This document shows positions 1-64,000 of a stretch of 64,000 nt of DNA, in pieces. A program made the translations under genes and the position numbers. Positions within the stretch are counted from its first letter, which is position 1, and each line of letters begins with the position of its first letter. Origin of the DNA: Geoalkalibacter subterraneus (GTDB lineage: Bacteria; Desulfobacterota; Desulfuromonadia; Desulfuromonadales; Geoalkalibacteraceae); NCBI RefSeq assembly GCF_000827125.1, contig NZ_CP010311.1:3121001-3185000 (forward strand), read 5' to 3'. The notes below the pieces were generated by a model that searched no databases, was not told the DNA's origin, and was given only the letters and a program-made list of their open reading frames with translations.

Positions 1-1180
<1,180 letters not shown>

Positions 1181-1224
1181 GACGATTCTCCCCCGTTTGT
1201 TTTTTGCACCTGTTCAGCATGGGC

Positions 1225-1319
1225 TCGCAACTCCCATGACAAGGACCACTTTTCGCCATCCCTGGCCGTTTGATTGGCGCCATCCCTGGCGCCAAACATC
1301 CTTGTCATGGGAGTTGCGA
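1225..1319. repeat. Large inverted repeat between glpF and glpK
   Basis: A perfect 21-bp inverted repeat (1225-1245 pairing with 1299-1319) encloses about 53 bp. That inner stretch holds a smaller hairpin, GGCGCC-ATCCCT-GGCGCC, near 1275-1292. It lies between the glpF stop and the glpK start, so it could fold in the transcript as a processing or attenuation structure. It could equally be a REP/MITE-like palindrome. There is no U-run that would make it a classical terminator. Confidence 0.7.
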
Positions 1320-1363
1320 CCCCCGCGAGTTGAATAGTTACGTTTTTTCAGGTTTCTCATAGA

Positions 1364-2101
1364 CTAACCGACGACCAGTCTTGTCACAACGGTCTGATAC
1401 AAAACAGCTCCGAGCACACCGCCAATCACCGGCCCTGCGATCGGCACCCAGGAGTAGGCCCAATCGGAGTGCCCCTTGCCCGCAATGGGCAACAGCGCAT
1501 GGGCCAGGCGGGGCCCGAGATCGCGTGCCGGATTGATAGCGTAGCCGGTGGGACCGCCAAGCGAGAGCCCGAGGCTGAAGACCAGAATCCCAACGGCGTA
1601 AGGCCCGAATCCACTGCCGATGCCGTTGTTGGCGTTAAATATCCCCATAACCCCAATCAACAGAAAGGCAGTACCGATGATCTCCGTCACCAGGTTGCGG
1701 CTGTAGGCACGGATCGCCGGGCCGGTGCAGAAAACCGCCAGCTTGAGTTCGGGCGAGTCAGTCTTGCCCCAATGCGGCAGATAGGCCAGCCACACCAGCA
1801 CCGCGCCGGCAAAAGCTCCGGAAAACTGCCCGCACATGTAGATCACAGCATCCATCGCACCGACCTGGCCGATGGCGACAAACCCAAGAGTCACCGCAGG
1901 GTTGATATGTGCGCCGCTGATCCAGCCCGCCACATACACAGCGATAGCAACGCCAAACCCCCATCCCGCAGTAATCACGATCCAGCCGGAATTCTGCCCT
2001 TTAGATTTCTCCAGCAGGACGTTGGCGACCACGCCGTCACCCAGCAAAACCAGGATCATGGTCCCGATAAACTCGCCCAGAAAGATATCGCTGCCCGCCA
2101 C
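1364..2101 (-). CDS. glpF: Glycerol uptake facilitator (MIP/aquaglyceroporin)
   Basis: This 245-residue membrane protein carries both NPA boxes of the MIP family: SGAHINPAVTLG near residue 65 and GYAINPARDLGPR near residue 190. The Asp-Arg arrangement after the second NPA is the aquaglyceroporin signature rather than that of a strict water channel. It should form a tetrameric inner-membrane pore passing glycerol by facilitated diffusion, with GlpK trapping it as glycerol-3-phosphate. The start is a GTG preceded by a strong AAGGAGG. It sits between a small zinc-ribbon gene and glpK in the glp operon. Confidence 0.95.
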   Translation of the reverse strand: MAGSDIFLGEFIGTMILVLLGDGVVANVLLEKSKGQNSGWIVITAGWGFGVAIAVYVAGWISGAHINPAVTLGFVAIGQVGAMDAVIYMCGQFSGAFAGAVLVWLAYLPHWGKTDSPELKLAVFCTGPAIRAYSRNLVTEIIGTAFLLIGVMGIFNANNGIGSGFGPYAVGILVFSLGLSLGGPTGYAINPARDLGPRLAHALLPIAGKGHSDWAYSWVPIAGPVIGGVLGAVLYQTVVTRLVVG

Positions 2102-2253
2102 GATGCACCTCCTTTATCCGTTCCACCTTGTGTTAAATCAATAGAAAAAACCTTCAATCCTTAGCGGAGAGCCGCTGAGAAGGAGAGATAAAAGAGATCC
2201 ATCAGATCTGTATCTCACCACCGCTCCCCGCCTCTGCGTTGAAGCCTTTTGTT

Positions 2254-2454
2254 CTAGTCAGTGAGGGTTTTCACTTCTGCGCACTCGGCACAGAGGAGAT
2301 GGATCAGCGACTGATCGACCCAGCCGGAGACTCGCTGTACCAGCGGCAGCTCACGCTCCACCGTATGTTCGAGACACAGCCCCTTGCCGCACACCGAGCA
2401 GACTGCCACGGCCGGAGTTTCTTTGTTTTCTCTGGCACAGGGATAACAGTTCAT
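2254..2454 (-). CDS. Small DUF2180-like zinc-ribbon protein in the glp operon
   Basis: This 66-residue protein has cysteine pairs arranged as CYPC, CSVCGKGLCLEH and CAEC, so it probably binds one or two zinc ions. The opening MNCYPCARENKETPAVAVC resembles the DUF2180 family, whose function is unknown. The start at 2454 was chosen because AGGAGG lies just upstream; a longer reading to 2529 would overlap the glpD end. It begins 13 bp after glpD and precedes glpF, so it is probably co-transcribed with them. A regulatory or protein-contact role is possible, but nothing in the sequence shows it. Confidence 0.75.
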   Translation of the reverse strand: MNCYPCARENKETPAVAVCSVCGKGLCLEHTVERELPLVQRVSGWVDQSLIHLLCAECAEVKTLTD

Positions 2455-2467
2455 AATCTTTTTCCTC

Positions 2468-4081
2468 CTAGAGAGCGGTTTGCAGACGCTCGGCGAACAG
2501 GTCGCGCTCCGCCTGACACCTTGGTTCATCCCAGGACAGCTCTTTCGCCATGATTGCGATCACCCGCTCGGCAGCCATCCCAGCCGCTTCCTTGTCGAGC
2601 AGAGCGAGGGTCGTGCGGCGCACCAGCACATCGGCGGCGCGCTCGGCCTGCTCAAAACGGACCACGTGGGCCACCTCGGCTTCGATCACCGGATGGTCGG
2701 GATGCAGACGCTCGCCAAGCCCTTGTCGGGCCAGCTCTGCCACCTTGGGCGCTTCGCTGCCGTAGCTGCGATGCAGATGCGAGGCCACATCCTCGGCCAG
2801 ATTGAAATCACGGATCAGAACCTGATCGCCATCTTCACGATAATCTTCAGCCCCGACCAGGGGCAGATGATCTGTGAAGCATTCTGCTGCAGGAGACAGA
2901 TTAAACGTCTTGACGGCATGATCGACTGCATCCTGTGCCATCTTCCGATAGGTCGTCCATTTGCCGCCGGCAATGGTCAGCAGCCCCGAACCGCTGACCT
3001 GAATAATATGATCGCGGGCCAGGCGCGCGGTATCGGCCGCCTTGGGGTCATGCAGCAGCGGGCGCAGTCCGGACCAGGTCGATTTGATATCCTTCTCGGT
3101 GATCTCCAGGTCGAAATACTTGCTGATATGCCGCAGCAGATAGGCGACTTCTTCCTCCTTGGGGCGTGGATGGTCGGTGATCTCCGCCGGTTCATCGGTG
3201 GTACCGATCAGCGCATGTCCCTGCCAGGGCAGGATGAAAAGCACCCGGCCGTCCTCGGTCTTGGGGATCATCAGGCCGGTCTCCGGAGGAACGAAACGTT
3301 TGTCCAGCACAATGTGAATACCTGAGCTGGCCTTGAGGATTGGTTCGACATCCGGCTCATCCATCCGGCGGATACTGTCGACGAAGGGGCCGGCCGCGTT
3401 GACTACGCCCCGGGCACGCACCATGAATTCTTCACCGCTGATCTTGTCCCGCACCTGCGCGCCGGTGATCTGCCCATCTTCCTTCACCAGCGACAAGGCC
3501 TCAACGTGATTGGCGGTGACCGCACCCTGGCGGCCTGCGGTGGTCACCAGCGTCACCGCCATGCGCGCGTCGTTGAACTGGCCGTCATAATAGAGCACAC
3601 CGGCTTTGAGCCCTTCGCTCTTGAGCATGGGGAAACGTTTCAGCGCCTCCTTGCGGCTGACGATGCGGCTGCCGCCGATCCCCATCTTGCCGGCCAGAAT
3701 ATCGTAGAGCTTGAGGCCGGCAAAGATGTAGGGCACTTCAAGCCAGCTGTAGAGCGGCGTTACCAGCGGCAGGCGGTTGGCGAGATGGGGCGCGTTTTTA
3801 AGCAGAACGCCACGCTCATAGAGGCCGTCCTTGACCAGGTTGTACTGGGTCCGGTCGAGGCGCTTGATCGCCATTTCGAGGTAACGCACCCCGCCATGCA
3901 CCAGCTTGGTGCTGCGGCTGCTGGTCCCCTCCGAAAAATCATTTTTTTCGATCAGGGCGGTCTTCAGGCCGCGGCTGGCCGCGTCAAGGGCGGTGCCGCA
4001 GCCGGTGGCGCCTCCGCCGATCACCAGCAGGTCATAGGGATCATCTTGCCGTAAGCGGGAAAGGACCTGCTTTCTTGTCAT
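2468..4081 (-). CDS. glpD: FAD-dependent glycerol-3-phosphate dehydrogenase
   Basis: The 537-residue protein starts at an ATG at 4081 behind AAGGAGG; an upstream in-frame ATG at 4129 lacks a ribosome site. The N-terminal FAD-binding fold is clear (LLVIGGGATGCGTALDAASRG, then EKNDFSEGTSSRSTKLVHGG), and the C-terminal DAO_C region is present. It oxidises glycerol-3-phosphate to dihydroxyacetone phosphate at the inner membrane and passes electrons to quinone. It is the first gene of the glycerol operon and is divergent from the glpR repressor gene. Its length fits GlpD rather than the three-subunit GlpABC enzyme. Confidence 0.95.
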   Translation of the reverse strand: MTRKQVLSRLRQDDPYDLLVIGGGATGCGTALDAASRGLKTALIEKNDFSEGTSSRSTKLVHGGVRYLEMAIKRLDRTQYNLVKDGLYERGVLLKNAPHLANRLPLVTPLYSWLEVPYIFAGLKLYDILAGKMGIGGSRIVSRKEALKRFPMLKSEGLKAGVLYYDGQFNDARMAVTLVTTAGRQGAVTANHVEALSLVKEDGQITGAQVRDKISGEEFMVRARGVVNAAGPFVDSIRRMDEPDVEPILKASSGIHIVLDKRFVPPETGLMIPKTEDGRVLFILPWQGHALIGTTDEPAEITDHPRPKEEEVAYLLRHISKYFDLEITEKDIKSTWSGLRPLLHDPKAADTARLARDHIIQVSGSGLLTIAGGKWTTYRKMAQDAVDHAVKTFNLSPAAECFTDHLPLVGAEDYREDGDQVLIRDFNLAEDVASHLHRSYGSEAPKVAELARQGLGERLHPDHPVIEAEVAHVVRFEQAERAADVLVRRTTLALLDKEAAGMAAERVIAIMAKELSWDEPRCQAERDLFAERLQTAL

Positions 4082-4305
4082 AACCGCCTCCTTTATATAA
4101 TGGGCTCTCTTGTGTTCTAAAACGAACATAGCAGGGGCCTAAATGTTTGTAAACGAAAAAAAGCATAAAGTTTTAAAATAGCAAGACGGACTTCTTTACA
4201 TTGCCGAGAAAGATGGGAGTTCTTTGTGGATTTTTTTTAGGAAACATGGCAAAATTGTTTTCGTTTTCATTTAATATTTGTTCGACAACGAAAAGAGAGC
4301 TTTCG
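4082..4305. promoter_or_regulatory. glpD/glpR divergent promoter region with GlpR-like sites
   Basis: This 224-bp AT-rich spacer separates divergent glpD and glpR. It holds several TGTTCG/CGAACA-type half sites resembling the E. coli GlpR operator: TGTTCTAAAACGAACA at 4113-4128, a TGTTTGTAAACGAAA stretch near 4144-4158, and TTTGTTCGACAACGAAAA near 4278-4295. The clustering on both sides suggests that GlpR represses the operon and itself. Exact -10/-35 boxes were not assigned. Confidence 0.5.
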
Positions 4306-5088
4306 ATGACGCCCAGTCAACCCGACCTCACTCCGCGCCAGCAGCAGATCATGGACCTGGCCCAGCAGCAGGGGTTTGTCGCCACCGAAGAGATGGTGCG
4401 CATTCTCGACGTTACCCCGCAAACCATCCGCCGCGACATCAACGAACTCTGCTCCCAGGGGCTGTTGCGACGCTATCACGGCGGGGCCGGCCTGGCTTCG
4501 AGCATTGAAAACGTCGACTATCAGGTTCGCCAGGTCTTGTGCCTCGAGGAGAAAAAACGCATCGCCGCTCTGGTGGCCGACCAGATTCCGGACCGGGCCT
4601 CTATCTTCATCAATATCGGCACGACCACCGAGGAGGTGGCCAAAGCTCTGCGTGACCATCAGGGGCTGCGAGTCATCACCAACAACCTCCATGTCGCGGC
4701 CCTGCTGAGCGCCAACGCCGATTTTGAGGTCACTATTGCCGGCGGCATTGTGCGCCCGCGCGATGGCGGCATCATCGGCGAGGCCACCCTCGATTTCATC
4801 CGTCAGTTCAAGGTCGATTACGGCATCATCGGCATCTCCGGCATCGACCGTGACGGCTCACTGCTCGACTTCGACTACCGGGAAGTCAAAGTGGCGCAGG
4901 CCATCATCGCCAACTCGCGCAAGGTATTTCTGGCAGCGGATCACACCAAGTTCGGCCGTAACGCCCTGGTGCGGGTCTGCCCCATCGAACAGATCGACGC
5001 CCTGTTCACCGATGCGCCGCCGCCACGCGAGATTGCCAACCTGCTGGCGCGGGAAAAGATCGACCTGCACGTCGCCTCTGCGTTATAA
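4306..5088 (+). CDS. glpR: DeoR-family glycerol-3-phosphate regulon repressor
   Basis: The 260-residue protein (start ATG at 4306 after AAAGAGAG) has the DeoR-type N-terminal helix-turn-helix ([13 protein letters not shown], then [21 protein letters not shown]). Its C-terminal sugar-phosphate sensor domain carries [11 protein letters not shown] and [14 protein letters not shown]. Its length matches GlpR at about 252 residues, and it is divergent from glpD-glpF-glpK. It probably represses the glycerol operon until glycerol-3-phosphate binds. An in-frame extension to 4201 exists but has no ribosome site and would add residues unlike the family. Confidence 0.9.
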
Positions 5089-5140
5089 AAAGTACAGAGG
5101 TACGGAATAACAAACGCGTCGGCGGGAGGATGTTTTTTTC

Positions 5141-5719
5141 ATGGCAAAACCCAGCCGTTTCATCTGGTGCGGAGTCCATCAGCAGCGAAAGATTCTGGAG
5201 TCCTGCCCCAAATGCGGCCATTTCCCGTGCAGAGGGCTGACCGCCGGCCAGATCGCCCGCATAGCCGAATCGACACCGCTCGAAAAGACGGTGACCAGAG
5301 CGACCAAAAGGAGGATCGCGCCCATGTACTTTCTCGTCAAAGACGACCAGTCCCTCGAAGTCTACACGGGCACACTCGACGAGCTGCCGCCGGAAAAGGC
5401 GGCTGAAGCGGTGGAAGCGCTGGAATGCAGCGCCTATATCGTGCAGGAGCTGACCTGGGTTCCCGCCGGCAAGGAAAAAAAAGTCAAAATTGCGGGCGCT
5501 GGAAAAAAAGCGCTGTGCGTTCTCGAAAGCAGCAACGGCACCCTGTCGCTGACCGAGGCTGACCCGGCGGAACGCATCGAAGAAGGGGCGAAACTCTACC
5601 CGGTGGACAAACGCCTGGTACGGCAGTATGTGCCGGTGAAGATCAGTCTGGAAAGTGAGGATTCATCCCCTTCCAAACCGCCTGTCACTACCCGTAAAAA
5701 ATCCGCCGCAAAGAAATAG
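5141..5719 (+). CDS. Hypothetical protein with N-terminal Cys-rich motif
   Basis: This 192-residue protein follows glpR by 52 bp, with GGGAGG upstream of the ATG. The first 30 residues contain Cys and His suitable for metal binding (WCGVH, then CPKCGHFPC). The centre, around residues 60-170, looks like a compact mixed fold, and the C-terminal tail is rich in Lys, Ser and Pro. I do not recognise a family. The metal-binding start, coherent codon use and good ribosome site argue that it is real. It could be co-transcribed with glpR, but nothing links it to glycerol use. Confidence 0.7.
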   Translation: MAKPSRFIWCGVHQQRKILESCPKCGHFPCRGLTAGQIARIAESTPLEKTVTRATKRRIAPMYFLVKDDQSLEVYTGTLDELPPEKAAEAVEALECSAYIVQELTWVPAGKEKKVKIAGAGKKALCVLESSNGTLSLTEADPAERIEEGAKLYPVDKRLVRQYVPVKISLESEDSSPSKPPVTTRKKSAAKK

Positions 5720-5751
5720 AATCAGCTATTACAGTAATGGGGGATCCGTTT

Positions 5752-7665
5752 TCAGCGCGCGCCGCGGCCGAAGTGACGCTTGGTGGAATCCTGCAGCTTG
5801 CCTGCCGCCCGGAAGGCTTCGCGCAGCAGGTCCTGCTCGTTTTTGCCGAGGGCGTAGGGATCGAGGTAATGGGAGGGGGGCTGTCCCTGGTCGATAAGGG
5901 CGATTTCCTGGCGCAGGCGCAGGAAAGTGAAGGCTTCAAGCGCGGCCTTGAGGTGATCGGCGGTCTCCTGGTTGAAGACGTTGAGCTTGACCAGCGCATC
6001 CAGGCGCTCGACCGTAGTGGTGGCGTCGAGGCCGCGCTCAAGCAGAAACATGCGCACACAGTCAACAATGAACACGCTGCCGGCCTGCTTGAGAGACAGC
6101 TCCCCTTTATGGGGGCCGCTTTTCTCCGTCACAAACCGTCCCAGCAGACCGACAGGCACCTTGTTGTTCAGTTCATTCTCCAGCAGATAATAGAGAAAGA
6201 TCGGCTTGCGGCGAATGGCGCGGTGCAGGATCTCGCGCAGATCCTGGCACAGGGTCGGATCGCCGACCAGCGGCATGAAATCGAGAAAGATGGTCGAATA
6301 CATGACCCGCTTGGGTTCGGGCACGTCGATCCACCCCGAGATGCGTTCTTTCCAGTCGCTCAGGCGCCCGCGCCACATGGGATTATCCGCCATAACCTTG
6401 CCGTTGCAGCGCGGATAGCCGATACGCTCGAAGGTGTCCACCAGCCGCTCGCAGAGAGGCACGAAGAAAGCGTCTACTTCGGGTTGGAGCGCATCGGGGA
6501 AATCCTCGTAGATGATGCCGTTGTCCTGGTCGGGGCCGAGCAGCATCTCCTTGCGCCCGCCGCTGCCCATGATAATCAGGCAGAATTTGATATCGGGCGG
6601 TGTCGCTCCCTCCTCCTTCATCTGCGCCAGCACCAGGTCAAATGCCCGCTGCATGATGCAGTGATGAATGTAAGAGAGAATCTCCATGGTCTCGAAGTGC
6701 GAGCGCGCCTCGCCCATCAGAGCCTTGGCCACCTCCACCATGCCGGCCCGCGCCGCCACCAGCTCTTCAACGGTCTGCGCTTCGCGCACGCTACCCACCA
6801 GCAGCATCGATTTCTGCGAACGAAAGCGCATCAGATTGCGCAGAGTGACCATGCCCACCACCTCGCCACCGTCGATGACGGGCATGTGCTCAATCTTGTG
6901 GCGCAGCATGAAGGCGGTCGCTTCATACATGTAGGCATCGGGCGCCATGCGGTGCGGGTGCGGCGTCATCACCTCAGCGGCGCTAACCTGGTCACAGTTA
7001 AGGCCGTCGCGTGCCAGCACCTTCTCCACCAGGTCGTGCTTGGTAATGATGCCCGCCACCGGCCGATCGGCCTCGGAGACAATCATCGCCCCGATGTCAT
7101 ACTGAATCATGCGCCGGGCCACTTCGCGGATCGATTCCTCCGGCGTGCAGGTCTGCACCGGAGTGGTCATGATCTCGGACAGACGCTTCTTGAACGGGTA
7201 AGCATCCATCTGAGTGAGGGCAGCGCGGGCATGATCGTCGACCATCTCTGAGTAGAGATTACGTACCCGCGAAAGAATCACGCGGGTAAAATACTCGCGG
7301 ATGCGGGGATACTGCTCCGCCATCTCTACCAAGGCATCCTGCGGGATCAGGTAGCATTCAGTGGCTTTTACGGTGCGGGCTCCGGCGGTATAGGGCTCGT
7401 GGGTAAAAATCGGCGTACCGCCGAAGAAACCGCCTTCTTTGCGGTAGTCTACAACCATTTCGACGCCGCCCGGCGTCAGGGCGACGATCTCCACCAACCC
7501 TTCTTTGATGAGATAGAGATAGCCGGTCGGCGAATCATGCTGATTGAAGATGTGCACCAGCGGCGGGAAATTGCGCGTCTCGGCGACTCGCTCCAATTCG
7601 GAGATCGCTTCGTCGGGAAGGTCCCTGAAAGGCTCGGAATCTCTTAGAGTTCGAATCAGACCCAT
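5752..7665 (-). CDS. cNMP-binding / CBS-pair / DUF294 nucleotidyltransferase-like signalling protein
   Basis: The 637-residue protein starts with a cyclic-nucleotide-binding fold (residues about 10-130). A CBS-domain pair follows (about 160-280, with MTTPVQTC and VMTPHPH). The C-terminal half is a DUF294 nucleotidyltransferase-like region with IMGSGGRKEMLLGPDQDNG near residue 370 and a helical DUF294_C domain. This set resembles the GlnD-like N-terminus and is commonly found beside DUF4212/VC_2705-type acetate symporters, as here. A role in sensing adenylate or cyclic nucleotides to control transport or acetate metabolism is an inference; the enzymatic activity is not established. Confidence 0.85.
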   Translation of the reverse strand: MGLIRTLRDSEPFRDLPDEAISELERVAETRNFPPLVHIFNQHDSPTGYLYLIKEGLVEIVALTPGGVEMVVDYRKEGGFFGGTPIFTHEPYTAGARTVKATECYLIPQDALVEMAEQYPRIREYFTRVILSRVRNLYSEMVDDHARAALTQMDAYPFKKRLSEIMTTPVQTCTPEESIREVARRMIQYDIGAMIVSEADRPVAGIITKHDLVEKVLARDGLNCDQVSAAEVMTPHPHRMAPDAYMYEATAFMLRHKIEHMPVIDGGEVVGMVTLRNLMRFRSQKSMLLVGSVREAQTVEELVAARAGMVEVAKALMGEARSHFETMEILSYIHHCIMQRAFDLVLAQMKEEGATPPDIKFCLIIMGSGGRKEMLLGPDQDNGIIYEDFPDALQPEVDAFFVPLCERLVDTFERIGYPRCNGKVMADNPMWRGRLSDWKERISGWIDVPEPKRVMYSTIFLDFMPLVGDPTLCQDLREILHRAIRRKPIFLYYLLENELNNKVPVGLLGRFVTEKSGPHKGELSLKQAGSVFIVDCVRMFLLERGLDATTTVERLDALVKLNVFNQETADHLKAALEAFTFLRLRQEIALIDQGQPPSHYLDPYALGKNEQDLLREAFRAAGKLQDSTKRHFGRGAR

Positions 7666-7765
7666 AGCGAACTCCAGGGTTTAGATGCATTCCCGATGCA
7701 GCTTGACAAGAAAAAGGCTCCCGCAGAGGAAGCCTTGATGTCGGATGATAGAACAGTGGTCACAA

Positions 7766-8161
7766 TCATCCCTGCTTCTGGTTTTTCTTGCGCCCGAGAG
7801 GAAACGGATGCGCCTGACGGCTGATAATAAAATCGGCGATGATCTTGAGCCAGATAGTCGAACCGCCCACTGCGCTCCACTGTTCGTAACGGGTAAACGG
7901 ACCGAGTTCCACTCCGGTAGCGATCCAGAACGGCACGCCGACGATTATCCACACCAGAACCAGGCCGGCAATCAGATTCACCAGCCCCACGGGCTTGGCC
8001 CATTTGCGCGGATTCGGGGGCGGCTCCCCCTTTTTCAAGGCCACTTCGGAATAATCCCCCTGTTTAAAGATGCGCCAGGCACGGCGCAGCCAGACAAACG
8101 CAATGGGGAAAAGGGCCAGAAACAGCAACCAGGTCAGAATAACACTGACATCAAAAACCAT
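7766..8161 (-). CDS. Small inner-membrane protein of the symporter cluster
   Basis: This 131-residue protein has an N-terminal membrane helix (residues about 5-25), a basic and proline-rich loop, and further hydrophobic stretches (GLVNLIAGLVLVWIIVGVPFW, and near 105). A CAGGAG site lies before the ATG. It lies between the symporter terminator and the CBS/DUF294 gene on the same strand, so it probably belongs to the acetate transport module. No known family or function was recognised. Confidence 0.7.
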   Translation of the reverse strand: MVFDVSVILTWLLFLALFPIAFVWLRRAWRIFKQGDYSEVALKKGEPPPNPRKWAKPVGLVNLIAGLVLVWIIVGVPFWIATGVELGPFTRYEQWSAVGGSTIWLKIIADFIISRQAHPFPLGRKKNQKQG

Positions 8162-8264
8162 TATTTTCTCCTGTTTCGTTTCTTCAGCTTATACTTGTAC
8201 CCGAGCCACTCAGTGCAGGCAATAAAATTCTAATTCCGTCCGCCGATTATGGTCGCTTAAGCAA

Positions 8265-8294
8265 AAACCCCGCCGGCAGCCACCGGCGGGGTTT
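8265..8294 (-). terminator. Rho-independent terminator after the symporter gene
   Basis: On the minus strand, AAACCCCGCCGG and CCGGCGGGGTTT form a perfect 12-bp stem with a 6-nt loop, followed by a run of T. It lies about 40 bp after the symporter stop codon, so it should end the DUF4212-symporter transcript. Confidence 0.85.
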
Positions 8295-8334
8295 GTTGTG
8301 CTATGGGCCAGAATGAACCGGGCCTTTCCTGAGG

Positions 8335-10149
8335 TTAATGACCATGGCTTCCGTCGACCGCTTTGGCACCGCGGGGTACGCGGACGCTTTCCACCAGATC
8401 CTGAATGTGATCAGGCGGAGCCGGAGTTGCCTTGCTGACGAAATAGGCCACTGCAAAGTTGACGATGGCACCGATAGCGCCGAAGGCGTTGGGCGAAATC
8501 CCGAAAAAGAAGTTGGGCTCGCCCCCGAACAGGCCGAGGAACTCGGTCCCCTTGATGAATAAGATCCCTTTGTGAGCGAACACATAGATCAGGGTGACGC
8601 CGAGACCGGAGAGCATACCGGCGATGGCGCCTTCCTTGTTCATGCGCTTGTTGAAAATACCCATCATCAGAGCGGGGAAGAGGGAACTGGCGGCGATACC
8701 GAAGGCGATGGCCACGGTACCCGCCGCGAAGCCCGGCGGATTGAGACCGAGGTAACCGGCCACCAGGATCGAGCAGGCCATGGTGATTTTACCAGCCATC
8801 AGCTCGCCCTTCTCACTCAGGTCCGGCATCCACATATCCTTCAGCAGGTCATGCGAAATCGCCGAAGAGATCGCCAGCAACAGACCGGCCGCGGTGGAGA
8901 GCGCGGCAGCGAGACCACCCGCGGCTACCAGAGCAATAACCCAGTTGGGCAGCAGGGCGATCTCCGGGTTGGCAAGAACGATGATGTCAGCGTTAACGCT
9001 CAACTCGCTGCCGTTCCAACCGGCTGCCTCGGCCTTGGCCAGCACTTCGGGATTGGTGGTCTTGTCATTGTAGTACTGAATGCGGCCATCGTTGTTCTTG
9101 TCTTCCCACTTGAGCAGGCCGGTGACTTCCCAGCGCTCCATCCAGGCAGGCCGATCTTCGTACCTGAGGATATTGTTATTGTCGAACAAATCTCCGCCAC
9201 TCATAACCGCCTGGTTGACGGTGCCGTGCAGATTCATTTTCGCCATGGCGGCCACTGCCGGAGCGGTGGTGTAGACGATGCCGATGAACACCAGGGCCCA
9301 ACCTGCCGAATAGCGGGCGTCCTTAACTTTGGGGACGGTAAAGAAGCGGATGATGACGTGAGGCAAACCTGCGGTACCGATCATCAGCGACGCGGTATAG
9401 ACAAACATGTTGAGCTTGCTGCCCGGGACCTGCGTGGTGTACTCGTGGAAGCCGAGATCCATGACGATCTGGTTGAGCTTGTGCAGCAGAGGCTCGCTGG
9501 TCCCCACCATATCGGAACCCAGACCGAGCTGCGGGATCGGGTTGCCGGTCAACTGCAGCGAGATGAAGATCGCCGGCACGGTGTACGCAAGGGTCAGCAC
9601 GCAGTACTGAGCGACCTGGGTGTAGGTGATCCCCTTCATGCCGCCGAACACCGCGTACATAAAGACGATGGCCATGCCGACGAAAATGCCGGTGGCGTTG
9701 GAGACGCCGAGGAAACGGGAGAACGCCACGCCGACACCGGTCATCTGACCGATGATGTAGGTCAGCGACGCCACCAGCAGGCAGATAACCGCCACGGTGC
9801 TCGCCCCCTTGGAATAGAAGCGGTCACCCACGAACTGCGGCACGGTAAACTTGCCGAACTTTCTCAGGTAGGGCGCCAGCAGCATGGCCAGCAACACATA
9901 ACCGCCGGTCCACCCCATCAGAAAGAGACTGCCGCCGTAACCCATGTTGGCGATCAGACCCGCCATGGAGATGAACGATGCGGCCGACATCCAGTCGGCG
10001 CCTGTGGCCATACCGTTGAGAACCGGATGCACGCCGCCGCCGGCGACGTAAAATTCGCTGGTACTCCCCGCACGCGCCCAGATGGCGATGCCGATGTACA
10101 GGGCGAAGGTGAGACCAACCACCAGATAAGTAATCGCTGTGAGACTCAT
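8335..10149 (-). CDS. actP: Sodium/solute symporter, acetate permease-like (VC_2705 type) large subunit
   Basis: This 604-residue protein of the sodium:solute symporter family has about 13 hydrophobic segments, with conserved GMATGADWMSAASFISMAG near residue 45 and FGGMKGITYTQVAQY near 170. A soluble insertion around residues 310-380 contains an EF-hand-like loop (DKNNDGRI). It lies 13 bp after a DUF4212 gene, which identifies the two-gene VC_2705-type symporter rather than single-gene ActP. It probably imports acetate or a related short carboxylate with sodium. AAGGAGG precedes the start and a strong terminator follows. Confidence 0.88.
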   Translation of the reverse strand: MSLTAITYLVVGLTFALYIGIAIWARAGSTSEFYVAGGGVHPVLNGMATGADWMSAASFISMAGLIANMGYGGSLFLMGWTGGYVLLAMLLAPYLRKFGKFTVPQFVGDRFYSKGASTVAVICLLVASLTYIIGQMTGVGVAFSRFLGVSNATGIFVGMAIVFMYAVFGGMKGITYTQVAQYCVLTLAYTVPAIFISLQLTGNPIPQLGLGSDMVGTSEPLLHKLNQIVMDLGFHEYTTQVPGSKLNMFVYTASLMIGTAGLPHVIIRFFTVPKVKDARYSAGWALVFIGIVYTTAPAVAAMAKMNLHGTVNQAVMSGGDLFDNNNILRYEDRPAWMERWEVTGLLKWEDKNNDGRIQYYNDKTTNPEVLAKAEAAGWNGSELSVNADIIVLANPEIALLPNWVIALVAAGGLAAALSTAAGLLLAISSAISHDLLKDMWMPDLSEKGELMAGKITMACSILVAGYLGLNPPGFAAGTVAIAFGIAASSLFPALMMGIFNKRMNKEGAIAGMLSGLGVTLIYVFAHKGILFIKGTEFLGLFGGEPNFFFGISPNAFGAIGAIVNFAVAYFVSKATPAPPDHIQDLVESVRVPRGAKAVDGSHGH

Positions 10150-10162
10150 TGATCACACCTCC

Positions 10163-10423
10163 TTATTGCTCGTGAACGTCAAATTTTTCATCGATCCGTT
10201 GCATCAGCTTGGCGTAGATGAAGATCAGCGCGATGAAAATATACATAGAACCCTGCTGTGCAAACCAGAAGCCCAGCGGATAACCACCCAGAGAAATGTT
10301 ATTGAGAGCGTCGGCAAACATAATGCCGGCCCCGTAAGAAACAATAAACCAGACCGCCAGGATCTGCCCCACCAGCCGCAGCACTGCTTTCCAATACGCT
10401 TGTGCACTTCTGTCCATTTCCAT
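10163..10423 (-). CDS. DUF4212 small subunit of the sodium/solute symporter
   Basis: The 86-residue protein has two membrane helices (around residues 15-35 and 50-75) and the layout of the DUF4212 family, which is always encoded just upstream of VC_2705-type symporters. It probably assembles with the downstream large subunit in the inner membrane. AAGGAGG precedes the ATG at 10423, and the spacing to the symporter gene is 13 bp, so the two are co-translated from one transcript. Confidence 0.88.
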   Translation of the reverse strand: MEMDRSAQAYWKAVLRLVGQILAVWFIVSYGAGIMFADALNNISLGGYPLGFWFAQQGSMYIFIALIFIYAKLMQRIDEKFDVHEQ

Positions 10424-10908
10424 GAATAAAACCTCCTTGTGGTGAGAGAAAATGAACCTCTCGCGTTTTACCCTGTGAAACTCATTCCCCTTTTACCGAA
10501 CCTGTTTTTCATTCTAACTCTGATTTTCCTGTCGCCTACCTGCCAGGCGCCGACCCCCGGAAGAAATAACACCGTTTAAAATTGTTTTCACTCAAACCTT
10601 AAAAAAAATCACCAAAACCATATAAGCGTCATTTTATTTCATCTGTTTTAAACACTGTTACTTTCACTTCGAATAGGCTTAAATGCGTATTTGTTACAAA
10701 TTATGCGTCAAAGCAGAATTTTGTCAACAATAAAATAAAACTTTGTTTGAATTTGTCCAAAAACACTTTTTACTCAGCACTTGTGTCACCTTAAATACCA
10801 TAAAAACCTTGTTTTATTGAATGTTTGGGAAAATTGCCCCCGACGTTTCACCGCCAGGAGCGAAAAACCTGCGATGCGTAGAAATCGCACGGCGGGAAAA
10901 ATCCAACG
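10424..10908. other. Long AT-rich intergenic region upstream of the symporter operon
   Basis: This 485-bp non-coding stretch separates the DUF4212 gene from the end of the iclR gene. It is strongly AT-rich from 10550 to 10830 and should hold the symporter promoter and its activator sites. A weak dyad, TGCGTATTTGTTACAAATTATGCG near 10684-10707, is the only clear symmetry. I could not assign a promoter with confidence and saw no RNA gene. Confidence 0.4.
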
Positions 10909-11688
10909 TCAGTGAACTCCTGCGGAAGGGAACTCTGCCCCCAGATAACCCAGCTTGGAACTGATGGTGTCGGCCGCCGCACACAATGCGGGCAACAACA
11001 CAGAATCCACAGCCTCCGGGGTGATCCTGAAATCTGGGCCAACCACGGCAAGGGCCCCTACCACCCTGCCGCCACCGGCAAAAAGCGGCACCGCCACACA
11101 GGCGCTGCCTTCACCGACACCATGACGGTCATAGCACGCCCCCTGGCGCCGAACGATCTGCATATCTTCGTCAATGGAAGCAGCAGGCCCGCACCCATGG
11201 CCAGGCTCAGACGAGGGCGGCTCCGCAAAAGCAAGAAGCACGCGCCCCGCCGCACAATCCCGCAACGGAAACCGCTTACCCACAAGGGAGACAACCTTAA
11301 CCTGGTGAGCACTGTCGACCATATCGATAAACAGAGCCTCATCCTGGCGTCGCAGCACCAGATAAACCGCCTCGCTGCATTCGCGCGCCAGACGCTCCAT
11401 CACCGGACGGGCTTTGCGGAGCAACGCCATGCGCGAAAGCAGCTTCTGCCCGATCTCGTAAGCCAGCGGCCCCAAGCAGTATCCGCGCGCGCCTTCCTTG
11501 CGCTCAACATACCCACGGCTCTCGAATGTCGCCAGCAACCTGAACACACTGGCCTTGTTCATACCCAACCGCTCGCTCAGCCGCGAAAGGCTCAGCTCAT
11601 CCTCCTCTTCGCCGAGCGCCTCCAGCAAAGCCAGGGCATTCTCCACAGAGCGGATGCAGTAGGTCTCTTTGTCCCTTGCCGGCATCAT
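10909..11688 (-). CDS. IclR-family transcriptional regulator
   Basis: This protein of about 259 residues has an N-terminal winged helix (SVENALALLEALGEEE, then LSRLSERLGMNKASVFRLLATF) and the IclR effector domain. Conserved stretches are RDCAAGRVLLAF near residue 150 and GEGSACVAVPLF near 200, where family members usually read GVxCIAAPV. The start at 11688 or 11685 is set by AAGGAGT just upstream. It is the neighbour of the symporter operon on the same strand and may control it, but the 485-bp gap means a separate transcript is likely. The effector is unknown. Confidence 0.88.
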   Translation of the reverse strand: MMPARDKETYCIRSVENALALLEALGEEEDELSLSRLSERLGMNKASVFRLLATFESRGYVERKEGARGYCLGPLAYEIGQKLLSRMALLRKARPVMERLARECSEAVYLVLRRQDEALFIDMVDSAHQVKVVSLVGKRFPLRDCAAGRVLLAFAEPPSSEPGHGCGPAASIDEDMQIVRRQGACYDRHGVGEGSACVAVPLFAGGGRVVGALAVVGPDFRITPEAVDSVLLPALCAAADTISSKLGYLGAEFPSAGVH

Positions 11689-11972
11689 GCACTCCTTACG
11701 CAAAAGATTGACCCAAAAGCCGGGGGTGCGGCGACGGACAACGTTTCAAGCGACGACAGGAGCGGCCAACAATCCAGCAAGCCAAAACAAAAATAATACG
11801 CTGTTTTACTTTAGTCAACCGCCAAGACGGTTTTTTTTCATTTTCTTTCAGGAATGATTATTTCTCGAAATTTTGAACATTTATGGGTTTTCGGAAACGG
11901 ACTTTTAGCAGCGTAAATATGTTACAAAAAGAGAGATGTTATGTTTTATGGTGTATTTTGGAACGGTGTTTT

Positions 11973-12008
11973 TAAAATAAGGCGTACAGAGGGAGGAGGG
12001 ATGCGGGG
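11973..12008 (+). repeat. 36-bp direct repeat, left copy, bordering the RAYT locus
   Basis: The sequence starting TAAAATAAGGCGTACAG at 11973 recurs exactly at 13398-13433, on the other side of the RAYT gene and its repeats. The two copies bracket about 1.39 kb. Confidence 0.85.
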
Positions 12009-12050
12009 ATGGGGGCATAAGGGGGCATAAGGGGACGCAGGGGGCAGGGG

Positions 12051-12175
12051 GCATAAGGGGACGCTGGTAACTTATGGCATAAGGGGACGCTGGTAACTTA
12101 TGTAACTTTTGTCCCATCCCCTATTATGGCATAAGGGGACGCTGGTAACTTATGTAACTTTTGTCCCATCCCCTA
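12051..12175 (+). repeat. REP-like tandem units downstream of the RAYT gene
   Basis: Two near-perfect 47-bp units (12077-12123 and 12129-12175; period 52 bp) follow a partial one at 12051-12076. Each runs from GCATAAGGGGACGC through GGTAACTTATGTAAC to TTTTGTCCC and can pair GGGAC with GTCCC as a hairpin. The last unit includes the final codons and stop of the RAYT gene. Inverted relatives (GGTAACTTTTGTAAC) lie upstream of that gene. Confidence 0.8.
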
Positions 12176-13088
12176 TTGCCCGCCTCTTGCGGATCGCTTT
12201 GATGACCGCAACGTGCGTGCGGCCGCTCATCCTTCCCAACTCCGTCAACGTAGCCCCGGCTTCTTTTTGCGCACGATCGAAAAATTGCGCTCGAGCGGCG
12301 CTTGCCCGTCTGCTGCGACCCGCGCCAAGGATTTCAGCCACCGCAACCCCTGTGCAGACCGACACTTGCGTCAAAATCTCCTCAATCGTAATTTTTTCTT
12401 GGATTTTTTCCACCTTCTGACGCGCAAGAACCGCAGCCGTGAAGGCTTTGCCGCCCAGGATTCTGGCATCTCCACCGCCACCCGTCTGATTGACTCCGTG
12501 GGCGTGACCTAATTCCGACCGCTGTCCCTGCTCGATTCCGTCGGCGATAAAATCGCGGTAGGCAGCTACAGCCCGGCCAGGTTTCACAGAAAAACGTGAC
12601 AGAACCTCCTCGACCTCCTGCCTCACCCGCATTCTCTGCCCAACCAAAGCGCCATGCCCGGCATAGGGGTAGCGCTCCAATTCCTCAAGACTTTCGACAG
12701 CACCTGCGCGGACCGGGTTAAGGTGAATGTACCGGACAAGTTCCAGAAAATACGTCTCTTCGTCAACGACGAGGCTTTTGTACCGGTTCTGAAAAAGATG
12801 GCCCTGCCGGTTGTGCCGAAGGTTGAACCGAACCGCATGGCCAGTCAGCAGACAGCGCATCATCGTGGACAAAGCCGTATCGGTCGGTTGAAGGAGCAGA
12901 TGGAGGTGATTGGACAGAAGCGCCCAGGCATAAAGACGTGGCGCGTTAGGTTGGGCAAGAAGGTCGCTGAGTCGATCGAGGAAATTCTCGCGATCGGTTT
13001 TATCACGAAAGATCTCGCACCCCTCGATGCCTCGAGCCATGACGTGATGGAATAAGCCCGGGGCATGGATTCTCGGTTGTCGTGGCAT
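12150..13088 (-). CDS. REP-associated tyrosine transposase (RAYT, Y1 type) with DnaA-like C-terminal helix-turn-helix
   Basis: The 312-residue protein opens with the Y1_Tnp pattern HAPGLFHHVMARG. It has the HUH pair in NHLHLLL near residue 60 and the catalytic-helix region YIHLNPVRAG near 117, where the Tyr nicks DNA. The C-terminal part, about 230-305, resembles the DnaA C-terminal DNA-binding helix-turn-helix found in one RAYT group. RAYTs process REP hairpins, and this one is flanked on both sides by inverted REP-like repeats. Start at 13088 follows GAGGG. The last codons run into a repeat unit, suggesting co-evolution of the gene end with its target. Confidence 0.85.
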   Translation of the reverse strand: MPRQPRIHAPGLFHHVMARGIEGCEIFRDKTDRENFLDRLSDLLAQPNAPRLYAWALLSNHLHLLLQPTDTALSTMMRCLLTGHAVRFNLRHNRQGHLFQNRYKSLVVDEETYFLELVRYIHLNPVRAGAVESLEELERYPYAGHGALVGQRMRVRQEVEEVLSRFSVKPGRAVAAYRDFIADGIEQGQRSELGHAHGVNQTGGGGDARILGGKAFTAAVLARQKVEKIQEKITIEEILTQVSVCTGVAVAEILGAGRSRRASAARAQFFDRAQKEAGATLTELGRMSGRTHVAVIKAIRKRRAIGDGTKVT

Positions 13089-13393
13089 GATTTCCCTCTA
13101 ATTGCATAAAAACACCAAAAGTTACAAAAGTTACCTGCGTCCCGGGTGGTCGCGAAAGATCTCGCACCCCTCGATGCCTCGAGCCATGACGTGATGGAAT
13201 AAGCCCGGGGCATGGATTCTCGGTTGTCGTGGCATGATTTCCCTCTAATTGCATAAAAACACCAAAAGTTACAAAAGTTACCTGCGTCCCGGGTGGTCGC
13301 GGGGCATGGATTCTCGGTTGTCGTGGCATGATTTCCCTCTAATTGCATAAAAACACCAAAAGTTACAAAAGTTACCTGCGTCCCGGGTGGTCG
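13006..13393. repeat. Tandem duplication of the RAYT 5' end and leader
   Basis: A 147-bp unit (13006-13152), holding the first 83 bp of the RAYT gene plus its leader, is repeated at 13153-13299. A third copy lacking the first ~54 bp occupies 13301-13393. All copies include CAAAAGTTACAAAAGTTACC and GTCCCGGGTGG. The extra copies provide start codons and ribosome sites without a full gene behind them, so only the copy next to the body makes a complete product. Confidence 0.85.
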
Positions 13394-13397
13394 GGTG

Positions 13398-13433
13398 TAA
13401 AATAAGGCGTACAGAGGGAGGAGGGATGCGGGG
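13398..13433 (+). repeat. 36-bp direct repeat, right copy
   Basis: Exact match to 11973-12008. It ends 4 bp before the stop codon of the response regulator gene. Confidence 0.85.
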
Positions 13434-13437
13434 GATG

Positions 13438-14109
13438 TCACTGCGGGTCAAACGTATATCCGGCTCCATAGACTGAACGGATTAGCTCCCGAGACGGATC
13501 GACTGCCGCAATCTTCTTGCGCAGCTTCTTAATATGGCTGTCGATGGTGCGGTCGCTGACGATGCGCTCGTCCGGGTAGATGTGATCCATCAGCTGTTCC
13601 CGGCCATAGATGCGTCCCGGGTGGTTGCCCAGGAAGGCGAGCAGTTTGAATTCCACCGCGGTCAATCCAAGGTCCTGCCCGCTCAGCGTTGCCCGCAATC
13701 GGCCCGCATCGAGTTCCAGTCCCGCATGAGCAGCATCCTGGTCATCCGAGGTGCGTCGCAGAACGGCTTTCACTCGCGCCACCACCTCCCGCGGGCTGAA
13801 CGGCTTGCAGATATAATCGTCGGCGCCAAGCTCCAAGCCGAGAAGGCGGTCGATCTCTTCGACCCGCGCCGTCACCATGATGATCGGCACCCGGGAAAAA
13901 CCGCGCAGGTCGCGACACACATCCATGCCATCGCGGCCGGGCAGCATCAGATCGAGCAGAACCAGTTCGGGCGCCTGTTCGCGCACCCATGGGGCAACCT
14001 CGCGGCCGTCGCTGAGGATGTGGGTTGAAAAGCCGGCCTGCTTGAGGTAATCGGACAGCAGCTCAGCCAGCTTGCGTTCATCCTCGACAATGAGAATCGT
14101 ACCGTTCAT
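13438..14109 (-). CDS. OmpR/PhoB-family response regulator (BaeR-like)
   Basis: The 223-residue protein has a receiver domain with the acidic pair in VEDE near residue 10 and the phosphorylated Asp in LLDLMLPGRDG near 54. Lys in ICKPFSPRE is near 103. A winged-helix DNA-binding domain follows (residues about 125-222, with VSDRTIDSHIKKLRKKI). It overlaps the end of the kinase gene by 4 bp, so the pair is translationally coupled. The divergent Spy-like gene suggests an envelope-stress role like BaeR or CpxR; that is inferred from context. Confidence 0.9.
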   Translation of the reverse strand: MNGTILIVEDERKLAELLSDYLKQAGFSTHILSDGREVAPWVREQAPELVLLDLMLPGRDGMDVCRDLRGFSRVPIIMVTARVEEIDRLLGLELGADDYICKPFSPREVVARVKAVLRRTSDDQDAAHAGLELDAGRLRATLSGQDLGLTAVEFKLLAFLGNHPGRIYGREQLMDHIYPDERIVSDRTIDSHIKKLRKKIAAVDPSRELIRSVYGAGYTFDPQ

Positions 14110-15521
14110 AACCTCTCCTCCAGGGGAAAGATGATGCGGATCAATACCCCGCCCAGCTTTGATGGATGCGCCTCGATCGTCCCGCCGTGTGCATCGACGA
14201 TGGCGCGGCAGATGGAAAGACCGAGGCCGGCCCCTCCGGTAGCGCGGCTGCGGGAGTGCTCAACCCGGTAGAGACGGTCGAACAGGCGCGGCAGCGCCTC
14301 CTGCGGAACCCCAGGCGCGCTGTCCTGGATTTCGACGATCATCCGCTCATCCTCACAGTCGGCATCGATTTCAAGCCTTCCACCGGGGTCGGTGTATTTA
14401 AGGACATTGGCCAGCAGATTGGCATAAAGCTGATAAATTCGCTCGCGATCCGCCGAAACCATACCGCCTGCAAGAGGATGCGCTCGATTATCCACATTGA
14501 TTCGTGCGCGATCAAGAGCCGGCCGGAATTCAGCCACCGCCTCGGCCAGCACAGCCACCGGATCAACAGACTGCTTCCGGTAGGTCAGAGCACCGAGGTC
14601 AGCCAGCGACAGCTGGTAGAGATCATCAACCAGTCGATGCAGCCGCATCGCTTCGCCATGCAGCGACTCGATTGCCGCAGAATCTGTGGGGCGCACTCCG
14701 TCCTGCATCGCATCGATTTCACCGCGCAGCACCGCCAGCGGCGTGCGCAATTCATGGGAGATATCGGCGATCCACTGGCGCCGCGCGATCTCGTTGTTCT
14801 CCAGGGTCTGCGCCAGGCGGTTGAAATCCTGCGCCAGACGTCCCAATTCATCGCGGGCCCCCTCATTAACCCGCACATCATAGTTGCCGGTCGCAAGCTG
14901 ATGGGTGGCATCGGTCAGCGCCCGCACCCGCCGCAGCAGAGTAGTCGCCAACGGCAGCGCCAGCAGCGCCGCGCCGCCGGCCACCAACAGGGCGATAATA
15001 AAGAAAGAGCGCCTCTGCTCCTGAGCGAATTCAAGCTGGTGCATGGTGGAAAGATGGCGTTGGGGAACAAGGCCCAGGTAACCAATCACCTCCCCATCCG
15101 CCGTTAAAGAGAGAAAATCACGGGCCTCGTCCGCATCGGCAACTGCATGCACAGGCCGACGTTGTTCATCGAGCAGTACCAGCCGCCGCATAAAATGCCC
15201 TTCCCCCATGCGTGGCATCGGCATGCCGTTGCGAGAGGAAATCTCCACATCCGAATCCGCCACGACAGGATCGGCGACCAGGCTGTCGCGTAGCAACTCC
15301 CGCCACAACATCCGGTTACCGCGCAACACCTCCCAGTCGCCCCACTCCTCCCAGCGCTGCTCGAGGACTTGGGACAGCGACGCAAGACGCTGCTTTTCAA
15401 CCGTATGGACATAGCGCAGAAACCCCCGGTCGAAGCTCCACTGCATCAGCAGAAACATGCCGAGGATGACAGTACAGGCGACGCCGAGAAGGACGGCAAA
15501 AAGTTTTGATTTGAGGCCCAT
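14106..15521 (-). CDS. Membrane sensor histidine kinase (BaeS-like)
   Basis: This 471-residue kinase has an N-terminal membrane helix (about 5-27), a periplasmic sensor of about 130 residues, a second helix (about 172-195), a HAMP linker, and the phosphoacceptor His in ISHELRTPLAVLRGE near 252. The ATPase domain has NLLANVLKYTD and GAGLGLSICRAIV. It precedes and overlaps the response regulator. The chosen ATG at 15521 gives a normal signal-anchor start, but its upstream side is pure heptamer repeat with no Shine-Dalgarno sequence. Expression may therefore be weak or repeat-dependent. Confidence 0.9.
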   Translation of the reverse strand: MGLKSKLFAVLLGVACTVILGMFLLMQWSFDRGFLRYVHTVEKQRLASLSQVLEQRWEEWGDWEVLRGNRMLWRELLRDSLVADPVVADSDVEISSRNGMPMPRMGEGHFMRRLVLLDEQRRPVHAVADADEARDFLSLTADGEVIGYLGLVPQRHLSTMHQLEFAQEQRRSFFIIALLVAGGAALLALPLATTLLRRVRALTDATHQLATGNYDVRVNEGARDELGRLAQDFNRLAQTLENNEIARRQWIADISHELRTPLAVLRGEIDAMQDGVRPTDSAAIESLHGEAMRLHRLVDDLYQLSLADLGALTYRKQSVDPVAVLAEAVAEFRPALDRARINVDNRAHPLAGGMVSADRERIYQLYANLLANVLKYTDPGGRLEIDADCEDERMIVEIQDSAPGVPQEALPRLFDRLYRVEHSRSRATGGAGLGLSICRAIVDAHGGTIEAHPSKLGGVLIRIIFPLEERL

Positions 15522-15722
15522 GTCAGTTGTCAGTTGTCAGTTGTCAGTTGTCAGTTGTCAGTTGTCAGTTGTCAGTTGTCAGTTGTCAGTTGTCAGTTGT
15601 CAGTTGTCAGTTGTCAGTTGTCAGTTGTCAGTTGTCAGTTGTCAGTTGTCAGTTGTCAGTTGTCAGTTGTCAGTTGTCAGTTGTCAGTTGTCAGTTGTCA
15701 GTTGTCAGTTGTCAGTTGTCAG
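15521..15722. repeat. Heptamer tandem repeat (TTGTCAG x ~29) abutting the kinase start codon
   Basis: TGTCAG at 15521-15526 is followed by 28 uninterrupted copies of TTGTCAG to 15722 (202 bp). Because 7 is not a multiple of 3, all three forward frames run open through it; the resulting reading frames are artefacts. The array starts at the kinase ATG on the other strand and occupies its whole leader. Confidence 0.97.
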
Positions 15723-15908
15723 GGACGATTGTGCCCTCTCTTCTCAGAAAAGCAAGCTTTTCCAGCGGACCACGGACTACGGACCGCGGACAGATTTAAT
15801 TTCCACATTTCTTTCACATTTCCTCCACAATCATGGGGTAGAGTCTGACCATCGAAAGCAACGAACCGGAACACAAACCGGCTCACAACACAAAAAAGGA
15901 GAAATGAC
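15723..15908 (+). promoter_or_regulatory. Promoter region of the Spy-like gene with 11-bp-spaced direct repeats
   Basis: Between the heptamer array and the Spy-like gene, a CACA core recurs at 15804, 15815 and 15826, each within a TTYMCACA-like context. The exact 11-bp period is typical of tandem OmpR/PhoB-type regulator sites. The divergent response regulator is the obvious candidate to bind here. A GGACCACGGACTACGGACCGCGG stretch near 15767-15789 is another short repeat of unknown role. Confidence 0.45.
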
Positions 15909-16424
15909 ATGAACATCAAAAAAATTCTCAGCATCGCTCTGATCGGCCTGCTCAGCACGGCTGTACTGGCAACCAGCTCTTTTGCTGCTCCCGGCCAGGG
16001 AGCCAAGATGGGCGGCGGCAAGGCCATGACCGAGGAGCAACGGCAGGAAAGGCAGGATCTGCATCTGGAGCGCATGGCCGCCGTGCTCGACCTGACTGAA
16101 GAGCAGAAGACCCAGATTGAAGCCCTGCGCAACCAGAAGTGGGAAAACACTGCGGCACAGCAGGGAAAAATGACCGAACTGAGGGAAGAACTGCGTGAAA
16201 TGGGTCTCGACGGCAGCTACGACGAAGCCCGCGCCAGAGCCCTCGCCAACGAACTGGCCACCATCAAGGCCGACATGATGGTGGAGAATATCCGCCTGCG
16301 CAGCGAAATCCACTCCCTGCTCACTCCCGAGCAGCAGGAGCTGACCGAGAAGCTGCGCCCGCTGAAGCAGAACTGCAAGGGGCAGGGATGCAAGAACAAA
16401 GGGCGCTGTGTAGACATGATGTAG
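15909..16424 (+). CDS. Periplasmic Spy/CpxP-like LTXXQ protein
   Basis: The 171-residue protein begins with a signal peptide (residues 1-26, cleavage after SSFA). Two LTxxQ-type motifs follow (LTEEQ near 61 and LTPEQ near 138) in a helical, Glu- and Arg-rich body like Spy/CpxP chaperones. The C-terminus adds a Cys pattern (NCKGQGCKNKGRC) absent from Spy itself, which may bind metal or form disulfides. AAGGAG precedes the start. It is divergent from the two-component genes, which probably control it. Confidence 0.85.
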   Translation: MNIKKILSIALIGLLSTAVLATSSFAAPGQGAKMGGGKAMTEEQRQERQDLHLERMAAVLDLTEEQKTQIEALRNQKWENTAAQQGKMTELREELREMGLDGSYDEARARALANELATIKADMMVENIRLRSEIHSLLTPEQQELTEKLRPLKQNCKGQGCKNKGRCVDMM

Positions 16425-16452
16425 ATGGTCTGATATCTGTCTGCCATTTAAT

Positions 16453-16492
16453 GCAGAAAAGCCGCATCCCTCAGAGGGTGCGGCTTTTCTGC
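16453..16492 (+). terminator. Strong hairpin after the Spy-like gene
   Basis: GCAGAAAAGCCGCA pairs with TGCGGCTTTTCTGC around an inner CCCTCAGAGGG hairpin. It ends in a T-rich arm, consistent with a rho-independent terminator working in both directions. Confidence 0.8.
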
Positions 16493-16534
16493 ATTCAAGG
16501 ATGTCACAGGTTCCGCCCAGAACGAAGACCTGAT

Positions 16535-16768
16535 TCACGCCGTTCGCGTCAGAACCCCACAGAAGCGACGAAAAGCCTGCAAGCCCTCTTCCAATATGCT
16601 TTTCACGATTTCCAGGTTCAACTTCTGATCGTCATGCACGGCGACATTGCGAAAACCGACCATCGCCTGCAGACGCACAGATAATTCGCCATCGAGAACC
16701 CCGGCTTTTTCCAGCAGGGCGAACGCCTCTCGGCTCTCCTGGGGAAGACCCAATTTCCTCACACGCAC
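16535..16768 (-). pseudogene. hepT remnant, N-terminal part deleted
   Basis: The 77 residues match the C-terminal half of the intact HepT encoded at 22930-23340, starting at VRxLGLPQES. The toxin motif RX4HXY reads RNVAVHDD here, whereas the intact copy has RNIAVHDY, so the tyrosine that MntA modifies is lost. The N-terminal ~60 residues are missing because of a 293-bp deletion that also removed the mntA end. It is probably non-functional. Confidence 0.85.
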
Positions 16769-17037
16769 CAGATGCGCCTGCCATGGGCGATCACCTGCAT
16801 GCGAAAAACCGTCGTCGCCTGCGCCAGGTCGATCAGGTCCACATCCCGGCCGAACCTGGTCGCCATTTCCTGCGCCAGTCTCCAGCGCTGCACGCGACTG
16901 GGGGAAGCCTCCGCCAGAAAGGCGATATCAAGATCACTTGCCGGATGCTCCCCTTCTGTACCGAAACTGCCGAACCGATACACCGCCAGCAGACGCGGCA
17001 CAGCTTCCCGCAGGCACTGGACAATCATGTGGTCCAT
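16759..17037 (-). pseudogene. mntA remnant, C-terminal part deleted
   Basis: The 92 residues match residues 1-91 of the intact MntA at 23330-23725 and keep the GSX10DXD nucleotidyltransferase motif (GSFGT through SDLDIAF). About 40 C-terminal residues are gone. The break lies at a CGCAC microhomology shared by the two ends of the deleted segment in the intact locus. The leftover could still fold as a minimal nucleotidyltransferase core, but I treat it as decayed. Confidence 0.8.
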
Positions 17038-17299
17038 AGCTTTGGCGTTCTCTCCGAAAACATCTGAATGTCAGAATAAATCACCATTACTTCAGCAAGA
17101 AGCAAAATTTACCAGATAATGAGCTTATTTGCTTGTTTGATATATTGCCGATTTTATTTTAAATTCAGCCGAAAGCAAGACAAACCGACGCCCAAACCCG
17201 ATGTCAAGGTGGACGTATTCATTTCACAGGGCGACGTAAATTGATTTTTTTGTTACCTTGTCCGGCACTCACTTAATATCCACGGGGAGGACAAAAATT

Positions 17300-19393
17300 A
17301 TGCCGAACACCAATGGTTTCAGCGGCCCGCCCGAAGGCCCCATCGACCTCGAGCGGCTGCTACCGCAGGCCGCTGCCCGGATTCTCGAAGATGAAGATCC
17401 AGAGCTTTTCCGGACCTGGCTGGCCGGTCATCTGCCGGACTTCGCCCTGGGCGAAATGAAAAACGCCCCCGCTGATCTTTTCCGCGCCATGGCCGTACCC
17501 GTCAGCTACATGATCTGGAACGCAACTCCGCTGCCGGGCAACAACTTCCGCCCGCGCCCCCTTCCCAAACCCACCCGCAACGATCCCTGCCCTTGCGAAT
17601 CAGGGCACAAGTACAAAAAATGCTGCAGCAATGCGCCCCCTTTTCCCGTCCTCGACACCATGGTCATGTGGCCGCTGGTTCTGAGCAACCTGACATCTGA
17701 TCAGATCGAGCAGGCGGCCCGTCAAGGGATCCTGCCGCTGGAAGCGTTGGTCACCGCAGCGGCAGAAAGTCTGGAAAATGACCGTCCGTTACTTGCTATC
17801 GAGCTGCTGCGTCCCCATTTTGAAAAACCTATCAAAAAACCCAGCCCTGTGGACGACTTCGCCCTTCAACTTCTCTGCGATGCCTACGATGAATTCGGCC
17901 AGGCCGCCGAGAAACTCGAACTGCTGGCGCGCATCAGCCGGGAAACGACCAAATCCCCCCTGCGGGCCGGAGCCTGGCAACGGCTTACGGCAATCTACCT
18001 TGACAACGGTGACCTGGAAGGCGGTCGCGAGACCTTCGCCAACGCTCTGCGCGACGATCCCGGTTCACCGTCCTGCGCCATTCTCGAGATGCAGTTACTG
18101 GCCATAGAAGAGCGCTTCGACCAAATCTCAACCCGCGCCGATTTCTGGCTGCGCAAGCTGCAGCGCTCTCAGAACCCGCCGGAAACAATCGAACATATCA
18201 CCGAAATTCTTCAAGAACTGATCGACAACCCACATTACGCAGCAGTTTTGCTCGACGATCACCACCTCTTTAACGACAACGACCTTGATGACGATGAAGA
18301 GCTCGACGAAACCAGCCTGCGTCTGCTCGACTGGGTCGACCTTGCCATCGAACGCCCCTTGCCCAGCTACAGCACAGACGAAAATGCCCTCGACCTGGAA
18401 GATAAGGACGAAGTTGCCGGATACCTGGGCAGATTGGGCCTCTCCGGCAAAGAGCTTGATAAAGCGATGAAGCAAATTGAAGAACAGACGGAAGAAGGGC
18501 TGGCAAAAGAAGATCCTGAACAACTCGATCCCGAATCAAGCCTCGTTTTTCAACCGCCCCCTGAGATCGAAAAGCTCGAAGCGCAATGGCATGCCGTCAG
18601 CCAACTGGACAAACCGTTCGGCATCCAGAATTTCCCCGACCAGCACTGGGAGGGTTGGGAGCCCGAACAGGCCGAACCGTGGATCGGCTTTCTTGAGCAG
18701 CACCCGGAAGCCGCCGACAGTCTCGACATCCTCGACGACCTGGTGACGGCCTTCTTCCTCTATCCGGATATGCCGCAACCGGTCATGAGCCGCGAAGGCA
18801 TGGTGCCCCTGCTCAGACGCGCTGTCGCCATCATCGAGAAAAATCTCGTCGGCATAAAAGATTCCCGTCTGTTGTGGAACCGCCTCTCCAACCGCCCCGC
18901 CCTTCGCAGCCTCAACCGCCTTTATGCCGTGACAAGGTACGGTTTTGAGGATCTGCAAGAAGCAGATCGCCTCGCCGAATTTGTCTTTGAAATCAATCCT
19001 CATGACAATCATGGCCTGCGCCGCGAATATATAAACGACTTACTGCGCCGCGGGGAAAATGAGCGTGCCCTCGCCGTTACAGAGATGTTTCCCGATGATG
19101 TTTTTGTAGAGACCGTCTATGGAAAACTGCTCGCCCTGTATCGCCTCGGCCGACTTAAAAGCGCCCAACCGCTGGCCGAGGAGGCCATCGACGCTTATCC
19201 ACTGGTTGCCCCTTATCTGACTCGTGCTCGCATCAAAAAACCGCGAATGTCAGAATCCGGCATCCACATCGGCGGCAAAGACCAGGCCTGGCTTTACCGC
19301 GAAGAGATGCGCGAAACCTGGCAGCAGTCCCCCGGGGCGCTCGACTGGCTGAAAAAAATCATGAAGATCAAAGGAGTTCGGCTGCGGGGGTAG
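17300..19393 (+). CDS. SEC-C motif protein with TPR-like repeats
   Basis: This 697-residue protein carries a SEC-C zinc motif near residues 95-110 (RNDPCPCESGHKYKKCC), the same motif as at the SecA C-terminus. Helical repeats that look TPR-like follow (about 185-330 and 560-670). A very acidic stretch around 345-355 (NDNDLDDDEELDE) is notable. The ATG at 17300 after GGGGAGG was chosen over 17258, which has no ribosome site. The role is unknown; such proteins may act as adaptors. It stands alone, between the decayed mntA-hepT and the first AAA/nuclease gene. Confidence 0.8.
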   Translation: MPNTNGFSGPPEGPIDLERLLPQAAARILEDEDPELFRTWLAGHLPDFALGEMKNAPADLFRAMAVPVSYMIWNATPLPGNNFRPRPLPKPTRNDPCPCESGHKYKKCCSNAPPFPVLDTMVMWPLVLSNLTSDQIEQAARQGILPLEALVTAAAESLENDRPLLAIELLRPHFEKPIKKPSPVDDFALQLLCDAYDEFGQAAEKLELLARISRETTKSPLRAGAWQRLTAIYLDNGDLEGGRETFANALRDDPGSPSCAILEMQLLAIEERFDQISTRADFWLRKLQRSQNPPETIEHITEILQELIDNPHYAAVLLDDHHLFNDNDLDDDEELDETSLRLLDWVDLAIERPLPSYSTDENALDLEDKDEVAGYLGRLGLSGKELDKAMKQIEEQTEEGLAKEDPEQLDPESSLVFQPPPEIEKLEAQWHAVSQLDKPFGIQNFPDQHWEGWEPEQAEPWIGFLEQHPEAADSLDILDDLVTAFFLYPDMPQPVMSREGMVPLLRRAVAIIEKNLVGIKDSRLLWNRLSNRPALRSLNRLYAVTRYGFEDLQEADRLAEFVFEINPHDNHGLRREYINDLLRRGENERALAVTEMFPDDVFVETVYGKLLALYRLGRLKSAQPLAEEAIDAYPLVAPYLTRARIKKPRMSESGIHIGGKDQAWLYREEMRETWQQSPGALDWLKKIMKIKGVRLRG

Positions 19394-19522
19394 GCTAAAC
19401 ACGCCTGATCCCGTCATGCTGCTTGGCAGAATGACGCCCCCAGCCATTGCAGAGTGCCTGGGGAAAGGCTAGTATTGCTTTGTTGCTTAGCTCCGCTTTG
19501 TATCACCCCGGAGGCATAGGAA

Positions 19523-21058
19523 ATGGCCCAACTGAAAAAACTCCCCATCGGAATCCAGACCTTCTCCCAGATCCGCGAAGAACAGTATCTGTATCTGGAT
19601 AAAACGCCCCAGATCAAACAGATGGTGGATGAGGGAAAATACTATTTTCTTTCGCGGCCCAGGAGGTTCGGCAAGAGCATGCTGGTCAGCACCCTGCAGG
19701 CGCTGTTCGAGGGGCGCAGGGAATTGTTCACGGGGCTGTATATCGAAGACAAGTGGGACTGGGGCAAAACATATCCTGTCATAAAAATAAGCTTTGGCGG
19801 GGTTGCGCGTGATGCTGACGCGATGCGCCGCATGGTTGCAAGTATCATGCAGTCCAACCAGAAGCGCCTCGGAATTCAATGCCGCAATCCTGAATACGGC
19901 GGAGTGTGCCTTAAGGAGATGATCGAACAGGCGCATGAAAAATACGGCCGCAAAGTGGTTATTCTTGTCGACGAATACGACAAACTGATTGTCGACAACC
20001 TGGATCAGCCGAAAATCGCCAGACAGGGGCGGGAAATTCTTAGGGATTTGTACACCACCATCAAGGACAGCGATGAATATGTCCAGTTTGCCTTTCTGAC
20101 CGGAGTCAGCAAGTTCAGCAAGGTGTCAGTCTTCAGTGGCTTGAATAACCTTGAAGATATCACTTTGAACCCCACCTTTGCCACTATTTGCGGCTATACC
20201 CAGCACGATCTGGAAACCAGTTTTGCCGATCATCTTGACGGAGTGGATATGGACCAGGTGCGTGAGTGGTACAACGGATATAATTTCCTGGGCGATAAAG
20301 TTTATAATCCGTTTGATATTCTGTTGTTTATTAAAAATGGTCAGGTATTCGACAACTATTGGTTCGCCACCGGCACTCCCACCTTCCTGATCAAGTTGAT
20401 TGAGAAGAACACCTATTTCATTCCCCAGTTAGATCATCTGCGGGTGAGCAAAAGCCTCATTGACAGCTACGACATAGAAAACATGAAGCTGGAGCCTCTC
20501 CTTTTTCAGTCAGGGTATTTGAGTATCAAGGAGCAAAGGCAGCTCAGTTACGGCATCGAATACATCCTGGGCTTTCCCAACAAAGAAGTGGCCATCTCCT
20601 TTAACGACCATGTCGCCGCCGCTCTGACTGAGGCCAACACGGCGCAGGCCAAGGGGAAGTTATATGACAGCCTTGCACAGGCTGACCTCGACCAGCTTGA
20701 ACAAACCTTGATGGCGCTGTTTGCCGCCATCCCCCATACCAACTACACCCGCAACACGATAAGCGCCTATGAGGGCTACTACGCCAGCGTTGTCTATGCC
20801 TACCTTGCCAGCCTCGGCCTTCAGCTGATCCCCGAAGATGTCACCAGCACCGGGCGCATCGACCTGACCATCAGGATGAACAACATCACCTATATTTTGG
20901 AGTTTAAAGTGGATGGTCAGGGCAACGCCCTGAAGCAGATCAAAGAAAAAGGCTACCACCAGAAATACCAGAGACCGGATACCGACACCTACCTCATCGG
21001 TATCGACTTCGACTCCGGCAAGCGTAATATCTCAACATTTGAATGGGAGAAGGTGTAG
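19523..21058 (+). CDS. AAA-ATPase-like / PD-(D/E)XK nuclease protein, copy A
   Basis: The 511-residue protein has an N-terminal AAA-ATPase-like domain. Its P-loop is degenerate (RPRRFGKSML near residue 48) and the Walker B is VILVDEYDKLI near 150. A C-terminal PD-(D/E)XK nuclease-like domain (DUF1703/PDDEXK_9) carries GRIDLTIR near 450 and the catalytic ILEFKVDG. The family is often multi-copy in anaerobes and its function is not settled. This is the most divergent of seven copies in the window. It converges with copy B, about 96 bp apart. A genome-defence or mobile role is an inference. Confidence 0.85.
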   Translation: MAQLKKLPIGIQTFSQIREEQYLYLDKTPQIKQMVDEGKYYFLSRPRRFGKSMLVSTLQALFEGRRELFTGLYIEDKWDWGKTYPVIKISFGGVARDADAMRRMVASIMQSNQKRLGIQCRNPEYGGVCLKEMIEQAHEKYGRKVVILVDEYDKLIVDNLDQPKIARQGREILRDLYTTIKDSDEYVQFAFLTGVSKFSKVSVFSGLNNLEDITLNPTFATICGYTQHDLETSFADHLDGVDMDQVREWYNGYNFLGDKVYNPFDILLFIKNGQVFDNYWFATGTPTFLIKLIEKNTYFIPQLDHLRVSKSLIDSYDIENMKLEPLLFQSGYLSIKEQRQLSYGIEYILGFPNKEVAISFNDHVAAALTEANTAQAKGKLYDSLAQADLDQLEQTLMALFAAIPHTNYTRNTISAYEGYYASVVYAYLASLGLQLIPEDVTSTGRIDLTIRMNNITYILEFKVDGQGNALKQIKEKGYHQKYQRPDTDTYLIGIDFDSGKRNISTFEWEKV

Positions 21059-21154
21059 CTTTTCGGTGCCCCCACCCCAACCCTCCCCCGCTGGGAGATG
21101 GAGTTTCTTTTAAACGTGCAGCAGAACAAAAGGAGCGAAACAAGGCGGACCTGG

Positions 21155-22696
21155 CTATACCTTTTCCCAGGCAAAGCGGGTGATGTTTCGAGTGGTCGAG
21201 TCGAAGTCGATTCCTATCAGGATAATCTCTTTGCCGGCACCCTGATACTTCTGCTGATAATTGCGCTCTTTGACCTGCGCCAGGGCATCGCCGCTGCCGT
21301 CGACTTTGAATTCCAGGATGTAAATGGCGTTTTCCATGCGGACGGTCAGATCAATGCGCCCTTTGCTGGTGACATCTTCGGCGGTGAGGTCAAGACCCAG
21401 ACTGGCCAGATAAGCGTAGATGACACTGGCGTAGTACCCCTCGTAGCTGCCGATCGTGTTGTTAACGTAATTGTGGTAGGGAATGGAGGCGAACAGCGCC
21501 TTGAGGGTCTGTTCAAAACCGTCCATATCCGCCGCAGTCAGTGTCTGAAAAATCTCAGACTGATAGCGGGTTTTCTCCGCCTGCTGTCCGGTCAGGTAAC
21601 TTAAGATATGCTCGTTGAAGGAATAGCGCGTCTCCAGATTGGGAAAACACAGCTGATACATGGTGATGGCCCCAACCTGGGTTTGTTCCTTGATGGTCAG
21701 ATACCCGGTCTGAAACATGATCGGTTCCAGCTGAATGTTCTCAATATCATAGCTGTCGATCAAGCCTTCACTGACCATGAGGTTGTCAAGCTTCGGGACA
21801 TAGTAGCTGTTCTGATGGATCATCTTGATCAGGAAACTGGGAGTGCCCGTGGAAAACCAGTAGTTTTTGAATTGCCGACCATTTTTGAGAAACAGCAGGA
21901 TGTCATAGGGGTTGTAAACGGCCTCGCCCAGGAAGTTATAGCCGTTATACCACTGGCGCACCTTGGCCCGGTCAACGCCTTCCAGGTGCGCGGCAAAGGT
22001 CGTGTCAAGGTCATGTTCCGTATAACCACAGAGGGTGGCGTAATCAGGGTTCAGACTGATATCTTCAAGGTTGTTCAATCCGCTGAAGATCGAGACCTTG
22101 CTGAACTTGCTGACCCCGGTCAGAAAAGCGAACTTGATGAAAGCATCACTGTCCTTGATAATGGAATACAGGTCTCGCAGAACTTCACGCCCCTGCTTGG
22201 CCACCTCGATCTGATCGAGGTTATCGACGATCAACTTGTCGTACTCGTCTACCAGCACGACGACCTTCTGGCCGTATTTCTGGTGGGCATCCCGGATAAG
22301 CTGCTTAAAACAGCCTCCGATATCTTGCGGATCGCCGCAGGGGATATCTAATCGTCGCTGATTTTCTTCAAGGATATTGCCCACATCCTGCTTCATATCC
22401 TCCAGGCTGCGGGCCACGCCACCGAAACTGATCTTGATGACGGGATAGCGGGTGTCCCAACCCCACTTGTCTTCAATATCAAGCCCGTTGAACAGCTCTC
22501 TTTGGCCTTCAAACAGCGCCTGCAGAGTGGAGAGCAGCAAACTTTTGCCGAAGCGCCGGGGGCGGGAGAGGAAATAATACTTCCCTTCAGTGGCCAGACG
22601 AAGGACCAGCGGCGTTTTATCTACATACGCATATTCTTCTTCGCGAATTTCACTGAAAGTCTGAATCCCGATGGGGAGTTTGGCAAGCTGGGTCAT
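21155..22696 (-). CDS. AAA-ATPase-like / PD-(D/E)XK nuclease protein, copy B
   Basis: This 513-residue protein has the same layout as copy A: RPRRFGKSLL, VVVLVDEYDKLI, then GRIDLTV and YILEFKVDG at the C-terminus. It differs from copy C by only a few residues, and the identity extends upstream through the ribosome site (GGAGGG) and about 100 bp of leader. B and C lie in direct orientation on either side of the intact hepT-mntA pair, which suggests a recent segmental duplication. Confidence 0.85.
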   Translation of the reverse strand: MTQLAKLPIGIQTFSEIREEEYAYVDKTPLVLRLATEGKYYFLSRPRRFGKSLLLSTLQALFEGQRELFNGLDIEDKWGWDTRYPVIKISFGGVARSLEDMKQDVGNILEENQRRLDIPCGDPQDIGGCFKQLIRDAHQKYGQKVVVLVDEYDKLIVDNLDQIEVAKQGREVLRDLYSIIKDSDAFIKFAFLTGVSKFSKVSIFSGLNNLEDISLNPDYATLCGYTEHDLDTTFAAHLEGVDRAKVRQWYNGYNFLGEAVYNPYDILLFLKNGRQFKNYWFSTGTPSFLIKMIHQNSYYVPKLDNLMVSEGLIDSYDIENIQLEPIMFQTGYLTIKEQTQVGAITMYQLCFPNLETRYSFNEHILSYLTGQQAEKTRYQSEIFQTLTAADMDGFEQTLKALFASIPYHNYVNNTIGSYEGYYASVIYAYLASLGLDLTAEDVTSKGRIDLTVRMENAIYILEFKVDGSGDALAQVKERNYQQKYQGAGKEIILIGIDFDSTTRNITRFAWEKV

Positions 22697-22929
22697 ACAT
22701 CCCTCCTGAAAATAGCCGTATCGGAAAGAGTGATCCCGGCACGAGCAACTTTCCTATCTTACCTGTTTGATCCAGCAGGTCAAAGGATGTTCTCCCAGCC
22801 TCCTTCATCCATGAGGAGGCTGCCGGTGAGCAAAGCGATCCGCATCGTTTCAAAATAGGCAGGATATTACATGCTCGAAGAGTTTAAGCAACAATTAAGC
22901 ATGTCCCCATTTATGGACAATGACCTGAT

Positions 22930-23340
22930 TCACGCCATTCGAGTCAGAACTTCACAGAAGCGACGAAAATCCTGCAGGCCCTCTTCCAATATGCTTTTCA
23001 CAATTTCCAGGTTCAACTTCTGATAGTCATGCACTGCAATATTGCGGAAACCGACCATAGCCTGCAGACGCACAGATAATTCACCATCGAGCACCCCCGC
23101 TTTTTCCAGCAGGGCGAACGACTCGCGACTCTCCTGGGGAAGACCCAATCTCCTCACACGCACTAGGTGCATCGCCGCATCAATCGCTGCTTCGCAGGCA
23201 CGAAGCAGGTTCAGAACGATGGCGTCCTGGCGGGTAAAATTCGTCTCGAGTTCATCCTCATGGCCGGCGTATTCCTCCTGAACCCGCCCCATACAACGCT
23301 CGATGACTGAAACCTTGTTGAGTAGAACATCATCCGCCAT
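22930..23340 (-). CDS. hepT: HepT RNase toxin (HEPN domain)
   Basis: The 136-residue HEPN protein keeps the RX4HXY motif as RNIAVHDY near residue 100, the active site of HepT RNases. In the characterised type VII system, MntA adds AMP units to the motif tyrosine and silences the toxin. The ATG at 23340 was chosen because it overlaps the mntA end by 11 bp, the usual arrangement; a longer reading to 23391 lies inside mntA. It pairs with the upstream nucleotidyltransferase gene. Confidence 0.88.
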   Translation of the reverse strand: MADDVLLNKVSVIERCMGRVQEEYAGHEDELETNFTRQDAIVLNLLRACEAAIDAAMHLVRVRRLGLPQESRESFALLEKAGVLDGELSVRLQAMVGFRNIAVHDYQKLNLEIVKSILEEGLQDFRRFCEVLTRMA

Positions 23341-23725
23341 AGATATTTCCCCGCTCTCGGATATCCTGCAAAATCCACCGCCGTTCTTCATTCAGCCGCG
23401 CATAGGATGAAAAGACATAATCCGCATATGTTTCGACGCGCACCTCATCGGCGCACCAGATGCGCCTGCCATGGGCGATCACCTGCATGCGAAAAACCGT
23501 TGTCGCCTGCGCCAGGTCGATCAAGTCCACCTCCCGGCCGAACATGGTCGCCATTTCCTGCGCCAGTCTCCAGCGCTTCACGTGACTGGGGGAAGCCTCA
23601 GCCAGAAAGGCGATATCAAGGTCACTCTCCAGGCGCTCTGCGTCTGTACCGAAGCTGCCAAACCGATACACCGCCAGCAGATCCGGCACAGCTTCCCGCA
23701 GGCATTGGACAATCATGTGGTCCAT
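23330..23725 (-). CDS. mntA: MntA nucleotidyltransferase antitoxin
   Basis: The 131-residue protein carries the minimal nucleotidyltransferase signature GSX10DXD (GSFGT near residue 24, SDLDIAF near 36). It should AMPylate its HepT partner and neutralise it. The gene overlaps hepT by 11 bp. The leader (CTGAATGTCAGAATAAA) is shared with the decayed copy at 17037, showing that the two loci are paralogous duplicates. Confidence 0.88.
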   Translation of the reverse strand: MDHMIVQCLREAVPDLLAVYRFGSFGTDAERLESDLDIAFLAEASPSHVKRWRLAQEMATMFGREVDLIDLAQATTVFRMQVIAHGRRIWCADEVRVETYADYVFSSYARLNEERRWILQDIRERGNIYGG

Positions 23726-23883
23726 AGCTTTGGCCTTCTCTCCAGAAAGGTCTGAATGTCAGAATAAATGGCCTTTACCTTCGCAGAACAAAAAGGCCAG
23801 CAGACAATGAACGTATTTGCTTACTTGATAAATTGCTGAGTTTTGAACACCCTGGAACTTGATATTTAAAGTTCCGGATTTTG

Positions 23884-25425
23884 CTATACCTTTTCCCAGG
23901 CAAAGCGGGTGATGTTTCGAGTGGTCGAGTCAAAGTCGATTCCGATCAGGATAATCTCTTTGCCGGCACTCTGATACTTCTGCTGATAGTTGCGCTCTCT
24001 GACCTGCGCCAGGGCATCGCCGCTGCCGTCGACTTTGAATTCCAGGATGTAAATGGCGTTTTCCATGCGGACGGTCAGATCAATGCGCCCTTTGCTGGTG
24101 ACATCTTCGGCGGTGAGGTCAAGACCCAGACTGGCCAGATAAGCGTAGATGACACTGGCGTAGTACCCCTCGTAGCTGCCGATCGTGTTGTTAACGTAAT
24201 TGTGGTAGGGAATGGAGGCGAACAGCGCCTTGAGGGTCTGTTCAAAACCGTCCATATCCGCCGCAGTCAGTGTCTGAAAAATCTCAGACTGATAGCGGGT
24301 TTTCTCCGCCTGCTGTCCGGTCAGGTAACTTAAGATATGCTCGTTGAAGGAATAGCGCGTCTCCAGATTGGGAAAACACAGCTGATACATGGTGATGGCC
24401 CCAACCTGGGTTTGTTCCTTGATGGTCAGATACCCGGTCTGAAACATGATCGGTTCCAGCTGAATGTTCTCAATATCATAGCTGTCGATCAAGCCTTCAC
24501 TGACCATGAGGTTGTCAAGCTTCGGGACATAGTAGCTGTTCTGATGGATCATCTTGATCAGGAAACTGGGAGTGCCCGTGGAAAACCAGTAGTTTTTGAA
24601 TTGCCGACCATTTTTGAGAAACAGCAGGATGTCATAGGGGTTGTAAACGGCCTCGCCCAGGAAGTTATAACCGTTATACCACTGGCGCACCTTGGCCCGG
24701 TCAACGCCTTCCAGGTGCGCGGCAAAGGTCGTGTCAAGGTCATGTTCCGTATAACCACAGAGGGTGGCGTAATCAGGGTTCAGACTGATATCTTCAAGGT
24801 TGTTCAATCCACTGAAAATCGAGACCTTGCTGAACTTGCTGACCCCGGTCAGAAAAGCGAACTTGATGAAAGCATCACTGTCCTTGATAATGGAATACAG
24901 GTCGCGCAGAACTTCACGCCCCTGCTTGGCCACCTCGATCTGATCGAGGTTATCGACGATCAACTTGTCGTACTCGTCTACCAGCACGACGACCTTCTGG
25001 CCGTATTTCTGGTGGGCATCCCGGATAAGCTGCTTAAAACAGCCTCCGATATCTTGCGGATCGCCGCAGGGGATATCTAATCGTCGCTGATTTTCTTCCA
25101 GGATATTGCCCACATCCTGCTTCATATCCTCCAGGCTGCGAGCCACGCCACCGAAACTGATCTTGATGACGGGATAAACGGTGTCCCAACCCCACTTGTC
25201 TTCAATATCAAGCCCGTTAAACAGCTCTCTTTGGCCTTCAAACAGCGCCTGCAGAGTGGAGAGCAGCAGACTTTTGCCGAAGCGCCGGGGGCGGGAGAGG
25301 AAATAATACTTCCCTTCAGTGGCCAAACGAAGGACCAGCGGCGTTTTATCTACATACGCATATTCTTCTTCGCGAATTTCACTGAAAGTCTGAATCCCGA
25401 TGGGGAGTTTGGCAAGCTGAGTCAT
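23884..25425 (-). CDS. AAA-ATPase-like / PD-(D/E)XK nuclease protein, copy C
   Basis: The 513-residue product is nearly identical to copy B; the differences seen are single substitutions such as DTVYPVIK for DTRYPVIK and QVRERN for QVKERN. It has the same P-loop-like RPRRFGKSLL, Walker B and EFK nuclease motif. The leader contains a CCGTGCCG/CGGCACGG hairpin where B has a decayed version. Located between mntA and a second HEPN/MNT pair. Confidence 0.85.
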   Translation of the reverse strand: MTQLAKLPIGIQTFSEIREEEYAYVDKTPLVLRLATEGKYYFLSRPRRFGKSLLLSTLQALFEGQRELFNGLDIEDKWGWDTVYPVIKISFGGVARSLEDMKQDVGNILEENQRRLDIPCGDPQDIGGCFKQLIRDAHQKYGQKVVVLVDEYDKLIVDNLDQIEVAKQGREVLRDLYSIIKDSDAFIKFAFLTGVSKFSKVSIFSGLNNLEDISLNPDYATLCGYTEHDLDTTFAAHLEGVDRAKVRQWYNGYNFLGEAVYNPYDILLFLKNGRQFKNYWFSTGTPSFLIKMIHQNSYYVPKLDNLMVSEGLIDSYDIENIQLEPIMFQTGYLTIKEQTQVGAITMYQLCFPNLETRYSFNEHILSYLTGQQAEKTRYQSEIFQTLTAADMDGFEQTLKALFASIPYHNYVNNTIGSYEGYYASVIYAYLASLGLDLTAEDVTSKGRIDLTVRMENAIYILEFKVDGSGDALAQVRERNYQQKYQSAGKEIILIGIDFDSTTRNITRFAWEKV

Positions 25426-25528
25426 ACATCCCTCCTGAAAATAGCCGTGCCGGATAAAGCGGTTTCGGCACGGTCATATTTCCTATCTTACCTGTTTGAT
25501 GGAGCAGGTCAAAGGATGTTCTACAAGC

Positions 25529-25843
25529 TCACTCCTCCCCTTTCTGCACAACAACATAATTCTTTTTGATCACCTGCCGGAACCGCTCCCCCGTGGTCGA
25601 CCAGTCGAGGACGTCAACCTTGAAAGGCAGATCGGATTCGGTGAAAGCTTCTTTCAGTTCCGCCATCCGGCCCGCATCAAGAGGGCTTTCGGTCACAATC
25701 ACAAGATCAAGATCTGAAAAAGGCTTCAGATTTTCGCCGTGAACACGTGATCCGAATGCCCACACATCCAGCTCCGGCACATATTCCCTCAAAATATTGA
25801 GAACAATCTCCTGTTCGGCAGGGCGTAGCTTGAGGTCACGCAT
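25529..25843 (-). CDS. MNT nucleotidyltransferase (HI0073-like antitoxin)
   Basis: The 104-residue protein has the minimal nucleotidyltransferase motif (FGSRVHGENLKPFSDLDLVI near residues 30-50) and the later DVLDW acidic strand. It overlaps the upstream HEPN gene by 8 bp, the typical HI0073/HI0074 arrangement. It probably modifies and silences that partner. The sequence is unrelated in detail to the MntA copies above. Confidence 0.85.
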   Translation of the reverse strand: MRDLKLRPAEQEIVLNILREYVPELDVWAFGSRVHGENLKPFSDLDLVIVTESPLDAGRMAELKEAFTESDLPFKVDVLDWSTTGERFRQVIKKNYVVVQKGEE

Positions 25844-26255
25844 TGCGTCGCTTCAGCTCATCGCGAAGAAAATGCATCTCTGCAACAAAATCATCGAGTA
25901 CCGCCAGCACTTCCTCGGCCTTGGCTTCATTGTAAGTGTGGCTGGTCATATTGCGCTTTTCCCTGAAAATTCGATATTGGCGGACTTGCCGGACCAGCCC
26001 CGCCTCGGCACCTGTGCGCACCATGTCCATAAAGGCCATAGCGCGAATTTCCGCAGGATTGGGCGTTATCTGCTCCAGCTGCCGGCGTAGCATTTTCGTA
26101 CCGAGCTCGTAACTGAATTCGAACGCCTGAATCGTTGCCGCACGGAATTGTTCACGCAGGCCTTCATCGCTTTCAGCCAGATCGGAATGAAGGTATTCCA
26201 AACTGCGCTCAAGCTGTGAAAGGGCTTTTTCAAATGGCGAAATGTCGAGTTTCAT
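25836..26255 (-). CDS. HEPN protein of the HI0074 type (putative toxin)
   Basis: The 139-residue helical protein resembles HI0074-type nucleotidyltransferase substrate-binding proteins. It contains RNMTSHTY near residue 101, which fits the RX4HXY motif of HEPN RNases. It precedes and overlaps the HI0073-like gene. The likely role is a toxin kept silent by its partner. The known family was first described as a substrate-binding subunit, so the toxin reading is an inference from the motif. Confidence 0.82.
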   Translation of the reverse strand: MKLDISPFEKALSQLERSLEYLHSDLAESDEGLREQFRAATIQAFEFSYELGTKMLRRQLEQITPNPAEIRAMAFMDMVRTGAEAGLVRQVRQYRIFREKRNMTSHTYNEAKAEEVLAVLDDFVAEMHFLRDELKRRNA

Positions 26256-26291
26256 TTTTTCCCATCAAAACCAGAAGCTATTTGGCAGCCA

Positions 26292-26618
26292 TCATGCCGC
26301 TTCAAGGATTTCTCCTTCTTTTCGGGCAATCTCGATGATCACACTTGAATCATCTTCCCGCCACTGCCGGGAGCCACACGGGATCGGCTCAATGCGACTG
26401 TCCACTCGCGCGGTGAGTCGCCAGAGCAAATTCACTGCACTGCGGTCCTGAAGTGAATCAAAACTTGGGGAAACGATGAGAAGATCAATATCGCTCCACT
26501 CATGAGTCCCCCCTTTGACCTGCGAACCAAAGGCGACCGCAAATTCTATTTCTATCCCGGCATCCTTGACTGCGTTCAGGTATTTTATGACTGCATCTCG
26601 AACATCCGGCTTAAGCAT
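26292..26618 (-). CDS. MNT-domain nucleotidyltransferase
   Basis: This 108-residue protein has FGSQVKGGTHEWSDIDLLIV near residue 31, matching the GSX10DXD class. It overlaps the upstream HEPN gene by 34 bp. It belongs to a third subtype of MNT partner, distinct from those at 23330 and 25529. Probably the antitoxin or modifying half of the pair. Confidence 0.82.
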   Translation of the reverse strand: MLKPDVRDAVIKYLNAVKDAGIEIEFAVAFGSQVKGGTHEWSDIDLLIVSPSFDSLQDRSAVNLLWRLTARVDSRIEPIPCGSRQWREDDSSVIIEIARKEGEILEAA

Positions 26619-26977
26619 TCATGCAACTCCTTGATTTTTTGGAGATATTCTTCGGCCTCTCGCTGAGTTGGCAGCGGCAACTGTACTCCGGGATAGCGCC
26701 CCTCGATGTTGAACGAATTGACTTCAGCAAGAAAATCGCGTTGCTTCTGCTCAAGGCTGAGATCTGCAATCTCTGCAAGTCTTAGCAAATTGTGGATAGG
26801 TGGAGCAATTTGATTTTTGAATCTGCACACGTGGGCTTTCAAGATCTTTTCCAAAGCCAAATGAGCAAAAAAAAGCCCGTGGCGAACATGCCCCTGCATG
26901 ACAAGATCGGTCGCAGCTCCCAAATCTTCAACGGCCCCGTTTCGCCAGTACGTTATCTGCTTTTCGATATTCAACAT
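26585..26977 (-). CDS. HEPN-domain protein (putative toxin)
   Basis: The 130-residue helical protein contains RHGLFFAHLALEKILKAHV near residue 32, the classic HEPN first-helix pattern. An Rx6H spacing is present in place of the RX4HXY of HepT. It is the first gene of the pair and overlaps the MNT gene by 34 bp. A function as RNase toxin is plausible, but the active site is less certain than in the other pairs. Confidence 0.8.
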   Translation of the reverse strand: MLNIEKQITYWRNGAVEDLGAATDLVMQGHVRHGLFFAHLALEKILKAHVCRFKNQIAPPIHNLLRLAEIADLSLEQKQRDFLAEVNSFNIEGRYPGVQLPLPTQREAEEYLQKIKELHECLSRMFEMQS

Positions 26978-27201
26978 AGTGTTGATTTTATTCCATTTTT
27001 CAGCGAAAGCAAGGGAAAGTCGATGAAAACCTGATAGCGGCGCCTGGCGTCAAAAAGCTGCGGAGAAAAAACAATCCTCCTTACTGGAGCCTTCGGGTCG
27101 GCGGGTTCTTGACCCCACTCTGCCTCTGATATACATTTGAAAAAAATTGAGCGATGGTACCATATGCGCCAATTATATGAAAATCCTGGTTTTCTGGTGA
27201 G

Positions 27202-27444
27202 GTGAGCGTGCCAACGGTTCTTAGGATTGGCCCATATCGTTTCTTCTTCTACGCCAACGAGGGGCTGGAGCCGCCACATATCCATGTACAGCGCGAGTCC
27301 AGTCTCGCCAAATTTTGGCTCGGCCCCGTTTCACTTGCAAGCAGCACAGGCTTTTCCGCACATGAACTGAACAAAATTCTGAAAATTGTTGAAAATCATT
27401 CAGAAAACCTTAAGGAGGCCTGGTATGGGCACTTTAACAGCTGA
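27202..27444 (+). CDS. DUF4160 protein
   Basis: This 80-residue protein matches the DUF4160 pattern: PTVLRIGPYRFFFYANEG, then PPHIHVQR near residue 24, with a conserved HxH. The start is a GTG, and a second GTG two codons later is also possible. It overlaps the DUF2442 gene by 20 bp. DUF4160-DUF2442 pairs are frequent and have been suggested to be toxin-antitoxin modules, but the function is not proven. Confidence 0.8.
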   Translation: MSVPTVLRIGPYRFFFYANEGLEPPHIHVQRESSLAKFWLGPVSLASSTGFSAHELNKILKIVENHSENLKEAWYGHFNS

Positions 27445-27721
27445 CTTGATTCCACTTGCAGCATCGGTACATTGCAGTGATGATGAACTGGTCGTTTCCC
27501 TTAAGGACGGGCGCACAATCAGCGTCCCTCTAGCGTGGTTTCCGAGGCTTGCACATGCAGCTCAGAGCGCTCGCACAAACTACGAAATTCTCGGCAACGG
27601 CGAAGGCATCCATTGGCCTGACCTTGATGAGGATATTTCGATCATAGGGCTGCTGGCAGGACGCGCTTCGGTGGAATACAATCAAAGGGGCAGTCGCTTA
27701 TCACCTGCCGCTGACCGCTGA
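27425..27721 (+). CDS. DUF2442 protein
   Basis: The 98-residue protein has the DUF2442 pattern: LVVSLKDGRTISVPLAWFPRL near residue 25, NYEILGNGEGIHWPDLDEDIS near 55. AAGGAGG lies just before the ATG at 27425, which is inside the DUF4160 gene, so the two are coupled. Likely the partner of DUF4160 and possibly the DNA-binding or antitoxin half. Confidence 0.82.
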   Translation: MGTLTADLIPLAASVHCSDDELVVSLKDGRTISVPLAWFPRLAHAAQSARTNYEILGNGEGIHWPDLDEDISIIGLLAGRASVEYNQRGSRLSPAADR

Positions 27722-28039
27722 AGGACGACGCAGAACCCCCAGATGAAGTTTCTTTGAATCGCAATGCAAAAACAGGAAAGGGAAGCGATGCGGACGCACG
27801 AATAGCGCATGAACTGCGTCTACCGCAGCCATCCGCTCACCTGTCAGGAAAGACTCTGTAAGAGAGGAACAGCAAACAAGATATCGGGCACGCCCAAATG
27901 CCCGCTATCCTAGCCCGGGTTGTGCATGAAGCTTCGTCGCGAAACCGGCCAGTGTCTGTCAGATCGAGCCGAGCACGGCTTGAGATGGCGGGCAATTGAC
28001 GGTTGCAGCAGAAGTCTTCATGAATAACACGGGCGAGCA
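27722..28039. other. Intergenic region between the DUF2442 gene and flaG
   Basis: This 318-bp stretch has no convincing gene. It marks the border between the toxin-antitoxin type island and the flagellar genes. A GGGCACGCCCAAATGCCC mini-hairpin lies near 27887-27904, and an AGCCCGGGTTGTGCATGAAG stretch near 27912 looks like the remains of a mobile element, but I could not identify one. Confidence 0.4.
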
Positions 28040-28399
28040 TCAACTCTGATTATTCACAATCGCTCCACGCAGCTCATTCAATCGCTTGGTCAGGCCGAGC
28101 AACTCCTCGGGAGGGATCTGGCGGATCACATCCCCTGAATCTGAATCGACCACCTTCACCACCATTTCATTCAGATCGCGGTTCTTCTCGAAGCGTACGC
28201 TATAGGCGCCGTCTTCGGTCAGCTCATTGATACGCTCAAGCAGCGCAATAGAATCCGGCCGCGTTTCTTCCGGCTTCTCTACCGTCTTCTTCTCGGCAGC
28301 GGCCTCGGCCGCACGCCGTTGATCGTTGGCTTGGTCGGCTACGCCCTGCTGCGTGTTCTGCGGAAAAATTTGTTGTGCGGAAACAGCTTCGATTTTCAT
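28040..28399 (-). CDS. flaG: FlaG-family flagellar protein
   Basis: The 119-residue protein has a charged, variable N-terminal half and the conserved FlaG C-terminus (residues about 62-112: VRFEKNRDLNEMVVKVVDSD, then RQIPPEELLGL). FlaG proteins influence filament length; the mechanism is unclear. It lies after the flagellin gene and its terminator on the same strand, so it probably depends on read-through or its own promoter. Confidence 0.88.
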   Translation of the reverse strand: MKIEAVSAQQIFPQNTQQGVADQANDQRRAAEAAAEKKTVEKPEETRPDSIALLERINELTEDGAYSVRFEKNRDLNEMVVKVVDSDSGDVIRQIPPEELLGLTKRLNELRGAIVNNQS

Positions 28400-28430
28400 G
28401 ACAACCCTCCTGCACCCTGGGCCCTTCTGG

Positions 28431-28458
28431 AAAAAACGGGGGATCCGAAGATCCCCCG
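28431..28458 (-). terminator. Rho-independent terminator after flagellin
   Basis: On the minus strand, CGGGGGATC and GATCCCCCG form a 9-bp stem with a 4-nt loop followed by TTTTTT. It lies about 22 bp after the flagellin stop. Confidence 0.9.
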
Positions 28459-28479
28459 GAAGAGCCTAACGTGGTTCTC

Positions 28480-29310
28480 TTAGCCGAGCAGCGACAGGGC
28501 CAGCTGCGGAGCTTGGTTGGCCTGTGCCAGAATGGAAGTGCCGGCCTGCTGCAGGATATTGAACTTGGTCATGTTCGAGGTTTCCTGAGCGATATCGGCG
28601 TCCAGAATCCGGCTGCGGGCAGCGGAGACGTTTTCAGAAACGTTTGAGAGGTTGGCGATGGTGGATTCGAGGCGGTTCTGAACCGCACCAAGGTTACCGC
28701 GGCTCGAATCCACAGTCCCAATTGCTGCATCAATCTGAGTGATGGCAGATTGTGCCGCGCTAAAAGTAAGAACATTGAGTGCGTTAATGGACAGCGCAGC
28801 TGCACCCGCGCCAGCAATTTCCACAGCAATTGTCTGGGCGGCATCGGCACCAATCTGGAATACCATCGCATTGGTTGCTCCAGAAAAATCACCATTAAGC
28901 AGCGTCTGATTATTAAAGGAGGTGTCCGTCGAAATACGGTCGATCTCAGTAATCAGCTGCTGAAATTCAGCATCCAGAGACGCCTGGTCTTCTGTCGTAT
29001 TGGTGCCGTTGGAGGACTGCACCGCCAGTTCGCGCATACGCTGCAGCAGGTTAGTGGTCTCCTGCAAAGCGCCTTCAGCAGTTTGCGCCAGAGAAATACC
29101 ATCGTTGGCATTACGTACTGCCTGGTTCAGCCCCCGGATTTGGGAGGTCATGCGGTTGGAAATGGCCAGACCAGCAGCGTCGTCTTTTGCGCTGTTAATG
29201 CGAAGGCCCGAGGACAAACGCTGCATGGCGGTGCCAAGGGCACTCTGAGAAGAACCAAGATTGCGTTGAGCGTTGAGTGAAGCGACGTTTGTGTTAATGG
29301 TAAGTGCCAT
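28480..29310 (-). CDS. fliC: Flagellin
   Basis: The 276-residue protein has the conserved flagellin N-terminus (INTNVASLNAQRNL, SSGLRINSAKDDAAGLAI) and C-terminus (NILQQAGTSILAQANQAP). The middle is short, so the surface D2/D3 domains are nearly absent. The filament protein is exported through the flagellar type III system and polymerises outside the cell. A sigma-28 promoter lies at 29449-29476. The adjacent nonulosonate and maf genes predict glycosylation at Ser/Thr residues in the central part. Confidence 0.96.
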   Translation of the reverse strand: MALTINTNVASLNAQRNLGSSQSALGTAMQRLSSGLRINSAKDDAAGLAISNRMTSQIRGLNQAVRNANDGISLAQTAEGALQETTNLLQRMRELAVQSSNGTNTTEDQASLDAEFQQLITEIDRISTDTSFNNQTLLNGDFSGATNAMVFQIGADAAQTIAVEIAGAGAAALSINALNVLTFSAAQSAITQIDAAIGTVDSSRGNLGAVQNRLESTIANLSNVSENVSAARSRILDADIAQETSNMTKFNILQQAGTSILAQANQAPQLALSLLG

Positions 29311-29448
29311 GATTTTTTCCTCCGTGAAGTAAGTTTGCGGGCATCCATGCCCTTAGATGATTGGTAATATTCGCGTTTGCGGGAGAAATCCTGATCAAAA
29401 ACTTTTTTCCTCACCTCCTTTGTCCTTTGTTTCCCGCTCACGGTTCTT

Positions 29449-29476
29449 TTATCGGCACCGTCCAAAGAAAAATTTA
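29449..29476 (-). promoter_or_regulatory. Sigma-28 promoter of flagellin gene
   Basis: On the minus strand, TAAA is followed after 16 bp by GCCGATAA, a near-consensus FliA promoter about 140 bp upstream of the fliC start. The same boxes precede fliD and flgM. Confidence 0.8.
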
Positions 29477-29582
29477 GTAAAAAGTTTCAAAAGGTTTGGG
29501 AGGCGGCTTTATTTTTGAGAACAAGCTGGTTTCTGATGCGCTAGAGAGGAATAAGACGGGAGGTTTGAATTGAGCGGTGTTT

Positions 29583-30299
29583 TTACGCCAACGATTTTCT
29601 TTTTCGCTCCTTCAGCAGAATTTCGGCGAGATGCAGATCGAGCATCTTGTCGATATCTACAGATGCCTCTGCAGGCATCACATAGGCGAAAGTCCCATCG
29701 GCAATGAAGGAGAAAGTCTTTTCAAGAAATTGGATATAGGCTAGATAAATGGCCCCGTTAAGCCGACAGAATTCAGGCAATTCCTGGCGGTTGGTATTCA
29801 TTACCCCCGGCCGCAGAAAATTCTTCATGCTGCCGTCTTCGGGGAGGGTGTTGGCCCACCAGGGATGGTGGCCCGTCGGGCAGACCGAGACGATGGCGCT
29901 GGCGCTTTTTTCAAAAAGAAGTTCAACGGCACGGTCAATATCCCCCGCCGTCCTCAGGGGAGAAGTCGGCTGCAACACGAGAACGAGATCGAAGGACTCA
30001 CCCCTCTCGCGGTGCCAATGAACGGCATGGAGAATCGCATCGATCCCCTTAGCTTCATCCGTCGCCAGATCGGCTGGGCGCAGGAAAGGCGCATCCCCTC
30101 CCCAAAGTTCGGCGATTTGGGCGATTTCTTTACTGTCGGTGGAAACAACCAGTTGGTCCACATAACGCGACTGCCGACCGGCCTCGATGCTCCAGGCAAT
30201 GAGGGGCTTCCCGGCGAGCTCCCGGATGTTCTTGCCCGGCAGGCCCTTGCTCCCTCCCCTTGCCGGAATAACAGCTAGGATCCGCCGTCCTTCATACAT
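29583..30299 (-). CDS. legF: CMP-legionaminic/pseudaminic acid-type cytidylyltransferase
   Basis: The 238-residue protein starts with the CMP-sialic acid synthetase motif ILAVIPARGGSKGLPGKNI and has LVLVLQPTSPLRT near residue 98. It activates a nonulosonic acid with CTP. The start at 30299 overlaps the previous gene by 8 bp and has GAGG upstream; a longer reading to 30407 lies inside the neighbour. As last gene of an overlapping operon with legB, legC, legH, legI, legG and ptmE homologues, it is more likely CMP-legionaminate synthetase than the pseudaminate enzyme. Confidence 0.85.
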   Translation of the reverse strand: MYEGRRILAVIPARGGSKGLPGKNIRELAGKPLIAWSIEAGRQSRYVDQLVVSTDSKEIAQIAELWGGDAPFLRPADLATDEAKGIDAILHAVHWHRERGESFDLVLVLQPTSPLRTAGDIDRAVELLFEKSASAIVSVCPTGHHPWWANTLPEDGSMKNFLRPGVMNTNRQELPEFCRLNGAIYLAYIQFLEKTFSFIADGTFAYVMPAEASVDIDKMLDLHLAEILLKERKRKSLA

Positions 30300-31341
30300 G
30301 AAAGACCTCTTCGTAATCGTTGTTGGCCTGTTCAAAATCACGGGGCTGGCCGATATCCATCCAGTATTCACGAATCGGAAATGAGCAGACCTTTTGCTTT
30401 GCCTCAATCAAATTCTGAAATAATTGGGGCATATCAAAAAATTCCCCAGGCGGGATAATTTTGAGTGTCTCTGGATTGAGTACATAAATCCCCGCATTGA
30501 CATAATACTGGTGTGTTGGCTTTTCAACGATCGACTCAATGGTTGCACCTTCTGTATGCACGACACCATAAGGAACCTGTACTTCATATTCCCGAACACA
30601 CATAGTCGCATCGGCCCCGGTGAGCACATGGTAATTGAGGAGATGCTCAAAATTGACATTGGTCAGCAAATCACCATTCATGACGATGACCGGTGAATCA
30701 ATCTCTTTGGGCAGCATTCCGAGTGCTCCTGCAGTGCCAAGGCGATTTTTTTCGTTCAGGTATCCGATGCGTACCCCTTGTTTGTGCCCATCACCAAAGT
30801 ATTCACGAATCTTTTCGGCTTTGTAGTTGACACTCAGGAAAAAATTTCGGAACCCATAGCGGGAAAAATTCTCGATAATTGTCTCGAGAATCGGCTTCGA
30901 ACCAACCGTCAGCATAGGCTTGGGGGTATCTACCGTCAGCGGCCGCAAGCGGGTGCCGAGGCCGCCAGCCATCAGCACGACGACATTGGGCTTTTCCGAA
31001 ACGCGCAGATAGTCATCGATCATTTCAATGCCGACAAGTCTGCCCTCATCATCAATCATCGGCAACTGCTTAACGCCGCGAGCCAACGCTAGCTGGACCA
31101 GATCATCCTTGGGCTGACTGAGATAGCCCTTGACCGGATTCGTGTTGTAAAGCCCTTCGATTGGATCATCCAATCCTTTTCCCTTGAGGAACCCACGGCG
31201 GATGTCGCCATCGGTGATTGTTCCCAAAAAAAGATTCTCTTCAACCACCAAGGCGATCTGCATGTTCCCTTTGTCAATGGTTTCCAGAACCTGGCGAATG
31301 GTGGCACCGGGACTGACGGAAAGTTTTTTTGCGCTCCTCAT
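30292..31341 (-). CDS. ptmE: CBS-pair sugar-1-phosphate nucleotidyltransferase (PtmE-like)
   Basis: The 349-residue protein has two CBS domains (residues about 1-115) followed by a nucleotidyltransferase domain with LMAGGLGTRLRPLTVDTPKPM near 123. This fusion matches PtmE of Campylobacter, which makes GDP-GlcN or GDP-GlcNAc for the legionaminate pathway. The ATG at 31341 overlaps the legG stop by 4 bp with AGGGGG upstream. The neighbouring order is close to Campylobacter neuB2-neuC2-ptmE-ptmB. Confidence 0.82.
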   Translation of the reverse strand: MRSAKKLSVSPGATIRQVLETIDKGNMQIALVVEENLFLGTITDGDIRRGFLKGKGLDDPIEGLYNTNPVKGYLSQPKDDLVQLALARGVKQLPMIDDEGRLVGIEMIDDYLRVSEKPNVVVLMAGGLGTRLRPLTVDTPKPMLTVGSKPILETIIENFSRYGFRNFFLSVNYKAEKIREYFGDGHKQGVRIGYLNEKNRLGTAGALGMLPKEIDSPVIVMNGDLLTNVNFEHLLNYHVLTGADATMCVREYEVQVPYGVVHTEGATIESIVEKPTHQYYVNAGIYVLNPETLKIIPPGEFFDMPQLFQNLIEAKQKVCSFPIREYWMDIGQPRDFEQANNDYEEVFHV

Positions 31342-32516
31342 GATAACCCCCTGAAGCAATCCTGCGGCAGATCGAAAAAAGACTTCTTCAGATCAGCTAT
31401 TTCGGCCGAACTGATGATTTCCGCGATCCGCCTTGCGGTATTCTTCTGCCTGTAGGGATTTTCGGACGCCTGGGCGATTTTCTTTAATTTTTTTGTAAAA
31501 GCAAGCCGACAGGCCTCAAGTATTTCCGCAGCCTCGGGGGCGCAATCGATGACACTGGCGGGTTTGGTACGACCTTTTTGGCGGTCTCCAATGTTGACCG
31601 TAGGAACGCCAAGGGACGGTGCCTCAATAATACCGCTGCTACTGTTGCCAACTACCGCATCTACCAGTCGCAACACACTGAGGTAACGTAACTGACCCAG
31701 AGAAGTTGAGGCGGTTGCGCGCTGATGGTTTTCAGCGACGTAGCGGTCGATCAGTTGGTTGATCACACGCCCGTGAGTATCGGCGTTGGACTTGGTGAAA
31801 ATCACCTTTGTAGAAGCAAGTTGGTCAACAGCCTGCAGTAGCTCTTTGAATTGATGCTCTGAGGATTGGTTTTCGAGAGTTACAGGGTGAAAGGTGATCA
31901 AAAGGTTGCTCTCACCAAATTTGAACCCCAATTCAGACTCGAGTTCTTCTCGCGAAAGAAAAGCCAACCTCTCAATAACATCCAGCCCTATGGCACCTAC
32001 GTTAAAAACCCGACTTGGATTTTCACCGAGTTGAATGATACGACGCCGATATTCTTCTGTTGCCGCAAAGTGCAGGTAACTCATTTTGGTAATCGCGTGG
32101 CGGAAAGACTCGTCTACCGCCCCTTGGGTGCTTTCGCCTCCATGCAAGTGCGCAATGGGAATACCGTGAAAGGTTGCGGCAGTCGCGGCAGCCATGGCTT
32201 CGAAACGATCTCCCAGAACCACCAGAACATGGGGAGCGAGACGCACCAACGCATCAGAATACCCAATAAGACCGAGTCCCGTCGATTTGCACAATCCGGC
32301 CGGTGTATCGGAACTCAACAGCATGTCAATGGCTTCATTGATGAGAAAGCCATCGCGTTCAATCTCATGAATAGTCAAGCCGAACTCAGGGGCAAGGTGC
32401 ATGCCGCTCACCAACGTCTGAAGTTCGATATGCGGATCATCGCTGAAGTGTTCCATCAATGGTTTGAGCAAACCATATTCAGCTCGGCTCCCGGTAAATA
32501 CGCAGACTTTTTTCAT
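31338..32516 (-). CDS. legG: Hydrolysing nucleotide-sugar 2-epimerase (NeuC/LegG-like)
   Basis: The 392-residue protein has the GT-B type fold of UDP-GlcNAc 2-epimerases: VCVFTGSRAEYGLLKPLM at the start, HLHGGESTQGAVDE near 135 and GNSSSGIIEAPSLGVP near 290. It releases the 2-epimerised diacetamido sugar from its nucleotide, feeding LegI. Start and stop overlap both neighbours by 4 bp. Confidence 0.88.
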   Translation of the reverse strand: MKKVCVFTGSRAEYGLLKPLMEHFSDDPHIELQTLVSGMHLAPEFGLTIHEIERDGFLINEAIDMLLSSDTPAGLCKSTGLGLIGYSDALVRLAPHVLVVLGDRFEAMAAATAATFHGIPIAHLHGGESTQGAVDESFRHAITKMSYLHFAATEEYRRRIIQLGENPSRVFNVGAIGLDVIERLAFLSREELESELGFKFGESNLLITFHPVTLENQSSEHQFKELLQAVDQLASTKVIFTKSNADTHGRVINQLIDRYVAENHQRATASTSLGQLRYLSVLRLVDAVVGNSSSGIIEAPSLGVPTVNIGDRQKGRTKPASVIDCAPEAAEILEACRLAFTKKLKKIAQASENPYRQKNTARRIAEIISSAEIADLKKSFFDLPQDCFRGLS

Positions 32517-33523
32517 GGCAGAATGATCGGTTCGTCAAGCACAAAATCTTTGCCGGCCAGATTGCCTAGAACTTCGTCCCACCGCATGGGACTTAAGCCC
32601 TGCGCGGGGCGCTTCACCGCAAGATTCTTTTCAGTGAACTCCTCCCCCTTGCGAATAGCCTGTGCGGCCACAATACTTTTGCGGGCAATCGGGATATTGC
32701 GCTTTTCCGAAGGTGTCGGCGCCTTGATACCGGTGCCCAGAGCCATGCTGACATTGCGGATCGCTCTAACCATCGCGGCCAGTTCGTTAGGCTCCAAAGA
32801 GGCTCGGTGATCGGGTCCCTCAAGGGTGCAGTCAAGGGTGAAATGCTTTTCGATGACGGTGGCGCCCAAAGCAACTGCTGCAACAGGGATCTCGATTCCC
32901 AGTGTGTGATCCGAGTAACCAAAGGGTGTCTCGAATGCCGTGCCAAGAGTCCTCATGGCACGCAGGTTCACGTCTTCCATGGGCGTTGGATATTCCGTAT
33001 TGCAGTGCAGCAGTGTAATTTTTTCTTTATCGGCTCCTGCGGAAACCAGCACATCAAGCGCCGCAGAGACTTCATCGAGGTCGGCCATCCCTGTTGAAAG
33101 AATGATGCGCCTGCCCAGCTGCCCGACGCGACGGAGGTAAGGCAGATTGGTAATTTCTCCCGAAGGAATCTTGAAGATCTCAAGACCCAGGGCAGACAAA
33201 AGATCAATACTCTCCAGATCGAAGGGAGAAGAAAGGAAAAGAATATTGCGGCGGTGGCAGTGCGCCATAAGTTCCCGATGGGCGCCCTCATCGAGTTCGA
33301 GTCTGCGGATCATGTCGAACTGCGACTCTTCAGGTGTCGTGGTCGCTTTCTGGTAGTCAGCTTTGGCGGCATCACGGCGCACAAGGCTTTCTGCCCGAAA
33401 AGTCTGAAACTTGACGGCATCCGCCCCAGCCTCGGCAGCTGCATCCACCAGCTTTCTGGCCATGTCCATACTGCCGTTATGGTTCACGCCCGCTTCGGCG
33501 ATAATGAAAACCCGAGAGTTCAA
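32513..33523 (-). CDS. legI: Nonulosonic acid synthase (NeuB/LegI-like)
   Basis: The 336-residue protein has the NeuB barrel (FIIAEAGVNHNGS, VKFQTFRAESLV, EKHFTLD near 230) and a C-terminal SAF antifreeze-like domain (ARKSIVAAQAIRKGE near 282). It condenses the epimerised sugar with phosphoenolpyruvate. The start is a TTG at 33523 that overlaps the legH stop as TTGA, with GGGAAG upstream; a longer reading to 33742 lies within legH. The family residues fit a legionaminate synthase, though a sialate or other product cannot be excluded. Confidence 0.88.
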   Translation of the reverse strand: MNSRVFIIAEAGVNHNGSMDMARKLVDAAAEAGADAVKFQTFRAESLVRRDAAKADYQKATTTPEESQFDMIRRLELDEGAHRELMAHCHRRNILFLSSPFDLESIDLLSALGLEIFKIPSGEITNLPYLRRVGQLGRRIILSTGMADLDEVSAALDVLVSAGADKEKITLLHCNTEYPTPMEDVNLRAMRTLGTAFETPFGYSDHTLGIEIPVAAVALGATVIEKHFTLDCTLEGPDHRASLEPNELAAMVRAIRNVSMALGTGIKAPTPSEKRNIPIARKSIVAAQAIRKGEEFTEKNLAVKRPAQGLSPMRWDEVLGNLAGKDFVLDEPIILP

Positions 33524-34149
33524 GATGGTTTCTTCCCTGTAAAGATAGTTTCGCAAGGGATGTTCTGTAAAACAGCAACTCCGCCGCCGATGATACAGTT
33601 GGTGCCAATGCTGATTCCTTCGCGAGTAACGGTGTTGCTTCCGACAAAAGTCTTTTCTGCAACCGCCGTACCACCATTGATGATCGCTGCAGTGGAGATA
33701 TGACAGTGATCGCCGATGGCGGCATCGTGCTCCAGCAGGCAAAACGTATTGATAATGCAGTTTCGGCCCACCTGGGCTCCGGCATTGACCAGGGCGCCAT
33801 GCATTACGATCGTACCTTCTCCCACAATGGCATGACGCGACACATAAGCGCGGGGAGAAAATATGGCAGGAAGCTGAGCGCCCAGCCCTTTGAGTTGTTC
33901 AAAAATTGCGACGCGCCGCGCCGGGCTCTTGATCTGTCCGAGAGTGACCAGAAAATACCTATACTGCTTGGCAAGCCGAGGAAGATCCTCGTCGCCCCCA
34001 ATGATCGGATATCCCAGCACTTTCTGCCCGATCTTTTCCGGGAGATCCAGGACACCGGCAATGCGGTAGTGTCCCTGCTGTTCGACGACATCGATGCACG
34101 AACGACAGTGCCCACCACCTCCAACGAGAATGATCTCCGGTTTATTCAT
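33520..34149 (-). CDS. legH: Hexapeptide-repeat acetyltransferase (LegH/NeuD/PglD-like)
   Basis: The 209-residue protein has an N-terminal Rossmann-like PglD domain (EIILVGGGGHCRSCIDVVE) and a left-handed beta-helix of hexapeptide repeats (residues about 95-200). In its operon place it should N-acetylate the amino group added by LegC. The ATG at 34149 overlaps the legC stop by 4 bp; an extension to 34224 lies in legC. Confidence 0.87.
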   Translation of the reverse strand: MNKPEIILVGGGGHCRSCIDVVEQQGHYRIAGVLDLPEKIGQKVLGYPIIGGDEDLPRLAKQYRYFLVTLGQIKSPARRVAIFEQLKGLGAQLPAIFSPRAYVSRHAIVGEGTIVMHGALVNAGAQVGRNCIINTFCLLEHDAAIGDHCHISTAAIINGGTAVAEKTFVGSNTVTREGISIGTNCIIGGGVAVLQNIPCETIFTGKKPS

Positions 34150-35285
34150 AGGCGCACGCTGCTGGGGATATTCACCAAACGGGCATAAAGATGCTCCGTA
34201 TGGGGGAGAGGCCCACGCTGACAATCCTGGTACATGTCAAGCTTGTGCATAGGGCGCCACAAGGGGCGTGTCATGATTTGTCGATCATTGCTGAACCGCA
34301 GAAATTGATCCCGTTCTTTTTCGCCATCCAGAAGCAGCGCATTAAGCCAATAATTTGACTTCGCATCGCTCGGTTCAGTGAAAAACGGCACCCCAAGCCC
34401 AGAAAATCCAGCACGGTATTCCTCTGCCAACTGCCGCTTGTTGGCAACGAATTTATCCAGTTGCTCCATCTGGGCCACTCCCAGAGCCGCATTAAGATTG
34501 GGCAGGCGAAAATTGTAACCGCTTTCGTCATGAACGAATTCCCAACGATGAGGGCGTTTGGCGGTTGTCGTAAGGTGTTTTGCTCGCTGCGCCAGTTGCT
34601 GATCGTCGGTCACCAACATGCCACCCCCGCCCGTCGTAATAATCTTGTTGCCATTAAAACTGAAGATACCTAGATGGCCAAAGGTACCTGTGTGTCGACT
34701 TTTGTAATAGCTGCCAAGGCTCTCTGCGGCATCTTCGACAACGGCAATGTCGTACTGGTCACATACCTCCCGGATCTCGTCGATGCGGCAAGGGTGCCCA
34801 AGGGTATGCATCGGCACGCAGCCAACGATCGGCAAGCCGGTCCGTTTGTTGACGGTTTGCCCTCCCCTGCGCTCGGCGTTTCCCTTCAAAAATTCAGCAA
34901 GAGCCTGAGGCGACAATCCCAGAGTATCGAGATCCACATCAACAAAAACCGGGCGGGACCCCGTGTGCACAACCGCATTGGCAGTGGCAACAAAACTCAG
35001 TGACTGAGTGATCACCTCGCTTTGCGGACGAGCACCAATCAAACGCAGGGCGATAAACAGAGCCTGGGTGCCGTTAACAACCGCAACGGCATAACGGCTG
35101 CCCACAAAATCCGCGACCCGCCTTTCGAAGTCATCCACATATTGGCCAACACTGGACACAAAGGTAGAGGCGATGCATTCGAGAGCATAAGCTTTTTCCT
35201 CGCCCTTGAAACAGGGCTCGTGCAGAACAATCGGTCCCGTGGTGGGAAACCTTTGCCGTATGCAATCAAGGATGGGTTCAAACAT
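34146..35285 (-). CDS. legC: PLP-dependent sugar aminotransferase (DegT/LegC-like)
   Basis: The 379-residue protein belongs to the DegT/DnrJ/EryC1 family: VVNGTQALFIALRL near residue 68, AVVEDAAESLGSYY near 182, and the PLP lysine in SFNGNKIITTGGGGM near 211. It aminates the 4-keto sugar formed by LegB. It overlaps the end of legB by 8 bp. Confidence 0.9.
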   Translation of the reverse strand: MFEPILDCIRQRFPTTGPIVLHEPCFKGEEKAYALECIASTFVSSVGQYVDDFERRVADFVGSRYAVAVVNGTQALFIALRLIGARPQSEVITQSLSFVATANAVVHTGSRPVFVDVDLDTLGLSPQALAEFLKGNAERRGGQTVNKRTGLPIVGCVPMHTLGHPCRIDEIREVCDQYDIAVVEDAAESLGSYYKSRHTGTFGHLGIFSFNGNKIITTGGGGMLVTDDQQLAQRAKHLTTTAKRPHRWEFVHDESGYNFRLPNLNAALGVAQMEQLDKFVANKRQLAEEYRAGFSGLGVPFFTEPSDAKSNYWLNALLLDGEKERDQFLRFSNDRQIMTRPLWRPMHKLDMYQDCQRGPLPHTEHLYARLVNIPSSVRL

Positions 35286-36270
35286 TGTAGATATGACTCT
35301 TGTAGCGCGCGAGATTTTCAGGACGCAAAAACCAGTCGATGGTCTTAGCGAGTCCCTCTCGCAATGTGTGGGCGGGTGTAAAATCCGTCAGACCATGAAT
35401 CAGCGAATTATCACACCAGAGGCGGAAAACTTCAGATTTTCCTGGACGCAGCCGTTCTTCATCGGTGAGGAATTCAACATCGCTTCCCATAATTTCACGG
35501 ATCAAATTCAGCGTATCGCCAATTGAAATTTCAAAATTAGATCCGATATTAACGGTTTTTCCGATGGCGTCATCACACTGAGCCAGGGCAATGAAGCCAT
35601 CGCAAGTATCAGCCACATAGTTGAAATCGCGGGTTGGCGTGACATCGCCAAGCTTGATGGCCTTCTGGCCGGAAGCAATCTGGGTGATGATGGTCGGGAT
35701 CACGGCCCGCGCTGATTGGCGAGGGCCGTAGGTGTTGAACGGGCGTGCGACAACCAGAGGCAAATCGAAAGAGTTGTAAAAACTCATCGCCATTGCATCT
35801 GCTCCCATTTTGCTGGCACTGTAAGGCGATTGGGGCTGCAAAGGATGCTTTTCATCGATCGGGACATATTGCGCCGTGCCGTAAACTTCGCTGGTCGAGG
35901 TGTGTATGACCCGCTGGCAACCGTTGTCCAAAGCGGCCTGACAGATGTTCAAAGTCCCCCGGACATTGGTATCAAGATAACTCTCTGGCGCGACATACGA
36001 GAAGGGAATGGCGATCAGGGCGGCGAGATGAAACACAATATCGACGTCTTTAGTGATGTGCCTGCAGAAATGGGCATCGCGCACATCCCCACTAACAACC
36101 TCTATCCGGTCAAGGCAATCAATGGCCTCCAGCCATCCCCATGAGTTGAATGAGTTATAACAACTCAGGGCTTTAACCCTGGCGCCTCTTTCAACGAGCA
36201 TTTCTGTCAGATGAGAACCGATAAAACCGTCGGCACCAGTCACCAGAATTTTTTTATCCCTGATCAACAA
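35278..36270 (-). CDS. legB: NAD-dependent 4,6-dehydratase (LegB-like)
   Basis: The protein of about 330 residues is an extended short-chain dehydrogenase: VTGADGFIGSHL near the N-terminus and the YSASKMGAD catalytic Tyr-Lys pair near residue 147. In the legionaminate pathway it makes the 4-keto-6-deoxy nucleotide sugar. The start was set to a TTG at 36270 because GGAGGAGG lies 5 bp upstream; the next TTG is equally possible. It lies 33 bp after maf, so it belongs to the same operon. Confidence 0.87.
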   Translation of the reverse strand: MLIRDKKILVTGADGFIGSHLTEMLVERGARVKALSCYNSFNSWGWLEAIDCLDRIEVVSGDVRDAHFCRHITKDVDIVFHLAALIAIPFSYVAPESYLDTNVRGTLNICQAALDNGCQRVIHTSTSEVYGTAQYVPIDEKHPLQPQSPYSASKMGADAMAMSFYNSFDLPLVVARPFNTYGPRQSARAVIPTIITQIASGQKAIKLGDVTPTRDFNYVADTCDGFIALAQCDDAIGKTVNIGSNFEISIGDTLNLIREIMGSDVEFLTDEERLRPGKSEVFRLWCDNSLIHGLTDFTPAHTLREGLAKTIDWFLRPENLARYKSHIYNV

Positions 36271-36303
36271 AGAGCCCTCCTCCAAGAACCGCTCAAGCCC
36301 AAA

Positions 36304-38784
36304 TTACCCGCAGTCTGAAATTAATTCTTCGATAGCATAATTTTCTGGATCCTGTTCCAGGGCCATCTGAAAAACCTGCCTGGCCACATCAGAAACACCC
36401 ATGGAGAGATAAAGTCGCCCAAGCTTAATCAAGACACCAAGATCAGAGGGGACGCGCTCCAGGTAGTCGACATATAGATCGGCCGCGGCCTGATTTTGTC
36501 CAAGTAAGCGCAAAAGATCTGCATATTGGGGCTTATACACAAAAATTGCGCCGGCAAGGCATTCAAGGGCAAGTTTTGCGTATTCCAACTGCCCTGACTG
36601 CAGGGAGATTGAAGCGATCCGCCGAAGGGCATCTTCGGTTAAAGCATTGAAGCTTTCACCGATCAACTCCTGGTAACACTCTAACGCCAAATCAGGGTTA
36701 TCATTGATTTCTGCCAGATACCCTTGGATAAGGGCCCTTAAAGAAGGCGCCTCTTCCTGATTCTCATGTTTGGAAAGCGCATCTGAAATGCGGGCAAGTC
36801 CGGCCTTGTCCCCATTTTTATACAGGCGCACGGCCTTACCACGAAGTGGCCCCAGACTTCTCATCTGTCGAGTGCGTTTGGCCTGAACCGTTTCTACGGC
36901 ATTCATATCTTTGTCAAATTGGGCCTTTAAGTTTTCCGTGGAAGAATCCAGGTCATCATCCTTTAAGTCAGGATAACGATCACGCCAGACATAAAATCTC
37001 CCCGGCTGTCCATCATTCAGCCATTGCTCACATAATGAACCAAAATCATTGAGAGACGATTCTTCCGATTCTCGAATTGAGATTCGACTAATTGAAGATT
37101 TGACGGCGTTCAAAAGGCGAGAGGCACTGTTTTTATACGCACTATAGTAGGTATCCGCCGTTTTCTCGATCTCTTCATCGCTCCATTCTTTTTCGTTATC
37201 TAAACGAGTCACCTGGATAAAATCTTCTATTCCAAACTTCTTTACCAACGAAATCAATTCTGAAAATTCCTGATTCAATCTTTTTTCAATTTTATCCATG
37301 CGCAATTTGTATTTAAAATTGGCTTTTTTGCCACTTCGACCAAAAAGACCTTTATTGCAATAAAGCGCTTCACCTGCCAGGTCCTTTATTTTTTCCAGAT
37401 CGTTCTGGACACACTCTAATTCTTGTAGAACTGACTGATAGTGAGCGGTTCTTGTTTCTACATCTTCTTCGGGAAGAAAATCGAACACTCCAGGAAGCAT
37501 GGGCCGGTCAAGGGGTTCATACTCAAGATTTTCCACAGGGAGAAACTCGATATGCTCCATTTTAGCCGCGCCGGCGGCTGGATTGATAATTCTGCAACCT
37601 GCATCCCTTGCAAGGGCTGCCTGCTGATCCAATATCTCCATTGCCTTGAAATAATCAGGGCCTGTTTCGGCGTGCCACCCCCCATTGGTTTCAACCGTTA
37701 GGACATTGTCAAGCTTCGGGCCTGCGGCACTTTCATTGCTCCCACTTGCATGAGTCATCCCTTCCTTGTTAAAGCATAGGTCAACGCCAGCAAGAACAAC
37801 CTGAGAAAAACCCATCTGTACCGCTAATGACAAAGCCGTGTTCGTCACTGTAGGGCCAGGGGTATCGAGATTTTCCGGGTTGGCTTTGGTCCCCCATGGA
37901 TACCGCGCGCCGACATAGACAGAACGGCCGCGCCATTGGCCTAGCAGCTTGGGAGAAACATGATAGGAATGAACAAAAAGGGATTTATCCCAAAAATTCA
38001 ACATCTCTTTACTGACATCGAAGCTGACATCGTGGGGATCGACGGAAAAGATCAGGTGAGGAGTGAGACCGAACTCCAAAAGACGTCTGCTGATACGGGA
38101 CACAGCAAAAACAGCCAGCTCATCTTGATGATCGCGGACCCATGGAAGCAACTCATCCAAAGAAGGGCCGCCGCCAAGAATTACAGCTGTTTTCCCGCAG
38201 TACCTATCCTTCAGGTGGATTGCGGGAATACGGTTCTCACCCAGGTTCTCAAGCTGCCGCAAAATGAAGTCCTTACACCCCAAACCACCGCGCACAGCCC
38301 ACTCTATGGCCTGTAGCTGCTCACTGAGATGATTGGACAGTTCACGATAGCCCGGCAAATAGGAATCCATCGCCGCAAGGGATTCACGCAGAAAAACAGC
38401 GCCAAGGAAAAGGTAGTTCTGGAGTTGAAAATCCTCGGCCTGCGTCCAGGCCTCTTCCAGCGAAACCACCCTTATTCGTTCGGGAAGATCTTGAAGTTTC
38501 CCCTCTGCCCGTAGCGCCTCAATGACTGCCGGCAACTCTACAAAAAGATATCGAGTCCCATCTGGGAAGTGTTGTTTCTGTATATGCTGTAAGAGAAGCC
38601 CTGAGTCGGTTCCCACGACCACAAAAAGGCGGTTAGATTGAAACAGATCCTCACCGAAATATTTTTGATAGACCGCAGTAGAACCAACCTGATCAAACGC
38701 ACTGCGATTGACCTCATACAAATACCGATCACCAAACCGATTAGTGATAAAAGGGCCTAAACTTTCCACACCAGATGTCGACAT
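36304..38784 (-). CDS. maf: Motility accessory factor (Maf/DUF115) glycosyltransferase with TPR tail
   Basis: The 826-residue protein has the DUF115/MptE-like core with ILGGGPSLDELLPWV near residue 207 and VDPHDV near 255. Its C-terminal region (about 640-820) has TPR-like repeats. Maf proteins transfer nonulosonic acids to flagellin before export. This gene heads an operon of eight genes making and activating such a sugar, and flagellin lies at the other end. GGGAG precedes the ATG. The C-terminal TPR extension may hold the flagellin substrate, which is an inference. Confidence 0.88.
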   Translation of the reverse strand: MSTSGVESLGPFITNRFGDRYLYEVNRSAFDQVGSTAVYQKYFGEDLFQSNRLFVVVGTDSGLLLQHIQKQHFPDGTRYLFVELPAVIEALRAEGKLQDLPERIRVVSLEEAWTQAEDFQLQNYLFLGAVFLRESLAAMDSYLPGYRELSNHLSEQLQAIEWAVRGGLGCKDFILRQLENLGENRIPAIHLKDRYCGKTAVILGGGPSLDELLPWVRDHQDELAVFAVSRISRRLLEFGLTPHLIFSVDPHDVSFDVSKEMLNFWDKSLFVHSYHVSPKLLGQWRGRSVYVGARYPWGTKANPENLDTPGPTVTNTALSLAVQMGFSQVVLAGVDLCFNKEGMTHASGSNESAAGPKLDNVLTVETNGGWHAETGPDYFKAMEILDQQAALARDAGCRIINPAAGAAKMEHIEFLPVENLEYEPLDRPMLPGVFDFLPEEDVETRTAHYQSVLQELECVQNDLEKIKDLAGEALYCNKGLFGRSGKKANFKYKLRMDKIEKRLNQEFSELISLVKKFGIEDFIQVTRLDNEKEWSDEEIEKTADTYYSAYKNSASRLLNAVKSSISRISIRESEESSLNDFGSLCEQWLNDGQPGRFYVWRDRYPDLKDDDLDSSTENLKAQFDKDMNAVETVQAKRTRQMRSLGPLRGKAVRLYKNGDKAGLARISDALSKHENQEEAPSLRALIQGYLAEINDNPDLALECYQELIGESFNALTEDALRRIASISLQSGQLEYAKLALECLAGAIFVYKPQYADLLRLLGQNQAAADLYVDYLERVPSDLGVLIKLGRLYLSMGVSDVARQVFQMALEQDPENYAIEELISDCG

Positions 38785-39143
38785 TCCGTCTCCCTAGGGG
38801 TCAGAATCAAATCAGTCCAACCTAAAGACATTTTTTTGACTCACAATGGGCTTTTACTTGTGATTCCTAAGCGTGATTTTGCAAGAGAGGGGCCAAGATT
38901 GTGGTCCCCCGGTGAGGAGTGAGGCGGGAGGGGTGAGGAGAAAACCTTCTAAACGCTTGAACCACCCGTTCACTTCGTTCTCTAGAGATCACAGAGGGCA
39001 CAAAGAAAACATGGGAGAAGGGAAGGAGGAAGCAAAAAAAGATTGTCAAAAAGATTCTCTCTGTGGCTTTTCCTCTGTGTTCTCAGTGTGCTCTATGGTT
39101 CAAGCTTTTGGCCTAAGGGCTTTGCCTTTAAGCAGCATCATGC
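38785..39143 (+). repeat. Intergenic region with dispersed repeat copy 1 (before mazEF)
   Basis: From about 38957, TTGAACCACCCGTTCACTTC starts a copy of a dispersed palindromic repeat that runs to the CTCTATGGTTCAAGC end near 39105. Its arms pair GATCACAGAGG with CCTCTGTGTTCTC. The rest of the region holds no gene: 38785-38930 is the leader of maf, with no clear promoter seen. Related copies separate the following modules. Confidence 0.75.
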
Positions 39144-39163
39144 TATTGTTACATGTAACAATA
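39144..39163 (+). promoter_or_regulatory. 20-bp perfect palindrome before mazE
   Basis: TATTGTTACA/TGTAACAATA is a perfect 20-bp palindrome directly before the AAAGGAGG site. It is likely the operator where the antitoxin represses its own operon. Confidence 0.65.
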
Positions 39164-39175
39164 AAGGAGGACCAA

Positions 39176-39394
39176 ATGCCCTGTCATGCGAAAACATCCA
39201 AAGATCGAGTAAAAACCCACCGCCGCAGGATGCGTGCAGCCGGCCTCAAGGCTGTCCAAATCTGGGTTCCGGATACTCGTATTCCGGGATTTTCCGAAGA
39301 ATGCCGCCGGCAGTCACGAATCATCCGTAATGATCCCGAAGAGGTGCGTGAGTTGGAGCAGCTTGCTGAAATGGCCGACTGGAGCGAAGAATGA
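39176..39394 (+). CDS. mazE: MazE-type antitoxin (DUF3018)
   Basis: The 72-residue protein matches the DUF3018 antitoxin family: KDRVKTHRRRMRAAGLK, IWVPDTRIPGF. The ATG at 39176 has AAAGGAGG just upstream. It overlaps mazF by 4 bp. It should bind MazF and, through the palindrome upstream, its own promoter. Confidence 0.85.
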   Translation: MPCHAKTSKDRVKTHRRRMRAAGLKAVQIWVPDTRIPGFSEECRRQSRIIRNDPEEVRELEQLAEMADWSEE

Positions 39395-39717
39395 AACGAG
39401 GGGATCTCGTATTGGTTGCGCCGCCGGGGGCTTATGGCAAACCTCGACCGGCACTGATCATCCAATCTGATCTGTTTGCCGAACATCCCAGCGTCACGAT
39501 CTGCCTGCTGAGCAGTCATCTGCAGCAGACCCCCCTCTTCCGCTACCAGGTTGAACCCCACACTGAAAACGGCTTGTCTGTTCCATCACAAGTCCAGGTT
39601 GACAAGATCATGACTCTTCCGAGAACCAAATTGGGACAAAAAATCGGACGGCTTCAGGACCGCCAGCTTCAGGAGATCACAAGGTTGATTGCATTGTGGG
39701 TTGGCTTGGCGGGGTAA
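39391..39717 (+). CDS. mazF: MazF/PemK-type endoribonuclease toxin
   Basis: The 108-residue protein has the MazF pattern: MKRGDLVLVAPPGAYGKPRP at the start, SQVQVDKIMTLPR near residue 67 and LQEITRLIALWVGL at the end. It would cleave mRNA when freed from MazE. The pair is bordered on both sides by dispersed repeat copies. Confidence 0.88.
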   Translation: MKRGDLVLVAPPGAYGKPRPALIIQSDLFAEHPSVTICLLSSHLQQTPLFRYQVEPHTENGLSVPSQVQVDKIMTLPRTKLGQKIGRLQDRQLQEITRLIALWVGLAG

Positions 39718-40010
39718 GGAGTTTGTCGGACAGAAAGCTGGAAGAGCAAGGGCCTTGAACCGCCCGTTCGCTGCGCTCACTCGAGATCACGGAGGACACA
39801 GAGAAACCAGGGAGAAGTGAAGAAGGAAGCAAAAAAAAAATTGTCAAAAAGATTCTCTCTGTGGCTTTTCCTCTGTGCTCTCAGTGTACTCTGTGGTTCA
39901 AGCTTTTGAATTTAAAATTTCTCCGCGAACCCGGGACCTCAGCGGTGAAGATTTTCCCTTTTCCCTTTGATGCTTTATACTCGAATCACTACAATGCACT
40001 CAGCCCCAGC
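39718..40010 (+). repeat. Dispersed repeat copy 2 (after mazEF, before the transposon)
   Basis: A full copy runs from CCTTGAACCGCCCGTTCGC near 39752 to ACCTCAGCGGTGAAG near 39951. The same downstream tail seen before genes E, F and G (TTTGATGCTTTATACTCG) continues to 40010, where the transposon inserted. It shows that gene D originally had the same leader as its three tandem relatives. Confidence 0.8.
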
Positions 40011-40098
40011 TGTTGATTCCCATTTTATTCGGACTTACCTTTTCTGATTATTTGGCACCATTTGCGAGTTTGTCACCTTATTCGGACTTTTGGCGAAC

Positions 40099-40120
40099 GG
40101 GGGCAACTCGGGTTGCCCCC
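40099..40120. terminator. Hairpin at the left end of the transposon
   Basis: GGGGGCAAC and GTTGCCCCC form a 9-bp stem with a 4-nt loop just past the last gene on the minus strand. It may end that transcript; the T-run on the minus-strand side is weak. Confidence 0.5.
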
Positions 40121-40130
40121 GACGTTTAGA

Positions 40131-40310
40131 TTATTCGGGATCGTTGATGGCTCTTGACGGTCCTCTGGTTTCGACAAATTCGCCATACACCTGCTGTTCC
40201 TTATTGATCTTGCGCAGGCTGACCAGGAGCAGATCAAGAACGATTCGCCCCATCAGATCGGTCAGCTCATCGAGCTTTTGCTCCAGATCTTCCTCTTCAT
40301 AGATATTCAT
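40131..40310 (-). CDS. Small acidic protein at the end of the transposon operon
   Basis: A 59-residue reading frame starts at an ATG at 40310 behind GGAGAG and begins 14 bp after the ATPase gene. The N-terminus is very acidic and helical (MNIYEEEDLEQKLDELTDLM). I do not recognise it. Its ribosome site, operon place and coding texture suggest that it is real. It could be a small accessory or target-choice factor of the element. Confidence 0.55.
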   Translation of the reverse strand: MNIYEEEDLEQKLDELTDLMGRIVLDLLLVSLRKINKEQQVYGEFVETRGPSRAINDPE

Positions 40311-40324
40311 TGCGCTCTCCCTTT

Positions 40325-41134
40325 TTAGAACAGTTCTGTCGCCGCCCGGCGCACATGCTCGGCAGACACGACGGACTCTTGTGCTTTTGCCGCGGCAACC
40401 AGCGCACCTCTGGCGAGATGATTGGCTTTGCGGAACAGACCTCCAGAGCCCTGGTGAATAGCGGTAACCGCGGCGTCATCAAAGAGCATCTGCTTGACGC
40501 CGGCGATCTTTAGGTGATGGAGCAGGTACTCTTGCATGGTGTTCTGGTCGATGCCACTGAGGTGGCAGCGGGCAACCACGCGTGAGGCCAGGGGCTGGCT
40601 GTTACGATAGCTGAGGTTGTCGATCAAGTTGGCCTGTCCCGCCAGGATGATCGGCAGAAACGGTTTGGAATCCTGTTCAAACTGGGTGAGGGTGTGCAGT
40701 TCGGCAAACACCTCCAGTCGGAGCAAAGAAGCTTCATCGATCATCAGGGCCAGTTTCATCTTCTTGCCCAGGGTCAGATCCAGCACCTCCTGTTTGATCC
40801 GGCGGGTCATTTTGGCGCGGGACGCTCCGGCGTTTTCGACTCCCAGCTCAGCCAGAATCTGACGATAGAGTTCGAGAATGGAGCCGGAGGTGGCGGTGAC
40901 CGAGAGAACCCTGTACTCCGAAGGATGGAAATCCCCGATGACGTAGCGCAGCGCCGTGGATTTGCCGCTGCCGATTTCACCAGTGATCAGAGCGAGGGCT
41001 CCCAGGCTGATGGCATAGTGGATGCGGTCGCAGACGGCGGTGAGGGTTCTGGTCACCAGAATCTCCTGACGGGGGATATCGGCGGCAAAGGGCTCTTTGT
41101 GCAGCCCGAAACAATGGCGATAGTTCTCTGGCAT
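40325..41134 (-). CDS. TniB/ExeA-like AAA ATPase of the transposon
   Basis: The 269-residue protein has Walker A GEIGSGKST near residue 52, Walker B LALMIDEA near 130 and an arginine-rich later part. It resembles ExeA and the transposition regulators TniB/TnsC/MuB. It likely controls target choice and activates the DDE transposase. The ATG at 41134 shares one base with the transposase stop and has GGGAGG upstream; an earlier ATG at 41149 lies within the transposase gene. Confidence 0.85.
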   Translation of the reverse strand: MPENYRHCFGLHKEPFAADIPRQEILVTRTLTAVCDRIHYAISLGALALITGEIGSGKSTALRYVIGDFHPSEYRVLSVTATSGSILELYRQILAELGVENAGASRAKMTRRIKQEVLDLTLGKKMKLALMIDEASLLRLEVFAELHTLTQFEQDSKPFLPIILAGQANLIDNLSYRNSQPLASRVVARCHLSGIDQNTMQEYLLHHLKIAGVKQMLFDDAAVTAIHQGSGGLFRKANHLARGALVAAAKAQESVVSAEHVRRAATELF

Positions 41135-42450
41135 TACGCGTCCTCCCACAACTCGCCGCTTTGCGTGATGGCTTTCTCAACAGGAGTCCCTCCGTCAGAG
41201 CGGGCCTCCCCGACGAGTTCGACCTGGCCGTTTCGATCCCGCTTGACCCGACTGTTAACCTGTAGATCGATCGGTCGCAGGTTGCCGTAGGATTGTCCGG
41301 AGAAACGCACCTCCACCTGCTCGGGGCTTTGTTCGTGGTAGAGCAGTTCGACCCGTTTGCCGATCAGATCGACCGGCGCCTCGAACAGGCGCTTGTCGAG
41401 CACCACGGAGCGATCCTTGTTGACACGGCGGCGTGCTGTTTTGCGGAAGGAATCCGTCAGGTTGTGTGGCGCGGCGCGCAGACAGTGCATGTGGGCGGTA
41501 AAACGCTGTAAGGGACTTTGCCCGGTGGAGCTATGACGACGCTGATGATAAGTCTGTTCCAGCCACCGCTCGAACGCCCCATTGATCTGCTCCAGCGTCT
41601 GCCCGGTAAACCCCGGCAGGAACTGGGTGCGCACGGTGCGGAAGAAGCGTTCGATCTTGCCCTTGCCCTGGGGCTGATAGGGCTTGGCATGGATCAGGGC
41701 GATGCCCAGGGCGGCACAGGTATACTCCAGCTGACGGGAACGGAAGGCCGAGCCGTTGTCGACATAGAGTTTGCGCGGGATACCTCGTTTGCCTAGGGCA
41801 CTCTGGAAGGCTTCCATGAAGGGGGCCAGGGCTTCCGATGGATAAAACGCCGCATGAGGAATAAGCCGGGAATGATCATCGATGAAGGCGATCAGATAAC
41901 TCTTGCGCTGCTTGTTGCCAACCGTTACGTGCGGGCCGTGCATGACATCGGACTGCCACAGATCGTTGGGCAGTTCGGCTTCGAACTTGCGCCGGTCGGC
42001 GGCCGCGGCCGGTTGCTCTGTCATCAGATTGTGCTGATGTAAAAACCGGTACACCGTGCTCTGGCTGACAGACCGATCAGAGCTCACAAGCCAGCGTTCA
42101 TGCAGAATCCGGGTCAATTCCGGAACCGGCATTTTGGGCAACTGGCGACGCAGTTCCTGCAGTGCCAGGCCGGTCTCTTCATCGATCGCCCGCACACTCC
42201 CGCAATCGGTACGATCCTGTGGATACAGCGATTCAAGACGGCGGCCGTATCCCGTGTATCTCTGGATCCAGCGGGTAATGGTGCTACGGCTAATCCGAGT
42301 CCGTCCTGAATGCGGAATCTGCCACTTGCGAGCGCACTTCTCCCTGAGCAGGGCCTCCCGCTCACCTCGATCCAGTCGGGTGGCGCCGACAAAATCGGCA
42401 ATCACACCGTAGCGGAAGACCGCCACCGCTTGCTTCTGTTCTTCGGTCAT
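41134..42450 (-). CDS. DDE transposase/integrase (TniA-like)
   Basis: The 438-residue protein has a helix-turn-helix N-terminus (RISRSTITRWIQRY near 55) and an RNase-H-like DDE core: Asp in LWQSDVMHGP near 170, Asp in YVDNGSAFRS near 228, Glu in QGKGKIERFFRTVR near 264. A Mu-type C-terminal domain follows. It should cut and join the TGT...ACA ends. It is translated together with the downstream ATPase. Confidence 0.87.
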   Translation of the reverse strand: MTEEQKQAVAVFRYGVIADFVGATRLDRGEREALLREKCARKWQIPHSGRTRISRSTITRWIQRYTGYGRRLESLYPQDRTDCGSVRAIDEETGLALQELRRQLPKMPVPELTRILHERWLVSSDRSVSQSTVYRFLHQHNLMTEQPAAAADRRKFEAELPNDLWQSDVMHGPHVTVGNKQRKSYLIAFIDDHSRLIPHAAFYPSEALAPFMEAFQSALGKRGIPRKLYVDNGSAFRSRQLEYTCAALGIALIHAKPYQPQGKGKIERFFRTVRTQFLPGFTGQTLEQINGAFERWLEQTYHQRRHSSTGQSPLQRFTAHMHCLRAAPHNLTDSFRKTARRRVNKDRSVVLDKRLFEAPVDLIGKRVELLYHEQSPEQVEVRFSGQSYGNLRPIDLQVNSRVKRDRNGQVELVGEARSDGGTPVEKAITQSGELWEDA

Positions 42451-42553
42451 CGTTTCCTCCTTGATAAGGGTTTGCAGGCACCCTAAACCAAGAGGAAAAA
42501 CGGATCACCGGCCGACGTCACTGGGGTGGTCGCTGTGCAGTGACCTTCCCGGT

Positions 42554-43003
42554 TTAACTGACCCGGGCCACGGGAACCCGGCCCTGACGCAGCAGCGCAT
42601 CGAACCCCGCCAATAGCCCCCATCGCCAACGGTTGGTCAGATGCGCCTGAACCTGTCGGCGCAGATTGGCCAACCAATGCCGCAAGCGCGAGCGCGGCAG
42701 AGCCGAGGGCGGCCAGCGACCATGGGCCAGTCGCTCGTCGAGATGATCACGGATGCTCTCTCGGGAGGTGTGGATACGGGAAAAATGGGAGTCAGGTCGC
42801 AAAGTGATGACGCAACCGCACGCCGGGCAACGATAACACTTCATCAGCAGGGCTTGGCCATATCCCTCAAAATAGCGGGCGACGTAGCCATGTCCCCAGA
42901 CCCGCCAGTTGCTGCAACGCGGGCAGCTCTGCGGCCTTGGCCAGGGATAGCTCCGACCCATTTCAAGAATTTGCTTGAGTTCAACAATCACCGGCCATAT
43001 CAT
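42554..43003 (-). CDS. Zinc-ribbon protein of the transposon (DUF6431-like)
   Basis: The 149-residue protein has CPRCSNW near residue 27 and CYRCPACGCV near 57, giving a likely zinc ribbon, and a basic C-terminal half. It resembles the DUF6431 proteins that occur next to DDE/ExeA elements. Start at 43003 follows GGAG. It may bind the element ends or a target, which is an inference. It is the first gene of the transposon on the minus strand. Confidence 0.72.
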   Translation of the reverse strand: MIWPVIVELKQILEMGRSYPWPRPQSCPRCSNWRVWGHGYVARYFEGYGQALLMKCYRCPACGCVITLRPDSHFSRIHTSRESIRDHLDERLAHGRWPPSALPRSRLRHWLANLRRQVQAHLTNRWRWGLLAGFDALLRQGRVPVARVS

Positions 43004-43046
43004 TAAAGCTCCATGTAGGTCAGGGGTGTTGGCCCCGAAAGTAAAA

Positions 43047-43076
43047 GGGCGGAGAGTTCGTCAAAACTCTCCGCCC
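43047..43076 (-). terminator. Inner hairpin near the right end of the transposon
   Basis: GGGCGGAGAGTT and AACTCTCCGCCC form a 12-bp stem with a 6-nt loop. It is followed on the minus strand by TTTTAC. It lies upstream of the element genes, so it could stop transcription entering from outside. Confidence 0.55.
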
Positions 43077-43245
43077 GCTTTCTATCGACGGTGTCAAAAA
43101 AGAGCCTTCCGCAACAAGCTCATAGTCTCTGACAATCTCTACAAAATGGTCAACTCAAACTGACAATTTCATGCCCTCTCCAATTCATTTTTCGTGGCAA
43201 TTAACACCAGCTGACTCTCATGCACGCTCAACCGGAGAATTCAAA

Positions 43246-44790
43246 ATGACCCGACTGGCCAAACTTCCCATCGGCATTCAGACCTTCGCCAAGATTCGCG
43301 AAGATGATTATGCCTATGTCGACAAGACTCCTTTGGTGCACACCCTGATCGAAGAGGGGAATTACTATTTCCTTGCCCGCCCGCGCCGTTTCGGAAAGAG
43401 CCTGCTGATTTCCACCCTGCAGGCACTCTTCGAAGGGCGCAAGGAGCTTTTTACCGGGCTCGATATCGAGGACAAGTGGGACTGGGGCATCCAGTACCCG
43501 GTCATCAAGATCAGCTTCGGCGGCGTGGCGCGCAGCCTGGAGGATATGAAGCAGGATGTCGGAAACATCCTTGAGGAGAACCAGCGGCGATTGGGCCTTT
43601 CCTGCAAAAATCCGCAGGATATCGGCGGATGTTTCAAGCAGCTGATCTGGGAAGCCCAACAGAAATACGGTCAAAAAGTCGTCATCCTTGTGGACGAATA
43701 CGACAAGCTCATCGTCGACAACCTCGATCAGATCGAAGTCGCCAAACAGGGACGCGAGGTCCTCAAAGACCTCTACTCCATCATCAAGGACAGCGACGAA
43801 TACATCAGGTTCGCGTTTCTCACCGGGGTGAGCAAATTCAGCAAGGTCTCCGTTTTCAGTGGGCTCAACAACCTGGAGGATATCAGCCTTAATCCCGACT
43901 ATGCCACCTTGTGCGGCTATACTCAGCATGACCTGGAGACGGTGTTTGCCGAGCACCTGCGCGGCGCCGACATGGAGCGAGTGCGCCAGTGGTACAACGG
44001 CTACAACTTCCTGGGGGATCGGGTCTACAATCCTTTTGACATTCTGCTATTCATAAAAAACAATAAAGTTTTTGACAACTACTGGTTCGCCACCGGCACG
44101 CCGACTTTTCTGATCAAGCTGATCCGGAAGAATAATTATTATATTCCCAAGCTGGACAATTTGCGTGTCAGCAAAGGCTTGATCGACAGCTATGATATCG
44201 AGGACCTCGAACTTGAGCCGCTCCTTTTTCAAGCCGGCTATCTGACCATTCGCGCAGTCGAACAGATGCGACGGGGCGGGTATCAGTATGTACTGGACTT
44301 TCCCAACAAAGAGGTGCTGCTTTCTTTCACCGATATGATCATCAATTACCTGACCGATCATAAAGAGCAGAGAGGACGGTTTCAGGACGAACTCTACCTC
44401 ATGCTGGAAGAGGGTAATATCGAAGGATTCAGAGAAACCCTTGCCTCTCTGTTCGCCTCGATCCCCTACAACAACTACGTCAACAACACCATCGGCAGCT
44501 ATGAAGGATATTATGCCAGCGTCATCTACGCCTACCTGGCAAGCCTGGGGCTGGACTTGACCGCGGAGGATGTAACCAGCAAAGGGCGCATCGACCTGAC
44601 CGTGAAACTGGGAAACCGCATCTACATCATCGAATTCAAGGTCGACGGCGAGGGGCGCGCCCTGGAACAGATCAAGGCACGTGGCTATCATCACAAGTTT
44701 CAGGGAACGGGGAAGGATATCTACCTGATCGGTATCGATTTCGATTCGGAGCAACGCAATATTGCCGGGTTTGAGTGGGAGAAGGGTTGA
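43246..44790 (+). CDS. AAA-ATPase-like / PD-(D/E)XK nuclease protein, array copy D
   Basis: The 514-residue protein has the P-loop-like RPRRFGKSLL near residue 47, Walker B VVILVDEYDKLI near 150 and a C-terminal nuclease domain with GRIDLTVKLGN and IIEFKVDG. The start at 43246 follows CCGGAG and is conserved in all four tandem copies; the longer reading here runs into transposon DNA. Its variable section (about residues 340-440: AVEQMRRGGYQYVLDFPNK onward) differs from that of E, F and G. Confidence 0.87.
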   Translation: MTRLAKLPIGIQTFAKIREDDYAYVDKTPLVHTLIEEGNYYFLARPRRFGKSLLISTLQALFEGRKELFTGLDIEDKWDWGIQYPVIKISFGGVARSLEDMKQDVGNILEENQRRLGLSCKNPQDIGGCFKQLIWEAQQKYGQKVVILVDEYDKLIVDNLDQIEVAKQGREVLKDLYSIIKDSDEYIRFAFLTGVSKFSKVSVFSGLNNLEDISLNPDYATLCGYTQHDLETVFAEHLRGADMERVRQWYNGYNFLGDRVYNPFDILLFIKNNKVFDNYWFATGTPTFLIKLIRKNNYYIPKLDNLRVSKGLIDSYDIEDLELEPLLFQAGYLTIRAVEQMRRGGYQYVLDFPNKEVLLSFTDMIINYLTDHKEQRGRFQDELYLMLEEGNIEGFRETLASLFASIPYNNYVNNTIGSYEGYYASVIYAYLASLGLDLTAEDVTSKGRIDLTVKLGNRIYIIEFKVDGEGRALEQIKARGYHHKFQGTGKDIYLIGIDFDSEQRNIAGFEWEKG

Positions 44791-45069
44791 AGAAAAGCTT
44801 GAACCGCCCGTTCGCTGCACTCACTCGAAGACGCGGAGATCGCGGAGAAAGGCTTTAAGGGGTTTGGAGAAAAAAAGATTTCTCTGTGGTTTTACTCTGT
44901 GTTCTCAGTGTGCTCTGTGGTTCAGGATTTTGACTTTAAGATTACTCCGCGTACTCCGCGACCTCAGCGGTGAAGATTTTCCCTTTTCCCTTTGATGCTT
45001 TATACTCGAATCACTACAATGCACTCAGCCCCAGCCGACTCTCATGCACGCTCAACCGGAGAATTCAAA
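44791..45069 (+). repeat. Dispersed repeat copy 3, spacer between array genes D and E
   Basis: This spacer holds the palindromic repeat (GCTTGAACCGCCCGTTCGC to ACCTCAGCGGTGAAG). Arms CGCGGAGATCGCGGAG and CTCCGCGTACTCCGCG can pair as a long stem. The tail ends at the CCGGAG ribosome site of gene E. The spacer is nearly identical to those at 46609 and 48430. Confidence 0.9.
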
Positions 45070-46608
45070 ATGACCCGACTGGCCAAACTTCCCATCGGCA
45101 TTCAGACTTTCAGCGAGATCCGTCAGGAAGGGTATGCCTATGTCGACAAAACTCCTCTGATTCGAACCCTGATCGATGAGGGGAAATACTACTTTCTCGC
45201 CCGCCCGCGTCGTTTCGGAAAGAGCCTGCTGATTTCCACCCTGCAGGCACTCTTCGAAGGGCGCAAGGAGCTTTTTACCGGGCTCGATATCGAGGACAAG
45301 TGGGACTGGCAAACCCGATACCCGGTCATCAAGATCAGCTTCGGCGGCGTGGCGCGCAGCCTGGAGGATATGAAGCAGGATGTCGGAAACATCCTTGAGG
45401 AGAACCAGCGGCGATTGGGCCTTTCCTGCAAAAATCCGCAGGATATCGGCGGATGTTTCAAGCAGCTGATCTGGGAAGCCCAACAGAAATACGGTCAAAA
45501 AGTCGTCATCCTTGTGGACGAATACGACAAGCTCATCGTCGACAACCTCGACCAGATCGAAGTCGCCAAACAGGGACGCGAGGTCCTCAAAGACCTCTAC
45601 TCCATCATCAAGGACAGCGACGAATACATCAGGTTCGCGTTTCTCACCGGGGTGAGCAAATTCAGCAAGGTCTCTGTTTTCAGTGGGCTCAACAACCTGG
45701 AGGATATCAGCCTTAATCCCGACTATGCCACCTTGTGCGGCTATACTCAGCATGACCTGGAGACGGTGTTTGCAGAGCACCTGCGCGGCGCCGACATGGA
45801 GCGAGTGCGCCAGTGGTACAACGGCTACAACTTCCTGGGGGATCGGGTCTACAACCCTTTTGACATTCTGCTATTCATAAAAAACAATAAAGTTTTTGAC
45901 AACTACTGGTTTGCCACCGGCACGCCGACTTTTCTGATCAAGCTGATCCGGAAGAATAATTATTATATTCCCAAGCTGGACAATTTGCGTGTCAGCAAAG
46001 GCTTGATCGACAGCTATGATATCGAGGACATTGAGCTGGAACCGATTTTGTTTCAGTCCGGATATCTGAGTATCAACCACGTTGAGCAGACCGATTTCGG
46101 CACCGAGTACAGCCTGAAATTTCCCAACCGCGAAGTCGCCATCTCTTTTAACGACGTGATCGTTCGCTACCTGACCGGTTCCGGCAATAACCTGCCGACA
46201 AAAAAGGAACTGTTGACCAGTCTGAAGCAGGGCGATCTGCAGCAGTTTGAAAATACGCTGACCGGCGTGTTCGCCTCAATCCCCTACACCAACTACGTTA
46301 ACAACACCATCGGCAGCTATGAAGGCTACTACGCCAGCGTGGTCTATGCCTACCTGGCAAGCCTGGGGCTGGATCTGACCGCGGAGGATGTAACCAGCAA
46401 AGGGCGAATCGACCTGACCGTGAAACTGGAAAACCGCATCTACATCATTGAATTCAAGGTCGACGGCGAGGGGCGCGCCCTGGAGCAGATCAAAGCGCGC
46501 GGCTATCATCACAAGTTTCAGGGAACGGGGAAGGATATCTACCTGATCGGTATCGATTTCGATTCGGAGCAACGCAATATTGCCGGGTTTGAGTGGGAGA
46601 AGGGTTGA
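45070..46608 (+). CDS. AAA-ATPase-like / PD-(D/E)XK nuclease protein, array copy E
   Basis: This 512-residue protein shares the core of copy D almost exactly from about residue 75 to 335, but has its own N-terminus (FSEIRQEGYAYVDKTPLIRT, WDWQTRYP) and variable section (NHVEQTDFGTEYSLKFPNRE, SGNNLPTKKELL). The nuclease end reads KLENRIYIIEFKVDG. Motifs as in D. The swap of blocks between otherwise identical genes marks gene conversion. Confidence 0.87.
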   Translation: MTRLAKLPIGIQTFSEIRQEGYAYVDKTPLIRTLIDEGKYYFLARPRRFGKSLLISTLQALFEGRKELFTGLDIEDKWDWQTRYPVIKISFGGVARSLEDMKQDVGNILEENQRRLGLSCKNPQDIGGCFKQLIWEAQQKYGQKVVILVDEYDKLIVDNLDQIEVAKQGREVLKDLYSIIKDSDEYIRFAFLTGVSKFSKVSVFSGLNNLEDISLNPDYATLCGYTQHDLETVFAEHLRGADMERVRQWYNGYNFLGDRVYNPFDILLFIKNNKVFDNYWFATGTPTFLIKLIRKNNYYIPKLDNLRVSKGLIDSYDIEDIELEPILFQSGYLSINHVEQTDFGTEYSLKFPNREVAISFNDVIVRYLTGSGNNLPTKKELLTSLKQGDLQQFENTLTGVFASIPYTNYVNNTIGSYEGYYASVVYAYLASLGLDLTAEDVTSKGRIDLTVKLENRIYIIEFKVDGEGRALEQIKARGYHHKFQGTGKDIYLIGIDFDSEQRNIAGFEWEKG

Positions 46609-46887
46609 AGAAAAGCTTGAACCGCCCGTTCGCTGCACTCACTCGAAGACGCGGAGATCGCGGAGAAAGGCTTTAAGGGGTTTGGAGAAAAAAAGATTTC
46701 TCTGTGGTTTTACTCTGTGTTCTCAGTGTGCTCTGTGGTTCAGGATTTTGACTTTAAGATTACTCCGCGTACTCCGCGACCTCAGCGGTGAAGATTTTCT
46801 CTTTTCCCTTTGATGCTTTATACTCGAATCACTACAATGAAATCAGCCCCAGCCGACTCTCATACGCGCTCAACCGGAGGATTTAAA
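46609..46887 (+). repeat. Dispersed repeat copy 4, spacer between array genes E and F
   Basis: Nearly identical to the spacer at 44791-45069, differing in a few bases close to the gene F start (AATGAAATCAGC for AATGCACTCAGC, and CCGGAGG for CCGGAG). Confidence 0.9.
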
Positions 46888-48429
46888 ATGACCCGACTGG
46901 CCAAACTTCCCATCGGCATTCAGACCTTCGCCAAGATTCGCGAAGATGATTATGCCTATGTCGACAAGACTCCTTTGGTGCACACCCTGATCGAAGAGGG
47001 GAATTACTATTTCCTTGCCCGCCCGCGCCGTTTCGGAAAGAGCCTGCTGATTTCCACCCTGCAGGCACTCTTCGAAGGGCGCAAGGAGCTTTTTACCGGG
47101 CTCGATATCGAGGACAAGTGGGACTGGGGCATCCAGTACCCGGTCATCAAGATCAGCTTCGGCGGCGTGGCGCGCAGCCTGGAGGATATGAAGCAGGATG
47201 TCGGAAACATCCTTGAGGAGAACCAGCGGCGATTGGGCCTTTCCTGCAAAAATCCGCAGGATATCGGCGGATGTTTCAAGCAGCTGATCTGGGAAGCCCA
47301 ACAGAAATACGGTCAAAAAGTCGTCATCCTTGTGGACGAATACGACAAGCTCATCGTCGACAACCTCGACCAGATCGAAGTCGCCAAACAGGGGCGCGAG
47401 GTCCTCAAAGACCTCTACTCCATCATCAAGGACAGCGACGAATACATCAAGTTCGCGTTTCTCACCGGGGTGAGCAAATTCAGCAAGGTCTCCGTTTTCA
47501 GTGGGCTCAACAACCTCAAGGACATCAGCCTCGACAGCCGCTACGCCACTCTGTGCGGCTACACCCAACATGACCTGGAAACGGTCTTTGCCGAGCATCT
47601 ACGCGGCGCCGACATGGAGCGAGTGCGCCAGTGGTACAACGGCTACAACTTCCTGGGGGATCGGGTCTACAATCCTTTCGACATCCTGCTGTTTATCGAT
47701 AGTGGACAGATTTTCAAAAACTACTGGTTCACCACCGGCACTCCGACCTTTCTGGTCAAGCTGATCCAGAAGGGCAACTACTATATCCCGCGTCTAAATA
47801 GTTTACGCGTGTCGGAAAGCCTGATCGACAGCTACAACATCGAGGACATCGAGCTTGAACCTCTTCTGTTCCAAGCCGGCTATCTGACCATCGGGCGGCA
47901 GGAAAACGTCGGCGCAGTCACCATGTACATCCTGAACTTCCCAAACCTTGAAACCCGTTACTCCTTCAATGATTTCCTGCTCAGTCACCTGACCGGCCAG
48001 GACGCGGAAAAAGCGGAATTTCAGACCCAGATTTACTCCGCTCTGTCCGGTGCTGATCTGCCGGCATTCGAGCGAGCTCTGACCTCCCTGTTCGCCTCAA
48101 TCCCCTACACCAACTATGTCAACAACACCATCGGCAGCTATGAAGGCTACTACGCCAGCGTCATCTACGCCTATCTGGCAAGTCTGGGGCTGGACTTGAC
48201 CGCGGAGGATGTGACCAGCAAAGGCCGCATCGATCTAACCATTAAGTTGGAAAACAGCATCTACATCATCGAATTCAAGGTCGACGGCGAGGGGCGCGCC
48301 CTGGAGCAGATCAAAGCGCGCGGCTATCATCACAAGTTTCAGGGAACGGGGAAGGATATCTACCTGATCGGCATCGATTTCGATTCGGAGCAACGCAATA
48401 TTGCCGGGTTTGAGTGGGAGAAGGGTTGA
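46888..48429 (+). CDS. AAA-ATPase-like / PD-(D/E)XK nuclease protein, array copy F
   Basis: The 513-residue protein shares its N-terminal half with D and G, then has a block of its own (NNLKDISLDSRYATLC, FIDSGQIFKNYWFTTGTPTFL, RLNSLRVSESLIDSYNI). Its variable section (GRQENVGAVTMYILNFPNLE) resembles copies B and C in island 3 more than D or E. The nuclease end reads KLENSIYIIEFKVDG. The link to B and C shows that blocks are exchanged between the two islands or come from a common pool. Confidence 0.87.
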   Translation: MTRLAKLPIGIQTFAKIREDDYAYVDKTPLVHTLIEEGNYYFLARPRRFGKSLLISTLQALFEGRKELFTGLDIEDKWDWGIQYPVIKISFGGVARSLEDMKQDVGNILEENQRRLGLSCKNPQDIGGCFKQLIWEAQQKYGQKVVILVDEYDKLIVDNLDQIEVAKQGREVLKDLYSIIKDSDEYIKFAFLTGVSKFSKVSVFSGLNNLKDISLDSRYATLCGYTQHDLETVFAEHLRGADMERVRQWYNGYNFLGDRVYNPFDILLFIDSGQIFKNYWFTTGTPTFLVKLIQKGNYYIPRLNSLRVSESLIDSYNIEDIELEPLLFQAGYLTIGRQENVGAVTMYILNFPNLETRYSFNDFLLSHLTGQDAEKAEFQTQIYSALSGADLPAFERALTSLFASIPYTNYVNNTIGSYEGYYASVIYAYLASLGLDLTAEDVTSKGRIDLTIKLENSIYIIEFKVDGEGRALEQIKARGYHHKFQGTGKDIYLIGIDFDSEQRNIAGFEWEKG

Positions 48430-48708
48430 AGAAAAGCTTGAACCGCCCGTTCGCTGCACTCACTCGAAGACGCGGAGATCGCGGAGAAAGGCTTTAAGGG
48501 GTTTGGAGAAAAAAAGATTTCTCTGTGGTTTTACTCTGTGTTCTCAGTGTGCTCTGTGGTTCAGGATTTTGACTTTAAGATTACTCCGCGTACTCCGCGA
48601 CCTCAGCGGTGAAGATTTTCTCTTTTCCCTTTGATGCTTTATACTCGAATCACTACAATGAAATCAGCCCCAGCCGACTCTCATACGCGCTCAACCGGAG
48701 GATTTAAA
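48430..48708 (+). repeat. Dispersed repeat copy 5, spacer between array genes F and G
   Basis: Nearly identical to the spacer at 46609-46887 over its whole 279 bp, including the CCGGAGG start region. Confidence 0.9.
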
Positions 48709-50247
48709 ATGACCCGACTGGCCAAACTTCCCATCGGCATCCAGACCTTCGCCAAGATTCGCGAAGATGATTATGCCTATGTCGACAAGACTCCTTTGGT
48801 GCACACCCTGATCGAAGAGGGGAATTACTATTTCCTTGCCCGCCCGCGCCGTTTCGGAAAGAGCCTGCTGATTTCCACCCTGCAGGCACTCTTCGAAGGG
48901 CGCAAGGAGCTTTTTACCGGGCTCGATATCGAGGACAAGTGGGACTGGGGCATCCAGTACCCGGTCATCAAGATCAGCTTCGGCGGCGTGGCGCGCAGCC
49001 TGGAGGATATGAAGCAGGATGTCGGAAACATCCTTGAGGAGAACCAGCGGCGATTGGGCCTTTCCTGCAAAAATCCGCAGGATATCGGCGGATGTTTCAA
49101 GCAGCTGATCTGGGAAGCCCAACAGAAATACGGTCAAAAAGTCGTCATCCTTGTGGACGAATACGACAAGCTCATCGTCGACAACCTCGACCAGATCGAA
49201 GTCGCCAAACAGGGGCGCGAGGTCCTCAAAGACCTCTACTCCATCATCAAGGACAGCGACGAATACATCAAGTTCGCGTTTCTCACCGGGGTGAGCAAAT
49301 TCAGCAAGGTCTCCGTTTTCAGTGGGCTCAACAACCTCAAGGACATCAGCCTCGACAGCCGCTACGCCACTCTGTGCGGCTACACCCAGCATGACCTGGA
49401 AACGGTGTTTGCAGAGCACCTGCGCGGCGCCGACATGGAGCGAGTGCGCCAGTGGTACAACGGCTATAACTTTCTGGGGGATCGAGTCTACAATCCTTTC
49501 GATATTCTGCTTTTTATCGACAGCGGGCAGATTTTCGACAACTACTGGTTCGCCACCGGCACGCCGACTTTTCTGATCAAGCTGATCCGGAAGAATAATT
49601 ATTATATTCCCAAGCTGGACAATTTGCGTGTCAGCAAAGGCTTGATCGACAGCTATGATATCGAGGACATTGAGCTGGAACCGATTTTGTTTCAGTCCGG
49701 ATATCTGAGTATCAACCACGTTGAGCAGACCGATTTCGGCACCGAGTACAGCCTGAAATTTCCCAACCGCGAAGTCGCCATCTCTTTTAACGACGTGATC
49801 GTTCGCTACCTGACCGGTTCCGGCAATAACCTGCCGACAAAAAAGGAACTGTTGACCAGTCTGAAGCAGGGCGATCTGCAGCAGTTTGAAAATACGCTGA
49901 CCGGCGTGTTCGCCTCAATCCCCTACACCAACTACGTTAACAATACCATCGGCAGCTATGAAGGCTACTACGCCAGCGTGGTCTATGCCTACCTGGCAAG
50001 TCTGGGGCTGGACTTGACCGCGGAGGATGTAACCAGCAAAGGGCGCATCGACCTGACCGTGAAACTGGGAAACCGCATCTACATCATCGAATTCAAGGTT
50101 GATGGCGAGGGGCGCGCCCTGGAGCAGATCAAAGCGCGTGGCTACCATCACAAGTTTCAGGGAACGGGGAAGGATATTTACCTGATCGGTATCGATTTCG
50201 ATTCGGAGCAACGCAATATTGCCGGGTTTGAGTGGGAGAAGGGTTGA
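48709..50247 (+). CDS. AAA-ATPase-like / PD-(D/E)XK nuclease protein, array copy G (mosaic)
   Basis: The 512-residue protein reads as a mosaic. It is almost identical to F up to about residue 230 (NNLKDISLDSRYATLC), switches to E-like DNA near 49405, keeps an F-like SGQIF, then follows E through the variable section (NHVEQTDFGTEYSLKF). It ends with the D-like KLGNRIYIIEFKVDG. Catalytic motifs are intact, so the product is likely functional. Confidence 0.87.
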   Translation: MTRLAKLPIGIQTFAKIREDDYAYVDKTPLVHTLIEEGNYYFLARPRRFGKSLLISTLQALFEGRKELFTGLDIEDKWDWGIQYPVIKISFGGVARSLEDMKQDVGNILEENQRRLGLSCKNPQDIGGCFKQLIWEAQQKYGQKVVILVDEYDKLIVDNLDQIEVAKQGREVLKDLYSIIKDSDEYIKFAFLTGVSKFSKVSVFSGLNNLKDISLDSRYATLCGYTQHDLETVFAEHLRGADMERVRQWYNGYNFLGDRVYNPFDILLFIDSGQIFDNYWFATGTPTFLIKLIRKNNYYIPKLDNLRVSKGLIDSYDIEDIELEPILFQSGYLSINHVEQTDFGTEYSLKFPNREVAISFNDVIVRYLTGSGNNLPTKKELLTSLKQGDLQQFENTLTGVFASIPYTNYVNNTIGSYEGYYASVVYAYLASLGLDLTAEDVTSKGRIDLTVKLGNRIYIIEFKVDGEGRALEQIKARGYHHKFQGTGKDIYLIGIDFDSEQRNIAGFEWEKG

Positions 50248-50439
50248 AGAAAAGCTTGAACCGCCCGTTCGCTGCGCTCACTCGAAGACGCGGAGATCGC
50301 GGAGAAAGGCTTTAAGGAGTTTGGAGAAAAAAAGATTTCTCTGTGGTTTTACTCTGTGTTCTTAGTGCGCTCTGTGGTTCAAGCTTTTGACTTTAAACTT
50401 CCTACGCGCACTCCGCGACCTCAGCGGTGAATGCTTTTC
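50248..50439 (+). repeat. Dispersed repeat copy 6 (after array, before phd-relE)
   Basis: This copy matches the array spacers through GCGGTGAA at about 50431 and then changes into the relE gene end, which runs on the opposite strand. It has a few extra changes (AAGCTTTTGACTTTAAAC, CGCGCACTCCGCG). Confidence 0.85.
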
Positions 50440-50721
50440 TCAGGAACGATACACTTCATCGTGACTGCCGACATGCACCGGGATAATTTCTTTGTCCTGG
50501 ATGATCAATTCAAGGGTGATACGGTAGCTGATATTAATCGAGACAGAATGCAGGCTGCTCAACGCACCCTGCAGCCGGTGCATTCGAAGTGAGGGATGAA
50601 AAGGATCAAGCTCCAATAGCTTCAGTGTCTTTTCGTATTGAGGGAGAAGTTCTGGGTGCTTGCGCAGAAATTTTGCGGCCCGCTTGTTATACGCGGGGGT
50701 ATAGAGGATGCGGAAATTCAT
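50440..50721 (-). CDS. RelE/YafQ-type toxin
   Basis: The 93-residue protein has the RelE/ParE fold pattern: RILYTPAYNKRAAKFLRKHP, then LRMHRLQGAL near residue 46 and ISYRITLELI near 64, with VHVGSHDEVY at the end. It resembles YafQ-like ribosome-dependent mRNA nucleases. It overlaps the antitoxin gene by 4 bp. Confidence 0.85.
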   Translation of the reverse strand: MNFRILYTPAYNKRAAKFLRKHPELLPQYEKTLKLLELDPFHPSLRMHRLQGALSSLHSVSINISYRITLELIIQDKEIIPVHVGSHDEVYRS

Positions 50722-50978
50722 GGATCCATTTTCCGCAGTCGGTCGATATGCTCTTCAACACTTTCGGTAACGGCTTGACCTCCGTCAACTTCGCGACGAG
50801 CCTCGTAAAGCGCGGCTTCCAATTCGCAAACACGCAGGCGATTGTAAGCCTCCATATCCATTACGACATAACGCTCTTTGCCGCGCACGGAAATAATGGC
50901 CTCGTCGCCCTCTGCCAAAGCCGATTCAATGGACGCGACACCTCTTGTCTTCAACTCGTTCGCAGTAATCGCTTTCAT
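50718..50978 (-). CDS. Phd/YefM-type antitoxin
   Basis: The 86-residue protein matches Phd/YefM antitoxins: ITANELKTRGVASIESAL at the start and AIISVRGKERYVVMDMEAY near residue 27. The C-terminal part should wrap the RelE partner. A TAGTA/TACTA pair 10 bp apart at 51016-51035 upstream is a likely operator. Confidence 0.85.
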   Translation of the reverse strand: MKAITANELKTRGVASIESALAEGDEAIISVRGKERYVVMDMEAYNRLRVCELEAALYEARREVDGGQAVTESVEEHIDRLRKMDP

Positions 50979-51089
50979 CGCAGCACTCCCGATCCGCAGC
51001 TTTTCGCTCTATTGTTAGTACGATTAAGAATACTATTAAAAAGCAAATTGAGCAAGGGCGGGGACAATAATCTGCAAGGCAAATTTGTT

Positions 51090-51917
51090 CTAATTGCATC
51101 CAGCAGCCGAGCGCCTGCTCCTTGTATTATCGGTCATTCGCAGGTAGTCGAAGACGGCGCGGGGGTTCATGGCGAGCATCCTCATTTTCTGCGCAACGCT
51201 GCCGACGCTTTTTGATTTAATCAGACCGACCGCGAAGCGTCGGAGCCGGGTGATGTTTTCCGGCCCATGGCCGGTGCGTATCCGGCTTCGGTCTTCGTCG
51301 TAATTCCAGTCAATGATGTAGTGGCAGCTGTTTTCTATGCACCAGTGGTTGCGATTAGTCTTGAGGATGCGCTGGGCGTCGGCCTGCTGCGGTGTGTGGC
51401 TGGTGATTCCGTAAACGGTTTCGGTTGAGACTTTCCCGCTCTTTTTGTTGACCCTTTCGCGTTCGACCATGAAAGCCTGACCGACGTGAGGAAAGTCGAG
51501 ATAGTCGTTGAGCTCGGCGGTGACCCAGATCCTCCGCGTCTCGATCCGGCCATGGTCGGAGTCGACGGTGACAGCGTGAGGTTCTTGGCGGCCATGAAAA
51601 TACAGGGTGAGGTCTTCGAGAAGCCGGGGCTGATTGCCTTTGACGGTGAAATGGTAATGGGCCTGCCTGTCTTCGACCAGGTAGCGGGCCAATCGGCGTT
51701 GCGTCAATAGGGCGTCGGCGCTGATGGTCTTGCCTTCGATGCTGATCGCCTCGAGCAAGGGGATGGCCATTTTGATTTCGTTCGTTTGCTTGACCTCGTC
51801 GCTGCCATCGTCTATCGGCAGGAGGCCGACTTTTTTTGGGTGTGGCAGGTTTTGGTCTCGTGGCCGATCGCGCTCATGATATGCGTCTTGCGGCCTTGCT
51901 CGTCGGTGGCGTTGCAC
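51090..51917 (-). CDS. ISAs1 transposase, C-terminal frame
   Basis: This frame encodes the second half of the DDE_Tnp_ISAs1 domain: KMAIPLLEAISIEGKTISADAL, YHFTVKGNQ, WCIENSCHYIIDW near the end, with the catalytic Glu expected near NHWCIEN. It lies in the -1 frame relative to 51812-52879. The real join is at the A7 run near 51831-51837, so the stated start at 51917 is only the open limit. Confidence 0.75.
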   Translation of the reverse strand: MQRHRRARPQDAYHERDRPRDQNLPHPKKVGLLPIDDGSDEVKQTNEIKMAIPLLEAISIEGKTISADALLTQRRLARYLVEDRQAHYHFTVKGNQPRLLEDLTLYFHGRQEPHAVTVDSDHGRIETRRIWVTAELNDYLDFPHVGQAFMVERERVNKKSGKVSTETVYGITSHTPQQADAQRILKTNRNHWCIENSCHYIIDWNYDEDRSRIRTGHGPENITRLRRFAVGLIKSKSVGSVAQKMRMLAMNPRAVFDYLRMTDNTRSRRSAAGCN

Positions 51918-52879
51918 ATGGTCTTGCCGTCAATGGCGAGGCTTTCATCCGCGCCTGCGTAAGCCTCGTTCCAACGTTGAAAGCTGCGGTCGAGATGATC
52001 CGGATCGACCCTGATGAGGATATCGCGGATGATGTATTCGCTCGGGACAAGGTACTGCCCTTGTTTTTTACGGCATCCGAAGCGCTCGCGCGCCTTGGGG
52101 CCAAGACTTTTGGCCCAATCGGAAATCGCCTTGTACCCGCGCATCCCGCAAAGCGTCGCCCCGGCGGCAATGGCCAAAACGGTGGACAGCCGGTGGCGTT
52201 TCCCTGCGGCGCGGCGCGGGTCGGGGATGTCGGTGAAAAACTCTGGCAAGGATCGCATTTGATTGGCTGTCAACAACATTTTCACGTCTCCTGGACAATA
52301 GGGCGCCCCAAGCAGGGGGCGGGACAAGAGCGATTGGGCATTGGACTGCAGCGCACGAACAAACACCATCTTCGGGGACTGTGCGAGGTTGCTATAACCT
52401 TGACGGGTTCGGCGAAATCCCTTGGTCTGACCCAGGCATAGCCAATTGGCCGCCTTGTAAACCGTGCCTTGATAGCGCTGCGGATCGACAAAGGTCTCCA
52501 TCAGCACAAGCGGATGGCCAAAGCGCTCCAGCCAGTCGCGCTGGATTCTTTGTTCGCACAGCGCCAAGACGCGCGAGCCCAGATTGGGCAAATGCCACTG
52601 CGGCAGGATCAAAAAACGGCTATTGTTGGCAACCAGCTTCAAGCGGTCATATTGGCGCCGATGATCCCAGCCAATCCACTGGTCGCGAACGGCGCACTTC
52701 AAGGCCGCAGCGGAAAAGCTCAGCAAAGCGACCCACTGCTGGCGCAATATGGCAACGTACCAGAGGGTTTCGCCGATCTTGGGCAGATCTCCCAGATAAT
52801 GATGCGCTTGCATTGTCTCCCGATATCGGTCCTCCTCGAGGGCTGAAACGGGTCGTACATGGATTTCTTTCAGATTCAC
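51812..52879 (-). CDS. DUF4338 (DruA-like) domain fused to ISAs1 transposase N-terminal part
   Basis: From a GTG at 52879 the frame encodes a DUF4338-like domain (about residues 1-200: YRETMQAHHYLGDLP, VALLSFSAAALKC, RFLILPQWHLPNLGSRVLAL). It is joined to an ISAs1 N-terminal domain (LPEFFTDIPDPRRAAGKRHRLS) and the first catalytic Asp in LAIDGKTM. The frame ends shortly after an A_AAA_AAG heptamer at 51831-51838. A -1 shift there continues into the rest of the transposase. DUF4338 is the domain of DruA in the Druantia defence system. A longer N-terminus to 53074 would run outside the element. Confidence 0.75.
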   Translation of the reverse strand: MNLKEIHVRPVSALEEDRYRETMQAHHYLGDLPKIGETLWYVAILRQQWVALLSFSAAALKCAVRDQWIGWDHRRQYDRLKLVANNSRFLILPQWHLPNLGSRVLALCEQRIQRDWLERFGHPLVLMETFVDPQRYQGTVYKAANWLCLGQTKGFRRTRQGYSNLAQSPKMVFVRALQSNAQSLLSRPLLGAPYCPGDVKMLLTANQMRSLPEFFTDIPDPRRAAGKRHRLSTVLAIAAGATLCGMRGYKAISDWAKSLGPKARERFGCRKKQGQYLVPSEYIIRDILIRVDPDHLDRSFQRWNEAYAGADESLAIDGKTMCNATDEQGRKTHIMSAIGHETKTCHTQKKSASCR

Positions 52880-53002
52880 GACAGGGTCTCCAAGGGCAAA
52901 GGACGAACCCTTTATACCCCATCGGAGAACAAATGACCAGAACTTTATGCTGGGGCAAGGCTTAGAGCGTGTTCCCGGGAGGGAACAAATTCGCCCTGCA
53001 AT

Positions 53003-53063
53003 AATCTGAACCGCCCGTTCGCTGCACTCACTCGAGAGCGCGGAGGACGCGGAGAACGCTTTT
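53003..53063 (+). repeat. Dispersed repeat, left arm only (copy 7)
   Basis: CTGAACCGCCCGTTCGCTGC to GCGGAGGACGCGGAGAACG is the left arm of the repeat. The matching right arm is found at 53648-53739, after the RHH-parE pair, so the pair looks inserted inside one repeat. Confidence 0.75.
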
Positions 53064-53124
53064 CCTCGAAACACCCTCCAATCCGTATTACAATGTATTC
53101 AACACCCCTCTCAGGAGAAAATCC

Positions 53125-53373
53125 ATGCCCAAAACCGCGACCCTTACCGTGCGTGTCAAGCCAGACACTAAAGAGCGCTTGGATGCGCTGACGCGTGTGA
53201 CACACCGCTCCAGGTCCTTCATGATTGAAGAGGCACTGGAACAATATCTCGAAATCAACGAATGGCAGACCCAGGGGATCGAAGCGGCACTTGCCGAGGC
53301 CGACAGCCCTGACGCTCAATGGATTGATCACGAGGCGGTTATGGCGGAAAGGCAGAAGAAAGGTGCGCATTAG
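53125..53373 (+). CDS. Ribbon-helix-helix antitoxin
   Basis: The 82-residue protein has a ribbon-helix-helix start (TATLTVRVKPDTKERLDALT, then RSRSFMIEEALEQYLE) like CopG/RelB-type antitoxins. CAGGAG precedes the ATG. It overlaps the toxin gene by 11 bp and should bind both the toxin and its own promoter. Confidence 0.85.
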   Translation: MPKTATLTVRVKPDTKERLDALTRVTHRSRSFMIEEALEQYLEINEWQTQGIEAALAEADSPDAQWIDHEAVMAERQKKGAH

Positions 53374-53647
53374 ATGGCTGCGGCGGGCGGTGCGTGATCT
53401 TGATGCAGCAGAGGAGTTTATCGCGCAGGATAATCCGGAAGCCGCGGCGAAGATCGCGTTGACGATCGTCAAGGCAGTATCCCAGCTAAAAGATCAGCCT
53501 GGAGCTGGTCGAGCCGGCCGAGTACCCGGCACGCGTGAACTCGTCATTGCCGAGACACCCTACATCGTTCCGTATCGCGTCAAGAACGATGTCGTTGAAA
53601 TTTTGCGGGTGTATCATTCCTCGCGTAAATGGCCGGATGCTTTTTGA
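53363..53647 (+). CDS. RelE/ParE-type toxin
   Basis: From a GTG at 53363 the frame gives 94 residues with the ParE/RelE layout: IRWLRRAVRDLDAAEEFIA, GRAGRVPGTRELVIAETPYI, YRVKNDVVEILRVYHSSRKW. The GTG start overlaps the antitoxin end; the longer reading from 53225 is an out-of-frame extension inside the antitoxin gene. Confidence 0.85.
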   Translation: MRIRWLRRAVRDLDAAEEFIAQDNPEAAAKIALTIVKAVSQLKDQPGAGRAGRVPGTRELVIAETPYIVPYRVKNDVVEILRVYHSSRKWPDAF

Positions 53648-53739
53648 TTTCCCTCCGTGTCCTCAGTGCTCTCCGTGGTTCAATCCTTTGATTTTAAGAT
53701 TCCTCGGCGCACTCCGCGACCTCAGCGGTGAATGGCTCT
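53648..53739 (+). repeat. Dispersed repeat, right arm only (copy 8)
   Basis: CTCTCCGTGGTTCAATCC to ACCTCAGCGGTGAATGG is the right arm of the repeat and ends at the PilZ gene stop. It closes the module island. Confidence 0.75.
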
Positions 53740-54426
53740 TTACCGCCCGACCACATCCACCTTGGTGCGCAGCTGGCGCCGCTGTTCGGAGAAGCAGTAG
53801 GAGATGACCACTTCCTGATCTTCGTCTTCGATGTCGGTGAAATGGAGAGCCACGCCCCAGTGCTTTTCGCCGCGGGGGGTGCTGCGTACCACGCGGCCGA
53901 CGCAGCGCACAACAGTGCGGGGGGGGCCGGGAACGGAGAGTTCGAGTCCGAGCTGCTGACCGATGGCGGGATTGAATTCGGCGACAAAGAATATTCCACC
54001 GCCGCTGAGATTCACTCTTTCGGAAGGGGATTGGAGAATTTCAGGGCGTCCATTATCGTCTTCGACATGACGCCAGTAGCGCACCGGGAGATCGACGTCG
54101 ATGCGAAAGTGTTCGCGCTTCTGCGGATGCTCGTAGGCCTCAGTGACCTCAAGCACCAGTTGGCGGTCATTGACGATCTGCTTGACCACGCCATGCAGAG
54201 CCACCGTTGGGCCGGCAACCTGGATGGAGAGCTTGAATTCACCGTCCTGATCGATATTGTTGGGGAGAACATCGGGAAGAAAGTTGACTTTGATCAGCGT
54301 CGCGGCAACCGGCATCGCCACCCCTTCAAAGGGGAGTGAGCCCGTCCCTTTGGTGGGGAGATAGACCTTGATCGATTTTTTCCCCCCCAAGTGTTGGAGG
54401 GCGTCCTGGGGAGAAATGCGTTCCAT
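53740..54426 (-). CDS. PilZ-domain c-di-GMP protein (YcgR-like)
   Basis: The 228-residue protein has an N-terminal YcgR-like domain and a C-terminal PilZ domain. The c-di-GMP motifs are KREHFRID near residue 103 (RxxxR) and NLSGGG near 139 ([D/N]xSxxG). It probably slows the flagellar motor when c-di-GMP is high. It is the last gene of the fliD-fliS cluster. Confidence 0.85.
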   Translation of the reverse strand: MERISPQDALQHLGGKKSIKVYLPTKGTGSLPFEGVAMPVAATLIKVNFLPDVLPNNIDQDGEFKLSIQVAGPTVALHGVVKQIVNDRQLVLEVTEAYEHPQKREHFRIDVDLPVRYWRHVEDDNGRPEILQSPSERVNLSGGGIFFVAEFNPAIGQQLGLELSVPGPPRTVVRCVGRVVRSTPRGEKHWGVALHFTDIEDEDQEVVISYCFSEQRRQLRTKVDVVGR

Positions 54427-54448
54427 GAGAAAATTCGGAAAAAAGTGT

Positions 54449-54895
54449 TTAGAAAATGCTTGTCAGAATCGACCCCTTGCCCTGATCCTGCCCCCGATAA
54501 CCGCTCATGGCTGCTTTGCCGATACGGGCCTGGGTAAGCTCTTCGGAAATGACCGACATCATGCCACGAATTTTTTCGGATAGCAACTGGTTGTGTTCCC
54601 GTACCCGCGCCATAATCCGTGTGCGTCTCTCCAGGACCGCCTCAAGGGTTGCATCTTTGCAATTTAGAGCACAGACGCCCCGTTCCACATCGGCATCGAT
54701 CTCCGCGGCCTGCTGCTGGCGTTGGCGCAACTCTTCAGCAAAGAGGCTGATCTGCTCGGAATCCACTTTGCCGAGAGTTTCACCAAAGCGCTCCAGTGCG
54801 TCAAGAATGTCGCGGTACTGGCTGATGGAAAGATCAACGGTTTTGTAAACTTCATCCAGGGAGACGTTTTTATCGAAACTGCACTCACCCGACAT
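54449..54895 (-). CDS. FliT-like flagellar chaperone (putative)
   Basis: This 148-residue helical protein lies directly after fliS, its ATG sharing one base with the fliS stop. The central coiled region (residues about 20-110) suits a FlgN/FliT-type export chaperone, but the sequence is not clearly assignable. Position after fliD-fliS favours a FliT-like role in FliD export. The N-terminus has a Cys, and the C-terminus is Gly-rich. Confidence 0.6.
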   Translation of the reverse strand: MSGECSFDKNVSLDEVYKTVDLSISQYRDILDALERFGETLGKVDSEQISLFAEELRQRQQQAAEIDADVERGVCALNCKDATLEAVLERRTRIMARVREHNQLLSEKIRGMMSVISEELTQARIGKAAMSGYRGQDQGKGSILTSIF

Positions 54896-55314
54896 CAGCC
54901 GACCGCCACAGAGGGATTGGAGGAAGGCTGGGAGGCCCGTTCTTTGCGCACGATTTCTGCAGCCTCCACCCAGGCTTCGCGCAGCTCACGCAAAATTGAG
55001 ATGACCGGCGCCAGAACAGTAGCATCGTTGCGCGCATTGGCACGCGGAATTTCGCGCATCATGAAGTCATAGAGCGAGGCAAGATTGGCCGCAACTTCTC
55101 CACCGATCTCATGATCCAGGGTGGCGTTAAGTTCAGAAATAATTGCCAGGGTCTTGTCGATATTTTTAATTTTAACGGCGTAGTCGCCGCTTCCCATGGC
55201 TTCGGAAGCCTGCTCCAGAAAGCGGATGGCGCCGTCATAGAGCATGATCAGAATCTGTTCGGGCGAGGCAGTCTGAACCTGGGTGTTCTGGTAGTTTTTA
55301 AGATAAGCATTCAT
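54895..55314 (-). CDS. fliS: Flagellin export chaperone FliS
   Basis: The 139-residue protein carries the FliS start (YLKNYQNTQVQTASPEQILIML) and the YDGAIRFLEQA helix, with the later VAANLASLYDFMMREI pattern. It binds the flagellin C-terminus before export. It follows fliD by 3 bp. FliS also links to FliW control in some species, which fits the csrA-fliW genes nearby. Confidence 0.93.
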   Translation of the reverse strand: MNAYLKNYQNTQVQTASPEQILIMLYDGAIRFLEQASEAMGSGDYAVKIKNIDKTLAIISELNATLDHEIGGEVAANLASLYDFMMREIPRANARNDATVLAPVISILRELREAWVEAAEIVRKERASQPSSNPSVAVG

Positions 55315-55317
55315 CGG

Positions 55318-56658
55318 TTACTGTCCCCCTGCCAGATGAGTTAGATTGGGTAACTGGGAAAGGTAGCTGCTGGTGGCGTTCATGGAACTGACCAACTGTT
55401 CCATCGCAGTGAACTGGGCACGCAAAGTCTCTTCACGCTGTTCCAGACGCGCCTCCTGGCGCTCAATCTGCGAATCCAAACGACGCAACCCGCTGTCGGT
55501 GGCCGTTTTGCGACTGGCGAGAATGCCGTCGCTGCGGTCGGTGACACTTTTAAGGTAGTCCACGAGCTTAGCGGAGAGCCCTTCAGTAGCAGCACTACCG
55601 GCAAACAAGCCGACGACCCCATCCAGGTCATCGCTGATAGCGCCTTTAAGAACAGCACCATCAACTTTAAGGGTGCCGTCTTTTTGCGTTGAGACTCCCA
55701 GTTGGGTCAACGCCTGGATGCTATTGTCACCGCCTAACGCAGATCCAATCATGGATTGCAGGCGCCGCAAGGGCATGTGCAGGCCGGAGTCACGCCCCCA
55801 ACTGGAATCGCTCTGGTCTGAAATAAAGCTTACGACCTCATTGTAGGACGTGACGAAATCCTTCACTTTCTTCTCGACCGCATCTACATCCAGATCGACC
55901 TGCACACCGGTCGTTTCAGCTGCATCGGCATGAGGTTTAAGAAGATCAATGGTAACGCCGGGAATGGCCTCGGTAATACTGTTGCTGTTTCGATAGATGT
56001 CGATGCCATCGACTTTGATATGAGCCTGAGACCCTTCCTGCGTCTGTGTAAACAGGGGCGAGGCGTAGGTTCCCCCTGTTAGGGAGGCCGTTGCCTCAAC
56101 GGCGGTTCCCGCGTCATCGGCAGTCAGCACCAGGCGATAGGGATTGTCTGGATCACCGTCATTGATGATGCTGGCGCTGACCCCGGCACCGGCCGCATTG
56201 ATCGCATCACGGATGCCGCCGAGGGAGTTGTTGGTCTCATCGAGCGTGATATCCACTGATTCGCCGCCCACTGTCAGGCTCAGGGTTCCGGTCCCGAACT
56301 CACCAGCGCTGATGTCGGCAAACCCCTGGCTGACCTCCTTCTCGCGGCGGGCCAGGCTGACGACGTTGATATTGTAATCACCCTGTTCCGCAGAAGACGA
56401 GGCACTAACGGAAAAATAGTCTTCCGAAGCGGCCACGGCTTTATTTGCTGCGATTTTATCGAACGATGCCAGCCCCTCCGCCTTTTCCAGCAGCCCTTTA
56501 AGCTTGCTGTCAAATTTGGTAAAGGCATCAAGACGGCTTTTGAGATAGCTTTGCTCGCGCTGCAACCGCTCGATCGGCTTGCGCTCAATCTTGAGTAACT
56601 GTGTAATGAGCTCGTTGGTATCGAGGCCGGTCGCTAATCCACCGATTTGAATGGCCAT
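55318..56658 (-). CDS. fliD: Flagellar filament cap protein FliD
   Basis: The 446-residue protein has the FliD N-terminus (IGGLATGLDTNELITQLLKIE) and C-terminus (LRAQFTAMEQLVSSMNATSSYL). Its length is normal for the family. It forms the cap that guides flagellin folding. The ATG at 56658 has AAGGAG upstream; an earlier ATG at 56706 lacks one. A sigma-28 promoter is at 56731-56758. Confidence 0.94.
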   Translation of the reverse strand: MAIQIGGLATGLDTNELITQLLKIERKPIERLQREQSYLKSRLDAFTKFDSKLKGLLEKAEGLASFDKIAANKAVAASEDYFSVSASSSAEQGDYNINVVSLARREKEVSQGFADISAGEFGTGTLSLTVGGESVDITLDETNNSLGGIRDAINAAGAGVSASIINDGDPDNPYRLVLTADDAGTAVEATASLTGGTYASPLFTQTQEGSQAHIKVDGIDIYRNSNSITEAIPGVTIDLLKPHADAAETTGVQVDLDVDAVEKKVKDFVTSYNEVVSFISDQSDSSWGRDSGLHMPLRRLQSMIGSALGGDNSIQALTQLGVSTQKDGTLKVDGAVLKGAISDDLDGVVGLFAGSAATEGLSAKLVDYLKSVTDRSDGILASRKTATDSGLRRLDSQIERQEARLEQREETLRAQFTAMEQLVSSMNATSSYLSQLPNLTHLAGGQ

Positions 56659-56730
56659 GAAGACTCTCCTTGCTTGCGCGCGAAAGTTTTCCAAGACAGA
56701 GGGCAAAACCCCCAGCCGGATTTGGGACTC

Positions 56731-56758
56731 TTATCGGCTCGCAACCAGAAAGAGTTTA
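56731..56758 (-). promoter_or_regulatory. Sigma-28 promoter of fliD
   Basis: On the minus strand, TAAA is followed after 16 bp by GCCGATAA, about 75 bp before the fliD start. It matches the fliC and flgM promoters. Confidence 0.8.
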
Positions 56759-56774
56759 GAGAAAATTTTCATCT

Positions 56775-57200
56775 TCAGGCAGCAGGCAGCGGAGTTCGGG
56801 TTTGCCAGGAAGTTTTTTCCAGAATCACCTGTAATGCACGATTTGTCTTTGGTGCAAAGAGAATGGGAGCGGCCAGATTGAGGGTGATCTTGCGGTCGGG
56901 AGGCACGGTGACCACAGCCAGTAGCAGGCAGTCATCCTCGTCGCCGATCCCCAGTTTGGAACGCTCGCCGGCATCGGGCGTGACGGCATAATCGAGGAAA
57001 AAACCGCATGGATCGGTGAGGACAAAAGCCAAGGCCGCGTCCTCCACGCTCTGAATCCAGAACAGAGGGCCGGGTTTTGTCTGCGGCATGACGATAAAAT
57101 GGTGCAGATGGGGAAAGCCGACAAGACCTTCGGGAAATTTCAGCGTCTGCTCGGGATCGTATTCGATGTCGCCGAAGCGGGTACCGGTCAAAGTTTTCAT
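56775..57200 (-). CDS. fliW: Flagellar assembly factor FliW
   Basis: The 141-residue protein has FGDIEYDPEQTLKFPEGLVGF at its start, typical for FliW, and FVLTDP near residue 59. It binds CsrA and frees flagellin mRNA from repression, until flagellin binds FliW in turn. The ATG at 57200 overlaps the csrA stop by 4 bp. Confidence 0.92.
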   Translation of the reverse strand: MKTLTGTRFGDIEYDPEQTLKFPEGLVGFPHLHHFIVMPQTKPGPLFWIQSVEDAALAFVLTDPCGFFLDYAVTPDAGERSKLGIGDEDDCLLLAVVTVPPDRKITLNLAAPILFAPKTNRALQVILEKTSWQTRTPLPAA

Positions 57201-57436
57201 TTTTTTTCGACACCTTTCAGGCTCTCGCTCAAGGCATCCAGGTCGGTCGGGTTCCATTGAGCGGCCTCCTGGTTCTCACGGCAGATGCGGTCGAAGACCT
57301 CCTGCCGATAGATTTTCTTGTCGGCGGGGGCTTCGATTCCCAGTCGCACCGCGCCGCCTTTGACTTCAAGCACGGTCACACGGATGTCATCACCGATGAG
57401 AAATCCTTCTTCGGACTTGCGGGTCAATACCAGCAT
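57197..57436 (-). CDS. csrA: Carbon storage regulator CsrA
   Basis: The 79-residue protein has the CsrA core (MLVLTRKSEEGFLIGDDI, VRLGIEAPADKKIYRQEV). Its C-terminal tail is longer than in enteric CsrA, as usual for FliW-dependent CsrA. It represses translation of mRNAs with GGA motifs, flagellin being the likely main target. Confidence 0.95.
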   Translation of the reverse strand: MLVLTRKSEEGFLIGDDIRVTVLEVKGGAVRLGIEAPADKKIYRQEVFDRICRENQEAAQWNPTDLDALSESLKGVEKK

Positions 57437-57512
57437 TGCTTCGCCCTCCCTGGCTTGTGTCGTATCGCTGTCCTTCCCTGGACTGCAATCATCGTGCGCA
57501 AAAGATGCCTTG

Positions 57513-58400
57513 TCAACGCATATAGTCGAGAATCGACAGGCGCGAAACGCGCGAGGTAATATCGAGAGCCGCTTTGAAGGCAGTCTCCTGCATGGTCATA
57601 TTGGTGATCGTTTCCACCAGGTCGGCATCTTCGTAGCGCGACAGCATAGCCTCCATGTCGATACGGACATCCTCCATGTTGAGCTTGGCGCTGTCCACCC
57701 GCTGGGCCAGGTTGCCCATCCGTGAACGCTGAGAGCGCATCTGGTCCGCAGCCCGGTCCAGATCATCCATCTCGGCAAGAGCTGCGGCCGCATCCCCCAC
57801 ATCAAGGGCCGAAACCATGTTGTCGAACAACTGCCACATATCCTTTCCAGTGCCGGGATCTCCAAACACCTCCTCGCCGGTGAGATTGACCTTGACCTTT
57901 TCACCTGGGCCGATTTCAAGTTCAAAAGCCTCATTATCTCCAGCATATGCGACAGGATCACCTGAGTAGGGAGGAGTATCCTCCTTGAAGCCAGAGAAAA
58001 GATATTTTCCGTCCACACTCGAATTCGCCAGAGCCAGCAGTTCATCCTTCATCAACTGCATCTGGTTCCCTAGAGTTTTGAGGTCAGCTTCAGAAAGGCT
58101 GCCGTTGCCGGCATAAACCAGCGTCTCCTTGGCGCGCACCATGACCGATTCGACCCGCTCCAGATGGGTGTCGAGCACATCGAGCCGCTCCCCGGCAATG
58201 CCCATGGTGTCGAGAAAACGGTCGGAGGCGCGAATCTGACCCCGCGCGTTAAGCATGGGGCGGATGGCGGACGGGTCGTCGGAAGGCTTGGTCACCTTCT
58301 TGCCGGTGGCCGCCTGAAGGCGCAGTTCCTCCAGCCGAGTGTTGGACTGGGTCATATTGGCGAGCAGGCTGCGGTATGTGGTGGTCAGTGTGGCGCGCAT
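57513..58400 (-). CDS. flgL: Flagellar hook-filament junction protein FlgL
   Basis: The 295-residue protein resembles flagellin at both ends (MTQSNTRLEELRLQAATGKKV; LSRYEDADLVETITNMTMQE) and follows flgK by 3 bp, the usual order. It forms the second junction ring between hook and filament. The length is normal. Confidence 0.92.
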   Translation of the reverse strand: MRATLTTTYRSLLANMTQSNTRLEELRLQAATGKKVTKPSDDPSAIRPMLNARGQIRASDRFLDTMGIAGERLDVLDTHLERVESVMVRAKETLVYAGNGSLSEADLKTLGNQMQLMKDELLALANSSVDGKYLFSGFKEDTPPYSGDPVAYAGDNEAFELEIGPGEKVKVNLTGEEVFGDPGTGKDMWQLFDNMVSALDVGDAAAALAEMDDLDRAADQMRSQRSRMGNLAQRVDSAKLNMEDVRIDMEAMLSRYEDADLVETITNMTMQETAFKAALDITSRVSRLSILDYMR

Positions 58401-58403
58401 GGC

Positions 58404-59801
58404 TTACCTCTTGAGACTCAGCAGGGATTCCATCAGTTCATCGACGACGGCCAGAAATTTGGCCGAGGCCTCAAAGCCTTTCTGGTACTGCATCAGGTCG
58501 ACCATTTCCTCCTCCAGCGACACGCCCACCGTGGCATCGCGCATATTGCGGATCTGCACCATGGCATCTTCAAGGCCCTGGGCACTGGTTTGCGCGCGGG
58601 CGGCCTCGATTCCGACCTTGGAAGTAATCTTGGAGAAATAGCCGGTGAAGGAATCATTACCGTCCATCACCGTGAGGTCATCGGCCAAAGCAGCAAGGTT
58701 AAGCGCGTTGCGATTATCGCCAATGCCGGTGTTGCCTTTTCCGGCGGCAACCTTGGCTGTATCTGTTATCGCAACAGCCATAGCCTTGGCGTAGCCATTT
58801 TCAGGATCAGGGCCTACAGAGATTTGGAAAAAATCCAGCCCCCCGGCACCATCAAGGTCGAAACCGTCCGTATGTATCTCATTGACCTCTTTAGCCAGCG
58901 TAAAGGCCAGATGATCAAGCTCTGCCATCCTCTCCGGAATCACTTCGTCGCGCACGCTCATCAACCCCCGGAACTCACCACCGACCATATGGCTCTTGAG
59001 TTCCGTAGTGGAATTGGGTCCGGTCCGCAATACCAACTGCAGGTTGAGATCGGCATCGAGCTGCGGCTCAAGAGACATCGCCGAAGTATCCTGCACCAGC
59101 GGCTGCCCGCCAGGCAACTGCAGCGAGACCTTGCCGTTCTCTTCGTAGTAGGTCGCTCCAAGTTCGCGCGAGACCTGCTCGATCAGCATGTCGCGCCGGT
59201 CACGGTCGCTGTTGGCCGATTGGCCGGAAATCTCCACCGTCGAAATCCTCAGGTTGAGGTCGGCAATCTCCTGCAAGACCGGATTGATGGCAGTGATCTT
59301 TGATTCAATGGACGCGTTGATATTGCGCTGCGCACTTCTAAGACTGGTGACAGCGTCGTCAAAGGAGCGCGCCAGCAGATCGCCGCGCTGCAGCACGATC
59401 TGGCGCTCGGTCTGCCCGGCAGGGTTGGCGGAGAGCTGTTTCCAGGAGTCAAAAAAGCGGTCAATCTCTGTCGAGAGGTTGTTTTCAGCGACGCTGAAGA
59501 TGCGCTCCAGCTCGGCCATAGGAGCCGCACGGGAGCTCTCTTCACCGAGTTGTCCGCTCTTGTCATGGATCTGCCGAGTCAAAAAAACGTCGTGCTCGCG
59601 GGCGATATTGTTGATATTGACGCCCTGGCCGATAAAAAAGCCGCGCAATTCCAGGGAAGGCACCGGCTGGAACACGGCCTTCTGCCGCGAATAGCCGGGA
59701 GTATTGACATTGGCGATATTGTTGCCGGCGATCTCCACCGCCTTCTGGCTGGTGCGAAGGCTCGTTTTCCCGGCGTTGAGTGCGCTCATCAGTCCAGCCA
59801 T
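58404..59801 (-). CDS. flgK: Flagellar hook-associated protein FlgK
   Basis: The 465-residue protein has the conserved N-terminus (LRTSQKAVEIAGNNIANVNTPGYSRQ) and C-terminus (EEEMVDLMQYQKGFEASAK). It forms the first junction ring. It is on the shorter side for FlgK, so the outer domain is reduced. It lies 3 bp after flgN. Confidence 0.94.
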   Translation of the reverse strand: MAGLMSALNAGKTSLRTSQKAVEIAGNNIANVNTPGYSRQKAVFQPVPSLELRGFFIGQGVNINNIAREHDVFLTRQIHDKSGQLGEESSRAAPMAELERIFSVAENNLSTEIDRFFDSWKQLSANPAGQTERQIVLQRGDLLARSFDDAVTSLRSAQRNINASIESKITAINPVLQEIADLNLRISTVEISGQSANSDRDRRDMLIEQVSRELGATYYEENGKVSLQLPGGQPLVQDTSAMSLEPQLDADLNLQLVLRTGPNSTTELKSHMVGGEFRGLMSVRDEVIPERMAELDHLAFTLAKEVNEIHTDGFDLDGAGGLDFFQISVGPDPENGYAKAMAVAITDTAKVAAGKGNTGIGDNRNALNLAALADDLTVMDGNDSFTGYFSKITSKVGIEAARAQTSAQGLEDAMVQIRNMRDATVGVSLEEEMVDLMQYQKGFEASAKFLAVVDELMESLLSLKR

Positions 59802-59804
59802 GGC

Positions 59805-60161
59805 TTAAATCCTCCCCGCCAGCAGTTTACCGCCAGCCTTGCCCGGCGTCAGAGACCCCGAGGCGCCGTAAGCCGGCGGCGGGATCTGCTTCTCGAAAAA
59901 AGCCACCGTATCGCGCACCAGGCGCAGCCCCGACCAGAACAGGAACGCGTTGCGGCGGTTCTCAGCACGAACCTCTTCCGCAAGCTCCCTGCATTCAAGG
60001 CTTTCACAGGGAGGAGCTTCCGCCAGAATCTCCATCAGTTCTTCCTTGCGGCGGGCTGTTTCGGAAAGGGCTTCCATATCAAAATCCCGCGCTGCGCGAC
60101 GCTCCTGAGCGATCAGGTCCCGCAGCTGCAGCAACTGCTCATGGACAAACTCTTCAGTCAT
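59805..60161 (-). CDS. flgN: Flagellar chaperone FlgN
   Basis: The 118-residue helical protein lies between flgM and flgK, the standard place for FlgN. It should bind FlgK and FlgL before export. The ATG at 60161 overlaps the flgM stop by 8 bp; a longer reading to 60281 lies within flgM. Confidence 0.85.
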   Translation of the reverse strand: MTEEFVHEQLLQLRDLIAQERRAARDFDMEALSETARRKEELMEILAEAPPCESLECRELAEEVRAENRRNAFLFWSGLRLVRDTVAFFEKQIPPPAYGASGSLTPGKAGGKLLAGRI

Positions 60162-60453
60162 TGCGCGGCTCCTGAGAAACGAATTTGAGCAGGCTGGCCG
60201 CCACCTTGTGCATATCCGGATTGTAAGTGCCTCCGGCGACCTGCGCCTTGATGGACGCCACCTTTTCAGCACGCTGCGCATCCGCCGGGCTGGAGGCTTC
60301 GCGAGCTTTGTTCACCCCCTGCAGAACGGAAGAAAAATCGACCTTGTCGCCCTGGCGTGGGCCGGCCGATTTTCCCGCTTCGTTTTTGTGCGTGGCGCGC
60401 GTTGTGATGGGCGGCGGCACCATCTGATTGCCGAATATTTTTTTAATGGACAT
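60154..60453 (-). CDS. flgM: Anti-sigma-28 factor FlgM
   Basis: The 99-residue protein has the FlgM C-terminal pattern (REASSPADAQRAEKVASIKAQVAGGTYNPD broken over residues 55-80, and KVAASLLKF). It binds sigma-28 until it is exported on hook completion. A perfect-spacing sigma-28 promoter precedes it, giving feedback control. Confidence 0.9.
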   Translation of the reverse strand: MSIKKIFGNQMVPPPITTRATHKNEAGKSAGPRQGDKVDFSSVLQGVNKAREASSPADAQRAEKVASIKAQVAGGTYNPDMHKVAASLLKFVSQEPRND

Positions 60454-60488
60454 CGCAATGCTCCCTTGGTTTCTTTCACTTGGAATAC

Positions 60489-60515
60489 TTATCGGCAGGG
60501 TGCGGGGGATCTTTA
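60489..60515 (-). promoter_or_regulatory. Sigma-28 promoter of the flgM operon
   Basis: On the minus strand, TAAA, exactly 15 bp, then GCCGATAA: a full consensus match, about 35 bp upstream of the flgM start. Confidence 0.85.
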
Positions 60516-60542
60516 GGGAAAAATTAGAGAGGTGGGAGAAAG

Positions 60543-60657
60543 GCTTTGAACCACAGAGGGCACGGAGAACTCAGAGGAAAAGCCACAGAGAGAATCTTTT
60601 TGTAAAACTCTGAGTCCTCTGTGATCTCTAGAGAACGAAGTGAACGGGTGGTTCAGG
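60543..60657 (-). repeat. Dispersed repeat copy 9 between flgJ and flgM (reverse orientation)
   Basis: Read on the minus strand, this runs from GAACCACCCGTTCACTTCG through CTCTAGAGATCACAGAGG to CCCTCTGTGGTTCAA. It matches copy 1 near mazEF in reverse orientation. The flgJ stop codon lies at its edge. Confidence 0.8.
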
Positions 60658-60976
60658 GCTTTTTGTCTTCCACCGGCCCCTGCAGGTGACGGTAGAGCGC
60701 TTCGGCGATGCCGATGCCCTGGGTGGCGGAGGCTTTCTGGGCCACTTCCCAGTCCATCATTTCCTGGAACATCTGCTGTCCGCCGTTTGGGGGGAGCAAG
60801 CCATCGGTCGGTACGCTCTTGCGCATCTCCTTGAACATGGAATTCACAAACAGTGCTTCAAACTGCTGACAGGCTTCCTTGAGCTTCTGCGGGTCGTTTT
60901 TCTGCGCGCCGGTTGCGGATTTCTTCTGTTCCAGAGCGCGGGAGGCGAGCAGTTGCGGGTCGATTTTCATTTCCAT
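60653..60976 (-). CDS. flgJ: Rod-binding protein FlgJ (short, no muramidase domain)
   Basis: The 107-residue protein carries only the rod-binding domain: LKEACQQFEALFVNSMFKEMR near residue 32 and MDWEVAQKASATQGIGIAEALYR split over 73-95. The peptidoglycan hydrolase half of enteric FlgJ is absent, as is common outside gamma- and beta-proteobacteria. Another enzyme must open the wall for the rod. It is bordered by dispersed repeats on both sides. Confidence 0.87.
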   Translation of the reverse strand: MEMKIDPQLLASRALEQKKSATGAQKNDPQKLKEACQQFEALFVNSMFKEMRKSVPTDGLLPPNGGQQMFQEMMDWEVAQKASATQGIGIAEALYRHLQGPVEDKKP

Positions 60977-60989
60977 GGGGAAAACCTTT

Positions 60990-61133
60990 GCAGTTATTCA
61001 CCACAGAGCACACAGAGAACACGAAGAAAAATCTGAGCAAAAAATCTAAAACAGTAAATAAAATTTTTTGGATTTTCCTAGATTCGGTTTTTCCTCTGTG
61101 CCCTCTGTGGTCTCTGTGGTTCAGGATTTCTAG
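60990..61133. repeat. Dispersed repeat copy 10 between flgI and flgJ
   Basis: TTCACCACAGAGCACACAGAG at the left and CTCTGTGGTCTCTGTGGTTC at the right form an imperfect long inverted repeat around an AT-rich centre. It is a diverged relative of the other copies. Confidence 0.7.
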
Positions 61134-61137
61134 AGAT

Positions 61138-62253
61138 TTACAGGATCACCAACTCAGCATGCAGCGCCCCGCTGGCTTTAATCGCCTGGAAGATGGCGAT
61201 CAGGTCGCGGGGGGTGGCGCCGATGGCATTGAGGCCGCGGGCGATTTCGCCGATACTTACGCCCCGGTCGACCACCACCAGGTTGCCGATTTCTTCGGTC
61301 ACCTCTATCTCGGTCTCCGGCACGACCACGGTATCCCCTTCAGCCAGCGGATTAGGCTGGCTGACCCGGGCCGATTCACTTATGACCAGATTGAGGTTGC
61401 CGTGGGAAACCGCCACGGTAGCGATGCGCACGTCCTCACCCATGACGATGGTGCCGGTTTTTTCGTTGATAACGATACGGGCCACGGTATCCGGGCGCAC
61501 TTCAAGTTCTTCCAGAGCCGCGATAAAATCAATTTTGTGGTCATGATAAAACTCGGGGATGCTGACTTGAAGGCTGGAACCGTCAACGGAGCGGGCAATA
61601 TCGCCGCCGAAGCGCTCATTGACTACCCGGCTGATGCGGGAGATGGTGGTGAAATCCGCCTGCTGGATGCGATAGGTCAATTGATTGCCGACTCCAAAAT
61701 CAAATTGCACTTCGCGCTCCACCAAGGCTCCGTCAGGCACTCGACCCGCCGTGGGGTGATTTTTCTGCACCGTCGCCGCCTTGCCGCCAAAAGCGATGGC
61801 ACCCACCACGACCGGCCCCTGGGCCACGGCATATACCTGCCCGTCCGGACCTTTCAGTGGCGTCATGAGCAGCGTGCCGCCGACCAGGCTGTCCGCATCA
61901 CCAATGGAAGAGACCAACGCATCAATGCCAGTGCCCGCCTTGGCAAAGGGGGGCAGTTCGGCGGTGACCATCACCGCCGCCACATTATCCACCTTGATCT
62001 GTCCCGGTTCGACCGCCACACCGAGACGCTCCAGCATATTGGCCAGCGACTGAATCGTGAACTCGGTGCTCTGGCTGTCACCGCTGCCGTTGAGCCCCAC
62101 CACCAGCCCGTAGCCGACCAGCTGGTTGTTGCGCACCCCTTCGATCTTGGCGATGTCCTTGATCCGCGCCGCCTGAGCCGATGTCGCAAACAAGATAACA
62201 AGAGCCACCAAAATCATTAGGGGTTTAAATATTTTATGCTTTGTGTTTTCCAT
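61138..62253 (-). CDS. flgI: Flagellar P-ring protein FlgI
   Basis: The 371-residue protein has a signal peptide (residues 1-28, ending SAQA) and the FlgI pattern: RIKDIAKIEGVRNNQLVGYG, LVVGLNGSGDS. It forms the periplasmic P ring, confirming a Gram-negative envelope. Length is normal. Confidence 0.94.
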   Translation of the reverse strand: MENTKHKIFKPLMILVALVILFATSAQAARIKDIAKIEGVRNNQLVGYGLVVGLNGSGDSQSTEFTIQSLANMLERLGVAVEPGQIKVDNVAAVMVTAELPPFAKAGTGIDALVSSIGDADSLVGGTLLMTPLKGPDGQVYAVAQGPVVVGAIAFGGKAATVQKNHPTAGRVPDGALVEREVQFDFGVGNQLTYRIQQADFTTISRISRVVNERFGGDIARSVDGSSLQVSIPEFYHDHKIDFIAALEELEVRPDTVARIVINEKTGTIVMGEDVRIATVAVSHGNLNLVISESARVSQPNPLAEGDTVVVPETEIEVTEEIGNLVVVDRGVSIGEIARGLNAIGATPRDLIAIFQAIKASGALHAELVIL

Positions 62254-62264
62254 TCATTTCACCC

Positions 62265-62542
62265 GTAGCCCGTTCCAGGGAGCGTCGATTTTGTGCGAGA
62301 TCAAGGAAGCCGAGAGCCGACAAGCGAGGCGTATTGCAATACGTCGAGCGCAGCCGGTACGAAGGCTGACGCGGAGCTCGTGCAAAAGCGGCGCTCCCCT
62401 CATTATCCCAGTAGCCCGTTCCCAGGAGCGTCGATTTTGTGCAAGGTCAAGGAAACCGAGAAATCCCGCGGAGGCGTACTGAAAGTACGTCGCACAAGGG
62501 ATTTCGAAGGTTGACGCGGAGATTGCGCAAAAGCGGCGCTCC
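62265..62542. repeat. Two tandem ~135-bp structured repeats between flgI and flgH
   Basis: Copies at 62265-62399 and 62411-62542 both open with GTAGCCCGTTCC and GGAGCGTCGATTTTGTGC and close with GCAAAAGCGGCGCTCC, an outer inverted repeat. Each has an inner hairpin: CGTATT-GC-AATACG... in copy 1 (14-bp palindrome at 62330-62343) and CGTACT-GAA-AGTACG in copy 2 (62475-62489). Confidence 0.85.
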
Positions 62543-62543
62543 T

Positions 62544-63242
62544 CTAAAATGGCCAGACGTTGTCTAGTATTCTCACCAGCCAGCCCTGCTTCTGCTTGTC
62601 GCTGATCACCCCTTTGCCGGTATAGACGATCTGCGCGTCAAGCACCTGGCTCGAATCGACCACGTTGTTGGACGACACATCGGTGGGACGCACGATGCCG
62701 GAGAGGCGGATCAGCTGCTGCTCATTGTTGACGGTGACGCTTTTGTGTCCATCGATGCGCAGGTTGCCGTTGGGCAGCACATCCACAACGCGAGTCGTAA
62801 TCGTGGCCACCAGATCCTCCCGGCGCGAGGTGCTGCCGGAACCGGAAAATTGGTTGTCATAGCGGGTTCCGATCAGGTTGCCGGGATCGATACTGCTGTT
62901 GATGGTGGCGATCTGCTTTTCCAGGCCGAACAGGTTGTTGATTCCCGCCGAGGCCGAACTGCTGCGCCCAGTTGAGGTGCTGGCCTCCTTGCTTGCGCTG
63001 GCGCGCTCGAAGATGGCGACCGTCAAAATATCGCCGATGCGCTGCGCCTTACGGTCATTAAACAAAGATCCTCGGCTTTCGGTCCACAAGGAGCCGTTTG
63101 TCGCGGGCCTCTCTGCGACAATTTCAACCTCCTGAGGGGCAAAGGCCTCTTCCTGCATCTGGGGTCGGGTATGGCCCGCGCAGCCGACTGCAAACATCAG
63201 CAGCGCTGAAATCACTGTCCATCCAATCGTTTTCATCATCAA
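62544..63242 (-). CDS. flgH: Flagellar L-ring lipoprotein FlgH
   Basis: The 232-residue protein has a lipoprotein signal (FAVGC, Cys near residue 21) and the FlgH pattern: NGSLWTESRGSLFNDRKAQRIGDIL split over 49-72, and the C-terminus IVYTGKGVISDKQKQGWLVR. It forms the outer-membrane L ring. It overlaps the flgA stop by 4 bp. Confidence 0.93.
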   Translation of the reverse strand: MMMKTIGWTVISALLMFAVGCAGHTRPQMQEEAFAPQEVEIVAERPATNGSLWTESRGSLFNDRKAQRIGDILTVAIFERASASKEASTSTGRSSSASAGINNLFGLEKQIATINSSIDPGNLIGTRYDNQFSGSGSTSRREDLVATITTRVVDVLPNGNLRIDGHKSVTVNNEQQLIRLSGIVRPTDVSSNNVVDSSQVLDAQIVYTGKGVISDKQKQGWLVRILDNVWPF

Positions 63243-63961
63243 AGCTCCACCTGCACGACGCCGGGAGCCGTGACCCGGCAGAGAATATCTTTCTGAGAGG
63301 AGGCGTTGCGGATTGTCACAACATCGTTCTTGGCACCGTCCTCACGGGCAACGCCGGTGGCAGTCAGTTCCATGGCCCCACTGCGCACCACAATGGAGAC
63401 ACGGTCCCCGCGATGGACCAGAGCCGGTTCTTCGACCCAACTGCGGTCGATTGTGCGCCCCATACGGATCGAGCGTTTGAGCTCCTTGCCGATCAATTCC
63501 TGCGAGTCGAGGCAGGGGTTGCGCTCCTGGGCCAGATCCATTTCAACCATATTGATATCATGCTCACCCAGCCTCACCCCCCGCCGCAGATCGCCCGCCG
63601 CAACGGCAACCGGGGCCAGGGCTTCGATTTCGGCGCGAAAGGAGCGGTTTTCCACCACCCGGTCGTCGACACGAAAGATGAACGTGAACCGGCGGCTGTT
63701 GAGAATGCCGGGATCGGAGGGAATGATCTCATGTGTCATCCGTCCGGCAGGCAACTCAAAAGACCGATGAACGTCCAGGGAGCGGATACGGATGTCGGCC
63801 TGCGGCAGCAGCCCGGCATTCTCAGCCAGATAATCCTCAAGCATGTCGTGAATTTCAGCACTGCCCACAGTCTGAAAATCCTCCGACGCGAACGCGGCGC
63901 CTGCCGTCAGGAGCAGGGCCGTCAGCAGCAAAAAAACGTATTTTCCAGTATTTGTCATCAT
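63239..63961 (-). CDS. flgA: P-ring assembly chaperone FlgA
   Basis: The protein of about 240 residues has a signal peptide (first ~25 residues, ending AAFA) and a C-terminal SAF domain (VAVAAGDLRRGVRLGEHDI near 140, then VRSGAMELTATGVAREDG near 200). It helps assemble the FlgI ring in the periplasm. The ATG at 63961 was preferred to a TTG at 63979; neither has a strong ribosome site. The upstream flagellar genes probably continue past the window. Confidence 0.87.
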   Translation of the reverse strand: MMTNTGKYVFLLLTALLLTAGAAFASEDFQTVGSAEIHDMLEDYLAENAGLLPQADIRIRSLDVHRSFELPAGRMTHEIIPSDPGILNSRRFTFIFRVDDRVVENRSFRAEIEALAPVAVAAGDLRRGVRLGEHDINMVEMDLAQERNPCLDSQELIGKELKRSIRMGRTIDRSWVEEPALVHRGDRVSIVVRSGAMELTATGVAREDGAKNDVVTIRNASSQKDILCRVTAPGVVQVEL

Positions 63962-64000
63962 GTTGCCTGTATTTTGCAAATGTCGAGCCGAGTTGAGTTG

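Follow-up and report, generated by a model that had tools for sequence, protein, structure and literature searches.

A parDE-type operon between the arms of a composite palindromic repeat in Geoalkalibacter subterraneus

The window analyzed here is a stretch of 64,000 nucleotides (C1:3121001-3185000) of the Geoalkalibacter subterraneus genome, which comprises 3.72 Mb in two contigs. It contains a repeat region that is bordered on the left by a large reading frame (36304-38784) and on the right by genes that begin with a PilZ gene at 53740 and that we take to be flagellar. At the right end of this region, genes for an RHH antitoxin and for a ParE toxin are located between a left and a right repeat arm. 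The features referred to below are, in window positions:

38958-39110, plus strand, related repeat copy lacking the outer right half-arm (repeat search and alignment)
39756-39953, plus strand, uninterrupted composite copy with a longer centre (repeat search, genome search and alignment)
44800-44976, plus strand, uninterrupted composite copy (repeat search and genome search)
46618-46794, plus strand, uninterrupted composite copy, query for the genome search (repeat search and genome search)
48439-48615, plus strand, uninterrupted composite copy (repeat search and genome search)
50257-50433, plus strand, nearest uninterrupted composite copy (repeat search, genome search and alignment)
50440-50978, minus strand, Phd/YefM-like antitoxin and RelE/YafQ-like toxin frames, each under the curated cut-offs of the matched families
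51075-52998, minus strand, ISAs1-family insertion sequence with a DruA-like reading frame and a 10-bp direct repeat, CAATAATCTG, on both sides
53007-53063, plus strand, left arm of the split composite repeat (57 nt), including the CCGTTCGCTGCACTCACTCGA segment
53066-53094, plus strand, promoter-like site TCGAAA - 17 - TACAAT (consensus match only, 9/12)
53125-53373, plus strand, RHH_1 (PF01402) antitoxin gene, 82 aa
53363-53647, plus strand, ParE_toxin (PF05016) gene with a GTG start, 94 aa
53645-53734, plus strand, right arm (about 90 nt), with an inner half-arm ending near 53682 and an outer half-arm at about 53691-53732
53740-54426, minus strand, PilZ-domain gene, 5 nt from the right arm, anchor for the empty-site test

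The RHH protein matched PF01402 with 38.7 bits (cut-off 20.5) and an NCBIfam RelB-like model below its cut-off. The ParE protein matched PF05016 with 69.6 bits (cut-off 23). Its gene overlaps the RHH gene by 11 nt, and its stop codon touches the right arm. A ParE-family toxin is thus preceded by an overlapping gene for a small DNA-binding antitoxin, the arrangement of a parDE-like type II toxin-antitoxin (TA) system. As in known parDE-type II operons the antitoxin gene comes first and the two genes overlap, and both proteins match two chains of one solved complex (PDB 6xrw, chain B for RHH and chain A for ParE). The present pair differs from those operons in being located between the arms of a palindromic repeat and in encoding a ParE protein that also exceeds the cut-off of the NCBIfam RelE/StbE model TIGR02385.

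Two bases separate the left arm from the promoter-like site. Two such sites were found in 901 bases against 0.3 expected, the second being inside the RHH gene; in the relative L155, ATTACAATGTAT is present at the position of the first. From the predicted -35 element to the toxin stop codon, the segment between the arms is close to a minimal transcription unit. This compact fit, the most conspicuous feature of the locus, could be due either to chance or to selection for compactness.

A repeat search of the window identified the composite repeat, uninterrupted, at five sites (39756, 44800, 46618, 48439, and 50257). It is approximately 180-200 nt long, and every copy in the window is on the plus strand. 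Each copy consists of a left arm carrying the extra CCGTTCGCTGCACTCACTCGA segment, a short centre, and an inner and an outer right half-arm. For the outer right half-arm (TCACCGCTGAGG...) matches were returned from this 15-kb region only, and the split copy is thereby linked to the copies around it. No Rfam match at gathering score was obtained in window 38500-54500.

Other genes are found among these copies. A MazE-like/PemK pair (PF11455, PF02452) is flanked by two repeat copies in window 38958-39953. Four tandem AAA-ATPase_like/PDDEXK_9 genes with a spacing of 1818-1824 nt occupy window 43171-50247, each followed by a repeat copy; their PF09820/PF08011 assignment comes from one of the four genes. 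Three further homologues are located at window 19.5-25.4 kb. Upstream of the first AAA-ATPase_like gene lies an element of three frames (40015-43200), encoding an AAA_22 ATPase, an rve transposase whose score just reaches the IS481 cut-off, and a small protein without a Pfam match.

One uninterrupted copy (window 46618-46800) was used as query in a search of the own genome. Query positions 1-50 matched the left arm at 53007-53056 (90% identity, E 1.2e-12), and positions 88-175 matched the right arm at 53645-53732 (82% identity, E 2.5e-18). Both arms agree with the uninterrupted copies in strand, order, and register, and the 37-nt centre (query 51-87) is replaced by 588 nt. The repeat search of the window gave a similar picture, with 53007-53063 being 86% identical to the copy at 44800 and 53640-53734 being 82% identical to 50339-50433. 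When the two arms were joined and aligned with the uninterrupted copies they formed one collinear repeat from end to end, although gaps in the alignment fix the inner boundaries of the split copy only within a few bases. With its left arm and its inner and outer right half-arms collinear, the split copy belongs to the same composite repeat as the copies at 39756-50433. The joined arms (111 nt) were predicted to fold with -46.3 kcal/mol and three intact copies (129-149 nt) with -46.3, -46.3, and -50.2 kcal/mol, values obtained without a shuffled control.

The original prediction placed the RHH-parE pair inside one dispersed repeat whose full copies have a short centre. The two arms are indeed the two ends of a composite repeat with five uninterrupted copies in the window, and a 37-nt centre is replaced here by 588 nt, which supports a module within a repeat. 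The module was correctly placed between two flanking arms, whereas the extent given for the right arm, 53648-53739, was off by a few bases, position 53740 already being the end of the pilZ gene. Likewise, the uninterrupted copies turned out to be composites of a left arm and two right half-arms and not one simple palindrome. Since the arms are complementary parts of one copy, the five local copies are uninterrupted, and arms are rare around relatives of the ParE gene (see below), the best-supported reading is that the pair lies within one repeat and not between two. We put at about 70% the probability that a parDE-type operon was inserted into the centre of a resident copy of the local composite repeat, splitting its arms, and that the ISAs1-family element came later.

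The main competing history has the pair originally flanked by two complete repeats, with the right part of the left repeat and the left part of the right repeat lost afterwards. The order repeat-TA-repeat does exist at 39 kb, with the mazEF-like pair at 38958-39953, repeat copies alternate with the AAA-ATPase_like genes, and arms without a partner occur in the genome, e.g., at 1210833 and 3228008. That genes elsewhere in the window lie between full copies speaks against insertion here, and another history may therefore apply. The two losses would, however, have to end at the same 37-nt centre without overlapping. If break points are taken as uniform along the repeat, simple arithmetic gives a probability of about 0.2 for this coincidence, which makes it a weak objection. 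We regard two degraded repeats as an unlikely origin of the locus.

The order of events on the left side can be read from the insertion sequence. The right copy of its direct repeat CAATAATCTG (52999-53008) extends over the two bases with which the left arm starts. Because the 10-bp duplication takes in these two bases, the ISAs1-family element postdates the split copy's left arm. Before its arrival the RelE/YefM-like pair at 50440-50978 was located between the copy at 50257 and the left arm of the split copy.

The repeat is not confined to this locus. At two or fewer mismatches, 48 of 136 genomes in the order contained the arm pattern and none (0/136) contained its reversed control, and first-order Markov shuffles of 117 loci gave no arm match of at least 10 bits. 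The repeat is thus a member of a family of intergenic palindromes of the order. With a shorter arm pattern and 3 mismatches, 62 matches in the own genome compared with 15 for the reversed control, so that matches at 3 mismatches are mostly noise. Elsewhere in the genome the family is represented by simple palindromes of about 80-180 nt; the reading frames flanking one of them are presumably hypD and hypE, and those flanking another pgk and tpi. A family palindrome is located between the same two genes, again taken to be hypD and hypE, in G. subterraneus and in the genomes G003 and G004 (L098, L141, and L143), and for this reason some copies may have been kept in place across genera.

A profile search of the examined loci of the own genome gave 17 convergent arm pairs with inner gaps of 16-72 nt. 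The left arm of the split copy fell below the cut-off of this profile and was picked up by the other searches. Two more short pairs, one arm of which bears an insert, were found at 547 kb and 746 kb. Genes were found inside a convergent arm pair in one case out of 20, the split copy only. We also asked how well the arms of one element match each other. Among 17 elements the own arm ranked first in one, and the two arms of an element were no closer to each other than to arms from elsewhere; in the split copy, the ranks were 3/17 for the own right arm and 14/17 for the own left arm. Arm-to-arm matching consequently has no power to identify one palindrome, and it speaks neither for nor against the pair lying in a single repeat.

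A CopG-RelE-like pair, read by eye, is located at C1:3228009 (L106 1500-2200), where a left arm is present and a right arm absent; it also adjoins a second repeat phrase (AAGTCACCAAGAATGGCACTAAGACACCAAG). Close relatives of its neighbour gene were found only in G010 (78%) and G008 (61%). Neither provided a usable empty site for this pair, G010 having no arm and G008 having one about 1.1 kb away.

The short copies have the inverted arms, short length, and high copy number of miniature inverted-repeat elements (MITEs). The arms could be regarded as terminal inverted repeats of a mobile element carrying the gene pair, with the short copies as deletion forms. The copies are palindromic, dispersed, and mostly short, and gene-bearing forms exist both here and, in comparable form, in the genome G051 (see below). 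Relatives of the ParE gene, by contrast, rarely have arms beside them, and inspection by eye of nine short copies and of the copies in the window showed no flanking duplication. A MITE-like origin appears improbable.

The evidence on arms near relatives came from loci returned with the searches, a subset of the matches, with the PilZ, ParE, and RelE loci of the own window left out. None of the 29 ParE loci had an arm of at least 13 bits. One (L172) had an arm above 10 bits, located upstream and in the other orientation. The corresponding numbers for arms of at least 13 bits were 1/29 for PilZ control loci, 2/29 for RelE loci, one of these being the G051 array, and 4/30 for AAA-ATPase_like loci, all four in the own window (0/24 in other genomes). 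Arms were about equally rare beside TA or AAA-ATPase_like genes and beside the PilZ controls, and no general association was found in these loci. Given how rarely relatives of ParE have arms, entry of the pair into a resident repeat is probable. Outside the own genome, the best ParE match (70%) was found in G150, from another family of the class, while matches in the own family did not exceed 53%, which fits horizontal acquisition. As the repeat copy has local sisters, insertion into a resident copy is the simplest history, and the insertion would be later than the repeat.

In relatives, the pilZ side was examined for an uninterrupted repeat. PilZ orthologues (69-71%) were found in four genomes of the family (G001, G003, G004, and G005). 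In these four, no arm of at least 13 bits is located beside pilZ, and other genes are found there. G002 gave no PilZ match at the cut-off used. The genomes returned by the PilZ and arm-pattern searches included none of the same genus, and the only named relative, from a scan of named genomes, was contig L239 of a Geoalkalibacter MAG (PilZ 70%), in which the sole arm-profile match scores below zero. No relative examined had an orthologous empty site with an uninterrupted copy. This, together with no target duplication being visible at the inner boundaries of the split copy, counts against insertion, as do the arms without a partner and the lack of enrichment of TA relatives beside arms in the loci returned. 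The analysis did not demonstrate a capture step at this locus: the inner boundaries bear no visible target duplication, no enzyme was linked to the repeat, and the sampled TA and AAA-ATPase_like relatives are not generally located beside arms.

A comparable arrangement was found in G051, a genome from another family of the same order, where locus L133 contains a tandem array of a related repeat. Four uninterrupted units (u1, u3, u4, and u5) are 290 nt long and 93-98% alike, and u2 is a 280-nt variant. Two further units, TA1 and TA2, are 1092 nt each and 98.4% alike. Compared with u1, their left end corresponds to nt 1-90 and their right end to nt 125-248 and 256-289, and between these parts lie two reading frames, a RelE-type pair. 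The toxin frame is 68% identical to the frame at 50440 in the window, and the second frame (90 aa) looked similar to the antitoxin frame of the window when compared by eye. Measured against u2, the match extends further on the left (146 nt) and less far on the right (57 nt), and the gene-bearing units contain additional nested repeats, so that the exact insertion point in L133 is uncertain. As at our locus, TA genes lie between repeat parts with intact copies adjacent, whereas the TA family is a different one, the repeats form a tandem array with more nested repeats, and two gene-bearing copies are 98.4% alike. In G051 intact and interrupted copies are found side by side, though at another place and with another pair. 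By analogy, this makes gene insertion between arms more credible as a recurrent event. A broader proposal, in which the centres of palindromic repeats in the order are recurrent landing sites for TA operons, and arm-bounded units of repeat and operon, without an integrase of their own, are amplified in tandem as passive cassettes and so give rise to accessory arrays, we consider unlikely.

Twenty stretches were scanned for arms, and reading frames were annotated in 12. Gene modules enclosed by the arms of a single repeat were seen among those stretches only in L133, as judged from arm positions without a formal count. Like L133, L144 (G. subterraneus C1:1732000-1742000) contains a tandem array of 250-290-nt units made up of several palindromic or repeated phrases. 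In L142, a presumed GxxExxY-type frame is located beside arms.

Alternation of repeats with small genes, with all copies in one orientation, is also what an integron-like cassette array would look like, the repeats being its recombination sites. The genome does encode one integron integrase over the cut-off, at C1:1466258: out of 18 TIGR02249 matches, one exceeded the cut-off (503 bits against 265), and 14 control genomes had matches, none over the cut-off. This integrase, however, is located about 1.7 Mb from the window and not adjacent to the array. Neither RYYYAAC nor GTTRRRY, as expected of attC sites, was present in any of 8 segments (six full copies and the two arms), and the same repeat family also occurs as single short copies beside other genes. 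An integron-like array is therefore highly improbable. In locus L122, the frequency of GTTRRRY did not exceed chance (6 observed, 4.6 expected). Several weaker TIGR02249 matches are located within 100 kb of the integrase (L252, C1:1466258-1467196).

Under the preferred reading, insertion into a resident copy, a compact parDE-type operon would have entered the centre of a composite palindromic copy, leaving a left and a right arm, and an ISAs1-family element would later have inserted at the left arm's outer margin. The route may have been illegitimate or homology-assisted recombination of acquired DNA, and the loop of the repeat may have offered a harmless place for foreign DNA. If the pair works as a normal type II system, as we presume, the RHH protein would bind ParE and repress the shared promoter.

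What was found is a neat variation on two known themes, the parDE operon and the intergenic palindrome. Intergenic "multicopy nucleotide sequences", some of them palindromic, have been described from Geobacter and Pelobacter genomes (PMC2700814, PMC2996986, PMC3543383). By description they resemble the present repeat in forming families, in being partly palindromic, and in being intergenic, but a gene located within a repeat copy is not mentioned in the portions of those descriptions consulted. Small mobile repeats, including ERIC and other bacterial MITEs, have been reviewed (PMC2229807; PMC10969869). They are similar in being 100-235 nt long, forming stem-loops, and being mostly intergenic (PMC2229807, in the part consulted). 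Here, in contrast, no terminal duplication was seen, and a copy is split by a two-gene operon. The parts consulted of all five sources (PMC2700814, PMC2996986, PMC3543383, PMC2229807, PMC10969869) describe no operon inside a repeat copy. One string of the repeat family occurs once in the literature searched, in PMC3090145, and the family may already have been described.

Anatomically, the locus is a clean example of a selfish gene pair housed between the two arms of a small palindrome, and another family provides an analogue. Should such nesting prove recurrent, static intergenic repeats would help to account for the way in which small accessory genes come to occupy harmless sites in operon-dense chromosomes. 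Outside the repeat region, a long run of the 7-nt unit TGTCAGT was observed at window 15479-15772.
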